Origin: Cornus controversa
Lineage: Eukaryota; Streptophyta; Magnoliopsida; Cornales; Cornaceae
Direction of reading: 5' to 3'
Length of the DNA stretch: 64,000 bases
NCBI GenBank assembly: GCA_026545225.1
Contig: CM048847.1
Location: forward strand, 14,565,835-14,629,834
In this document: positions 1 to 64,000 of the stretch, piece after piece
Position numbering within the stretch: position 1 is the stretch's first letter
Layout of the letters: the number at the start of each line of letters is the position of its first letter
Made by a program: the position numbers and the translations under genes
The notes under the pieces: model-generated
What the model was told of the DNA's origin: nothing
The model's database searches: none
The model's input: the letters and a program-made list of their open reading frames with translations, nothing else

Positions 1-33
1 TGCTTTGATGGTCTAATTTGGAAAAAAGAAACT

Positions 34-176
34 TACGATTCTGATTATGACACAACTTCTCAAGGACTGGGGTTTTCGAATCAGAACAACTTAAACTAAA
101 CTTGTTTCAAATCATCGATAGCTTGGGAATTGTTTCTTTTAATTGTCCAGATGGTTGAAGTTGGCATAGAGCACCA
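34..176. repeat. Subunit A1 (~143 bp)
   Basis: A full-length A-type monomer. It begins with the TACGATTCTGATTATGACAC stretch, has a central GAATCAGAACAACTTAAAC core and ends in TGGCATAGAGCACCA. It is the most variable part of the unit between HOR types. Type a has GACTGGGGTTTTCGAAT, type b GAAATGGGGTTTTTGAAT, type c CTTATTTAAAATCCTCGA, and type d an ATGGGGTTTTTGAAT / GTTTAAAATCATCG combination. These differences are what I used to name HOR types. Confidence 0.88.
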
Positions 177-263
177 TACGGTTGTGATCATTCATGGGTG
201 CAGCAAGAAATTACTCTTTTCGATTCAGGACGTCCTCACGGTCGAATTAGGCATAAAGCAACG
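177..263. repeat. Subunit B1, shortened B/A chimera (~87 bp)
   Basis: The left half (to about 230) matches the start of the full B subunit at 404. The right half (from about 231) matches the end of A subunits, with GGTCGAATT-GGCATAAAG. Relative to a 143-bp subunit, about 56 bp of the middle is missing. The join lies in or beside a perfect 10-bp palindrome, AGGACGTCCT, at 227-236. Every intact HOR unit has this shortened form, so the event predates amplification of the 737-bp unit. Confidence 0.82.
227..236. repeat. 10-bp perfect palindrome AGGACGTCCT in B1
   Basis: AGGACGTCCT is its own reverse complement. It is flanked by a looser TTCGA / TCGAA pair, giving an imperfect dyad of about 28 bp. 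It recurs once per HOR in most units. Type b units change it to CAGTACGTCCACAC, and type e has CACGACGTCCTAAC, so the symmetry is not universal. Its location at the B1 truncation join is visible directly. A protein-binding or hairpin role is only a possibility. Confidence 0.6.
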
Positions 264-403
264 TATAATTCTATGTATGGCACGATTTCACGTGGATTGG
301 ACTTTTCGAATCAGGACAGGTCAAACGAAACAAGTTCAAAACCGTTGTTGTCATTCTCTATTCTTCTGGACATCCAGATGGTCAATTCTAGCACAAAGCG
401 CCA
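264..403. repeat. Subunit A2 (~140 bp)
   Basis: A full-length A-type monomer containing TATGGCACGATTTCACG, TTTTCGAATCAGGACAGG and a terminal ATCCAGATGGTCAATTCTAG. Some units carry CTGGACATCCAG here, a near-perfect inverted repeat with 5-bp arms. Others carry CTAGACATCCAG or CTAGAGATCCAG, which break it. In type c units this subunit carries several extra substitutions. Confidence 0.86.
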
Positions 404-546
404 TACGGTTGTGGTCATGCCTGGTTATTGCAAGGAATTGTTCTTTTTGACTCAGAACAACTCAAACAAACATGGATGAAGATCGGATCGACATGCTCGT
501 CGTTTCTTTGGGACCCTTTGATGGTTTCATTTAGAAAAAAACAGCG
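404..546. repeat. Subunit B2 (~143 bp), the only full-length B
   Basis: This is the complete B-type monomer against which the shortened B1 and B3 are judged. It starts at CATACGGTTGTGGTCATGCC, passes GACTCAGAACAACTCAAAC and GATGAAGATCGGATCGACAT, and ends at an A7 tract (535-541) followed by CAGCG. The shared GACTCAGAACAACTCAAAC core shows that A and B descend from one ancestral monomer. The single retroposon-like insertion of the window lies in the B2 copy at 12.83 kb. Confidence 0.86.
535..541. repeat. A-tract at the end of subunit B2 (recurs in each unit)
   Basis: Seven A residues close subunit B2, and six A residues occur near the end of B3 (759-764). The pair recurs in every unit, though some units have A6 at B2. 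Such tracts bend DNA and are common in satellites. No function can be read from them here. Confidence 0.5.
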
Positions 547-689
547 TACGATTAATATTATGGCACGACTTCTCTTGGAATGCGGTTTTCGAATCAAAAC
601 AACTCAAATGAAACAAGTTTAAAATGGTTGGTAGCTTACAAATTGTTTCCTTTAGATGTCCAAACGGTCGAATTTGGAACAAAGCACCA
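547..689. repeat. Subunit A3 (~143 bp)
   Basis: A full-length A-type monomer. It starts TACGATTAATATTATGGCAC, has AATCAAAACAACTCAAATG in the middle and ends TCGAATTTGGAACAAAGCAC. Between units it varies in AATATTATGG / AGTATTATGG / ACTATTATCG, and in TCTTGGAATG / TCTCGGAATG / TCTTGGACTG. These variants separate the families along the array. Confidence 0.86.
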
Positions 690-770
690 TACGATTGTGA
701 TGAAGATCGGATTGACATGTTCGTCACTTCTTTTGGATGCTTTGATGGTCTAATTTGGAAAAAAGAAACT
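690..770. repeat. Subunit B3, internally deleted B (~81 bp)
   Basis: Both ends match the full B2 subunit: start TACGATTGTG, then ATGAAGATCGGATTGACATG, TTTGATGGT, and an A6 tract at 759-764. About 62 bp of the B middle, including the GAATCAGAACAACTC core, is missing. The left part joins directly to ATGAAGATCGG. The deletion is fixed in all HOR units seen. Confidence 0.84.
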
Positions 771-2978
771 TACGATTCTGATTATGGCACGACATCTCAG
801 GGAATGGGTTTTTGAATCAGAACAACTGAAACTAAACTTGTTTAAAATCATCGATAGCTTGGGAATTGTTTCTTTTACTTGTCCAGATTGTTGAAGTTGG
901 CATAGAGCACCATACGGTTGTGATCATTCATGGGTGCAGCATGGAATTACTCTTTTCGATTCACGACGTCCTAACGGTTGAATTTGGCATAAAGCAACGT
1001 ATAATTCTATGTATGGCACGATTTCACGTGGATTGGACTTTTCGAATCAGGACAAGTCAAACGAAACAAGTTCGAAACCGTTGTTGTCATTCTCTATTTT
1101 TCTGGACATCCAGATGGTCAATTCTAGCACAAAGCGCCATACGGTTGTCGTCATGCCTGATTATTGCAAGCAATTGTTCTTTCAACTCAGAACAACTCAA
1201 ACAAACATGGATGAAGAACGGATCGACATGCTCGTCGATTCTTTGGGACGCTTTGATGGTTTCATTTAGAAAAAAGCAGCGTACGATTAGTATTATGGCA
1301 CGACTTCTCTCGGAATGTGGTTTTTGAATCAAAACAACTCAAACGAAACAAGTTTAAAATGGTTGGTAGCTTGCTAATTGTTTCCTTTAGATGTCCAAAT
1401 AGTCGAACTTGGAACAAAGCACCATACGGTTGTGCTGAAGATCGGATTGACATGTTCGTCACTTCTTTTGGATGCTTTGATGGTCTAATTTGGAAAAAAG
1501 AAACTTACGATTCTGATTATGGCACGACTTCTCAAGGAATGGGTTTTTGAATCAAAACAACTCAAACTAAACTTGTTTAAATTCATCGATAGCTTGGGAA
1601 TTGTTTCTTTTACTTGTCCAGATGGTTGAAGTTGGCATAGAGCACCATACGGTTGTGATCATTCATGAGTGCAGCAAGGAATTACTCTTTTCGATTCAGG
1701 ACGTCCTCACGGTCGAATTAGGCATAATGCAACGTATAATTCTATGTATGGCACGATTTCACGTGGATTGGACTTTTCGAATCAGGACAGGTCAAACCAA
1801 ACAAGTTCAAAACCGTTGTTGTCATTCTCTATTCTTCTAGACATCCAGATGGTCAATTCTAGGACAAAGCACCATACGGTTGTGGTCATGCCTGGTTATT
1901 GCAAGGAATTGTTCTTTTCGACTCATAACAACTCAAACAAACATGGATGAAGATCGGATCGACATGCTCGTCGTTTCTTTGGGACGCTTTGATGGTTTCA
2001 TTTACAAAAAAACAGCGTACGATTAGTATTATGGCACGACTTCTCTTGGACTGTGGTTTTCTAATCATAACAACTCAAATGAAACAAGTTTAAAATGGTT
2101 GGTAGCTTACAAATTGTTTCCTTTAGATGTCAAAACGGTCGAATTTGGAACAAAGCACCATACGGTTGTGATGAAGATCGGATTGACATGTTCGTCACTT
2201 CTTTTGGATGCTTTGATGGTCTAATTTGGAAAAAAGAAACTTACGATTCTGATTATGACACAACTTCTCAAGGACTGGGGTTTTCGAATCAGAACAACGT
2301 AAACTAAACTTGTTTCAAATCATCGATAGCTTGGGAATTGTTTCTTTTAATTGTCCAGATGGTTGAAGTTGGCATAGAGCACCATACGGTTGTGATCATT
2401 CATGGGTGAAGCAAGAAATTACTCTTTTCGATTTAGGACGTCCTCACGGTCGAATTAGGCATAAAGCAACGTATAATTCTATGTATGGCACGATTTCACG
2501 TGGATTGGACTTTTCGAATCAGGACAGGTCAAACGAAACAAGTTCAAAACCGTTGTTGTCATTCTCTATTCTTCTAGACATCCAGATGGTCAATTCTAGC
2601 ACAACGCACCATACGGTTGTCGTCATGCCTGATTATTGCAAGCAATTGTTCTTTCAACTCAGAACAACTCAAACAAACATGGATGAAGAACGGATCGACA
2701 TGCTCGTCGATTCTTTGGGACCCTTTGATGGTTTCATTTAGAAAAAAGCAGCGTACGATTACTATTATCGCACGACTTCTCTCGGAATGCGGTTTTTGAA
2801 TCAAAACAACTCAAATGAAACAAGTTTAAAATGGTTGGTAGCTTGCAAATTGTTTCCTTTTAGATGTCGAAACGGTCAAATTTGGAACAAAGCGCCATAC
2901 GGTTGTGATGAAGATCGGATTGACATGTTCGTCACTTCTTTTGGATGCTTTGATGGTCTAATTTGGAAAAAAGAAACT

Positions 2979-3272
2979 TACGATTCTGATCGACATGCTC
3001 GTCGTTTCTTTGGGACCCTTTGATGGTTTCATTTAGAAAAAAACAGCGTACGATTAATATTATGGCACGACTTCTCTTGGAATGTGGTTTTCTAATCAAA
3101 ACAACACAAATGAAACAAGTTTAAAATGGTTGGTAGCTTACAAATTGTTTCCTTTAGATGTCAAAACGGTCGAATTTGGAACAAAGCACCATACGGTTGT
3201 GATGAAGATCGGATTGACATGTTCGTCACTTCTTTTGGATGCTTTGATGGTCTAATTTGGAAAAAAGAAACT
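2979..3272. repeat. Shortened HOR unit (294 bp), first copy
   Basis: The unit begins normally with TACGATTCTGAT (2979-2990), then jumps to CGACATGCTCGTCG, which belongs to subunit B2. A3 and B3 follow as usual. The rest of A1, all of B1 and A2 and the first part of B2 are missing, about 443 bp. The bases GAT occur at both break sites in intact units, so the join has 3-bp microhomology. An identical short unit occurs at 9164. Confidence 0.9.
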
Positions 3273-6200
3273 TACGATTCTGATTATGACACAACTTCTC
3301 AAGGACTGGGGTTTTCGAATCAGAACAACTTAAACTAAACTTGTTTCAAATCATCGATAGCTTGGGAATTGTTTCTTTTAATTGTCCAGATGGTTGAAGT
3401 TGGCATAGAGCACCATACGGTTGTGATCATTCATGGGTGCAGCAAGAAATTACTCTTTTCGATTCAGGACGTCCTCACGGTCGAATTAGGCATAAAGCAA
3501 CGTATAATTCTATGTATGGCACGATTTCACGTGGATTGGACTTTTCGAATCAGGACAGGTCAAACGAAACAAGTTCAAAACCGTTGTTGTCATTCTCTAT
3601 TCTTCTGGACATCCAGATGGTCAATTCTAGCACAAAGCGCCATACGGTTGTGGTCATGCCTGGTTATTGCAAGGAATTGTTCTTTTTGACTCAGAACAAC
3701 TCAAACAAACATGGATGAAGATCGGATCGACATGCTCGTCGTTTCTTTGGGACCCTTTGATGGTTTCATTTAGAAAAAAACAGCGTACGATTAATATTAT
3801 GGCACGACTTCTCTTGGAATGCGGTTTTCGAATCAAAACAACTCAAATGAAACAAGTTTAAAATGGTTGGTAGCTTACAAATTGTTTCCTTTAGATGTCC
3901 AAACGGTCGAATTTGGAACAAAGCACCATACGATTGTGATGAAGATCGGATTGACATGTTCGTCACTTCTTTTGGATGCTTTGATGGTCTAATTTGGAAA
4001 AAAGAAACTTACGATTCTGATTATGGCACGACATCTCAGGGAATGGGTTTTTGAATCAGAACAACTGAAACTAAACTTGTTTAAAATCATCGATAGCTTG
4101 GGAATTGTTTCTTTTACTTGTCCAGATTGTTGAAGTTGGCATAGAGCACCATACGGTTGTGATCATTCATGGGTGCAGCATGGAATTACTCTTTTCGATT
4201 CACGACGTCCTAACGGTTGAATTTGGCATAAAGCAACGTATAATTCTATGTATGGCACGATTTCACGTGGATTGGACTTTTCGAATCAGGACAAGTCAAA
4301 CGAAACAAGTTCGAAACCGTTGTTGTCATTCTCTATTTTTCTGGACATCCAGATGGTCAATTCTAGCACAAAGCGCCATACGGTTGTCGTCATGCCTGAT
4401 TATTGCAAGCAATTGTTCTTTCAACTCAGAACAACTCAAACAAACATGGATGAAGAACGGATCGACATGCTCGTCGATTCTTTGGGACGCTTTGATGGTT
4501 TCATTTAGAAAAAAGCAGCGTACGATTAGTATTATGGCACGACTTCTCTCGGAATGTGGTTTTTGAATCAAAACAACTCAAACGAAACAAGTTTAAAATG
4601 GTTGGTAGCTTGCTAATTGTTTCCTTTAGATGTCCAAATAGTCGAACTTGGAACAAAGCACCATACGGTTGTGCTGAAGATCGGATTGACATGTTCGTCA
4701 CTTCTTTTGGATGCTTTGATGGTCTAATTTGGAAAAAAGAAACTTACGATTCTGATTATGGCACGACTTCTCAAGGAATGGGTTTTTGAATCAAAACAAC
4801 TCAAACTAAACTTGTTTAAATTCATCGATAGCTTGGGAATTGTTTCTTTTACTTGTCCAGATGGTTGAAGTTGGCATAGAGCACCATACGGTTGTGATCA
4901 TTCATGAGTGCAGCAAGGAATTACTCTTTTCGATTCAGGACGTCCTCACGGTCGAATTAGGCATAATGCAACGTATAATTCTATGTATGGCACGATTTCA
5001 CGTGGATTGGACTTTTCGAATCAGGACAGGTCAAACCAAACAAGTTCAAAACCGTTGTTGTCATTCTCTATTCTTCTAGACATCCAGATGGTCAATTCTA
5101 GGACAAAGCACCATACGGTTGTGGTCATGCCTGGTTATTGCAAGGAATTGTTCTTTTCGACTCATAACAACTCAAACAAACATGGATGAAGATCGGATCG
5201 ACATGCTCGTCGTTTCTTTGGGACCCTTTGATGGTTTCATTTAGAAAAAAACAGCGTACGATTAATATTATGGCACGACTTCTCTTGGAATGTGGTTTTC
5301 TAATCAAAACAACACAAATGAAACAAGTTTAAAATGGTTGGTAGCTTACAAATTGTTTCCTTTAGATGTCAAAACGGTCGAATTTGGAACAAAGCACCAT
5401 ACGGTTGTGATGAAGATCGGATTGACATGTTCGTCACTTCTTTTGGATGCTTTGATGGTCTAATTTGGAAAAAAGAAACTTACGATTCTGATTATGACAC
5501 AACTTCTCAAGGACTGGGGTTTTCGAATCAGAACAACGTAAACTAAACTTGTTTCAAATCATCGATAGCTTGGGAATTGTTTCTTTTAATTGTCCAGATG
5601 GTTGAAGTTGGCATAGAGCACCATACGGTTGTGATCATTCATGGGTGAAGCAAGAAATTACTCTTTTCGATTCAGGACGTCCTCACGGTCGAATTAGGCA
5701 TAAAGCAACGTATAATTCTATGTATGGCACGATTTCACGTGGATTGGACTTTTCGAATCAGGACATGTCAAACGAAACAAGTTCAAAACCGTTGTTGTCA
5801 TTCTCTATTCTTCTAGACATCCAGATGGTCAATTCTAGCACAAAGCACCATACGGTTGTGGTCATGCCTGGTTATTGCAAGGAATTGTTCTTTTTGACTC
5901 AGAACAACTCAAACAAACATGGATGAAGATCGGATCGACATGCTCGTCGTTTCTTTGGGACCCTTTGATGGTTTCATTTAGAAAAAAACAGCGTACGATT
6001 AATATTATGGCACGACTTCTCTTGGAATGTGGTTTTCTAATCAAAACAACACAAATGAAACAAGTTTAAAATGGTTGGTAGCTTACAAATTGTTTCCTTT
6101 AGATGTCAAAACGGTCGAATTTGGAACAAAGCACCATACGGTTGTGATGAAGATCGGATTGACATGTTCGTCACTTCTTTTGGATGCTTTGATGGTCTAA

Positions 6201-9163
6201 TTTGGAAAAAAGAAACTTACGATTCTGATTATGACACAACTTCTCAAGGACTGGGGTTTTCGAATCAGAACAACTTAAACTAAACTTGTTTCAAATCATC
6301 GATAGCTTGGGAATTGTTTCTTTTAATTGTCCAGATGGTTGAAGTTGGCATAGAGCACCATACGGTTGTGATCATTCATGGGTGCAGCAAGAAATTACTC
6401 TTTTCGATTCAGGACGTCCTCACGGTCGAATTAGGCATAAAGCAACGTATAATTCTATGTATGGCACGATTTCACGTGGATTGGACTTTTCGAATCAGGA
6501 CAGGTCAAACGAAACAAGTTCAAAACCGTTGTTGTCATTCTCTATTCTTCTAGACATCCAGATGGTCAATTCTAGCACAACGCACCATACGGTTGTCGTC
6601 ATGCCTGATTATTGCAAGCAATTGTTCTTTCAACTCAGAACAACTCAAACAAACATGGATGAAGAACGGATCGACATGCTCGTCGATTCTTTGGGACGCT
6701 TTGATGGTTTCATTTAGAAAAAAGCAGCGTACGATTACTATTATCGCACGACTTCTCTCGGAATGCGGTTTTTGAATCAAAACAACTCAAATGAAACAAG
6801 TTTAAAATGGTTGGTAGCTTGCAAATTGTTTCCTTTTAGATGTCGAAACGGTCAAATTTGGAACAAAGCGCCATACGGTTGTGATGAAGACCGGATTGAC
6901 ATGTTCGTCACTTCTTTTGGATGCTTTGATGGTCTAATTTGGAAAAAAGAAACTTATGATTCTGATTATGACACAACTTCTCAAGGACTGGGGTTTTCGA
7001 ATCAGAACAACTTAAACTAAACTTGTTTCAAATCATCGATAGCTTGGGAATTGTTTCTTTTAATTGTCCAGATGGTTGAAGTTGGCATAGAGCACCATAC
7101 GGTTGTGATCATTCATGGGTGCAGCAAGGAATTACTATTTTCGATTCACGACGTCCTAACGGTTGAATTTGGCATAAAGCAACGTATAATTCTATGTATG
7201 GCACGATTTCACGTGGATTGGACTTTTCGAATCAGGACAAGTCAAACGAAACAAGTTCGAAACCGTTGTTGTCATTCTCTATTTTTCTGGACATCCAGAT
7301 GGTCAATTCTAGCACAAAGCGCCATACGGTTGTCGTCATGCCTGATTATTGCAAGCAATTGTTCTTTCAACTCAGAACAACTCAAACAAACATGGATGAA
7401 GAACGGATCGACATGCTCGTCGATTCTTTGGGACGCTTTGATGGTTTCATTTAGAAAAAAGCAGCGTACGATTAGTATTATGGCACGACTTCTCTCGGAA
7501 TGTGGTTTTTGAATCAAAACAACTCAAACGAAACAAGTTTAAAATGGTTGGTAGCTTGCTAATTGTTTCCTTTAGATGTCCAAATAGTCGAACTTGGAAC
7601 AAAGCACCATACGGTTGTGCTGAAGATCGGATTGACATGTTCGTCACTTCTTTTGGATGCTTTGATGGTCTAATTTGGAAAAAAGAAACTTACGATTCTG
7701 ATTATGGCACGACTTCTCAAGGAATGGGTTTTTGAATCAAAACAACTCAAACTAAACTTGTTTAAATTCATCGATAGCTTGGGAATTGTTTCTTTTACTT
7801 GTCCAGATGGTTGAAGTTGGCATAGAGCACCATACGGTTGTGATCATTCATGAGTGCAGCAAGGAATTACTCTTTTCGATTCAGGACGTCCTCACGGTCG
7901 AATTAGGCATAATGCAACGTATAATTCTATGTATGGCACGATTTCACGTGGATTGGACTTTTCGAATCAGGACAGGTCAAACCAAACAAGTTCAAAACCG
8001 TTGTTGTCATTCTCTATTCTTCTAGACATCCAGATGGTCAATTCTAGGACAAAGCACCATACGGTTGTGGTCATGCCTGGTTATTGCAAGGAATTGTTCT
8101 TTTCGACTCATAACAACTCAAACAAACATGGATGAAGATCGGATCGACATGCTCGTCGTTTCTTTGGGACGCTTTGATGGTTTCATTTACAAAAAAACAG
8201 CGTACGATTAGTATTATGGCACGACTTCTCTTGGACTGTGGTTTTCTAATCATAACAACTCAAATGAAACAAGTTTAAAATGGTTTGTAGCTTACAAATT
8301 GTTTCCTTTAGATGTCAAAACGGTCGAATTTGGAACAAAGCACCATACGGTTGTGATGAAGATCGGATTGACATGTTCGTCACTTCTTTTGGATGCTTTG
8401 ATGGTCTAATTTGGAAAAAAGAAACTTACGATTCTGATTATGACACAACTTCTCAAGGACTGGGGTTTTCGAATCAGAACAACGTAAACTAAACTTGTTT
8501 CAAATCATCGATAGCTTGGGAATTGTTTCTTTTAATTGTCCAGATGGTTGAAGTTGGCATAGAGCACCATACGGTTGTGATCATTCATGGGTGAAGCAAG
8601 AAATTACTCTTTTCGATTCAGGACGTCCTCACGGTCGAATTAGGCATAAAGCAACGTATAATTCTATGTATGGCACGATTTCACGTGGATTGGACTTTTC
8701 GAATCAGGACAGGTCAAACGAAACAAGTTCAAAACCGTTGTTGTCATTCTCTATTCTTCTAGACATCCAGATGGTCAATTCTAGCACAACGCACCATACG
8801 GTTGTCGTCATGCCTGATTATTGCAAGCAATTGTTCTTTCAACTCAGAACAACTCAAACAAACATGGATGAAGAACGGATCGACATGCTCGTCGATTCTT
8901 TGGGACCCTTTGATGGTTTCATTTAGAAAAAAGCAGCGTACGATTACTATTATCGCACGACTTCTCTCGGAATGCGGTTTTTGAATCAAAACAACTCAAA
9001 TGAAACAAGTTTAAAATGGTTGGTAGCTTGCAAATTGTTTCCTTTTAGATGTCGAAACGGTCAAATTTGGAACAAAGCGCCATACGGTTGTGATGAAGAT
9101 CGGATTGACATGTTCGTCACTTCTTTTGGATGCTTTGATGGTCTAATTTGGAAAAAAGAAACT
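3273..9163. repeat. HOR block 2: units a, e, d, a', a, a/e, d, a'
   Basis: Eight units start at 3273, 4010, 4745, 5481, 6218, 6955, 7691 and 8427. The first part repeats block 1 at a displacement of 3,239 bp. The last part repeats the ~0.96-3.6 kb segment at a displacement of 6,185 bp. The unit at 6955 begins as type a but switches to type e after about 7140, a hybrid. No gene is present. Confidence 0.85.
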
Positions 9164-9457
9164 TACGATTCTGATCGACATGCTCGTCGTTTCTTTGGGA
9201 CCCTTTGATGGTTTCATTTAGAAAAAAACAGCGTACGATTAATATTATGGCACGACTTCTCTTGGAATGTGGTTTTCTAATCAAAACAACACAAATGAAA
9301 CAAGTTTAAAATGGTTGGTAGCTTACAAATTGTTTCCTTTAGATGTCAAAACGGTCGAATTTGGAACAAAGCACCATACGGTTGTGATGAAGATCGGATT
9401 GACATGTTCGTCACTTCTTTTGGATGCTTTGATGGTCTAATTTGGAAAAAAGAAACT
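9164..9457. repeat. Shortened HOR unit (294 bp), second copy
   Basis: It has the same 294-bp length and the same join (TACGATTCTGAT at 9164-9175, then CGACATGCTCG) as the short unit at 2979. They lie 6,185 bp apart and their neighbours also match at that spacing. The two were therefore copied together rather than deleted twice. Confidence 0.9.
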
Positions 9458-12400
9458 TACGATTCTGATTATGACACAACTTCTCAAGGACTGGGGTTTT
9501 CGAATCAGAACAACTTAAACTAAACTTGTTTCAAATCATCGATAGCTTGGGAATTGTTTCTTTTAATTGTCCAGATGGTTGAAGTTGGCATAGAGCACCA
9601 TACGGTTGTGATCATTCATGGGTGCAGCAAGAAATTACTCTTTTCGATTCAGGACGTCCTCACGGTCGAATTAGGCATAAAGCAACGTATAATTCTATGT
9701 ATGGCACGATTTCACGTGGATTGGACTTTTCGAATCAGGACAGGTCAAACGAAACAAGTTCAAAACCGTTGTTGTCATTCTCTATTCTTCTAGACATCCA
9801 GATGGTCAATTCTAGCACAACGCACCATACGGTTGTCGTCATGCCTGATTATTGCAAGCAATTGTTCTTTCAACTCAGAACAACTCAAACAAACATGGAT
9901 GAAGAACGGATCGACATGCTCGTCGATTCTTTGGGACGCTTTGATGGTTTCATTTAGAAAAAAGCAGCGTACGATTACTATTATCGCACGACTTCTCTCG
10001 GAATGCGGTTTTTGAATCAAAACAACTCAAATGAAACAAGTTTAAAATGGTTGATAGCTTGCAAATTGTTTCCTTTTAGATGTCGAAACGGTCAAATTTG
10101 GAACAAAGCGCCATACGGTTGTGATGAAGACCGGATTGACATGTTCGTCACTTCTTTTGGATGCTTTGATGGTCTAATTTGGAAAAAAGAAACTTATGAT
10201 TCTGATTATGACACAACTTCTCAAGAAATGGGGTTTTTGAATCAGAACAACTGAAACTAAACTTGTTTCAAATCATCAATAGCTTGGGAATTGTTTCTTT
10301 TACTTGTCCAGATGGTTGAAGTTGGCATAGAGCACCATACGGTTGTGATCATTCATGAGTGCAGCAAGGAATTACTCTTTTCGATTCAGTACGTCCACAC
10401 GGTCGAATTAGGCATAAAGCAACGTATAATTCTATGTATGGCACGATTTCACGTGGATTGGACTTTTCGAATCAGGACAGGTCAAACCAAACAAGTTCAA
10501 AACCGTTGTTGTCATTCTCTATTCTTCTGGACATCCAGATGGTCAATTCTAGCACAAAGCGCCATACGGTTGTGGTCGTGCCTGGTTATTGCAAGGAATT
10601 ATTCTTTTTGACTCAGAACAACTCAAACAAACATGGATGAAGATCGGATCGACATGCTCGTCGTTTCTTTGGGACCCTTTGATGGTTTCATTTAGAAAAA
10701 AACAGCGTACGATTAATATTATGGCACGACTTCTCTTGGAATGTGGTTTTCTAATCAAAACAACACAAATGAAACAAGTTTAAAATGGTTGGTAGCTTAC
10801 AAATTGTTTCCTTTAGATGTCAAAACGGTCGAATTTGGAACAAAGCACCATACGGTTGTGATGAAGATCGGATTGACATGTTCGTCACTTCTTTTGGATG
10901 CTTTGATGGTCTAATTTGGAAAAAAGAAACTTACGATTCTGATTATGACACAACTTCTCAAGGACTGGGGTTTTCGAATCAGAACAACTTAAACTAAACT
11001 TGTTTCAAATCATCGATAGCTTGGGAATTGTTTCTTTTAATTGTCCAGATGGTTGAAGTTGGCATAGAGCACCATACGGTTGTGATCATTCATGGGTGCA
11101 GCAAGAAATTACTCTTTTCGATTCAGGACGTCCTCACGGTCGAATTAGGCATAAAGCAACGTATAATTCTATGTATGGCACGATTTCACGTGGATTGGAC
11201 TTTTCGAATCAGGACAGGTCAAACGAAACAAGTTCAAAACCGTTGTTGTCATTCTCTATTCTTCTAGACATCCAGATGGTCAATTCTAGCACAACGCACC
11301 ATACGGTTGTCGTCATGCCTGATTATTGCAAGCAATTGTTCTTTCAACTCAGAACAACTCAAACAAACATGGATGAAGAACGGATCGACATGCTCGTCGA
11401 TTCTTTGGGACGCTTTGATGGTTTCATTTAGAAAAAAGTAGCGTACGATTACTATTATCGCACGACTTCTCTCGGAATGCGGTTTTTGAATCAAAACAAC
11501 TCAAATGAAACAAGTTTAAAATGGTTGGTAGCTTGCAAATTGTTTCCTTTTAGATGTCGAAACGGTCAAATTTGGAACAAAGCGCCATACGGTTGTGATG
11601 AAGATCGGATTGACATGTTCGTCACTTCTTTTGGATGCTTTGATGGTCTAATTTGGAAAAAAGAAACTTATGATTCTGATTATGACACAACTTCTCAAGA
11701 AATGGGGTTTTTGAATCAGAACAACTGAAACTAAACTTGTTTCAAATCATCAATAGCTTGGGAATTGTTTCTTTTACTTGTCCAGATGGTTGAAGTTGGC
11801 ATAGAGCACCATACGGTTGTGATCATTCATGAGTGCAGCAAGGAATTACTCTTTTCGATTCAGTACGTCCACACGGTCGAATTAGGCATAAAGCAACGTA
11901 TAATTCTATGTATGGCACGATTTCACGTGGATTGGACTTTTCGAATCAGGACAGGTCAAACCAAACAAGTTCAAAACCGTTGTTGTCATTCTCTATTCTT
12001 CTGGACATCCAGATGGTCAATTCTAGCACAAAGCGCCATACGGTTGTGGTCATGCCTGGTTATTGCAAGGAATTGTTCTTTTTGACTCAGAACAACTCAA
12101 ACAAACATGGATGAAGATCGGATCGACATGCTCGTCGTTTCTTTGGGACCCTTTGATGGTTTCATTTAGAAAAAAACAGCGTACGATTAATATTATGGCA
12201 TGACTTCTCTTGGAATGTGGTTTTCTAATCAAAACAACACAAATGAAACAAGTTTAAAATGGTTGGTAGCTTACAAATTGTTTCCTTTAGATGTCAAAAC
12301 GGTCGAATTTGGAACAAAGCACCATACGGTTGTGATGAAGATCGGATTGACATGTTCGTCACTTCTTTTGGATGCTTTGATGGTCTAATTTGGAAAAAAG

Positions 12401-12829
12401 AAACTTACGATTCTGATTATGACACAACTTCTCAAGGACTGGGGTTTTCGAATCAGAACAACTTAAACTAAACTTGTTTCAAATCATCGATAGCTTGGGA
12501 ATTGTTTCTTTTAATTGTCCAGATGGTTGAAGTTGGCATAGAGCACCATACGGTTGTGATCATTCATGGGTGCAGCAAGAAATTACTCTTTTCGATTCAG
12601 GACGTCCTCACGGTCGAATTAGGCATAAAGCAACGTATAATTCTATGTATGGCACGATTTCACGTGGATTGGACTTTTCGAATCAGGACAGGTCAAACCA
12701 AACAAGTTCAAAACCGTTGTTGTCATTCTCTATTCTTCTAGAGATCCAGATGGTCAATTCTAGCACAACACACCATACGGTTGTCGTCATGCCTGATTAT
12801 TGCAAGCAATTGTTCTTTCAACTCAGAAC

Positions 12830-12836
12830 AACTCAA
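12830..12836. repeat. Target-site duplication, left copy (AACTCAA)
   Basis: Left copy of the 7-bp direct repeat flanking the poly(A)-tailed insertion. The base before it is C, and the base before the right copy is A of the tail, so the exact left limit is defined only by the satellite consensus. Confidence 0.75.
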
Positions 12837-12858
12837 TATAATTGACCAGCTTATCTTT

Positions 12859-12887
<29 letters not shown>
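12837..12887 (+). mobile_element. Short poly(A)-tailed retroposed insertion
   Basis: Non-satellite sequence of 23 bp, TATAATTGACCAGCTTATCT followed by TTC, runs into a tract of 30 A (12860-12889). It interrupts subunit B2. The heptamer AACTCAA is on both sides (12830-12836 and 12888-12894). Removing the insert and one heptamer restores the normal B2 sequence, as seen in all other units. A pure A tail plus a target duplication is the hallmark of LINE-type target-primed reverse transcription. Only the extreme 3' end of the template was inserted, so the source (LINE, SINE or mRNA) cannot be told. There is no AATAAA in the 23 bp. The unbroken A tract suggests a recent event. Confidence 0.82.
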
Positions 12888-12892
<5 letters not shown>

Positions 12893-12894
12893 AA
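12888..12894. repeat. Target-site duplication, right copy (AACTCAA)
   Basis: Right copy of the direct repeat. Its first two A residues cannot be told apart from the end of the poly(A) tail. Satellite sequence resumes with ACGAACATGG, a variant of the usual ACAAACATGG that is shared with the sister unit at 38671. Confidence 0.75.
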
Positions 12895-13200
12895 ACGAAC
12901 ATGGATGAAGAACGGATCGACATGCTCGTCGATTCTTTGGGACGCTTTGATGGTTTCATTTAGAAAAAAGCAGCGTACGATTACTATTATCGCACGACTT
13001 CTCTCGGAATGCGGTTTTTGAATCAAAACAACTCAAATGAAACAAGTATAAAATGGTTGGTAGCTTGCAAATTGTTTCCTTTTAGATGTCGAAACGGTCA
13101 AATTTGGAACAAAGCGCCATACGGTTGTGATGAAGATCGGATTGACATGTTCGTCACTTCTTTTGGATGCTTTGATGGTCTAATTTGGAAAAAAGAAACT

Positions 13201-16200
13201 TACGATTCTGATTATGACACAACTTCTCAAGGACTGGGGTTTTCGAATCAGAACAACTTAAACTAAACTTGTTTCAAATCATCGATAGCTTGGGAATTGT
13301 TTCTTTTAATTGTCCAGATGGTTGAAGTTGGCATAGAGCACCATACGGTTGTGATCATTCATGGGTGCAGCAAGAAATTACTCTTTTCGATTCAGGACGT
13401 CCTCACGGTCGAATTAGGCATAAAGCAACGTATAATTCTATGTATGGCACGATTTCACGTGGATTGGACTTTTCGAATCAGGACAGGTCAAACGAAACAA
13501 GTTCAAAACCGTTGTTGTCATTCTCTATTCTTCTAGAGATCCAGATGGTCAATTCTAGCACAAAGCACCATACGGTTGTGGTCATGCCTGGTTATTGCAA
13601 GGAATTGTTCTTTTTGACTCAGAACAACTCAAACAAACATGGATGAAGATCGGATCGACATGCTCGTCGTTTCTTTGGGACCCTTTGATGGTTTCATTTA
13701 GAAAAAAACAGCGTACGATTAATATTATGGCACGACTTCTCTTGGAATGTGGTTTTCTAATCAAAACAACACAAATGAAACAAGTTTAAAATGGTTGGTA
13801 GCTTGCTAATTGTTTCCTTTAGATGTCCAAATAGTCGAACTTGGAACAAAGCGCCATACGGTTGTGCTGATGATCGGATTGACATGTTCGTCACTTCTTT
13901 TGGATGCTTTGATGGTCTAATTTGGAAAAAAGAAACTTACGATTCTGATTATGGCACGACTTCTCAAGGAATGGGTTTTTGAATCAGAACAACTCAAACT
14001 AAACTTATTTAAAATCCTCGATAGCTTGGAAATTGTTTCTTTTACTTTTCCAGATGGTTGAAGTTGGCATAGAGCACCATACGGTTGTGATCATTCATGA
14101 GTGCAGCAAGGAATTACTATTTTTGATTCAGGACGTCCTGATGGTTGAATTTGGCATAAAGCAATGAATAATTCTAAGTAAGGCACAATTTCACGTGGAT
14201 TGGACTTTTCGAATCAGGACAAGTCAAACGAAACAAGTTCGAAACCGTTGTTGTCATTCTCTATTTTTCTGGACATCCAGATGGTCAATTCTAGCACAAA
14301 GCGCCATACGGTTGTCGTCATACCTGATTACTGCAAGCGATAGTTTTTTCGACTCAGAATAACTCAAACAAACATGGATGAAGATCGGATCGACATGCTC
14401 GTCGTTTCTTTGGGACGCTTTGATGGTTTCATTTAGAAAAAAGTAGCGTACGATTAGTATTATGGCACGACTTCTCTTGGAATGTGGTTTTCTAATCATA
14501 ACAACTCAAATGAAACAAGTTTAAAATGGTTGGTCGCTTGCAAATTATTTCCTTTAGATGTCGAAACGGTCGAATTTGGAACAAAGCACCATACGGTTGT
14601 GATGAAGATCGGATTGACATGTTCGTCACTTCTTTTGGATGCTTTGATGGTCTAATTTGGAAAAAAGAAACTTACGATTCTGATTATGACACAACTTCTC
14701 AAGGAATGGGGTTTTTGAATCAGAACAACTGAAACTAAACTTGTTTAAAATCATCGATAGCTTGGGAATTGTTTCTTTTACTTGTCCAGATGGTTGAAGT
14801 TGGCATAGAGCACCATACGGTTGTGATCATTCATGAGTGCAGCAAGGAATTACTCTTTTCGATTCAGGACGTCCTCACGGTCGAATTAGGCATAATGCAA
14901 CGTATAATTCTATGTATGGCACGATTTCTCGTGGATTAGACTTTTCGAATCAGGACAGGTCAAACCAAACAAGTTCAAAACCGTTGTTGTCATTCTCTAT
15001 TCTTCTAGACATCCAGATGGTCAATTCTAGGACAAAGCACCATACGGTTGTGGTCATGCCTGGTTATTGCAAGGAATTGTTCTTTTCGACTCATAACAAC
15101 TCAAACAAACATGGATGAAGATCGGATCGACATGCTCGTCGTTTCTTTGGGACGCTTTGATGGTTTCATTTACAAAAAAACAGCGTACGATTAGTATTAT
15201 GGCACGACTTCTCTTGGACTGTGGTTTTCTAATCATAACAACTCAAATGAAACAAGTTTAAAATGGTTGGTAGCTTACAAATTGTTTCCTTTAGATGTCA
15301 AAACGGTCGAATTTGGAACAAAGCACCATACGGTTGTGATGAAGATCGGATTGACATGTTCGTCACTTCTTTTGGATGCTTTGATGGTCTAATTTGGAAA
15401 AAAGAAACTTACGATTCTGATTATGACACAACTTCTCAAGGACTGGGGTTTTCGAATCAGAACAACTTAAACTAAACTTGTTTCAAATCATCGATAGCTT
15501 GGGAATTGTTTCTTTTAATTGTCCAGATGGTTGAAGTTGGCATAGAGCACCATACGGTTGTGATCATTCATGGGTGCAGCAAGAAATTACTCTTTTCGAT
15601 TCAGGACGTCCTCACGGTCGAATTAGGCATAAAGCAACGTATAATTCTATGTATGGCACGATTTCACGTGGATTGGACTTTTCGAATCAGGACAGGTCAA
15701 ACCAAACAAGTTCAAAACCGTTGTTGTCATTCTCTATTCTTCTAGACATCCAGATGGTCAATTCTAGGACAAAGCACCATACGGTTGTGGTCATGCCTGG
15801 TTATTGCAAGGAATTGTTCTTTTCGACTCAGAACAACTCAAACAAACATGGATGAAGATCGGATCGACATGCTCGTCGTTTCTTTGGGACCCTTTGATGG
15901 TTTCATTTAGAAAAAAACAGCGTACGATTAATATTATGGCACGAATTCTCTTGGAATGTGGTTTTCTAATCAAAACAACACAAATGAAACAAGTTTAAAA
16001 TGGTTGGTAGCTTGCTAATTGTTTCCTTTAGATGTCCAAATAGTCGAACTTGGAACAAAGCGCCATACGGTTGTGCTGATGATCGGATTGACATGTTCGT
16101 CACTTCTTTTGGATGCTTTGATGGTCTAATTTGGAAAAAAGAAACTTACGATTCTGATTATGGCACGACTTCTCAAGGAATGGGTTTTTGAATCAGAACA

Positions 16201-18353
16201 ACTCAAACTAAACTTATTTAAAATCCTCGATAGCTTGGAAATTGTTTCTTTTACTTTTCCAGATGGTTGAAGTTGGCATAGAGCACCATACGGTTGTGAT
16301 CATTCATGAGTGCAGCATGGAATTACTATTTTTGATTCAGGACGTCCTGATGGTTGAATTTGGCATAAAGCAATGAATAATTCTAAGTAAGGCACAATTT
16401 CACGTGGATTGGACTTTTCGAATCAGGACAAGTCAAACGAAACAAGTTCGAAACCGTTGTTGTCATTCTCTATTTTTCTGGACATCCAGATGGTCAATTC
16501 TAGCACAAAGCGCCATACGGTTGTCGTCATACCTGATTACTGCAAGCGATAGTTTTTTCGACTCAGAATAACTCAAACAAACATGGATGAAGATCGGATC
16601 GACATGCTCGTCGTTTCTTTGGGACGCTTTGATGGTTTCATTTAGAAAAAAGTAGCGTACGATTAGTATTATGGCACGACTTCTCTTGGAATGTGGTTTT
16701 CTAATCATAACAACTCAAATGAAACAAGTTTAAAATGGTTGGTAGCTTGCAAATTATTTCCTTTAGATGTCGAAACGGTCGAATTTGGAACAAAGCACCA
16801 TACGGTTTTGATGAAGATCGGATTGACATGTTCGTCACTTCTTTTGGATGCTTTGATGGTCTAATTTGGAAAAAAGAAACTTACGATTCTGATTATGACA
16901 CAACTTCTCAAGGAATGGGGTTTTTGAATCAGAACAACTGAAACTAAACTTGTTTAAAATCATCGATAGCTTGGGAATTGTTTCTTTTACTTGTCCAGAT
17001 GGTTGAAGTTGGCATAGAGCACCATACGGTTGTGATCATTCATGAGTGCAGCAAGGAATTACTCTTTTCGATTCAGGACGTCCTCACGGTCGAATTAGGC
17101 ATAATGCAACGTATAATTCTATGTATGGCACGATTTCTCGTGGATTAGACTTTTCGAATCAGGACAGGTCAAACCAAACAAGTTCAAAACCGTTGTTGTC
17201 ATTCTCTATTCTTCTAGACATCCAGATGGTCAATTCTAGGACAAAGCACCATACGGTTGTGGTCATGCCTGGTTATTGCAAGGAATTGTTCTTTTCGACT
17301 CATAACAACTCAAACAAACATGGATGAAGATCGGATCGACATGCTCGTCGTTTCTTTGGGACGCTTTGATGGTTTCATTTACAAAAAAACAGCGTACGAT
17401 TAATATTATGGCACGACTTCTCTTGGAATGTGGTTTTCTAATCAAAACAACACAAATGAAACAAGTTTAAAATGGTTGGTAGCTTGCTAATTGTTTCCTT
17501 TAGATGTCCAAATAGTCGAACTTGGAACAAAGCGCCATACGGTTGTGCTGATGATCGGATTGACATGTTCGTCACTTCTTTTGGATGCTTTGATGGTCTA
17601 ATTTGGAAAAAAGAAACTTACGATTCTGATTATGGCACGACTTCTCAAGGAATGGGTTTTTGAATCAGAACAACTCAAACTAAACTTATTTAAAATCCTC
17701 GATAGCTTGGAAATTGTTTCTTTTACTTTTCCAGATGGTTGAAGTTGGCATAGAGCACCATACGGTTGTGATCATTCATGAGTGCAGCAAGGAATTACTA
17801 TTTTTGATTCAGGACGTCCTGATGGTTGAATTTGGCATAAAGCAATGAATAATTCTAAGTAAGGCACAATTTCACGTGGATTGGACTTTTCGAATCAGGA
17901 CAAGTCAAACGAAACAAGTTCGAAACCGTTGTTGTCATTCTCTATTTTTCTGGACATCCAGATGGTCAATTCTAGCACAAAGCGCCATACGGTTGTCGTC
18001 ATACCTGATTACTGCAAGCGATAGTTTTTTCGACTCAGAATAACTCAAACAAACATGGATGAAGATCGGATCGACATGCTCGTCGTTTCTTTGGGACGCT
18101 TTGATGGTTTCATTTAGAAAAAAGTAGCGTACGATTAGTATTATGGCACGACTTCTCTTGGAATGTGGTTTTCTAATCATAACAACTCAAATGAAACAAG
18201 TTTAAAATGGTTGGTAGCTTGCAAATTATTTCCTTTAGATGTCGAAACGGTCGAATTTGGAACAAAGCACCATACGGTTGTGATGAAGATCGGATTGACA
18301 TGTTCGTCACTTCTTTTGGATGCTTTGATGGTCTAATTTGGAAAAAAGAAACT
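13201..18353. repeat. HOR block 4: units a-c-d, a-c-d, c
   Basis: Units start at 13201 (a), 13938 (c), 14673 (d), 15410 (a), 16147 (c), 16882 (d) and 17619 (c). The a-c-d triple repeats with a 2,209-bp period, then a c unit follows without its a partner. Type c units have AACTTATTTAAAATCCTCGA and an A2 subunit with CAATGAATAATTCTAAGTAA. No gene is present. Confidence 0.85.
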
Positions 18354-21300
18354 TACGATTCTGATTATGACACAACTTCTCAAGGAATGGGGTTTTTGAA
18401 TCAGAACAACTGAAACTAAACTTGTTTAAAATCATCGATAGCTTGGGAATTGTTTCTTTTACTTGTCCAGATGGTTGAAGTTGGCATAGAGCACCATACG
18501 GTTGTGATCATTCATGAGTGCAGCAAGGAATTACTCTTTTCGATTCAGGACGTCCTCACGGTCGAATTAGGCATAATGCAACGTATAATTCTATGTATGG
18601 CACGATTTCACGTGGATTGGACTTTTCGAATCAGGACAGGTCAAACGAAACAAGTTCAAAACCGTTGTTGTCATTCTCTATTCTTCTAGAGATCCAGATG
18701 GTCAATTCTAGCACAACACACCATACGGTTGTCGTCATGCCTGATTATTGCAAGCAATTGTTCTTTCAACTCAGAACAACTCAAACAAACATGGATGAAG
18801 ATCAGATCGACATGCTCGTCGATTCTTTGGGACGCTTTGATGGTTTCATTTAGAAAAAAGCAGCGTACGATTACTATTATCGCACGACTTCTCTCGGAAT
18901 GCAGTTTTTGAATCAAAACAACTCAAATGAAACAAGTTTAAAATGGTTGGTAGCTTGCAAATTGTTTCCTTTTAGATGTCGAAACGGTCAAATTTGGAAC
19001 AAAGCGCCATACGGTTGTGATGAAGATCGGATTGACATGTTCGTCACTTCTTTTGGATGCTTTGATGGTCTAATTTGGAAAAAAGAAACTTATGATTCTG
19101 ATTATGACACAACTTCTCAAGAAATGGGGTTTTTGAATCAGAACAACTGAAACTAAACTTGTTTCAAATCATCAATAGCTTGGGAATTGTTTCTTTTACT
19201 TGTCCAGATGGTTGAAGTTGGCATAGAGCACCATACGGTTGTGATCATTCATGAGTGCCGCAAGGAATTACTCTTTTCGATTAAGTACGTCCACACGGTC
19301 GAATTAGGCATAAAGCAACGTATAATTCTATGTATGGCACGATTTCACGTGGATTGGACTTTTCGAATCAGGACAGGTCAAACCAAACAAGTTCAAAACC
19401 GTTGTTGTCATTCTCTATTCTTCTGGACATCCAGATGGTCAATTCTAGCACAAAGCGCCATACGGTTGTGGTCATGCCTGGTTATTGTAAGGAATTGTTC
19501 TTTTTGACTCAGAACAACTCAAACAAACATGGATGAAGATCGGATCGACATGCTCGTCGTTTCTTTGGGACCCTTTGATGGTTTCATTTAGAAAAAAACA
19601 GCGTACGATTAATATTATGGCACGACTTCTCTTGGAATGTGGTTTTCTAATCAAAACAACACAAATGAAACAAGTTTAAAATGGTTGGTAGCTTGCTAAT
19701 TGTTTCCTTTAGATGTCCAAATAGTCGAACTTGGAACAAAGCGCCATACGGTTGTGCTGATGATCGGATTGACATGTTCGTCACTTCTTTTGGATGCTTT
19801 GATGGTCTAATTTGGAAAAAAGAAACTTACGATTCTGATTATGGCACGACTTCTCAAGGAATGGGTTTTTGAATCAGAACAACTCAAACTAAACTTATTT
19901 AAAATCCTCGATAGCTTGGAAATTGTTTCTTTTACTTTTCCAGATGGTTGAAGTTGGCATAGAGCACCATACGGTTGTGATCATTCATGAGTGCAGCAAG
20001 GAATTACTATTTTTGATTCAGGACGTCCTGATGGTTGAATTTGGCATAAAGCAATGAATAATTCTAAGTAAGGCACAATTTCACGTGGATTGGACTTTTC
20101 GAATCAGGACAAGTCAAACGAAACAAGTTCGAAACCGTTGTTGTCATTCTCTATTTTTCTGGACATCCAGATGGTCAATTCTAGCACAAAGCGCCATACG
20201 GTTGTCGTCATACCTGATTACTGCAAGCGATAGTTTTTTCGACTCAGAATAACTCAAACAAACATGGATGAAGATCGGATCGACATGCTCGTCGTTTCTT
20301 TGGGACGCTTTGATGGTTTCATTTAGAAAAAAGTAGCGTACGATTAGTATTATGGCACGACTTCTCTTGGAATGTGGTTTTCTAATCATAACAACTCAAA
20401 TGAAACAAGTTTAAAATGGTTGGTAGCTTGCAAATTATTTCCTTTAGATGTCGAAACGGTCGAATTTGGAACAAAGCACCATACGGTTGTGATGAAGATC
20501 GGATTGACATGTTCGTCACTTCTTTTGGATGCTTTGATGGTCTAATTTGGAAAAAAGAAACTTACGATTCTGATTATGACACAACTTCTCAAGGAATGGG
20601 GTTTTTGAATCAGAACAACTGAAACTAAACTTGTTTAAAATCATCGATAGCTTGGGAATTGTTTCTTTTACTTGTCCAGATGGTTGAAGTTGGCATAGAG
20701 CACCATACGGTTGTGATCATTCATGAGTGCAGCAAGGAATTACTCTTTTCGATTCAGGACGTCCTCACGGTCGAATTAGGCATAATGCAACGTATAATTC
20801 TATGTATGGCACGATTTCACGTGGATTGGACTTTTCGAATCAGGACAGGTCAAACCAAACAAGTTCAAAACCGTTGTTGTCATTCTCTATTCTTCTAGAG
20901 ATCCAGATGGTCAATTCTAGCACAACACACCATACGGTTGTCGTCATGCCTGATTATTGCAAGCAATTGTTCTTTCAACTCAGAACAACTCAAACAAACA
21001 TGGATGAAGATCAGATCGACATGCTCGTCGATTCTTTGGGACGCTTTGATGGTTTCATTTAGAAAAAAGCAGCGTACGATTACTATTATCGCACGACTTC
21101 TCTCGGAATGCGGTTTTTGAATCAAAACAACTCAAATGAAACAAGTTTAAAATGGTTGGTAGCTTGCAAATTGTTTCCTTTTAGATGTCGAAACGGTCAA
21201 ATTTGGAACAAAGCGCCATACGGTTGTGATGAAGATCGGATTGACATGTTCGTCACTTCTTTTGGATGCTTTGATGGTCTAATTTGGAAAAAAGAAACTT

Positions 21301-24300
21301 ATGATTCTGATTATGACACAACTTCTCAAGAAATGGGGTTTTTGAATCAGAACAACTGAAACTAAACTTGTTTCAAATCATCAATAGCTTGGGAATTGTT
21401 TCTTTTACTTGTCCAGATGGTTGAAGTTGGCATAGAGCACCATACGGTTGTGATCATTCATGAGTGCCGCAAGGAATTACTCTTTTCGATTAAGTACGTC
21501 CACACGGTCGAATTAGGCATAAAGCAACGTATAATTCTATGTATGGCACGATTTCACGTGGATTGGACTTTTCGAATCAGGACAGGTCAAACCAAACAAG
21601 TTCAAAACCGTTGTTGTCATTCTCTATTCTTCTGGACATCCAGATGGTCAATTCTAGCACAAAGCGCCATACGGTTGTGGTCATGCCTGGTTATTGCAAG
21701 GAATTGTTCTTTTTGACTCAGAACAACTCAAACAAACATGGATGAAGATCGGATCGACATGCTCGTCGTTTCTTTGGGACCCTTTGATGGTTTCATTTAG
21801 AAAAAAACAGCGTACGATTAATATTATGGCACGACTTCTCTTGGAATGTGGTTTTCTAATCAAAACAACACAAATGAAACAAGTTTAAAATGGTTGGTAG
21901 CTTGCTAATTGTTTCCTTTAGATGTCCAAATAGTCGAACTTGGAACAAAGCGCCATACGGTTGTGCTGATGATCGGATTGACATGTTCGTCACTTCTTTT
22001 GGATGCTTTGATGGTCTAATTTGGAAAAAAGAAACTTACGATTCTGATTATGGCACGACTTCTCAAGGAATGGGTTTTTGAATCAGAACAACTCAAACTA
22101 AACTTATTTAAAATCCTCGATAGCTTGGAAATTGTTTCTTTTACTTTTCCAGATGGTTGAAGTTGGCATAGAGCACCATACGGTTGTGATCATTCATGAG
22201 TGCAGCAAGGAATTACTATTTTTGATTCAGGACGTCCTGATGGTTGAATTTGGCATAAAGCAATGAATAATTCTAAGTAAGGCACAATTTCACGTGGATT
22301 GGACTTTTCGAATCAGGACAAGTCAAACGAAACAAGTTCGAAACCGTTGTTGTCATTCTCTATTTTTCTGGACATCCAGATGGTCAATTCTAGCACAAAG
22401 CGCCATACGGTTGTCGTCATACCTGATTACTGCAAGCGATAGTTTTTTCGACTCAGAATAACTCAAACAAACATGGATGAAGATCGGATCGACATGCTCG
22501 TCGTTTCTTTGGGACGCTTTGATGGTTTCATTTAGAAAAAAGTAGCGTACGATTAGTATTATGGCACGACTTCTCTTGGAATGTGGTTTTCTAATCATAA
22601 CAACTCAAATGAAACAAGTTTAAAATGGTTGGTAGCTTGCAAATTATTTCCTTTAGATGTCGAAACGGTCGAATTTGGAACAAAGCACCATACGGTTGTG
22701 ATGAAGATCGGATTGACATGTTCGTCACTTCTTTTGGATGCTTTGATGGTCTAATTTGGAAAAAAGAAACTTACGATTCTGATTATGACACAACTTCTCA
22801 AGGAATGGGGTTTTTGAATCAGAACAACTGAAACTAAACTTGTTTAAAATCATCGATAGCTTGGGAATTGTTTCTTTTACTTGTCCAGATGGTTGAAGTT
22901 GGCATAGAGCACCATACGGTTGTGATCATTCATGAGTGCAGCAAGGAATTACTCTTTTCGATTCAGGACGTCCTCACGGTCGAATTAGGCATAATGCAAC
23001 GTATAATTCTATGTATGGCACGATTTCACGTGGATTGGACTTTTCGAATCAGGACAGGTCAAACCAAACAAGTTCAAAACCGTTGTTGTCATTCTCTATT
23101 CTTCTAGAGATCCAGATGGTCAATTCTAGCACAACACACCATACGGTTGTCGTCATGCCTGATTATTGCAAGCAATTGTTCTTTCAACTCAGAACAACTC
23201 AAACAAACATGGATGAAGATCAGATCGACATGCTCGTCGATTCTTTGGGACGCTTTGATGGTTTCATTTAGAAAAAAGCAGCGTACGATTACTATTATCG
23301 CACGACTTCTCTCGGAATGCGGTTTTTGAATCAAAACAACTCAAATGAAACAAGTTTAAAATGGTTGGTAGCTTGCAAATTGTTTCCTTTTAGATGTCGA
23401 AACGGTCAAATTTGGAACAAAGCGCCATACGGTTGTGATGAAGATCGGATTGACATGTTCGTCACTTCTTTTGGATGCTTTGATGGTCTAATTTGGAAAA
23501 AAGAAACTTATGATTCTGATTATGACACAACTTCTCAAGAAATGGGGTTTTTGAATCAGAACAACTGAAACTAAACTTGTTTCAAATCATCAATAGCTTG
23601 GGAATTGTTTCTTTTACTTGTCCAGATGGTTGAAGTTGGCATAGAGCACCATACGGTTGTGATCATTCATGAGTGCCGCAAGGAATTACTCTTTTCGATT
23701 AAGTACGTCCACACGGTCGAATTAGGCATAAAGCAACGTATAATTCTATGTATGGCACGATTTCACGTGGATTGGACTTTTCGAATCAGGACAGGTCAAA
23801 CCAAACAAGTTCAAAACCGTTGTTGTCATTCTCTATTCTTCTGGACATCCAGATGGTCAATTCTAGCACAAAGCGCCATACGGTTGTGGTCATGCCTGGT
23901 TATTGCAAGGAATTGTTCTTTTTGACTCAGAACAACTCAAACAAACATGGATGAAGATCGGATCGACATGCTCGTCGTTTCTTTGGGACCCTTTGATGGT
24001 TTCATTTAGAAAAAAACAGCGTACGATTAATATTATGGCACGACTTCTCTTGGAATGTGGTTTTCTAATCAAAACAACACAAATGAAACAAGTTTAAAAT
24101 GGTTGGTAGCTTGCTAATTGTTTCCTTTAGATGTCCAAATAGTCGAACTTGGAACAAAGCGCCATACGGTTGTGCTGATGATCGGATTGACATGTTCGTC
24201 ACTTCTTTTGGATGCTTTGATGGTCTAATTTGGAAAAAAGAAACTTACGATTCTGATTATGGCACGACTTCTCAAGGAATGGGTTTTTGAATCAGAACAA

Positions 24301-24980
24301 CTCAAACTAAACTTATTTAAAATCCTCGATAGCTTGGAAATTGTTTCTTTTACTTTTCCAGATGGTTGAAGTTGGCATAGAGCACCATACGGTTGTGATC
24401 ATTCATGAGTGCAGCAAGGAATTACTATTTTTGATTCAGGACGTCCTGATGGTTGAATTTGGCATAAAGCAATGAATAATTCTAAGTAAGGCACAATTTC
24501 ACGTGGATTGGACTTTTCGAATCAGGACAAGTCAAACGAAACAAGTTCGAAACCGTTGTTGTCATTCTCTATTTTTCTGGACATCCAGATGGTCAATTCT
24601 AGCACAAAGCGCCATACGGTTGTCGTCATACCTGATTACTGCAAGCGATAGTTTTTTCGACTCAGAATAACTCAAACAAACATGGATGAAGATCGGATCG
24701 ACATGCTCGTCGTTTCTTTGGGACGCTTTGATGGTTTCATTTAGAAAAAAGTAGCGTACGATTAGTATTATGGCACGACTTCTCTTGGAATGTGGTTTTC
24801 TAATCATAACAACTCAAATGAAACAAGTTTAAAATGGTTGGTAGCTTGCAAATTATTTCCTTTAGATGTCGAAACGGTCGAATTTGGAACAAAGCACCAT
24901 ACGGTTGTGATGAAGATCGGATTGACATGTTCGTCACTTCTTTTGGATGCTTTGATGGTCTAATTTGGAAAAAAGAAACT
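18354..24980. repeat. HOR block 5: d-b-c triple, three tandem copies (2,209 bp)
   Basis: The order d-b-c occurs three times, with units starting at 18354, 19091, 19828; 20563, 21300, 22037; 22772, 23509, 24246. The block is exactly 3 x 2,209 bp. The b units share GAGTGCCGCAAGG and TTAAGTACGTCC, private to this sub-family and to its later copy at 33.1 kb. Only a few substitutions separate the three copies, for example TGCAGTTTTTG at about 18901 against TGCGGTTTTTG in the others. Confidence 0.87.
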
Positions 24981-27900
24981 TACGATTCTGATTATGACAC
25001 AACTTCTCAAGGAATGGGGTTTTTGAATCAGAACAACTGAAACTAAACTTGTTTAAAATCATCGATAGCTTGGGAATTGTTTCTTTTACTTGTCCAGATG
25101 GTTGAAGTTGGCATAGAGCACCATACGGTTGTGATCATTCATGAGTGCAGCAAGGAATTACTCTTTTCGATTCAGGACGTCCTCACGGTCGAATTAGGCA
25201 TAATGCAACGTATAATTCTATGTATGGCACGATTTCACGTGGATTGGACTTTTCGAATCAGGACAGGTCAAACCAAACAAGTTCAAAACCGTTGTTGTCA
25301 TTCTCTATTCTTCTAGACATCCAGATGGTCAATTCTAGGACAAAGCACCATACGGTTGTGGTCATGCCTGGTTATTGCAAGGAATTGTTCTTTTTGACTC
25401 AGAACAACTCAAACAAACATGGATGAAGATCGGATCGACATGCTCGTCGTTTCTTTGGGACGCTTTGATGGTTTCATTTACAAAAAAACAGCGTACGATT
25501 AGTATTATGGCACGACTTCTCTTGGACTGTGGTTTTCTAATCATAACAACTCAAATGAAACAAGTTTAAAATGGTTGGTAGCTTACAAATTGTTTCCTTT
25601 AGATGTCAAAACGGTCGAATTTGGAACAAAGCACCATACGGTTGTGATGAAGATCGGATTGACATGTTCGTCACTTCTTTTGGATGCTTTGATGGTCTAA
25701 TTTGGAAAAAAGAAACTTACGATTCTGATTATGACACAACTTCTCAAGGACTGGGGTTTTCGAATCAGAATAACTTAAACTAAACTTGTTTCAAATCATC
25801 GATAGCTTGGGAATTGTTTCTTTTAATTGTCCAGATGGTTGAAGTTGGCATAGAGCACCATACGGTTGTGATCATTCATGGGTGCAGCAAGAAATTACTC
25901 TTTTCGATTCAGGACGTCCTCACGGTCGAATTAGGCATAAAGCAACGTATAATTCTATGTATGGCACGATTTCACGTGGATTGGACTTTTCAAATCAGGA
26001 CAGGTCAAACGAAACAAGTTCAAAACCGTTGTTGTCATTCTCTATTCTTCTAGACATCCAGATGGTCAATTCTAGCACAACGCACCATACGGTTGTCGTC
26101 ATGCCTGATTATTGCAAGCAATTGTTCTTTCAACTCAGAACAACTCAAACAAACATGGATGAAGAACGGATCGACATGCTCGTCGATTCTTTGGGACGCT
26201 TTCATGGTTTCATTTAGAAAAAAGCAGCGTACGATTACTATTATCGCACGACTTCTCTCGGAATGCGGTTTTTGAATCAAAACAACTCAAATGAAACAAG
26301 TTTAAAATGGTTGGTAGCTTGCAAATTGTTTCCTTTTAGATGTCGAAACGGTCAAATTTGGAACAAAGCGCCATACGGTTGTGATGAAGATCGGATTGAC
26401 ATGTTCGTCACTTCTTTTGGATGCTTTGATGGTCTAATTTGGAAAAAAGAAACTTATGATTCTGATTATGACACAACTTCTCAAGAAATGGGGTTTTTGA
26501 ATCAGAACAATTGAAACTAAACTTGTTTCAAATCATCAATAGCTTGGGAATTGTTTCTTTTACTTGTCCAGATGGTTGAAGTTGGCATAGAGCACCATAC
26601 GGTTGTGATCATTCATGAGTGCAGCAAGGAATTACTCTTTTCGATTCAGTACGTCCACACGGTCGAATTAGGCATAAAGCAACGTATAATTCTATGTATG
26701 GCACGATTTCACGTGGATTGGACTTTTCGAATCAGGACAGGTCAAACCAAACAAGTTCAAAACCGTTGTTGTCATTCTCTATTCTTCTGGACATCCAGAT
26801 GGTCAATTCTAGCACAAAGCGCCATACGGTTGTGGTCATGCCTGGTTATTGCAAGGAATTGTTCTTTTTGACTCAGAACAACTCAAACAAACATGGATGA
26901 AGATCGGATCGACATGCTCGTCGTTTCTTTGGGACCCTTTGATGGTTTCATTTAGAAAAAAACAGCGTACGATTAATATTATGGCACGACTTCTCTTGGA
27001 ATGTGGTTTTCTAATCAAAACAACACAAATGAAACAAGTTTAAAATGGTTGGTAGCTTGCTAATTGTTTCCTTTAGATGTCCAAATAGTCGAACTTGGAA
27101 CAAAGCGCCATACGGTTGTGCTGATGATCGGATTGACATGTTCGTCACTTCTTTTGGATGCTTTGATGGTCTAATTTGGAAAAAAGAAACTTACGATTCT
27201 GATTATGGCACGACATCTCAAGGAATGGGTTTTTGAATCAAAACAACTCAAACTAAACTTATTTAAAATCCTCGATAGCTTGGAAATTGTTTCTTTTACT
27301 TTTCCAGATGGTTGAAGTTGGCATAGAGCACCATACGGTTGTGATCATTCATGAGTGCAGCAAGGAATTACTATTTTTGATTCAAGACGTCCTGACGGTT
27401 GAATTTGGCATAAAGCAACGTATAATTCTAGGTATGGCACGATTTCACGTGGATTGGACTTTTCGAATCAGGACAAGTCAAACGAAACAAGTTCGAAACC
27501 GTTGTTGTCATTCTCTATTTTTCTGGACATCCAGATGGTCAATTCTAGCACAAAGCGCCATACGGTTGTCGTCATACCTGATTACTGCAAGCGATAGTTT
27601 TTTCGACTCAGAATAACTCAAACAAACATGGATGAAGATCGGATCGACATGCTCGTCGTTTCTTTGGGACGCTTTGATGGTTTCATTTAGAAAAAAGTAG
27701 CGTACGATTAGTATTATGGCACGACTTCTCTTGGAATGTGGTTTTCTAATCATAACAACTCAAATGAAACAAGTTTAAAATGGTTGGTAGCTTGCAAATT
27801 ATTTCCTTTAGATGTCGAAACGGTCGAATTTGGAACAAAGCACCATACGGTTGTGATGAAGATCGGATTGACATGTTCGTCACTTCTTTTGGATGCTTTG

Positions 27901-30872
27901 ATGGTCTAATTTGGAAAAAAGAAACTTACGATTCTGATTATGACACAACTTCTCAAGGAATGGGGTTTTTGAATCAGAACAACTGAAACTAAACTTGTTT
28001 AAAATCATCGATAGCTTGGGAATTGTTTCTTTTACTTGTCCAGATGGTTGAAGTTGGCATAGAGCACCATACGGTTGTGATCATTCATGAGTGCAGCAAG
28101 GAATTACTCTTTTCGATTCAGGACGTCCTCACGGTCGAATTAGGCATAATGCAACGTATAATTCTATGTATGGCACGATTTCACGTGGATTGGACTTTTC
28201 GAATCAGGACAGGTCAAACCAAACAAGTTCAAAACCGTTGTTGTCATTCTCTATTCTTCTAGACATCCAGATGGTCAATTCTAGGACAAAGCACCATACG
28301 GTTGTGGTCATGCCTGGTTATTGCAAGGAATTGTTCTTTTCGACTCATAACAACTCAAATAAACATGGATGAAGATCGGATCGACATGCTCGTCGTTTCT
28401 TTGGGACGCTTTGATGGTTTCATTTACAAAAAAACAGCGTACGATTAGTATTATGGCACGACTTCTCTTGGACTGTGGTTTTCTAATCATAACAACTCAA
28501 ATGAAACAAGTTTAAAATGGTTGGTAGCTTACAAATTGTTTCCTTTAGATGTCAAAACGGTCGAATTTGGAACAAAGCACCATACGGTTGTGATGAAGAT
28601 CGGATTGACATGTTCGTCACTTCTTTTGGATGCTTTGATGGTCTAATTTGGAAAAAAGAAACTTACGATTCTGATTATGACACAACTTCTCAAGGACTGG
28701 GGTTTTCGAATCAGAACAACTTAAACTAAACTTGTTTCAAATCATCGATAGCTTGGGAATTGTTTCTTTTAATTGTCCAGATGGTTGAAGTTGGCATAGA
28801 GCACCATACGGTTGTGATCATTCATGGGTGCAGCAAGAAATTACTCTTTTCGATTCAGGACGTCCTCACGGTCGAATTAGGCATAAAGCAACGTATAATT
28901 CTATGTATGGCACGATTTCACGTGGATTGGACTTTTCGAATCAGGACAGGTCAAACGAAACAAGTTCAAAACCGTTGTTGTCATTCTCTATTCTTCTAGA
29001 GATCCAGATGGTCAATTCTAGCACAAAGCGCCATACGGTTGTGGTCATGCCTGGTTATTGCAAGGAATTGTTCTTTTTGACTCAGAACAACTCAAACAAA
29101 CATGGATGAAGATCGGATCGACATGCTCGTCGTTTCTTTGGGACCCTTTGATGGTTTCATTTAGAAAAAAACAGCGTACGATTAATATTATGGCACGACT
29201 TCTCTTGGAATGTGGTTTTCTAATCAAAACAACACAAATGAAACAAGTTTAAAATGGTTGGTAGCTTACAAATTGTTTCCTTTAGATGTCAAAACGGTCG
29301 AATTTGGAACAAAGCACCATACGGTTGTGATGAAGATCGGATTGACATGTTCGTCACTTCTTTTGGATGCTTTGATGGTCTAATTTGGAAAAAAGAAACT
29401 TACGATTCTGATTATGACACAACTTCTCAAGGACTGGGGTTTTCGAATCAGAACAACTTAAACTAAACTTGTTTCAAATCATCGATAGCTTGGGAATTGT
29501 TTCTTTTAATTGTCCAGATGGTTGAAGTTGGCATAGAGCACCATACGGTTGTGATCATTCATGAGTGCAGCAAGGAATTACTCTTTTCGATTCAGTACGT
29601 CCACACGGTCGAATTAGGCATAAAGCAACGTATAATTCTATGTATGGCACGATTTCACGTGGATTGGACTTTTCGAATCAGGACAGGTCAAACCAAACAA
29701 GTTCAAAACCGTTGTTGTCATTCTCTATTCTTCTGGACATCCAGATGGTCAATTCTAGCACAAAGCGCCATACGGTTGTGGTCATGCCTGGTTATTGCAA
29801 GGAATTGTTCTTTTTGACTCAGAACAACTCAAACAAACATGGATGAAGATCGGATCGACATGCTCGTCGTTTCTTTGGGACCCTTTGATGGTTTCATTTA
29901 GAAAAAAATAGCGTACGATTAATATTATGGCACGACTTCTCTTGGAATGTGGTTTTCTAATCAAAACAACACAAATGAAACAAGTTTAAAATGGTTGGTA
30001 GCTTGCTAATTGTTTCCTTTAGATGTCCAAATAGTCGAACTTGGAACAAAGCGCCATACGGTTGTGCTGATGATCGGATTGACATGTTCGTCACTTCTTT
30101 TGGATGCTTTGATGGTCTAATTTGGAAAAAAGAAACTTACGATTCTGATTATGGCACGACTTCTCAAGGAATGGGTTTTTGAATCAAAACAACTCAAACT
30201 AAACTTATTTAAAATCCTCGATAGCTTGGAAATTGTTTCTTTTACTTTTCCAGATGGTTGAAGTTGGCATAGAGCACCATACGGTTGTGATCATTCATGA
30301 GTGCAGCAAGGAATTACTATTTTTGATTCAGGACGTCCTGACGGTTGAATTTGGCATAAAGCAACGTATAATTCTAGGTATGGCACGATTTCACGTGGAT
30401 TGGACTTTTCGAATCAGGACAAGTCAAACGAAACAAGTTCGAAACCGTTGTTGTCATTCTCTATTTTTCTGGACATCCAGATGGTCAATTCTAGCACAAA
30501 GCGCCATACGGTTGTCGTCATACCTGATTACTGCAAGCGATAGTTTTTTCGACTCAGAATAACTCAAACAAACATGGATGAAGATCGGATCGACATGCTC
30601 GTCGTTTCTTTGGGACGCTTTGATGGTTTCATTTAGAAAAAAGTAGCGTACGATTAGTATTATGGCACGACTTCTCTTGGAATGTGGTTTTCTAATCATA
30701 ACAACTCAAATGAAACAAGTTTAAAATGGTTGGTAGCTTGCAAATTATTTCCTTTAGATGTCGAAACGGTCGAATTTGGAACAAAGCACCATACGGTTGT
30801 GATGAAGATCGGATTGACATGTTCGTCACTTCTTTTGGATGCTTTGATGGTCTAATTTGGAAAAAAGAAACT
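24981..30872. repeat. HOR block 6: d-a-b-c' quadruple, two tandem copies (2,946 bp)
   Basis: Units start at 24981 (d), 25718 (a), 26455 (b), 27192 (c'), 27927 (d), 28664 (a), 29401 (b) and 30138 (c'). The block is exactly 2 x 2,946 bp. Type c' resembles c but keeps CCTGACGG and GCAACGTATAATTCTAGG, where c has CCTGATGG and GCAATGAATAATTCTAAG. The unit at 29401 starts as type a and becomes type b after about 29560. Confidence 0.85.
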
Positions 30873-33800
30873 TACGATTCTGATTATGACACAACTTCTC
30901 AAGGAATGGGGTTTTTGAATCAGAACAACTGAAACTAAACTTGTTTAAAATCATCGATAGCTTGGGAATTGTTTCTTTTACTTGTCCAGATGGTTGAAGT
31001 TGGCATAGAGCACCATACGGTTGTGATCATTCATGAGTGCAGCAAGGAATTACTCTTTTCGATTCAGGACGTCCTCACGGTCGAATTAGGCATAATGCAA
31101 CGTATAATTCTATGTATGGCACGATTTCACGTGGATTGGACTTTTCGAATCAGGACAGGTCAAACCAAACAAGTTCAAAACCGTTGTTGTCATTCTCTAT
31201 TCTTCTAGACATCCAGATGGTCAATTCTAGGACAAAGCACCATACGGTTGTGGTCATGCCTGGTTATTGCAAGGAATTGTTCTTTTCGACTCATAACAAC
31301 TCAAACAAACATGGATGAAGATCGGATCGACATGCTCGTCGTTTCTTTGGGACGCTTTGATGGTTTCATTTACAAAAAAACAGCGTACGATTAGTATTAT
31401 GGCACGACTTCTCTTGGACTGTGGTTTTCTAATCATAACAACTCAAATGAAACAAGTTTAAAATGGTTGGTAGCTTACAAATTGTTTCCTTTAGATGTCA
31501 AAACGGTCGAATTTGGAACAAAGCACCATACGGTTGTGATGAAGATCGGATTGACATGTTCGTCACTTCTTTTGGATGCTTTGATGGTCTAATTTGGAAA
31601 AAAGAAACTTACGATTCTGATTATGACACAACTTCTCAAGGACTGGGGTTTTCGAATCAGAACAACTTAAACTAAACTTGTTTCAAATCATCGATAGCTT
31701 GGGAATTGTTTCTTTTAATTGTCCAGATGGTTGAAGTTGGCATAGAGCACCATACGGTTGTGATCATTCATGGGTGCAGCAAGAAATTACTCTTTTCGAT
31801 TCAGGACGTCCTCACGGTCGAATTAGGCATAAAGCAACGTATAATTCTATGTATGGCACGATTTCACGTGGATTGGACTTTTCGAATCAGGACAGGTCAA
31901 ACGAAACAAGTTCAAAACCGTTGTTGTCATTCTCTATTCTTCTAGAGATCCAGATGGTCAATTCTAGCACAAAGCGCCATACGGTTGTGGTCATGCCTGG
32001 TTATTGCAAGGAATTGTTCTTTTTGACTCAGAACAACTCAAACAAACATGGATGAAGATCGGATCGACATGCTCGTCGTTTCTTTGGGACCCTTTGATGG
32101 TTTCATTTAGAAAAAAACAGCGTACGATTAATATTATGGCACGACTTCTCTTGGAATGTGGTTTTCTAATCAAAACAACACAAATGAAACAAGTTTAAAA
32201 TGGTTGGTAGCTTACAAATTGTTTCCTTTAGATGTCAAAACGGTCGAATTTGGAACAAAGCACCATACGGTTGTGATGAAGATCGGATTGACATGTTCGT
32301 CACTTCTTTTGGATGCTTTGATGGTCTAATTTGGAAAAAAGAAACTTACGATTCTGATTATGACACAACTTCTCAAGGACTGGGGTTTTCGAATCAGAAC
32401 AACTTAAACTAAACTTGTTTCAAATCATCGATAGCTTGGGAATTGTTTCTTTTAATTGTCCAGATGGTTGAAGTTGGCATAGAGCACCATACGGTTGTGA
32501 TCATTCATGGGTGCAGCAAGAAATTACTCTTTTCGATTCAGGACGTCCTCACGGTCGAATTAGGCATAAAGCAACGTATAATTCTATGTATGGCACGATT
32601 TCACGTGGATTGGACTTTTCGAATCAGGACAGGTCAAACCAAACAAGTTCAAAACCGTTGTTGTCATTCTGTATTCTTCTAGACATCCAGATGGTCAATT
32701 CTAGGACAAAGCACCATACGGTTGTGGTCATGCCTGGTTATTGCAAGGAATTGTTCTTTTCGACTCAGAACAACTCAAACAAACATGGATGAAGAACGGA
32801 TCGACATGCTCGTCGATTCTTTGGGACGCTTTGATGGTTTCATTTAGAAAAAAGCAGCGTACGATTACTATTATGGCACGACTTCTCTCGGAATGCGGTT
32901 TTTGAATCAAAACAACTCAAATGAAACAAGTTTAAAATGGTTGGTAGCTTGCAAATTGTTTCCTTTTAGATGTCGAAACGGTCAAATTTGGAACAAAGCG
33001 CCATACGGTTGTGATGAAGATCGGATTGACATGTTCGTCACTTCTTTTGGATGCTTTGATGGTCTAATTTGGAAAAAAGAAACTTATGATTCTGATTATG
33101 ACACAACTTCTCAAGAAATGGGGTTTTTGAATCAGAACAACTGAAACTAAACTTGTTTCAAATCATCAATAGCTTGGGAATTGTTTCTTTTACTTGTCCA
33201 GATGGTTGAAGTTGGCATAGAGCACCATACGGTTGTGATCATTCATGAGTGCCGCAAGGAATTACTCTTTTCGATTAAGTACGTCCACACGGTCGAATTA
33301 GGCATAAAGCAACGTATAATTCTATGTATGGCACGATTTCACGTGGATTGGACTTTTCGAATCAGGACAGGTCAAACCAAACAAGTTCAAAACCGTTGTT
33401 GTCATTCTCTATTCTTCTGGACATCCAGATGGTCAATTCTAGCACAAAGCGCCATACGGTTGTGGTCATGCCTGGTTATTGCAAGGAATTGTTCTTTTTG
33501 ACTCAGAACAACTCAAACAAACATGGATGAAGATCGGATCGACATGCTCGTCGTTTCTTTGGGACCCTTTGATGGTTTCATTTAGAAAAAAACAGCGTAC
33601 GATTAATATTATGGCACGACTTCTCTTGGAATGTGGTTTTCTAATCAAAACAACACAAATGAAACAAGTTTAAAATGGTTGGTAGCTTGCTAATTGTTTC
33701 CTTTAGATGTCCAAATAGTCGAACTTGGAACAAAGCGCCATACGGTTGTGCTGATGATCGGATTGACATGTTCGTCACTTCTTTTGGATGCTTTGATGGT

Positions 33801-34556
33801 CTAATTTGGAAAAAAGAAACTTACGATTCTGATTATGGCACGACTTCTCAAGGAATGGGTTTTTGAATCAGAACAACTCAAACTAAACTTATTTAAAATC
33901 CTCGATAGCTTGGAAATTGTTTCTTTTACTTTTCCAGATGGTTGAAGTTGGCATAGAGCACCATACGGTTGTGATCATTCATGAGTGCAGCAAGGAATTA
34001 CTATTTTTGATTCAGGACGTCCTGATGGTTGAATTTGGCATAAAGCAATGAATAATTCTAAGTAAGGCACAATTTCACGTGGATTGGACTTTTCGAATCA
34101 GGACAAGTCAAACGAAACAAGTTCGAAACCGTTGTTGTCATTCTCTATTTTTCTGGACATCCAGATGGTCAATTCTAGCACAAAGCGCCATACGGTTGTC
34201 GTCATACCTGATTACTGCAAGCGATAGTTTTTTCGACTCAGAATAACTCAAACAAACATGGATGAAGATCGGATCGACATGCTCGTCGTTTCTTTGGGAC
34301 GCTTTGATGGTTTCATTTAGAAAAAAGTAGCGTACGATTAGTATTATGGCACGACTTCTCTTGGAATGTGGTTTTCTAATCATAACAACTCAAATGAAAC
34401 AAGTTTAAAATGGTTGGTAGCTTGCAAATTATTTCCTTTAGATGTCGAAACGGTCGAATTTGGAACAAAGCACCATACGGTTGTGATGAAGATCGGATTG
34501 ACATGTTCGTCACTTCTTTTGGATGCTTTGATGGTCTAATTTGGAAAAAAGAAACT
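30873..34556. repeat. HOR block 7: d, a, a, b, c
   Basis: Units start at 30873, 31610, 32347, 33085 and 33822. The d-a start continues the 2,946-bp pattern of block 6. From about 32.9 kb the block instead matches block 5 (units b and c at 23509 and 24246) at a 9,576-bp displacement. The a unit at 32347 is mosaic in its B2/A3 part. This block therefore holds a junction between two super-repeat families. Confidence 0.8.
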
Positions 34557-37502
34557 TACGATTCTGATTATGACACAACTTCTCAAGGAATGGGGTTTTT
34601 GAATCAGAACAACTGAAACTAAACTTGTTTAAAATCATCGATAGCTTGGGAATTGTTTCTTTTACTTGTCCAGATGGTTGAAGTTGGCATAGAGCACCAT
34701 ACGGTTGTGATCATTCATGAGTGCAGCAAGGAATTACTCTTTTCGATTCAGGACGTCCTCACGGTCGAATTAGGCATAATGCAACGTATAATTCTATGTA
34801 TGGCACGATTTCACGTGGATTGGACTTTTCGAATCAGGACAGGTCAAACCAAACAAGTTCAAAACCGTTGTTGTCATTCTCTATTCTTCTAGACATCCAG
34901 ATGGTCAATTCTAGGACAAAGCACCATACGGTTGTGGTCATGCCTGGTTATTGCAAGGAATTGTTCTTTTCGACTCATAACAACTCAAACAAACATGGAT
35001 GAAGATCGGATCGACATGCTCGTCGTTTCTTTGGGACGCTTTGATGGTTTCATTTACAAAAAAACAGCGTACGATTAGTATTATGGCACGACTTCTCTTG
35101 GACTGTGGTTTTCTAATCATAACAACTCAAATGAAACAAGTTTAAAATGGTTGGTAGCTTACAAATTGTTTCCTTTAGATGTCAAAACGGTCGAATTTGG
35201 AACAAAGCACCATACGGTTGTGATGAAGATCGGATTGACATGTTCGTCACTTCTTTTGGATGCTTTGATGGTCTAATTTGGAAAAAAGAAACTTACGATT
35301 CTGATTATGACACAACTTCTCAAGGACTGGGGTTTTCGAATCAGAACAACTTAAACTAAACTTGTTTCAAATCATCGATAGCTTGGGAATTGTTTCTTTT
35401 AATTGTCCAGATGGTTGAAGTTGGCATAGAGCACCATACGGTTGTGATCATTCATGGGTGCAGCAAGAAATTACTCTTTTCGATTCAGGACGTCCTCACG
35501 GTCGAATTAGGCATAAAGCAACGTATAATTCTATGTATGGCACGATTTCACGTGGATTGGACTTTTCAAATCAGGACAGGTCAAACGAAACAAGTTCAAA
35601 ACCGTTGTTGTCATTCTCTATTCTTCTAGACATCCAGATGGTCAATTCTAGCACAACGCACCATACGGTTGTCGTCATGCCTGATTATTGCAAGCAATTG
35701 TTCTTTCAACTCAGAACAACTCAAACAAACATGGATGAAGAACGGATCGACATGCTCGTCGATTCTTTGGGACGCTTTCATGGTTTCATTTAGAAAAAAG
35801 CAGCGTACGATTACTATTATCGCACGACTTCTCTCGGAATGCGGTTTTTGAATCAAAACAACTCAAATGAAACAAGTTTAAAATGGTTGGTAGCTTGCAA
35901 ATTGTTTCCTTTTAGATGTCGAAACGGTCAAATTTGGAACAAAGCGCCATACGGTTGTGATGAAGATCGGATTGACATGTTCGTCACTTCTTTTGGATGC
36001 TTTGATGGTCTAATTTGGAAAAAAGAAACTTATGATTCTGATTATGACACAACTTCTCAAGAAATGGGGTTTTTGAATCAGAACAACTGAAACTAAACTT
36101 GTTTCAAATCATCAATAGCTTGGGAATTGTTTCTTTTACTTGTCCAGATGGTTGAAGTTGGCATAGAGCACCATACGGTTGTGATCATTCATGAGTGCAG
36201 CAAGGAATTACTCTTTTCGATTCAGTACGTCCACACGGTCGAATTAGGCATAAAGCAACGTATAATTCTATGTATGGCACGATTTCACGTGGATTGGACT
36301 TTTCGAATCAGGACAGGTCAAACCAAACAAGTTCAAAACCGTTGTTGTCATTCTCTATTCTTCTGGACATCCAGATGGTCAATTCTAGCACAAAGCGCCA
36401 TACGGTTGTGGTCATGCCTGGTTATTGCAAGGAATTGTTCTTTTTGACTCAGAACAACTCAAACAAACATGGATGAAGATCGGATCGACATGCTCGTCGT
36501 TTCTTTGGGACCCTTTGATGGTTTCATTTAGAAAAAAACAGCGTACGATTAATATTATGGCACGACTTCTCTTGGAATGTGGTTTTCTAATCAAAACAAC
36601 ACAAATGAAACAAGTTTAAAATGGTTGGTAGCTTGCTAATTGTTTCCTTTAGATGTCCAAATAGTCGAACTTGGAACAAAGCGCCATACGGTTGTGCTGA
36701 TGATCGGATTGACATGTTCGTCACTTCTTTTGGATGCTTTGATGGTCTAATTTGGAAAAAAGAAACTTACGATTCTGATTATGGCACGACTTCTCAAGGA
36801 ATGGGTTTTTGAATCAGAACAACTCAGACTAAACTTATTTAAAATCCTCGATAGCTTGGAAATTGTTTCTTTTACTTTTCCAGATGGTTGAAGTTGGCAT
36901 AGAGCACCATACGGTTGTGATCATTCATGAGTGCAGCAAGGAATTACTATTTTTGATTCAGGACGTCCTGAAGGTTGAATTTGGCATAAAGCAACGTATA
37001 ATTCTAGGTATGGCACGATTTCACGTGGATTGGACTTTTCGAATCAGGACAAGTCAAACGAAACAAGTTCGAAACCGTTGTTGTCATTCTCTATTTTTCT
37101 GGACATCCAGATGGTCAATTCTAGCACAAAGCGCCATACGGTTGTCGTCATACCTGATTACTGCAAGCGATAGTTTTTTCGACTCAGAATAACTCAAACA
37201 AACATGGATGAAGATCGGATCGACATGCTCGTCGTTTCTTTGGGACGCTTTGATGGTTTCATTTAGAAAAAAGTAGCGTACGATTAGTATTATGGCACGA
37301 CTTCTCTTGGAATGTGGTTTTCTAATCATAACAACTCAAATGAAACAAGTTTAAAATGGTTGGTAGCTTGCAAATTATTTCCTTTAGATGTCGAAACGGT
37401 CGAATTTGGAACAAAGCACCATACGGTTGTGATGAAGATCGGATTGACATGTTCGTCACTTCTTTTGGATGCTTTGATGGTCTAATTTGGAAAAAAGAAA
37501 CT
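34557..37502. repeat. HOR block 8: d, a, b, c' (displaced copy of 25-27 kb)
   Basis: Units start at 34557, 35294, 36031 and 36768. The a unit shares the private changes TTTTCAAATCAGG and CGCTTTCATGG with the a unit at 25718, exactly 9,576 bp earlier. The c' unit has CCTGAAGG where the earlier copy has CCTGACGG. Confidence 0.83.
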
Positions 37503-39713
37503 TACGATTCTGATTATGACACAACTTCTCAAGGAATGGGGTTTTTGAATCAGAACAACTGAAACTAAACTTGTTTCAAATCATCGATAGCTTGGGAATT
37601 GTTTCTTTTACTTGTCCAGATGGTTGAAGTTGGCATAGAGCACCATACGGTTGTGATCATTCATGAGTGCAGCAAGGAATTACTCTTTTCGATTCAGGAC
37701 GTCCTCACGGTCGAATTAGGCATAATGCAACGTATAATTCTATGTATGGCACGATTTCACGTGGATTGGACTTTTCGAATCAGGACAGGTCAAACCAAAC
37801 AAGTTCAAAACCGTTGTTGTCATTCTCTATTCTTCTAGACATCCAGATGGTCAATTCTAGGACAAAGCACCATACGGTTGTGGTCATGCCTGGTTATTGC
37901 AAGGAATTGTTCTTTTCGACTCATAACAACTCAAACAAACATGGATGAAGATCGGATCGACATGCTCGTCGTTTCTTTGGGACGCTTTGATGGTTTCATT
38001 TACAAAAAAACAGCGTACGATTAGTATTATGGCACGACTTCTCTTGGACTGTGGTTTTCTAATCATAACAACTCAAATGAAACAAGTTTAAAATGGTTGG
38101 TAGCTTACAAATTGTTTCCTTTAGATGTCAAAACGGTCGAATTTGGAACAAAGCACCATACGGTTGTGATGAAGATCGGATTGACATGTTCGTCACTTCT
38201 TTTGGATGCTTTGATGGTCTAATTTGGAAAAAAGAAACTTACGATTCTGATTATGACACAACTTCTCAAGGACTGGGGTTTTCGAATCAGAACAACTTAA
38301 ACTAAACTTGTTTCAAATCATCGATAGCTTGGGAATTGTTTCTTTTAATTGTCCAGATGGTTGAAGTTGGCATAGAGCACCATACGGTTGTGATCATTCA
38401 TGGGTGCAGCAAGAAATTACTCTTTTCGATTCAGGACGTCCTCACGGTCGAATTAGGCATAAAGCAACGTATAATTCTATGTATGGCACGATTTCACGTG
38501 GATTGGACTTTTCGAATCAGGACAGGTCAAACGAAACAAGTTCAAAACCGTTGTTGTCATTCTCTATTCTTCTAGAGATCCAGATGGTCAATTCTAGCAC
38601 AACACACCATACGGTTGTCGTCATGCCTGATTATTGCAAGCAATTGTTCTTTCAACTCAGAACAACTCAAACGAACATGGATGAAGAACGGATCGACATG
38701 CTCGTCGATTCTTTGGGACGCTTTGATGGTTTCATTTAGAAAAAAGCAGCGTACGATTACTATTATCGCACGACTTCTCTCGGAATACGGTTTTTGAATC
38801 AAAACAACTCAAATGAAACAAGTATAAAATGGTTGGTAGCTTGCAAATTGTTTCCTTTTAGATGTCGAAACGGTCAAATTTGGAACAAAGCGCCATACGG
38901 TTGTGATGAAGATCGGATTGACATGTTCGTCACTTCTTTTGGATGCTTTGATGGTCTAATTTGGAAAAAAGAAACTTATGATTCTGATTATGACACAACT
39001 TCTCAAGAAATGGGGTTTTTGAATCAGAACAACTGAAACTAAACTTGTTTCAAATCATCAATAGCTTGGGAATTGTTTCTTTTACTTGTCCAGATGGTTG
39101 AAGTTGGCATAGAGCACCATACGGTTGTGATCATTCATGAGTGTAGCAAGGAATTACTCTTTTCGATTCAGTACGTCCACACGGTCGAATTAGGCATAAA
39201 GCAACGTATAATTCTATGTATGGCACGATTTCACGTGGATTGGACTTTTCGAATCAGGACAGGTCAAACCAAACAAGTTCAAAACCGTTGTTGTCATTCT
39301 CTATTCTTCTGGACATCCAGATGGTCAATTCTAGCACAAAGCGCCATACGGTTGTGGTCATGCCTGGTTATTGCAAGGAATTGTTCTTTTTGACTCAGAA
39401 CAACTCAAACAAACATGGATGAAGATCGGATCGACATGCTCGTCGTTTCTTTGGGACCCTTTGATGGTTTCATTTAGAAAAAAACAGCGTACGATTAATA
39501 TTATGGCACGACTTCTCTTGGAATGTGGTTTTCTAATCAAAACAACACAAATGAAACAAGTTTAAAATGGTTGGTAGCTTACAAATTGTTTCCTTTAGAT
39601 GTCAAAACGGTCGAATTTGGAACAAAGCACCATACGGTTGTGATGAAGATCGGATCGACATGTTCGTCACTTCTTTTGGATGCTTTGATGGTCTAATTTG
39701 GAAAAAAGAAACT
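37503..39713. repeat. HOR block 9: d, a, b, with the empty insertion site
   Basis: Units start at 37503, 38240 and 38977. The a unit at 38240 is the closest relative of the insertion-bearing unit at 12406. Both have CTAGAGATCCAG, ACAACACACC, CAAACGAACATGG and CAAGTATAAAATGG. At 38664-38670 it holds a single AACTCAA with no insert. Confidence 0.82.
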
Positions 39714-42700
39714 TACGATTCTGATTATGACACAACTTCTCAAGGACTGGGGTTTTCGAATCAGAACAACTTAAACTAAACTTGTTTCAAATCATCGATA
39801 GCTTGGGAATTGTTTCTTTTAATTGTCCAGATGGTTGAAGTTGGCATAGAGCACCATACGGTTGTGATCATTCATGGGTGCAGCAAGAAATTACTCTTTT
39901 CGATTCAGGACGTCCTCACGGTCGAATTAGGCATAAAGCAACGTATAATTCTATGTATGGCACGATTTCACGTGGATTGGACTTTTCGAATCAGGACAGG
40001 TCAAACCAAACAAGTTCAAAACCGTTGTTGTCATTCTCTATTCTTCTAGACATCCAGATGGTCAATTCTAGGACAAAGCACCATACGGTTGTGGTCATGC
40101 CTGGTTATTGCAAGGAATTGTTCTTTTCGACTCATAACAACTCAAACAAACATGGATGAAGATCGGATCGACATGCTCGTCGATTCTTTGGGACGCTTTG
40201 ATGGTTTCATTTAGAAAAAAGCAGCGTACGATTACTATTATCGCACGACTTCTCTCGGAATGCGGTTTTTGAATCAAAACAACTCAAATGAAACAAGTTT
40301 AAAATGGTTGGTAGCTTGCAAATTGTTTCCTTTTAGATGTCGAAACGGTCAAATTTAGAACAAAGCGCCATACGGTTGTGATGAAGATCGGATTGACATG
40401 TTCGTCACTTCTTTTGGATGCTTTGATGGTCTAATTTGGAAAAAAGAAACTTATGATTCTGATTATGACACAACTTCTCAAGAAATGGGGTTTTTGAATC
40501 AGAACAACTGAAACTAAACTTGTTTCAAATCATCAATAGCTTGGGAATTGTTTCTTTTACTTGTCCAGATGGTTGAAGTTGGCATAGAGCACCATACGGT
40601 TGTGATCATTCATGAGTGCCGCAAGGAATTACTCTTTTCGATTCAGTACGTCCACACGGTCGAATTAGGCATAAAGCAACGTATAATTCTATGTATGGCA
40701 CGATTTCACGTGGATTGGACTTTTCGAATCAGGACAGGTCAAACCAAACAAGTTCAAAACCGTTGTTGTCATTCTCTATTCTTCTGGACATCCAGATGGT
40801 CAATTCTAGCACAAAGCGCCATACGGTTGTGGTCATGCCTGGTTATTGCAAGGAATTGTTCTTTTTGACTCAGAACAACTCAAACAAACATGGATGAAGA
40901 TCGGATCGACATGCTCGTCGTTTCTTTGGGACCCTTTGATGGTTTCATTTAGAAAAAAACAGCGTACGATTAATATTATGGCACGACTTCTCTTGGAATG
41001 TGGTTTTCTAATCAAAACAACACAAATGAAACAAGTTTAAAATGGTTGGTAGCTTGCTAATTGTTTCCTTTAGATGTCCAAATAGTCAAACTTGGAACAA
41101 AGCGCCATACGGTTGTGCTGATGATCGGATTGACATGTTCGTCACTTCTTTTGGATGCTTTGATGGTCTAATTTGGAAAAAAGAAACTTACGATTCTGAT
41201 TATGGCACGACTTCTCAAGGAATGGGTTTTTGAATCAGAACAACTCAGACTAAACTTATTTAAAATCCTCGATAGCTTGGAAATTGTTTCTTTTACTTTT
41301 CCAGATGGTTGAAGTTGGCATAGAGCACCATACGGTTGTGATCATTCATGAGTGCAGCAAGGAATTACTATTTTTGATTCAGGACGTCCTGACGGTTGAA
41401 TTTGGCATAAAGCAACGTATAATTCTAGGTATGGCACGATTTCACGTGGATTGGACTTTTCGAATCAGGACAAGTCAAACGAAACAAGTTCGAAACCGTT
41501 GTTGTCATTCTCTATTTTTCTGGACATCCAGATGGTCAATTCTAGCACAAAGCGCCATACGGTTGTCGTCATACCTGATTACTGCAAGCGATAGTTTTTT
41601 CGACTCAGAATAACTCAAACAAACATGGATGAAGATCGGATCGACATGCTCGTCGTTTCTTTGGGACGCTTTGATGGTTTCATTTAGAAAAAAGTAGCGT
41701 ACGATTAGTATTATGGCACGACTTCTCTTGGAATGTGGTTTTCTAATCATAACAACTCAAATGAAACAAGTTTAAAATGGTTGGTAGCTTGCAAATTATT
41801 TCCTTTAGATGTCGAAACGGTCGAATTTGGAACAAAGCACCATACGGTTGTGATGAAGATCGGATTGACATGTTCGTCACTTCTTTTGGATGCTTTGATG
41901 GTCTAATTTGGAAAAAAGAAACTTACGATTCTGATTATGACACAACTTCTCAAGGACTGGGGTTTTCGAATCAGAACAACTTAAACTAAACTTGTTTCAA
42001 ATCATCGATAGCTTGGGAATTGTTTCTTTTAATTGTCCAGATGGTTGAAGTTGGCATAGAGCACCATACGGTTGTGATCATTCATGGGTGCAGCAAGAAA
42101 TTACTCTTTTCGATTCAGGACGTCCTCACGGTCGAATTAGGCATAAAGCAACGTATAATTCTATGTATGACACGATTTCACGTGGATTGGACTTTTCGAA
42201 TCAGGACAGGTCAAACCAAACAAGTTCAAAACCGTTGTTGTCATTCTCTATTCTTCTAGACATCCAGATGGTCAATTCTAGGACAAAGCACCATACGGTT
42301 GTGGTCATGCCTGGTTATTGCAAGGAATTGTTCTTTTCGACTCATAACAACTCAAACAAACATGGATGAAGATCGGATCGACATGCTCGTCGATTCTTTG
42401 GGACGCTTTGATGGTTTCATTTAGAAAAAAGCAGCGTACGATTACTATTATCGCACGACTTCTCTCGGAATGCGGTTTTTGAATCAAAACAACTCAAATG
42501 AAACAAGTTTAAAATGGTTGGTAGCTTGCAAATTGTTTCCTTTTAGATGTCGAAACGGTCAAATTTGGAACAAAGCGCCATACGGTTGTGATGAAGATCG
42601 GATTGACATGTTCGTCACTTCTTTTGGATGCTTTGATGGTCTAATTTGGAAAAAAGAAACTTATGATTCTGATTATGACACAACTTCTCAAGAAATGGGG

Positions 42701-44133
42701 TTTTTGAATCAGAACAACTGAAACTAAACTTGTTTCAAATCATCAATAGCTTGGGAATTGTTTCTTTTACTTGTCCAGATGGTTGAAGTTGGCATAGAGC
42801 ACCATACGGTTGTGATCATTCATGAGTGCCGCAAGGAATTACTCTTTTCGATTCAGTACGTCCACACGGTCGAATTAGGCATAAAGCAACGTATAATTCT
42901 ATGTATGGCACGATTTCACGTGGATTGGACTTTTCGAATCAGGACAGGTCAAACCAAACAAGTTCAAAACCGTTGTTGTCATTCTCTATTCTTCTGGACA
43001 TCCAGATGGTCAATTCTAGCACAAAGCGCCATACGGTTGTGGTCATGCCTGGTTATTGCAAGGAATTGTTCTTTTTGACTCAGAACAACTCAAACAAACA
43101 TGGATGAAGATCGGATCGACATGCTCGTCGTTTCTTTGGGACCCTTTGATGGTTTCATTTAGAAAAAAACAGCGTACGATTAATATTATGGCACGACTTC
43201 TCTTGGAATGTGGTTTTCTAATCAAAACAACACAAATGAAACAAGTTTAAAATGGTTGGTAGCTTGCTAATTGTTTCCTTTAGATGTCCAAATAGTCGAA
43301 CTTGGAACAAAGCGCCATACGGTTGTGCTGATGATCGGATTGACATGTTCGTCACTTCTTTTGGATGCTTTGATGGTCTAATTTGGAAAAAAGAAACTTA
43401 CGATTCTGATTATGGCACGACTTCTCAAGGAATGGGTTTTTGAATCAGAACAACTCAGACTAAACTTATTTAAAATCCTCGATAGCTTGGAAATTGTTTC
43501 TTTTACTTTTCCAGATGGTTGAAGTTGGCATAGAGCACCATACGGTTGTGATCATTCATGAGTGCAGCAAGGAATTACTATTTTTGATTCAGGACGTCCT
43601 GACGGTTGAATTTGGCATAAAGCAACGTATAATTCTAGGTATGGCACGATTTCACGTGGATTGGACTTTTCGAATCAGGACAAGTCAAACGAAACAAGTT
43701 CGAAACCGTTGTTGTCATTCTCTATTTTTCTGGACATCCAGATGGTCAATTCTAGCACAAAGCGCCATACGGTTGTCGTCATACCTGATTACTGCAAGCG
43801 ATAGTTTTTTCGACTCAGAATAACTCAAACAAACATGGATGAAGATCGGATCGACATGCTCGTCGTTTCTTTGGGACGCTTTGATGGTTTCATTTAGAAA
43901 AAAGTAGCGTACGATTAGTATTATGGCACGACTTCTCTTGGAATGTGGTTTTCTAATCATAACAACTCAAATGAAACAAGTTTAAAATGGTTGGTAGCTT
44001 GCAAATTATTTCCTTTAGATGTCGAAACGGTCGAATTTGGAACAAAGCACCATACGGTTGTGATGAAGATCGGATTGACATGTTCGTCACTTCTTTTGGA
44101 TGCTTTGATGGTCTAATTTGGAAAAAAGAAACT
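39714..44133. repeat. HOR block 10: a-b-c' triple, two tandem copies (2,210 bp)
   Basis: Units start at 39714 (a), 40452 (b), 41189 (c'), 41924 (a), 42662 (b) and 43399 (c'). The b units share GAGTGCCGCAAGG with CAGTACGTCC, and the c' units share AACTCAGACTAAAC. The first b unit has TTTAGAACAAAG near 40355 where others have TTTGGAACAAAG. Confidence 0.84.
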
Positions 44134-47100
44134 TACGATTCTGATTATGACACAACTTCTCAAGGAATGGGGTTTTTGAATCAGAACAACTGAAACTAAA
44201 CTTGTTTCAAATCATCGATAGCTTGGGAATTGTTTCTTTTACTTGTCCAGATGGTTGAAGTTGGCATAGAGCACCATACGGTTGTGATCATTCATGAGTG
44301 CAGCAAGGAATTACTCTTTTCGATTCAGGACGTCCTCACGGTCGAATTAGGCATAATGCAACGTATAATTCTATGTATGGCACGATTTCACGTGGATTGG
44401 ACTTTTCGAATCAGGACAGGTCAAACCAAACAAGTTCAAAATCGTTGTTGTCATTCTCTATTCTTCTGGACATCCAGATGGTCAATTCTAGCACAAAGCG
44501 CCATACGGTTGTGGTCATGCCTGGTTATTGCAAGGAATTGTTCTTTTTGACTCAGAACAACTCAAACAAACATGGATGAAGATCGGATCGACATGCTCGT
44601 CGTTTCTTTGGGACCCTTTGATGGTTTCATTTAGAAAAAAACAGCGTACGATTAATATTATGGCACGACTTCTCTTGGAATGTGGTTTTCTAATCAAAAC
44701 AACACAAATGAAACAAGTTTAAAATGGTTGGTAGCTTGCTAATTGTTTCCTTTAGATGTCCAAATAGTCGAACTTGGAACAAAGCGCCATACGGTTGTGC
44801 TGATGATCGGATTGACATGTTCGTCACTTCTTTTGGATGCTTTGATGGTCTAATTTGGAAAAAAGAAACTTACGATTCTGATTATGACACAACTTCTCAA
44901 GGACTGGGGTTTTCGAATCAGAACAACTTAAACTAAACTTGTTTCAAATCATCGATAGCTTGGGAATTGTTTCTTTTAATTGTCCAGATGGTAGAAGTTG
45001 GCATAGAGCACCATACGGTTGTGATCATTCATGGGTGCAGCAAGAAATTACTCTTTTCGATTCAGGACGTCCTCACGGTCGAATTAGGCATAAAGCAACG
45101 TATAATTCTATGTATGGCACGATTTCACGTGGATTGGACTTTTCGAATCAGGACAGGTCAAACGAAACAAGTTCAAAACCGTTGTTGTCATTCTCTATTC
45201 TTCTAGACATCCAGATGGTCAATTCTAGCACAACACACCATACGGTTGTCGTCATGCCTGATTATTGCAAGCAATTGTTCTTTCAACTCAGAACAACTCA
45301 AACAAACATGGATGAAGAACGGATCGACATGCTCGTCGATTCTTTGGGACGCTTTGATGGTTTCATTTAGAAAAAAGCAGTGTACGATTAGTATTATGGC
45401 ACGACTTCTCTCGGAATGCGGTTTTTGAATCAAAACAACTCAAATGAAACAAGTTTGAAATGGTTGGTAGCTTGCAAATTGTTTCCTTTTAGATGTCGAA
45501 ACGGTCAAATTTGGAACAAAGCGCCATACGGTTGTGATGAAGATCGGATTGACATGTTCGTCACTTCTTTTGGATGCTTTGATGGTCTAATTTGGAAAAA
45601 AGAAACTTACGATTCTGATTATGACACAACTTCTCAAGGACTGGGGTTTTCGAATCAGAACAACTTAAACTAAACTTGTTTCAAATCATCGATAGCTTGG
45701 GAATTGTTTCTTTTAATTGTCCAGATGGTTGAAGTTGGCATAGAGCACCATACGGTTGTGATCATTCATTAGTGCAGCAAGGAATTACTCTTTTCGATTC
45801 AGTACGTCCACACGGTCGAATTAGGCATAAAGCAACGTATAATTCTATGTATGGCACGATTTCACGTGGATTGAACTTTTCGAATCAGGACAGGTCAAAC
45901 CAAACAAGTTCAAAACCGTTGTTGTCATTCTCTATTCTTCTGGACATCCAGATGGTCAATTCTAGCACAAAGCGCCATACGGTTGTGGTCATGCCTGGTT
46001 ATTGCAAGGAATTGTTCTTTTTGACTCAGAACAACTCAAACAAACATGGATGAAGATCGGATCGACATGCTCGTCGTTTCTTTGGGACCCTTTGATGGTT
46101 TCATTTAGAAAAAAACAGCGTACGATTAATATTATGGCACGACTTCTCTTGGAATGTGGTTTTCTAATCAAAACAACACAAATGAAACAAGTTTAAAATG
46201 GTTGGTAGCTTACAAATTGTTTCCTTTAGATGTCAAAACGGTCGAATTTGGAACAAAGCACCATACGGTTGTGATGAAGATCGGATTGACATGTTCGTCA
46301 CTTCTTTTGGATGCTTTGATGGTCTAATTTGGAAAAAAGAAACTTACGATTCTGATTATGACACAACTTCTCAAGGACTGGGGTTTTCGAATCAGAACAA
46401 CTTAAACTAAACTTGTTTCAAATCATCGATAGCTTGGGAATTGTTTCTTTTAATTGTCCAGATGGTTGAAGTTGGCATAGAGCACCATACGGTTGTGATC
46501 ATTCATGGGTGCAGCAAGAAATTGCTCTTTTCGATTCAGGACGTCCTCACGGTCGAATTAGGCATAAAGCAACGTATAATTCTATGTATGGCACGATTTC
46601 ACGTGGATTGGACTTTTCGAATCAGGACAGGTCAAACCAAACAAGTTCAAAACCGTTGTTGTCATTCTCTATTCTTCTAGACATCCAGATGGTCAATTCT
46701 AGCACAACGCACCATACCGTTGTCGTCATGCCTGATTATTGCAAGCAATTGTTCTTTCAACTCAGAACAACTCAAACAAACATGGATGAAGAACGGATCG
46801 ACATGCTCGTCGATTCTTTGGGACGCTTTGATGGTTTCATTTAGAAAAAAGCAGCGTACGATTACTATTATCGCACGACTTCTCTCAGAATGCGGTTTTT
46901 GAACCAAAACAACTCAAATGAAACAAGTTTAAAATGGTTGGTAGCTTGCAAATTGTTTCCTTTTAGATGTCGAAACGGTCAAATTTGGAACAACGCGCCA
47001 TACGGTTGTGATGAAGATCGGATTGACATGTTCATCACTTCTTTTGGATGCTTTGATGGTCTAATTTGGAAAAAAGAAACTTATGATTCTGATTATGACA

Positions 47101-48555
47101 CAACTTCTCAAGGACTGGGGTTTTCGAATCAGAACAACTTAAACTAAACTTGTTTCAAATCATCGATAGCTTGGGAATTGTTTCTTTTAATTGTCCAGAT
47201 GGTTGAAGTTGGCATAGAGCACCATACGGTTGTGATCATTCATGGGTGCAGCAAGAAATTACTCTTTTCGATTCAGGACGTCCTCACGGTCGAATTAGGC
47301 ATAAAGCAACGTATAATTCTATGTATGGCACGATTTCACGTGGATTGGACTTTTCGAATCAGGACAGGTCAAACCAAACAAGTTCAAAACCGTTGTTGTC
47401 ATTCTCTATTCTTCTAGACATCCAGATGGTCAATTCTAGGACAAAGCACCATACGGTTGTGGTCATGCCTGATTATTGCAAGCAATTGTTCTTTCAACTC
47501 AGAACAACTCAAACAAACATGGATGAAGAACGGATCGACATGCTCGTCGATTCTTTGGGACGCTTTGATGGTTTCATTTAGAAAAAAGCAGCGTACGATT
47601 ACTATTATCGCATGACTTCTCTCAGAATGCGGTTTTTGAACCAAAACAACTCAAATGAAACAAGTTTAAAATGGTTGGTAGCTTGCAAATTGTTTCCTTT
47701 TAGATGTCGAAACGGTCAAATTTGGAACAAAGCGCCATACGGTTGTGATGAAGATCGGATTGACATGTTCGTCACTTCTTTTGGATGCTTTGATGGTCTA
47801 ATTTGGAAAAAAGAAACTTATGATTCTGATTATGACACAACTTCTCAAGAAATGGGGTTTTTGAATCAGAACAACTGAAACTAAACTTGTTTCAAATCAT
47901 CAATAGCTTGGGAATTGTTTCTTTTACTTGTCCAGATGGTTGAAGTTGGCATAGAGCACCATACGGTTGTGATCATTCATGAGTGCCGCAAGGAATTACT
48001 CTTTTCGATTCAGTACGTCCACACGGTCGAATTAGGCATAAAGCAACGTATAATTCTATGTATGGCACGATTTCACGTGGATTGGACTTTTCGAATCAGG
48101 ACAGGTCAAACCAAACAAGTTCAAAACCGTTGTTGTCATTCTCTATTCTTCTGGACATCCAGATGGTCAATTCTAGCACAAAGCGCCATACGGTTGTGGT
48201 CATGCCTGGTTATTGCAAGGAATTGTTCTTTTTGACTCAGAACAACTCAAACAAACATGGATGAAGATCGGATCGACATGCTCGTTGTTTCTTTGGGACC
48301 CTTTGATGGTTTCATTTAGAAAAAAACAGCGTACGATTAATATTATGGCACGACTTCTCTTGGAATGTGGTTTTCTAATCAAAACAACACAAATGAAACA
48401 AGTTTAAAATGGTTGGTAGCTTGCTAATTGTTTCCTTTAGATGTCCAAATAGTCGAACTTGGAACAAAGCGCCATACGGTTGTGCTGATGATCGGATTGA
48501 CATGTTCGTCACTTCTTTTGGATGCTTTGATGGTCTAATTTGGAAAAAAGAAACT
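44134..48555. repeat. HOR block 11: d, a*, a/b hybrid, a, a, b
   Basis: Units start at 44134, 44871, 45608, 46345, 47082 and 47819. The a* unit has CCAGATGGTAGAAG in place of CCAGATGGTTGAAG. The unit at 45608 changes from type a to type b at about 45770, with a private CATTCATTAGTGCAGC. The units at 46345 and 47082 share CTCTCAGAATGCGG and TTGAACCAAAAC, so they look like a recent one-unit duplication. Confidence 0.8.
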
Positions 48556-51500
48556 TACGATTCTGATTATGGCACGACTTCTCAAGGAATGGGTTTTTGA
48601 ATCAGAACAACTCAAACTAAACTTATTTAAAATCCTCGATAGCTTGGAAATTGTTTCTTTTACTTTTCCAGATGGTTGAAGTTGGCATAGAGCACCATAC
48701 GGTTGTGATCATTCATGAGTGCAGCAAGGTATTACTATTTTTGATTCAGGACGTCCTGACGGTTGAATTTGGCATAAAGCAACGTATAATTCTAGGTATG
48801 GCACGATTTCACGTGGATTGGACTTTTCGAATCAGGACAAGTCAAACGAAACAAGTTCGAAACCGTTGTTGTCATTCTCTATTTTTCTGGACATCCAGAT
48901 GGTCAATTCTAGCACAAAGCGCCATACGGTTGTCGTCATACCTGATTACTGCAAGCGATAGTTTTTTCGACTCAGAATAACTCAAACAAACATGGATGAA
49001 GATCGGATCGACATGCTCGTCGTTTCTTTGGGACGCTTTGATGGTTTCATTTAGAAAAAAGTAGCGTACGATTAGTATTATGGCACGACTTCTCTTGGAA
49101 TGTGGTTTTCTAATCATAACAACTCAAATGAAACAAGTTTAAAATGGTTGGTAGCTTGCAAATTATTTCCTTTAGATGTCGAAACGGTCGAATTTGGAAC
49201 AAAGCACCATACGGTTGTGATGAAGATCGGATTGACATGTTCGTCACTTCTTTTGGATGCTTTGATGGTCTAATTTGGAAAAAAGAAACTTACGATTCTG
49301 ATTATGACACAACTTCTCAAGGACTGGGGTTTTCGAATCAGAACAACTTAAACTAAACTTGTTTCAAATCATCGATAGCTTGGGAATTGTTTCTTTTAAT
49401 TGTCCAGATGGTAGAAGTTGGCATAGAGCACCATACGGTTGTGATCATTCATGGGTGCAGCAAGAAATTACTCTTTTCGATTCAGGACGTCCTCACGGTC
49501 GAATTAGGCATAAAGCAACGTATAATTCTATGTATGGCACGATTTCACGTGGATTGGACTTTTCGAATCAGGACAGGTCAAACGAAACAAGTTCAAAACC
49601 GTTGTTGTCATTCTCTATTCTTCTAGACATCCAGATGGTCAATTCTAGCACAACACACCATACGGTTGTCGTCATGCCTGATTATTGCAAGCAATTGTTC
49701 TTTCAACTCAGAACAACTCAAACAAACATGGATGAAGAACGGATCGACATGCTCGTCGATTCTTTGGGACGCTTTGATGGTTTCATTTAGAAAAAAGCAG
49801 CGTACGATTAGTATTATGGCACGACTTCTCTCGGAATGCGGTTTTTGAATCAAAACAACTCAAATGAAACAAGTTTGAAATGGTTGGTAGCTTGCAAATT
49901 GTTTCCTTTTAGATGTCGAAACGGTCAAATTTGGAACAAAGCGCCATACGGTTGTGATGAAGATCGGATTGACATGTTCGTCACTTCTTTTGGATGCTTT
50001 GATGGTCTAATTTGGAAAAAAGAAACTTACGATTCTGATTATGACACAACTTCTCAAGGACTGGGGTTTTCGAATCAGAACAACTTAAACTAAACTTGTT
50101 TCAAATCATCGATAGCTTGGGAATTGTTTCTTTTAATTGTCCAGATGGTTGAAGTTGGCATAGAGCACCATACGGTTGTGATCATTCATGGGTGCAGCAA
50201 GAAATTACTCTTTTCGATTCAGGACGTCCTCACGGTCGAATTAGGCATAAAGCAACGTATAATTCTATGTATGGCACGATTTCACGTGGATTGGACTTTT
50301 CGAATCAGGACAGGTCAAACGAAACAAGTTCAAAACCGTTGTTGTCATTCTCTATTCTTCTAGACATCCAGATGGTCAATTCTAGCACAACGCACCATAC
50401 GGTTGTCGTCATGCCTGATTATTGCAAGCAATTGTTCTTTCAGCTCAGAGCAACTCAAACAAACATGGATGAAGAACGGATCGACATGCTCGTCGATTCT
50501 TTGGGACGCTTTGATGGTTTCATTTAGAAAAAAGCAGCGTACGATTACTATTATCGCACGACTTCTCTCGGAATGCGGTTTTTGAACCAAAACAACTCAA
50601 ATGAAACAAGTTTAAAATGGTTGGTAGCTTGCAAATTGTTTCCTTTTAGATGTCGAAACGGTCAAATTTGGAACAAAGCGCCATACGGTTGTGATGAAGA
50701 TCGGATTGACATGTTCGTCACTTCTTTTGGATGCTTTGATGGTCTAATTTGGAAAAAAGAAACTTATGATTCTGATTATGACACAACTTCTCAAGAAATG
50801 GGGTTTTTGAATCAGAACAACTGAAACTAAACTTGTTTCAAATCATCAATAGCTTGGGAATTGTTTCTTTTACTTGTCCAGATGGTTGAAGTTGGCATAG
50901 AGCACCATACGGTTGTGATCATTCATGAGTGCAGCAAGGAATTACTCTTTTCGATTCAGTACGTCCACACGGTCGAATTAGGCATAAAGCAACGTATAAT
51001 TCTATGTATGGCACGATTTCACGTGGATTGGACTTTTCGAATCAGGACAGGTCAAACCAAACAAGTTCAAAATCGTTGTTGTCATTCTCTATTCTTCTGG
51101 ACATCCAGATGGTCAATTCTAGCACAAAGCGCCATACGGTTGTGGTCATGCCTGGTTATTGCAAGGAATTGTTCTTTTTGACTCAGAACAACTCAAACAA
51201 ACATGGATGAAGATCGGATCGACATGCTCGTCGTTTCTTTGGGACCCTTTGATGGTTTCATTTAGAAAAAAACAGCGTACGATTAATATTATGGCACGAC
51301 TTCTCTTGGAATGTGGTTTTCTAATCAAAACAACACAAATGAAACAAGTTTAAAATGGTTGGTAGCTTGCTAATTGTTTCCTTTAGATGTCCAAATAGTC
51401 GAACTTGGAACAAAGCGCCATACGGTTGTGCTGATGATCGGATTGACATGTTCGTCACTTCTTTTGGATGCTTTGATGGTCTAATTTGGAAAAAAGAAAC

Positions 51501-53712
51501 TTACGATTCTGATTATGACACAACTTCTCAAGGACTGGGGTTTTCGAATCAGAACAACTTAAACTAAACTTGTTTCAAATCATCGATAGCTTGGGAATTG
51601 TTTCTTTTAATTGTCCAGATGGTAGAAGTTGGCATAGAGCACCATACGGTTGTGATCATTCATGGGTGCAGCAAGAAATTACTCTTTTCGATTCAGGACG
51701 TCCTCACGGTCGAATTAGGCATAAAGCAACGTATAATTCTATGTATGGCACGATTTCACGTGGATTGGACTTTTCGAATCAGGACAGGTCAAACGAAACA
51801 AGTTCAAAACCGTTGTTGTCATTCTCTATTCTTCTAGACATCCAGATGGTCAATTCTAGCACAACACACCATACGGTTGTCGTCATGCCTGATTATTGCA
51901 AGCAATTGTTCTTTCAACTCAGAACAACTCAAACAAACATGGATGAAGAACGGATCGACATGCTCGTCGATTCTTTGGGACGCTTTGATGGTTTCATTTA
52001 GAAAAAAGCAGCGTACGATTAGTATTATGGCACGACTTCTCTCGGAATGCGGTTTTTGAATCAAAACAACTCAAATGAAACAAGTTTGAAATGGTTGGTA
52101 GCTTGCAAATTGTTTCCTTTTAGATGTCGAAACGGTCAAATTTGGAACAAAGCGCCATACGGTTGTGATGAAGATCGGATTGACATGTTCGTCACTTCTT
52201 TTGGATGCTTTGATGGTCTAATTTGGAAAAAAGAAACTTACGATTCTGATTATGACACAACTTCTCAAGGACTGGGGTTTTCGAATCAGAACAACTTAAA
52301 CTAAACTTGTTTCAAATCATCGATAGCTTGGGAATTGTTTCTTTTAATTGTCCAGATGGTTGAAGTTGGCATAGAGCACCATACGGTTGTGATCATTCAT
52401 GGGTGCAGCAAGAAATTACTCTTTTCGATTCAGGACGTCCTCACGGTCGAATTAGGCATAAAGCAACGTATAATTCTATGTATGGCACGATTTCACGTGG
52501 ATTGGACTTTTCGAATCAGGACAGGTCAAACGAAACAAGTTCAAAACCGTTGTTGTCATTCTCTATTCTTCTAGACATCCAGATGGTCAATTCTAGCACA
52601 ACGCACCATACGGTTGTCGTCATGCCTGATTATTGCAAGCAATTGTTCTTTCAGCTCAGAGCAACTCAAACAAACATGGATGAAGAACGGATCGACATGC
52701 TCGTCGATTCTTTGGGACGCTTTGATGGTTTCATTTAGAAAAAAGCAGCGTACGATTACTATTATCGCACGACTTCTCTCGGAATGCGGTTTTTGAACCA
52801 AAACAACTCAAATGAAACAAGTTTAAAATGGTTGGTAGCTTGCAAATTGTTTCCTTTTAGATGTCGAAACGGTCAAATTTGGAACAAAGCGCCATACGGT
52901 TGTGATGAAGATCGGATTGACATGTTCGTCACTTCTTTTGGATGCTTTGATGGTCTAATTTGGAAAAAAGAAACTTATGATTCTGATTATGACACAACTT
53001 CTCAAGAAATGGGGTTTTTGAATCAGAACAACTGAAACTAAACTTGTTTCAAATCATCAATAGCTTGGGAATTGTTTCTTTTACTTGTCCAGATGGTTGA
53101 AGTTGGCATAGAGCACCATACGGTTGTGATCATTCATGAGTGCAGCAAGGAATTACTCTTTTCGATTCAGTACGTCCACACGGTCGAATTAGGCATAAAG
53201 CAACGTATAATTCTATGTATGGCACGATTTCACGTGGATTGGACTTTTCGAATCAGGACAGGTCAAACCAAACAAGTTCAAAATCGTTGTTGTCATTCTC
53301 TATTCTTCTGGACATCCAGATGGTCAATTCTAGCACAAAGCGCCATACGGTTGTGGTCATGCCTGGTTATTGCAAGGAATTGTTCTTTTTGACTCAGAAC
53401 AACTCAAACAAACATGGATGAAGATCGGATCGACATGCTCGTCGTTTCTTTGGGACCCTTTGATGGTTTCATTTAGAAAAAAACAGCGTACGATTAATAT
53501 TATGGCACGACTTCTCTTGGAATGTGGTTTTCTAATCAAAACAACACAAATGAAACAAGTTTAAAATGGTTGGTAGCTTGCTAATTGTTTCCTTTAGATG
53601 TCCAAATAGTCGAACTTGGAACAAAGCGCCATACGGTTGTGCTGATGATCGGATTGACATGTTCGTCACTTCTTTTGGATGCTTTGATGGTCTAATTTGG
53701 AAAAAAGAAACT
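48556..53712. repeat. HOR block 12: seven-unit super-repeat, copy 1 (5,157 bp)
   Basis: The order is c', a*, a, b, a*, a, b, starting at 48556, 49291, 50028, 50765, 51502, 52239 and 52976. Private markers include GCAGCAAGGTATTAC in c', GGTAGAAG in a*, and TTTCAGCTCAGAGCAACTC in the second a of each triple. The a*-a-b triple is itself repeated with a 2,211-bp period. Confidence 0.87.
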
Positions 53713-56700
53713 TACGATTCTGATTATGGCACGACTTCTCAAGGAATGGGTTTTTGAATCAGAACAACTCAAACTAAACTTATTTAAAATCCTCGATAGC
53801 TTGGAAATTGTTTCTTTTACTTTTCCAGATGGTTGAAGTTGGCATAGAGCACCATACGGTTGTGATCATTCATGAGTGCAGCAAGGTATTACTATTTTTG
53901 ATTCAGGACGTCCTGACGGTTGAATTTGGCATAAAGCAACGTATAATTCTAGGTATGGCACGATTTCACGTGGATTGGACTTTTCGAATCAGGACAAGTC
54001 AAACGAAACAAGTTCGAAACCGTTGTTGTCATTCTCTATTTTTCTGGACATCCAGATGGTCAATTCTAGCACAAAGCGCCATACGGTTGTCGTCATACCT
54101 GATTACTGCAAGCGATAGTTTTTTCGACTCAGAATAACTCAAACAAACATGGATGAAGATCGGATCGACATGCTCGTCGTTTCTTTGGGACGCTTTGATG
54201 GTTTCATTTAGAAAAAAGTAGCGTACGATTAGTATTATGGCACGACTTCTCTTGGAATGTGGTTTTCTAATCATAACAACTCAAATGAAACAAGTTTAAA
54301 ATGGTTGGTAGCTTGCAAATTATTTCCTTTAGATGTCGAAACGGTCGAATTTGGAACAAAGCACCATACGGTTGTGATGAAGATCGGATTGACATGTTCG
54401 TCACTTCTTTTGGATGCTTTGATGGTCTAATTTGGAAAAAAGAAACTTACGATTCTGATTATGACACAACTTCTCAAGGACTGGGGTTTTCGAATCAGAA
54501 CAACTTAAACTAAACTTGTTTCAAATCATCGATAGCTTGGGAATTGTTTCTTTTAATTGTCCAGATGGTAGAAGTTGGCATAGAGCACCATACGGTTGTG
54601 ATCATTCATGGGTGCAGCAAGAAATTACTCTTTTCGATTCAGGACGTCCTCACGGTCGAATTAGGCATAAAGCAACGTATAATTCTATGTATGGCACGAT
54701 TTCACGTGGATTGGACTTTTCGAATCAGGACAGGTCAAACGAAACAAGTTCAAAACCGTTGTTGTCATTCTCTATTCTTCTAGACATCCAGATGGTCAAT
54801 TCTAGCACAACACACCATACGGTTGTCGTCATGCCTGATTATTGCAAGCAATTGTTCTTTCAACTCAGAACAACTCAAACAAACATGGATGAAGAACGGA
54901 TCGACATGCTCGTCGATTCTTTGGGACGCTTTGATGGTTTCATTTAGAAAAAAGCAGCGTACGATTAGTATTATGGCACGACTTCTCTCGGAATGCGGTT
55001 TTTGAATCAAAACAACTCAAATGAAACAAGTTTGAAATGGTTGGTAGCTTGCAAATTGTTTCCTTTTAGATGTCGAAACGGTCAAATTTGGAACAAAGCG
55101 CCATACGGTTGTGATGAAGATCGGATTGACATGTTCGTCACTTCTTTTGGATGCTTTGATGGTCTAATTTGGAAAAAAGAAACTTACGATTCTGATTATG
55201 ACACAACTTCTCAAGGACTGGGGTTTTCGAATCAGAACAACTTAAACTAAACTTGTTTCAAATCATCGATAGCTTGGGAATTGTTTCTTTTAATTGTCCA
55301 GATGGTTGAAGTTGGCATAGAGCACCATACGGTTGTGATCATTCATGGGTGCAGCAAGAAATTACTCTTTTCGATTCAGGACGTCCTCACGGTCGAATTA
55401 GGCATAAAGCAACGTATAATTCTATGTATGGCACGATTTCACGTGGATTGGACTTTTCGAATCAGGACAGGTCAAACGAAACAAGTTCAAAACCGTTGTT
55501 GTCATTCTCTATTCTTCTAGACATCCAGATGGTCAATTCTAGCACAACGCACCATACGGTTGTCGTCATGCCTGATTATTGCAAGCAATTGTTCTTTCAG
55601 CTCAGAGCAACTCAAACAAACATGGATGAAGAACGGATCGACATGCTCGTCGATTCTTTGGGACGCTTTGATGGTTTCATTTAGAAAAAAGCAGCGTACG
55701 ATTACTATTATCGCACGACTTCTCTCGGAATGCGGTTTTTGAACCAAAACAACTCAAATGAAACAAGTTTAAAATGGTTGGTAGCTTGCAAATTGTTTCC
55801 TTTTAGATGTCGAAACGGTCAAATTTGGAACAAAGCGCCATACGGTTGTGATGAAGATCGGATTGACATGTTCGTCACTTCTTTTGGATGCTTTGATGGT
55901 CTAATTTGGAAAAAAGAAACTTATGATTCTGATTATGACACAACTTCTCAAGAAATGGGGTTTTTGAATCAGAACAACTGAAACTAAACTTGTTTCAAAT
56001 CATCAATAGCTTGGGAATTGTTTCTTTTACTTGTCCAGATGGTTGAAGTTGGCATAGAGCACCATACGGTTGTGATCATTCATGAGTGCAGCAAGGAATT
56101 ACTCTTTTCGATTCAGTACGTCCACACGGTCGAATTAGGCATAAAGCAACGTATAATTCTATGTATGGCACGATTTCACGTGGATTGGACTTTTCGAATC
56201 AGGACAGGTCAAACCAAACAAGTTCAAAATCGTTGTTGTCATTCTCTATTCTTCTGGACATCCAGATGGTCAATTCTAGCACAAAGCGCCATACGGTTGT
56301 GGTCATGCCTGGTTATTGCAAGGAATTGTTCTTTTTGACTCAGAACAACTCAAACAAACATGGATGAAGATCGGATCGACATGCTCGTCGTTTCTTTGGG
56401 ACCCTTTGATGGTTTCATTTAGAAAAAAACAGCGTACGATTAATATTATGGCACGACTTCTCTTGGAATGTGGTTTTCTAATCAAAACAACACAAATGAA
56501 ACAAGTTTAAAATGGTTGGTAGCTTGCTAATTGTTTCCTTTAGATGTCCAAATAGTCGAACTTGGAACAAAGCGCCATACGGTTGTGCTGATGATCGGAT
56601 TGACATGTTCGTCACTTCTTTTGGATGCTTTGATGGTCTAATTTGGAAAAAAGAAACTTACGATTCTGATTATGACACAACTTCTCAAGGACTGGGGTTT

Positions 56701-58869
56701 TCGAATCAGAACAACTTAAACTAAACTTGTTTCAAATCATCGATAGCTTGGGAATTGTTTCTTTTAATTGTCCAGATGGTAGAAGTTGGCATAGAGCACC
56801 ATACGGTTGTGATCATTCATGGGTGCAGCAAGAAATTACTCTTTTCGATTCAGGACGTCCTCACGGTCGAATTAGGCATAAAGCAACGTATAATTCTATG
56901 TATGGCACGATTTCACGTGGATTGGACTTTTCGAATCAGGACAGGTCAAACGAAACAAGTTCAAAACCGTTGTTGTCATTCTCTATTCTTCTAGACATCC
57001 AGATGGTCAATTCTAGCACAACACACCATACGGTTGTCGTCATGCCTGATTATTGCAAGCAATTGTTCTTTCAACTCAGAACAACTCAAACAAACATGGA
57101 TGAAGAACGGATCGACATGCTCGTCGATTCTTTGGGACGCTTTGATGGTTTCATTTAGAAAAAAGCAGCGTACGATTAGTATTATGGCACGACTTCTCTC
57201 GGAATGCGGTTTTTGAATCAAAACAACTCAAATGAAACAAGTTTGAAATGGTTGGTAGCTTGCAAATTGTTTCCTTTTAGATGTCGAAACGGTCAAATTT
57301 GGAACAAAGCGCCATACGGTTGTGATGAAGATCGGATTGACATGTTCGTCACTTCTTTTGGATGCTTTGATGGTCTAATTTGGAAAAAAGAAACTTACGA
57401 TTCTGATTATGACACAACTTCTCAAGGACTGGGGTTTTCGAATCAGAACAACTTAAACTAAACTTGTTTCAAATCATCGATAGCTTGGGAATTGTTTCTT
57501 TTAATTGTCCAGATGGTTGAAGTTGGCATAGAGCACCATACGGTTGTGATCATTCATGGGTGCAGCAAGAAATTACTCTTTTCGATTCAGGACGTCCTCA
57601 CGGTCGAATTAGGCATAAAGCAACGTATAATTCTATGTATGGCACGATTTCACGTGGATTGGACTTTTCGAATCAGGACAGGTCAAACGAAACAAGTTCA
57701 AAACCGTTGTTGTCATTCTCTATTCTTCTAGACATCCAGATGGTCAATTCTAGCACAACGCACCATACGGTTGTCGTCATGCCTGATTATTGCAAGCAAT
57801 TGTTCTTTCAGCTCAGAGCAACTCAAACAAACATGGATGAAGAACGGATCGACATGCTCGTCGATTCTTTGGGACGCTTTGATGGTTTCATTTAGAAAAA
57901 AGCAGCGTACGATTACTATTATCGCACGACTTCTCTCGGAATGCGGTTTTTGAACCAAAACAACTCAAATGAAACAAGTTTAAAATGGTTGGTAGCTTGC
58001 AAATTGTTTCCTTTTAGATGTCGAAACGGTCAAATTTGGAACAAAGCGCCATACGGTTGTGATGAAGATCGGATTGACATGTTCGTCACTTCTTTTGGAT
58101 GCTTTGATGGTCTAATTTGGAAAAAAGAAACTTATGATTCTGATTATGACACAACTTCCCAAGAAATGGGGTTTTTGAATCAGAACAACTGAAACTAAAC
58201 TTGTTTCAAATCATCAATAGCTTGGGAATTGTTTCTTTTACTTGTCCAGATGGTTGAAGTTGGCATAGAGCACCATACGGTTGTGATCATTCATGAGTGC
58301 AGCAAGGAATTACTCTTTTCGATTCAGTACGTCCACACGGTCGAATTAGGCATAAAGCAACGTATAATTCTATGTATGGCACGATTTCACGTGGATTGGA
58401 CTTTTCGAATCAGGACAGGTCAAACCAAACAAGTTCAAAACCGTTGTTGTCATTCTCTATTCTTCTGGACATCCAGATGGTCAATTCTAGCACAAAGCGC
58501 CATACGGTTGTGGTCATGCCTGGTTATTGCAAGGAATTGTTCTTTTCGACTCATAACAACTCAAACAAACATGGATGAAGATCGGATCGACATGCTCGTC
58601 GTTTCTTTGGGACGCTTTGATGGTTTCATTTACAAAAAAACAGCGTACGATTAGTATTATGGCACGACTTCTCTTGGACTGTGGTTTTCTAATCATAACA
58701 ACTCAAATGAAACAAGTTTAAAATGGTTGGTAGCTTACAAATTGTTTCCTTTAGATGTCAAAACGGTCGAATTTGGAACAAAGCACCATACGGTTGTGAT
58801 GAAGATCGGATTGACATGTTCGTCACTTCTTTTGGATGCTTTGATGGTCTAATTTGGAAAAAAGAAACT
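53713..58869. repeat. HOR block 13: seven-unit super-repeat, copy 2 (5,157 bp)
   Basis: The same unit order and private markers as the previous block, displaced by exactly 5,157 bp. I noticed no differences through most of its length. Toward the end the copies separate: ACTTCCCAAG at about 58157, then the last b unit turns into type d sequence after about 58545 (TTCGACTCATAAC, then TTTACAAAAAAACAGCG). Confidence 0.86.
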
Positions 58870-61800
58870 TACGATTCTGATTATGACACAACTTCTCAAG
58901 GACTGGGGTTTTCGAATCAGAACAACTTAAACTAAACTTGTTTCAAATCATCGATAGCTTGGGAATTGTTTCTTTTAATTGTCCAGATGGTTGAAGTTGG
59001 CATAGAGCACCATACGGTTGTGATCATTCATGGGTGCAGCAAGAAATTACTCTTTTCGATTCAGGACGTCCTCACGGTCGAATTAGGCATAAAGCAACGT
59101 ATAATTCTATGTATGGCACGATTTCACGTGGATTGGACTTTTCGAATCAGGACAGGTCAAACCAAACAAGTTCAAAACCGTTGTTGTCATTCTCTATTCT
59201 TCTAGACATCCAGATGGTCAATTCTAGCACAACGCACCATACGGTTGTCGTCATGCCTGATTATTGCAAGCAATTGTTCTTTCAACTCAGAACAACTCAA
59301 ACAAACATGGATGAAGAACGGATCGACATGCTCGTCGATTCTTTGGGACGCTTTGATGGTTTCATTTAGAAAAAAGCAGCGTACGATTAGTATTATGGCA
59401 CGACTTCTCTCGGAATGCGGTTTTTGAATCAAAACAACTCAAATGAAACAAGTTTGAAATGGTTGGTAGCTTGCAAATTGTTTCCTTTTAGATGTCGAAA
59501 CGGTCAAATTTGGAACAAAGCGCCATACGGTTGTGATGAAGATCGGATTGACATGTTCGTCACTTCTTTTGGATGCTTTGATGGTCTAATTTGGAAAAAA
59601 GAAACTTACGATTCTGATTATGACACAACTTCTCAAGGACTGGGGTTTTCGAATCAGAACAACTTAAACTAAACTTGTTTCAAATCATCGATAGCTTGGG
59701 AATTGTTTCTTTTAATTGTCCAGATGGTTGAAGTTGGCATAGAGCACCATACGGTTGTGATCATTCATGGGTGCAGCAAGAAATTACTCTTTTCGATTCA
59801 GGACGTCCTCACGGTCGAATTAGGCATAAAGCAACGTATAATTCTATGTATGGCACGATTTCACGTGGATTGGACTTTTCGAATCAGGACAGGTCAAACG
59901 AAACAAGTTCAAAACCGTTGTTGTCATTCTCTATTCTTCTAGACATCCAGATGGTCAATTCTAGCACAACGCACCATACGGTTGTCGTCATGCCTGATTA
60001 TTGCAAGCAATTGTTCTTTCAGCTCAGAACAACTCAAACAAACATGGATGAAGAACGGATCGACATGCTCGTCGATTCTTTGGGACGCTTTGATGGTTTC
60101 ATTTAGAAAAAAGCAGCGTACGATTACTATTATCGCACGACTTCTCTCGGAATGCGGTTTTTGAACCAAACAACTCAAATGAAACAAGTTTAAAATGGTT
60201 GGTAGCTTGCAAATTGTTTCCTTTTAGATGTCGAAACGGTCAAATTTGGAACAAAGCGCCATACGGTTGTGATGAAGATCGGATTGACATGTTCGTCACT
60301 TCTTTTGGATGCTTTGATGGTCTAATTTGGAAAAAAGAAACTTATGATTCTGATTATGACACAACTTCTCAAGAAATGGGGTTTTTGAATCAGAACAACT
60401 GAAACTAAACTTGTTTCAAATCATCAATAGCTTGGGAATTGTTTCTTTTACTTGTCCAGATGGTTGAAGTTGGCATAGAGCACCATACGGTTGTGATCAT
60501 TCATGAGTGCCGCAAGGAATTACTCTTTTCGATTCAGTACGTCCACACGGTCGAATTAGGCATAAAGCAACGTATAATTCTATGTATGGCACGATTTCAC
60601 GTGGATTGGACTTTTCGAATCAGGACAGGTCAAACCAAACAAGTTCAAAACCGTTGTTGTCATTCTCTATTCTTCTAGACATCCAGATGGTCAATTCTAG
60701 GACAAAGCACCATACGGTTGTGGTCATGCCTGGTTATTGCAAGGAATTGTTCTTTTCGACTCATAACAACTCAAACAAACATGGATGAAGATCGGATCGA
60801 CATGCTCGTCGTTTCTTTGGGACGCTTTGATGGTTTCATTTACAAAAAAACAGCGTACGATTAGTATTATGGCACGACTTCTCTTGGACTGTGGTTTTCT
60901 AATCATAACAACTCAAATGAAACAAGTTTAAAATGGTTGGTAGCTTACAAATTGTTTCCTTTAGATGTCAAAACGGTCGAATTTGGAACAAAGCACCATA
61001 CGGTTGTGATGAAGATCGGATTGACATGTTCGTCACTTCTTTTGGATGCTTTGATGGTCTAATTTGGAAAAAAGAAACTTACGATTCTGATTATGACACA
61101 ACTTCTCAAGGACTGGGGTTTTCGAATCAGAACAACTTAAACTAAACTTGTTTCAAATCATCGATAGCTTGGGAATTGTTTCTTTTAATTGTCCAGATGG
61201 TTGAAGTTGGCATAGAGCACCATACGGTTGTGATCATTCATGGGTGCAGCAAGAAATTACTCTTTTCGATTCAGGACGTCCTCACGGTCGAATTAGGCAT
61301 AAAGCAACGTATAATTCTATGTATGGCACGATTTCACGTGGATTGGACTTTTCGAATCAGGACAGGTCAAACGAAACAAGTTCAAAACCGTTGTTGTCAT
61401 TCTCTATTCTTCTAGACATCCAGATGGTCAATTCTAGCACAACGCACCATACTGTTGTCGTCATGCCTGATTATTGCAAGCAATTGTTCTTTCAACTCAG
61501 AACAACTCAAACAAACATGGATGAAGAACGGATCGACATGCTCGTCGATTCTTTGGGACGCTTTGATGGTTTCATTTAGAAAAAAGCAGCGTACGATTAC
61601 TATTATCGCACGACTTCTCTCGGAATGCGGTTTTTGAATCAAAACAACTCAAATGAAACAAGTTTAAAATGGTTGGTAGCTTGCAAATTGTTTCCTTTTA
61701 GATGTCGAAACGGTCAAATTTGGAACAAAGCGCCATACGGTTGTGATGAAGATCGGATTGACATGTTCGTCACTTCTTTTGGATGCTTTGATGGTCTAAT

Positions 61801-64000
61801 TTGGAAAAAAGAAACTTATGATTCTGATTATGACACAACTTCTCAAGAAATGGGGTTTTTGAATCAGAACAACTGAAACTAAACTTGTTTCAAATCATCA
61901 ATAGCTTGGGAATTGTTTCTTTTACTTGTCCAGATGGTTGAAGTTGGCATAGAGCACCATACGGTTGTGATCATTCATGAGTGCAGCAAGGAATTACTCT
62001 TTTCGATTCAGTACGTCCACACGGTCGAATTAGGCATAAAGCAACGTATAATTCTATGTATGGCACGATTTCACGTGGATTGGACTTTTCGAATCAGGAC
62101 AGGTCAAACGAAACAAGTTCAAAACCGTTGTTGTCATTCTCTATTCTTCTGGACATCCAGATGGTCAATTCTAGCACAAAGCGCCATACGGTTGTGGTCA
62201 TGCCTGGTTATTGCAAGGAATTGTTCTTTTTGACTCAGAACAACTCAAACAAACATGGATGAAAATCGGATCGACATGCTCGTCGTTTCTTTGGGACCCT
62301 TTGATGGTTTCATTTAGAAAAAAATAGCGTACGATTAATATTATGGCACGACTTCTCTTGGAATGTGGTTTTCTAATCAAAACAACACAAATGAAACAAG
62401 TTTAAAATGGTTGGTAGCTTGCTAATTGTTTCCTTTAGATGTCCAAATAGTCGAACTTGGAACAAAGCGCCATACGGTTGTGCTGATGATCGGATTGACA
62501 TGTTCGTCACTTCTTTTGGATGCTTTGATGGTCTAATTTGGAAAAAAGAAACTTACGATTCTGATTATGGCACGACTTCTCAAGGAATGGGTTTTTGAAT
62601 CAGAACAACTCAAACTAAACTTATTTAAAATCCTCGATAGCTTGGAAATTGTTTCTTTTACTTTTCCAGATGGTTGAAGTTGGCATAGAGCACCATACGG
62701 TTGTGATCATTCATGAGTGCAGCAAGGAATTACTATTTTTGATTCAGGACGTCCTGATGGTTGAATTTGGCATAAAGCAATGAATAATTCTAAGTAAGGC
62801 ACAATTTCACGTGGATTGGACTTTTCGAATCAGGACAAGTCAAACGAAACAAGTTCGAAACCGTTGTTGTCATTCTCTATTTTTCTGGACATCCAGATGG
62901 TCAATTCTAGCACAAAGCGCCATACGGTTGTCGTCATACCTGATTACTGCAAGCGATAGTTTTTTCGACTCAGAATAACTCAAACAAACATGGATGAAGA
63001 TCGGATCGACATGCTCGTCGTTTCTTTGGGACGCTTTGATGGTTTCATTTAGAAAAAAGTAGCGTACGATTAGTATTATGGCACGACTTCTCTTGGAATG
63101 TGGTTTTCTAATCATAACAACTCAAATGAAACAAGTTTAAAATGGTTGGTAGCTTGCAAATTATTTCCTTTAGATGTCGAAACGGTCGAATTCGGAACAA
63201 AGCACCATACGGTTGTGATGAAGATCGGATTGACATGTTCGTCACTTCTTTTGGATGCTTTGATGGTCTAATTTGGAAAAAAGAAACTTACGATTCTGAT
63301 TATGACACAACTTCTCAAGGACTGGGGTTTTCGAATCAGAACAACTTAAACTAAACTTGTTTCAAATCATCGATAGCTTGGGAATTGTTTCTTTTAATTG
63401 TCCAGATGGTTGAAGTTGGCATAGAGCACCATACGGTTGTGATCATTCATGGGTGCAGCAAGGAATTACTCTTTTCGATTCAGGACGTCCTCACGGTCGA
63501 ATTAGGCATAATGCAACGTATAATTCTATGTATGGCACGATTTCTCGTGGATTAGACTTTTCGAATCAGGACAGGTCAAACCAAACAAGTTCAAAACCGT
63601 TGTTGTCATTCTCTATTCTTCTAGACATCCAGATGGTCAATTCTAGGACAAAGCACCATACGGTTGTGGTCATGCCTGGTTATTGCAAGGAATTGTTCTT
63701 TTCGACTCATAACAACTCAAACAAACATGGATGAAGATCGGATCGACATGCTCGTCGTTTCTTTGGGACGCTTTGATGGTTTCATTTACAAAAAAACAGC
63801 GTACGATTAGTATTATGGCACGACTTCTCTTGGACTGTGGTTTTCTAATCATAACAACTCAAATGAAACAAGTTTAAAATGGTTGGTAGCTTACAAATTG
63901 TTTCCTTTAGATGTCAAAACGGTCGAATTTGGAACAAAGCACCATACGGTTGTGATGAAGATCGGATTGACATGTTCGTCACTTCTTTTGGATGCTTTGA
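58870..64000. repeat. HOR block 14: a, a, b/d, a, b, c, a/d
   Basis: Units start at 58870, 59607, 60343, 61080, 61817, 62554 and 63289; the last is cut by the window end. The unit at 59607 is one base short because CCAAAACAACTC became CCAAACAACTC at about 60167. The unit at 60343 is type b to about 60670 and type d after. The unit at 63289 is type a to about 63460 and type d after. No gene is present. Confidence 0.82.

Follow-up and report, generated by a model that had tools for sequence, protein, structure and literature searches.

A higher-order satellite repeat of 737 bp in Cornus controversa with apparent intermediate stages of its growth on different chromosomes

The 64 kb of Cornus controversa DNA analyzed here in full (hereafter the window) was found to be a single satellite array in one orientation, as seen when its positions 34-770 were matched against the whole. 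The window lies on the 77.2 Mb contig C3, in an assembly of 771.7 Mb and 61 contigs, ten of which measure 48-129 Mb. In an ungapped self-comparison over all lags from 20 to 11,999, the highest identity in the window (0.611) was obtained at lag 737, followed by lags 2946 and 2209, which confirms the period on which the earlier note had suggested a check by self-comparison. Tandem Repeats Finder, with a longest period of 500, hence reported mostly near-repeats of 223-225 bp. Positions 34-770 had 85 near-complete matches in the window, 85 out of 85 on the plus strand, and the 84 complete units, i.e. those whose matches ended before the end of the window, made up the aligned set. The features of the array and of its reference unit are as follows.

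1..64000, plus strand: array of the 737-bp unit, with 84 complete units and partial ones (unit matches)
34..770, plus strand: reference 737-bp unit, A1-B1-A2-B2-A3-B3 (matches, profile segmentation, part lengths)
34..176, plus strand: subunit A1, 143 bp (segmentation, lengths)
177..263, plus strand: subunit B1, 87 bp, a B without its middle, model positions ~56-104 (segmentation; the breakpoint matches copies in C2, C4, C5, C8 and C14)
264..403, plus strand: subunit A2, 140 bp (segmentation, lengths)
404..546, plus strand: subunit B2, 143 bp, the sole full-length B in the unit (segmentation, lengths)
547..689, plus strand: subunit A3, 143 bp (segmentation, lengths)
690..770, plus strand: subunit B3, 81 bp, a B without ~62 bp of its left half (segmentation; the breakpoint matches copies in C4 and C8)
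2979..3272, plus strand: 294-bp partial unit consisting of a B right end, an A and a B3 (matches, segmentation)
9164..9457, plus strand: 294-bp gap between complete units, equal in length to the partial unit at 2979-3272 (unit matches)
12837..12889, plus strand: short insert inside a B2, ending in A30 and with CTCAA on both sides (sequence comparison, repeat finding)

The six parts A1-B1-A2-B2-A3-B3 were recovered in the alignment of all 84 complete units. The earlier note had proposed exactly such an alternation, with two of the three B subunits shortened (87 and 81 bp against 143), and this holds in 84 of 84. The lengths of B1 (87 bp), A2 (140 bp) and B3 (81 bp) are fixed throughout, while A1 (142-143 bp), B2 (142-143 bp) and A3 (143-144 bp) vary by a single bp, and the units accordingly measure 737 (n=59), 735 (n=17), 736 (n=5) or 738 bp (n=3). 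By eye, a GAT is common to both sides of the B3 joint. Strict tandem order is interrupted by the two 294-bp stretches (2979-3272 and 9164-9457) and by the poly-A insert near 12837-12889. This insert resembles a strongly 5'-truncated poly-A retroelement, and a 13-mer from it, ATTGACCAGCTTA, also ends a locus at 60 Mb of C1, one of the 73 loci searched. No Rfam family was found in the window at gathering thresholds, and open frames of at least 120 aa number nine, the longest having 153 aa and a TTG start. Head-to-tail arrangement was seen in the 84 complete units of the window, and satellite sequence continued throughout five further 10-kb samples.

A and B are real monomer classes. In the window units, A subunits share an identity of 0.64-0.77 with one another and B subunits one of 0.67-0.79, as against 0.54-0.64 when A is compared with B, at a monomer length of ~139-144 bp. 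The separation of A1-A3 from B1-B3, on which the earlier note had staked its scheme, was recovered in two trees. FastTree, run on the window subunits together with 25 distinct monomers from an array at 5.0 Mb of C3, placed B1, B2, B3 and the B-type monomers of the latter array on one side with a support of 0.997. IQ-TREE, run on 188 monomers from 11 contigs, yielded the A/B split with a bootstrap of 97 and 0 of 188 monomers misplaced, a figure that expresses agreement between methods rather than a blind test, since the class labels came from profile HMMs of both classes. The latter set omits 44 monomers from 0 and 1 Mb of C3 (232 reduced to 188) as well as pieces shorter than 120 bp and all B1- and B3-type copies; these two types were aligned separately with at most two per label. 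The two classes alternate, also in samples of C6, C7, C15, C16 and C30; departures are AA pairs in the 5-Mb array of C3 and, where units are partial, occasional BB pairs. Position-specific clades spanning both contig groups were obtained with IQ-TREE for A2, all 16 copies of which fell into a clade of 20 with support 69, and for B2, with 13 of its 14 copies in a clade of 15 and a support of 98. The best clade for A1 held 11 of 17 (support 100) and was restricted to C3, C4 and C8, and that for A3 held 8 of 13 (support 42), with the A3 of C4 among the missing. Between units of the window, identity is 0.917-1.0 with a median of 0.949, against 0.54-0.79 among the monomers of a unit, so that the latter are far less alike than successive units, as in a higher-order repeat (HOR).

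At 10 differences, the 84 units fall into 15 clusters arranged in ordered runs. Super-repeats of 2 to 7 units had been proposed earlier, and runs of two, three, four and seven units were indeed observed.

9458..12405, plus strand: two-unit super-repeat, 2 copies (unit comparison)
17619..24980, plus strand: three-unit super-repeat, 3.33 copies (unit comparison)
33085..38976, plus strand: four-unit super-repeat, 2 copies (only at the looser limit of 8 differences)
47819..58132, plus strand: seven-unit super-repeat, 2 copies (unit comparison)

Further runs at lag 3 were found at 39714-44133 and 49291-53712. With near-identical pairs defined by at most 4 differences and 300 shuffles as permutation control, no immediate neighbors were near-identical (0/83 at lag 1), while lag 3 gave 20 pairs out of 81 versus a permutation mean of 4.5 and a maximum of 11. 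Lag 4 (14/80) came out just above its shuffle maximum of 12. Lag 2 (4/82) and lag 7 (10/77, shuffle maximum 11) do not exceed the shuffles, and the super-repeats of two and seven units therefore rest on one clean run each.

Genome-wide, the B1 junction (30 bases, at most 3 mismatches) was found in 11,841 copies (3991 + 7850) and the B3 junction (33 bases, at most 3 mismatches) in 13,805 copies (6655 + 7150), with reversed-pattern controls giving 0 in both cases. Multiplied by 737 bp, this corresponds to ~8.7-10.2 Mb of satellite, or roughly 1.1-1.3% of the assembly, some units being shorter. Among the 100 places listed, exact B1 junctions were situated on C3, C4 and C8, and exact B3 junctions all on C3. 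The chromosomes also harbor 16 fragments of the RuBisCO large subunit, half of them with internal stops, and other open frames seen in the genome resemble plastid accD and ycf2, which points to a land plant. An insert in the array on C3 (5748-6173 of the ~1.98-Mb sample) has an open frame that looks to us like plastid ycf2 and may be plastid DNA transferred to the nucleus, here within the satellite.

Satellite sequence is present from the first bases of C2-C8, i.e. at seven out of nine readable contig starts (the start of C1 is masked), and the initial 2 kb of C9 and of C10 showed no satellite. At the other extreme, the last 400 bp are satellite in one of the ten chromosome contigs, namely C2, and none of the ten had satellite 300 kb from the far end in single 100-bp samples. 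Point samples taken at 1 Mb (C2, C5, C6, C7) and 0.5 Mb (C8) contained satellite, which was lacking in those from 2 Mb (C2, C4) and 3.5 Mb (C3). Separate blocks were found on C3 near 5 and 14 Mb and on C4 at 17.5 Mb. In the samples of C3 the satellite is on the minus strand until a switch near 1.985 Mb, on the plus strand at 3.0 Mb, on the minus strand (diverged) at 5.0 Mb and on the plus strand at 14.0 Mb. The switch takes place around a 307-bp non-satellite stretch (~1,984,559-1,984,865), and the arms on its two sides are inverted copies, 96% identical over 889 bp. We take the 307-bp stretch to resemble a 5S-carrying Cassandra-type LTR; it had no Rfam match at the gathering threshold. A 5S rRNA gene was also identified, with 79 bits, in the last bases of C5 (310-400 of the end sample), and a different, TTTTGGGGTTTTGG-type sequence, repeat-like by eye, occurs at the end of C1, the start of C9 and the end of C10. 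The sole telomere array seen (TTTAGGG) is at the end of C6, with no satellite in the 400 bp sampled there, and no TTTAGGG repeats accompany the satellite at the assembled starts sampled.

Gene positions were sampled by scoring 141 out of 2901 kinase/PPR candidates and another 150 out of 3800, merged within 1 Mb. In this rough sample, five kinase and PPR loci are located in the first third of C3-C8 and 28 in the last third. C1, C9 and C10, where no satellite is visible at the start (C1 being masked), have eight loci in the first third versus 20. As these three lean the same way, the gene asymmetry is not specific to the satellite. Judging from contig positions and the gene sample, we somewhat favor, as the setting of the array, a non-coding heterochromatin in a centromeric or pericentromeric position, where chromosomes of acrocentric type have their gene-poor end. 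With respect to role rather than structure, the satellite could instead be subtelomeric, capping one or both chromosome arms under the telomere and spread by ectopic exchange. We regard this as a genuine, if tentative, possibility, given that the assembled sequence of C2-C8 opens with satellite and that C2 has satellite at its other assembled end as well; on C2, kinase genes begin at 4.16 Mb, i.e. ~4 Mb in. Non-centromeric HOR arrays, some of them at both distal ends, are moreover described for Salicaceae in the part of the source available (PMC12046899). Against it stand the far ends, with satellite in one of ten contigs and in none at 300 kb, the first 10 kb of C3, in which no TTTAGGG telomere motif was found, and the interior blocks on C3 and C4. 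As to function, the account with the best support is that of a structural heterochromatin molded by recurrent amplification on the spot.

Unit structures differ between contigs, as seen in samples comprising the first 2 kb of each. In C6, C7, C15, C16 and C30, A and B alternate with B at full length or nearly so (one B of C15 starts from model position 21), and C30 has lags of 287, 573 and 860. The samples of C2, C5 and C14 have the B1 deletion but lack the 62-bp deletion of B3. Both deletions, with matching breakpoints, were found in C3, C4 and C8, and the B3 deletion is confined to these three among the samples. Only C14 displays the B1-deleted state as a regular six-part unit, A-b1-A-B-A-B, with a period of ~783 and a B3 that is 16-17 bp short. 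In C2 and C5, the shortened b1 is accompanied by B's that are full length or have one 17-bp loss elsewhere, and the unit composition is not regular: in C5 two b1 are separated by four dimers, and C2 has a full B in an expected b1 slot, one A missing, and a full-length B preceding A1-B1. Irregular units were also found in C4, one of them with an extra dimer, and one b1 slot of C8, outside the breakpoint alignment, is just 67 bp. A single breakpoint of the B1 deletion is shared by 14 aligned copies, out of 28 found in C2, C3, C4, C5, C8 and C14 by a rule requiring a gap near these breakpoints, and a single breakpoint of the B3 deletion by eight aligned copies from C3, C4 and C8. At matching positions, divergence is 0.085-0.125 between C3 and C8 and 0.19-0.25 from C3 to C2, C5 and C14, which agrees with the nesting of the deletions. 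An outlier is the A3 of C4, at 0.271 from that of C3 and far above the other parts of C4.

With a probability of roughly 0.78, we consider this plant satellite HOR to have grown in nested steps, from a dimer by way of triplication, loss in B1, loss in B3 and amplification to super-repeats. A monomer of ~141-143 bp would have been duplicated, with the copies diverging into A and B and becoming fixed as an A-B dimer of ~285 bp. A block of three dimers would then have served as a new unit, in which the first B lost ~56 bp and the third B later lost ~62 bp. Each deletion affects one of three B's and hence most simply postdates the three-dimer unit. Unequal exchange or copying by way of circles would then have multiplied the resulting 737-bp unit, which C3, C4 and C8 carry in the places seen, until its junction copies exceeded ten thousand. 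Lastly, local variants would have been re-amplified into super-repeats whose lengths differ between chromosomes. The sequences themselves show the A/B classes, the six parts, the super-repeats and, within the samples, the nesting of the two deletions, while the time order of the steps and the copying mechanism are what we infer here. Triplication of a dimer followed by two deletions and then amplification had been suggested in the earlier note, and the suggestion gains support from contigs with the dimer, with the B1 deletion alone or with both deletions (2-kb samples, with C2, C4 and C5 irregular).

The six-part unit might instead have arisen in one complex event rather than by triplication and two ordered deletions. 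The mixture of unit types in C2, C4 and C5 would fit such an origin, as would the lack of single clades for A1 and A3 over the contigs. It is nevertheless improbable in view of the regular six-part unit of C14, where B1 is deleted and B3 is short by only 16-17 bp, of the full-length B ahead of A1-B1 in C2, and of the distributions of the two deletions, which are nested and not identical.

The last of the nested steps, i.e. the formation of super-repeats, is more strongly patterned outside the window, and the lengths vary by chromosome in the stretches examined, which were hand-picked among the 100 junction places listed. On C3, 21 of 22 intervals between 13.946 and 13.979 Mb equal 1472 bp (23 of the 44 listed C3 places); past 13.979 Mb, the listed places on this contig are irregular. 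On C4, 18 of 19 intervals equal 3774 bp at 3.068-3.140 Mb (20 of 27 listed C4 places), and at the start of C8, 18 of 24 equal 2874 bp (25 of 29 listed C8 places). Could the super-repeats be an artefact of assembly? The lengths differ between chromosomes and are near-constant within the examined stretches, and the window units form 15 clusters, which makes such an artefact highly improbable.

Two further variants of the family were encountered on C3. Units of only ~473 bp occur at 3.0 Mb. They include a B of 107 bp that corresponds in alignment to B1 at its left and to B2 at its right, the two meeting close to a TCG(G)AT common to both, as would be expected of an exchange between B parts that are paralogous. 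The array at 5.0 Mb, likewise built from monomers of this family, has a higher-order structure of its own, in which the order aAB is combined with blocks of aB and of AB. The lags of 3944 and 3381, the strongest in this array, correspond to ~28 and ~24 monomers, and none of its 69 monomer calls is truncated.

B1 might also be thought a hybrid whose left half comes from B and whose right half comes from A, the A-B alternation then being merely apparent, as its right 40 bp are A-like by eye and the profile search called five such ends A, but B1 is nearest to B-type monomers of the 5-Mb array (0.75 to m05) and groups with B in the FastTree tree, so we rejected this reading, which can practically be discarded.

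Out of 603 A calls, 597 were full length, and the six short ones comprise five right ends of B1 slots and one trimmed hit, which leaves no truncated A among the 603. B was full length in 232 of 584 calls and short in 352, with at least four different deletions or hybrids; these numbers count copies and not events, and they are not independent, since the two main B deletions were amplified together. A could thus be kept intact as a chromatin-organizing element, with B as an expendable spacer, a rather unlikely proposition that draws on sequence patterns. If true, A would carry a phased nucleosome or a protein site; alternatively, a small number of deletions would simply have hitch-hiked. Within the window, diversity amounts to 0.044 for A1, 0.033 for A2, 0.059 for A3, 0.053 for B1, 0.053 for B2 and 0.011 for B3, and divergence between C3 and C8 is 0.085-0.125 for A and 0.109 for B2. 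Sequence constraint on A finds no support, given that A and B2 diverge alike between contigs. It is these similar rates, together with the truncated B3 being the least variable part in the window, that keep a functional A at low probability.

In its layered organization, the array is like human alpha satellite (dimeric SF1/SF2 and its HORs), with two alternating classes built into multimer units and these into longer units, and the likeness pointed out in the earlier note thus stands, even though the satellite is no member of the alpha family. Alpha satellite, according to the available part of its description, likewise has monomers within a unit far less alike than successive units and has chromosome-specific HORs (PMC8122249). 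The terms nested or cascading HORs have been applied to it (PMC11050224), and its monomer is given as ~171 bp (PMC12046899), both as stated in the portions of text at hand. The present satellite differs in its plant host, its monomer of ~139-144 bp and the truncation, throughout the complete units of the window, of two B monomers out of three. The pattern TTCGNNNNANNCGGG, which we take to be the CENP-B box core, had 0 matches in the 64 kb of the window, with 0.45 expected by chance. A CENP-B-like box was accordingly rejected for the window, and alpha satellite membership was rejected on monomer length, host and the missing CENP-B core.

Among plant satellites, CEN178 HORs of Arabidopsis seem less regular than a fixed six-part unit in this copy number. 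According to the part of the source available, CEN178 and other plant centromere satellites have monomers of 100-200 bp in head-to-tail arrays with HORs (PMC12046899), features that the Cornus array has in common with CEN178. The same partial source describes Palv148 and Salix180 of Salicaceae as forming megabase arrays with HORs and no CENH3 peaks, Salix180 being found, in the case of one species, mostly at the two distal ends of chromosomes (PMC12046899). The Cornus satellite resembles these two as a large plant array with HORs, and a unit of A-B dimers with truncated monomers is not part of their description, as far as the available text goes, the comparison being one of descriptions. Searches of the open-access literature by unit length and HOR terms found, among the papers listed, no published description of the 737-bp family, and short strings from the satellite, searched in paper text, matched just an unrelated human paper.

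The family is thus a satellite HOR of familiar type, and its interest lies mainly in what appear to be intermediate stages side by side. The origins of HORs are usually deduced from the finished product, whereas one genome here seems to keep successive stages on different chromosomes, from the dimer through three-dimer units that have first one and then both of the deletions to the super-repeats, linked by shared breakpoints that can be counted. The order of events may thus be tested with simple junction probes, in what would be a plant counterpart to alpha satellite that evolved independently.
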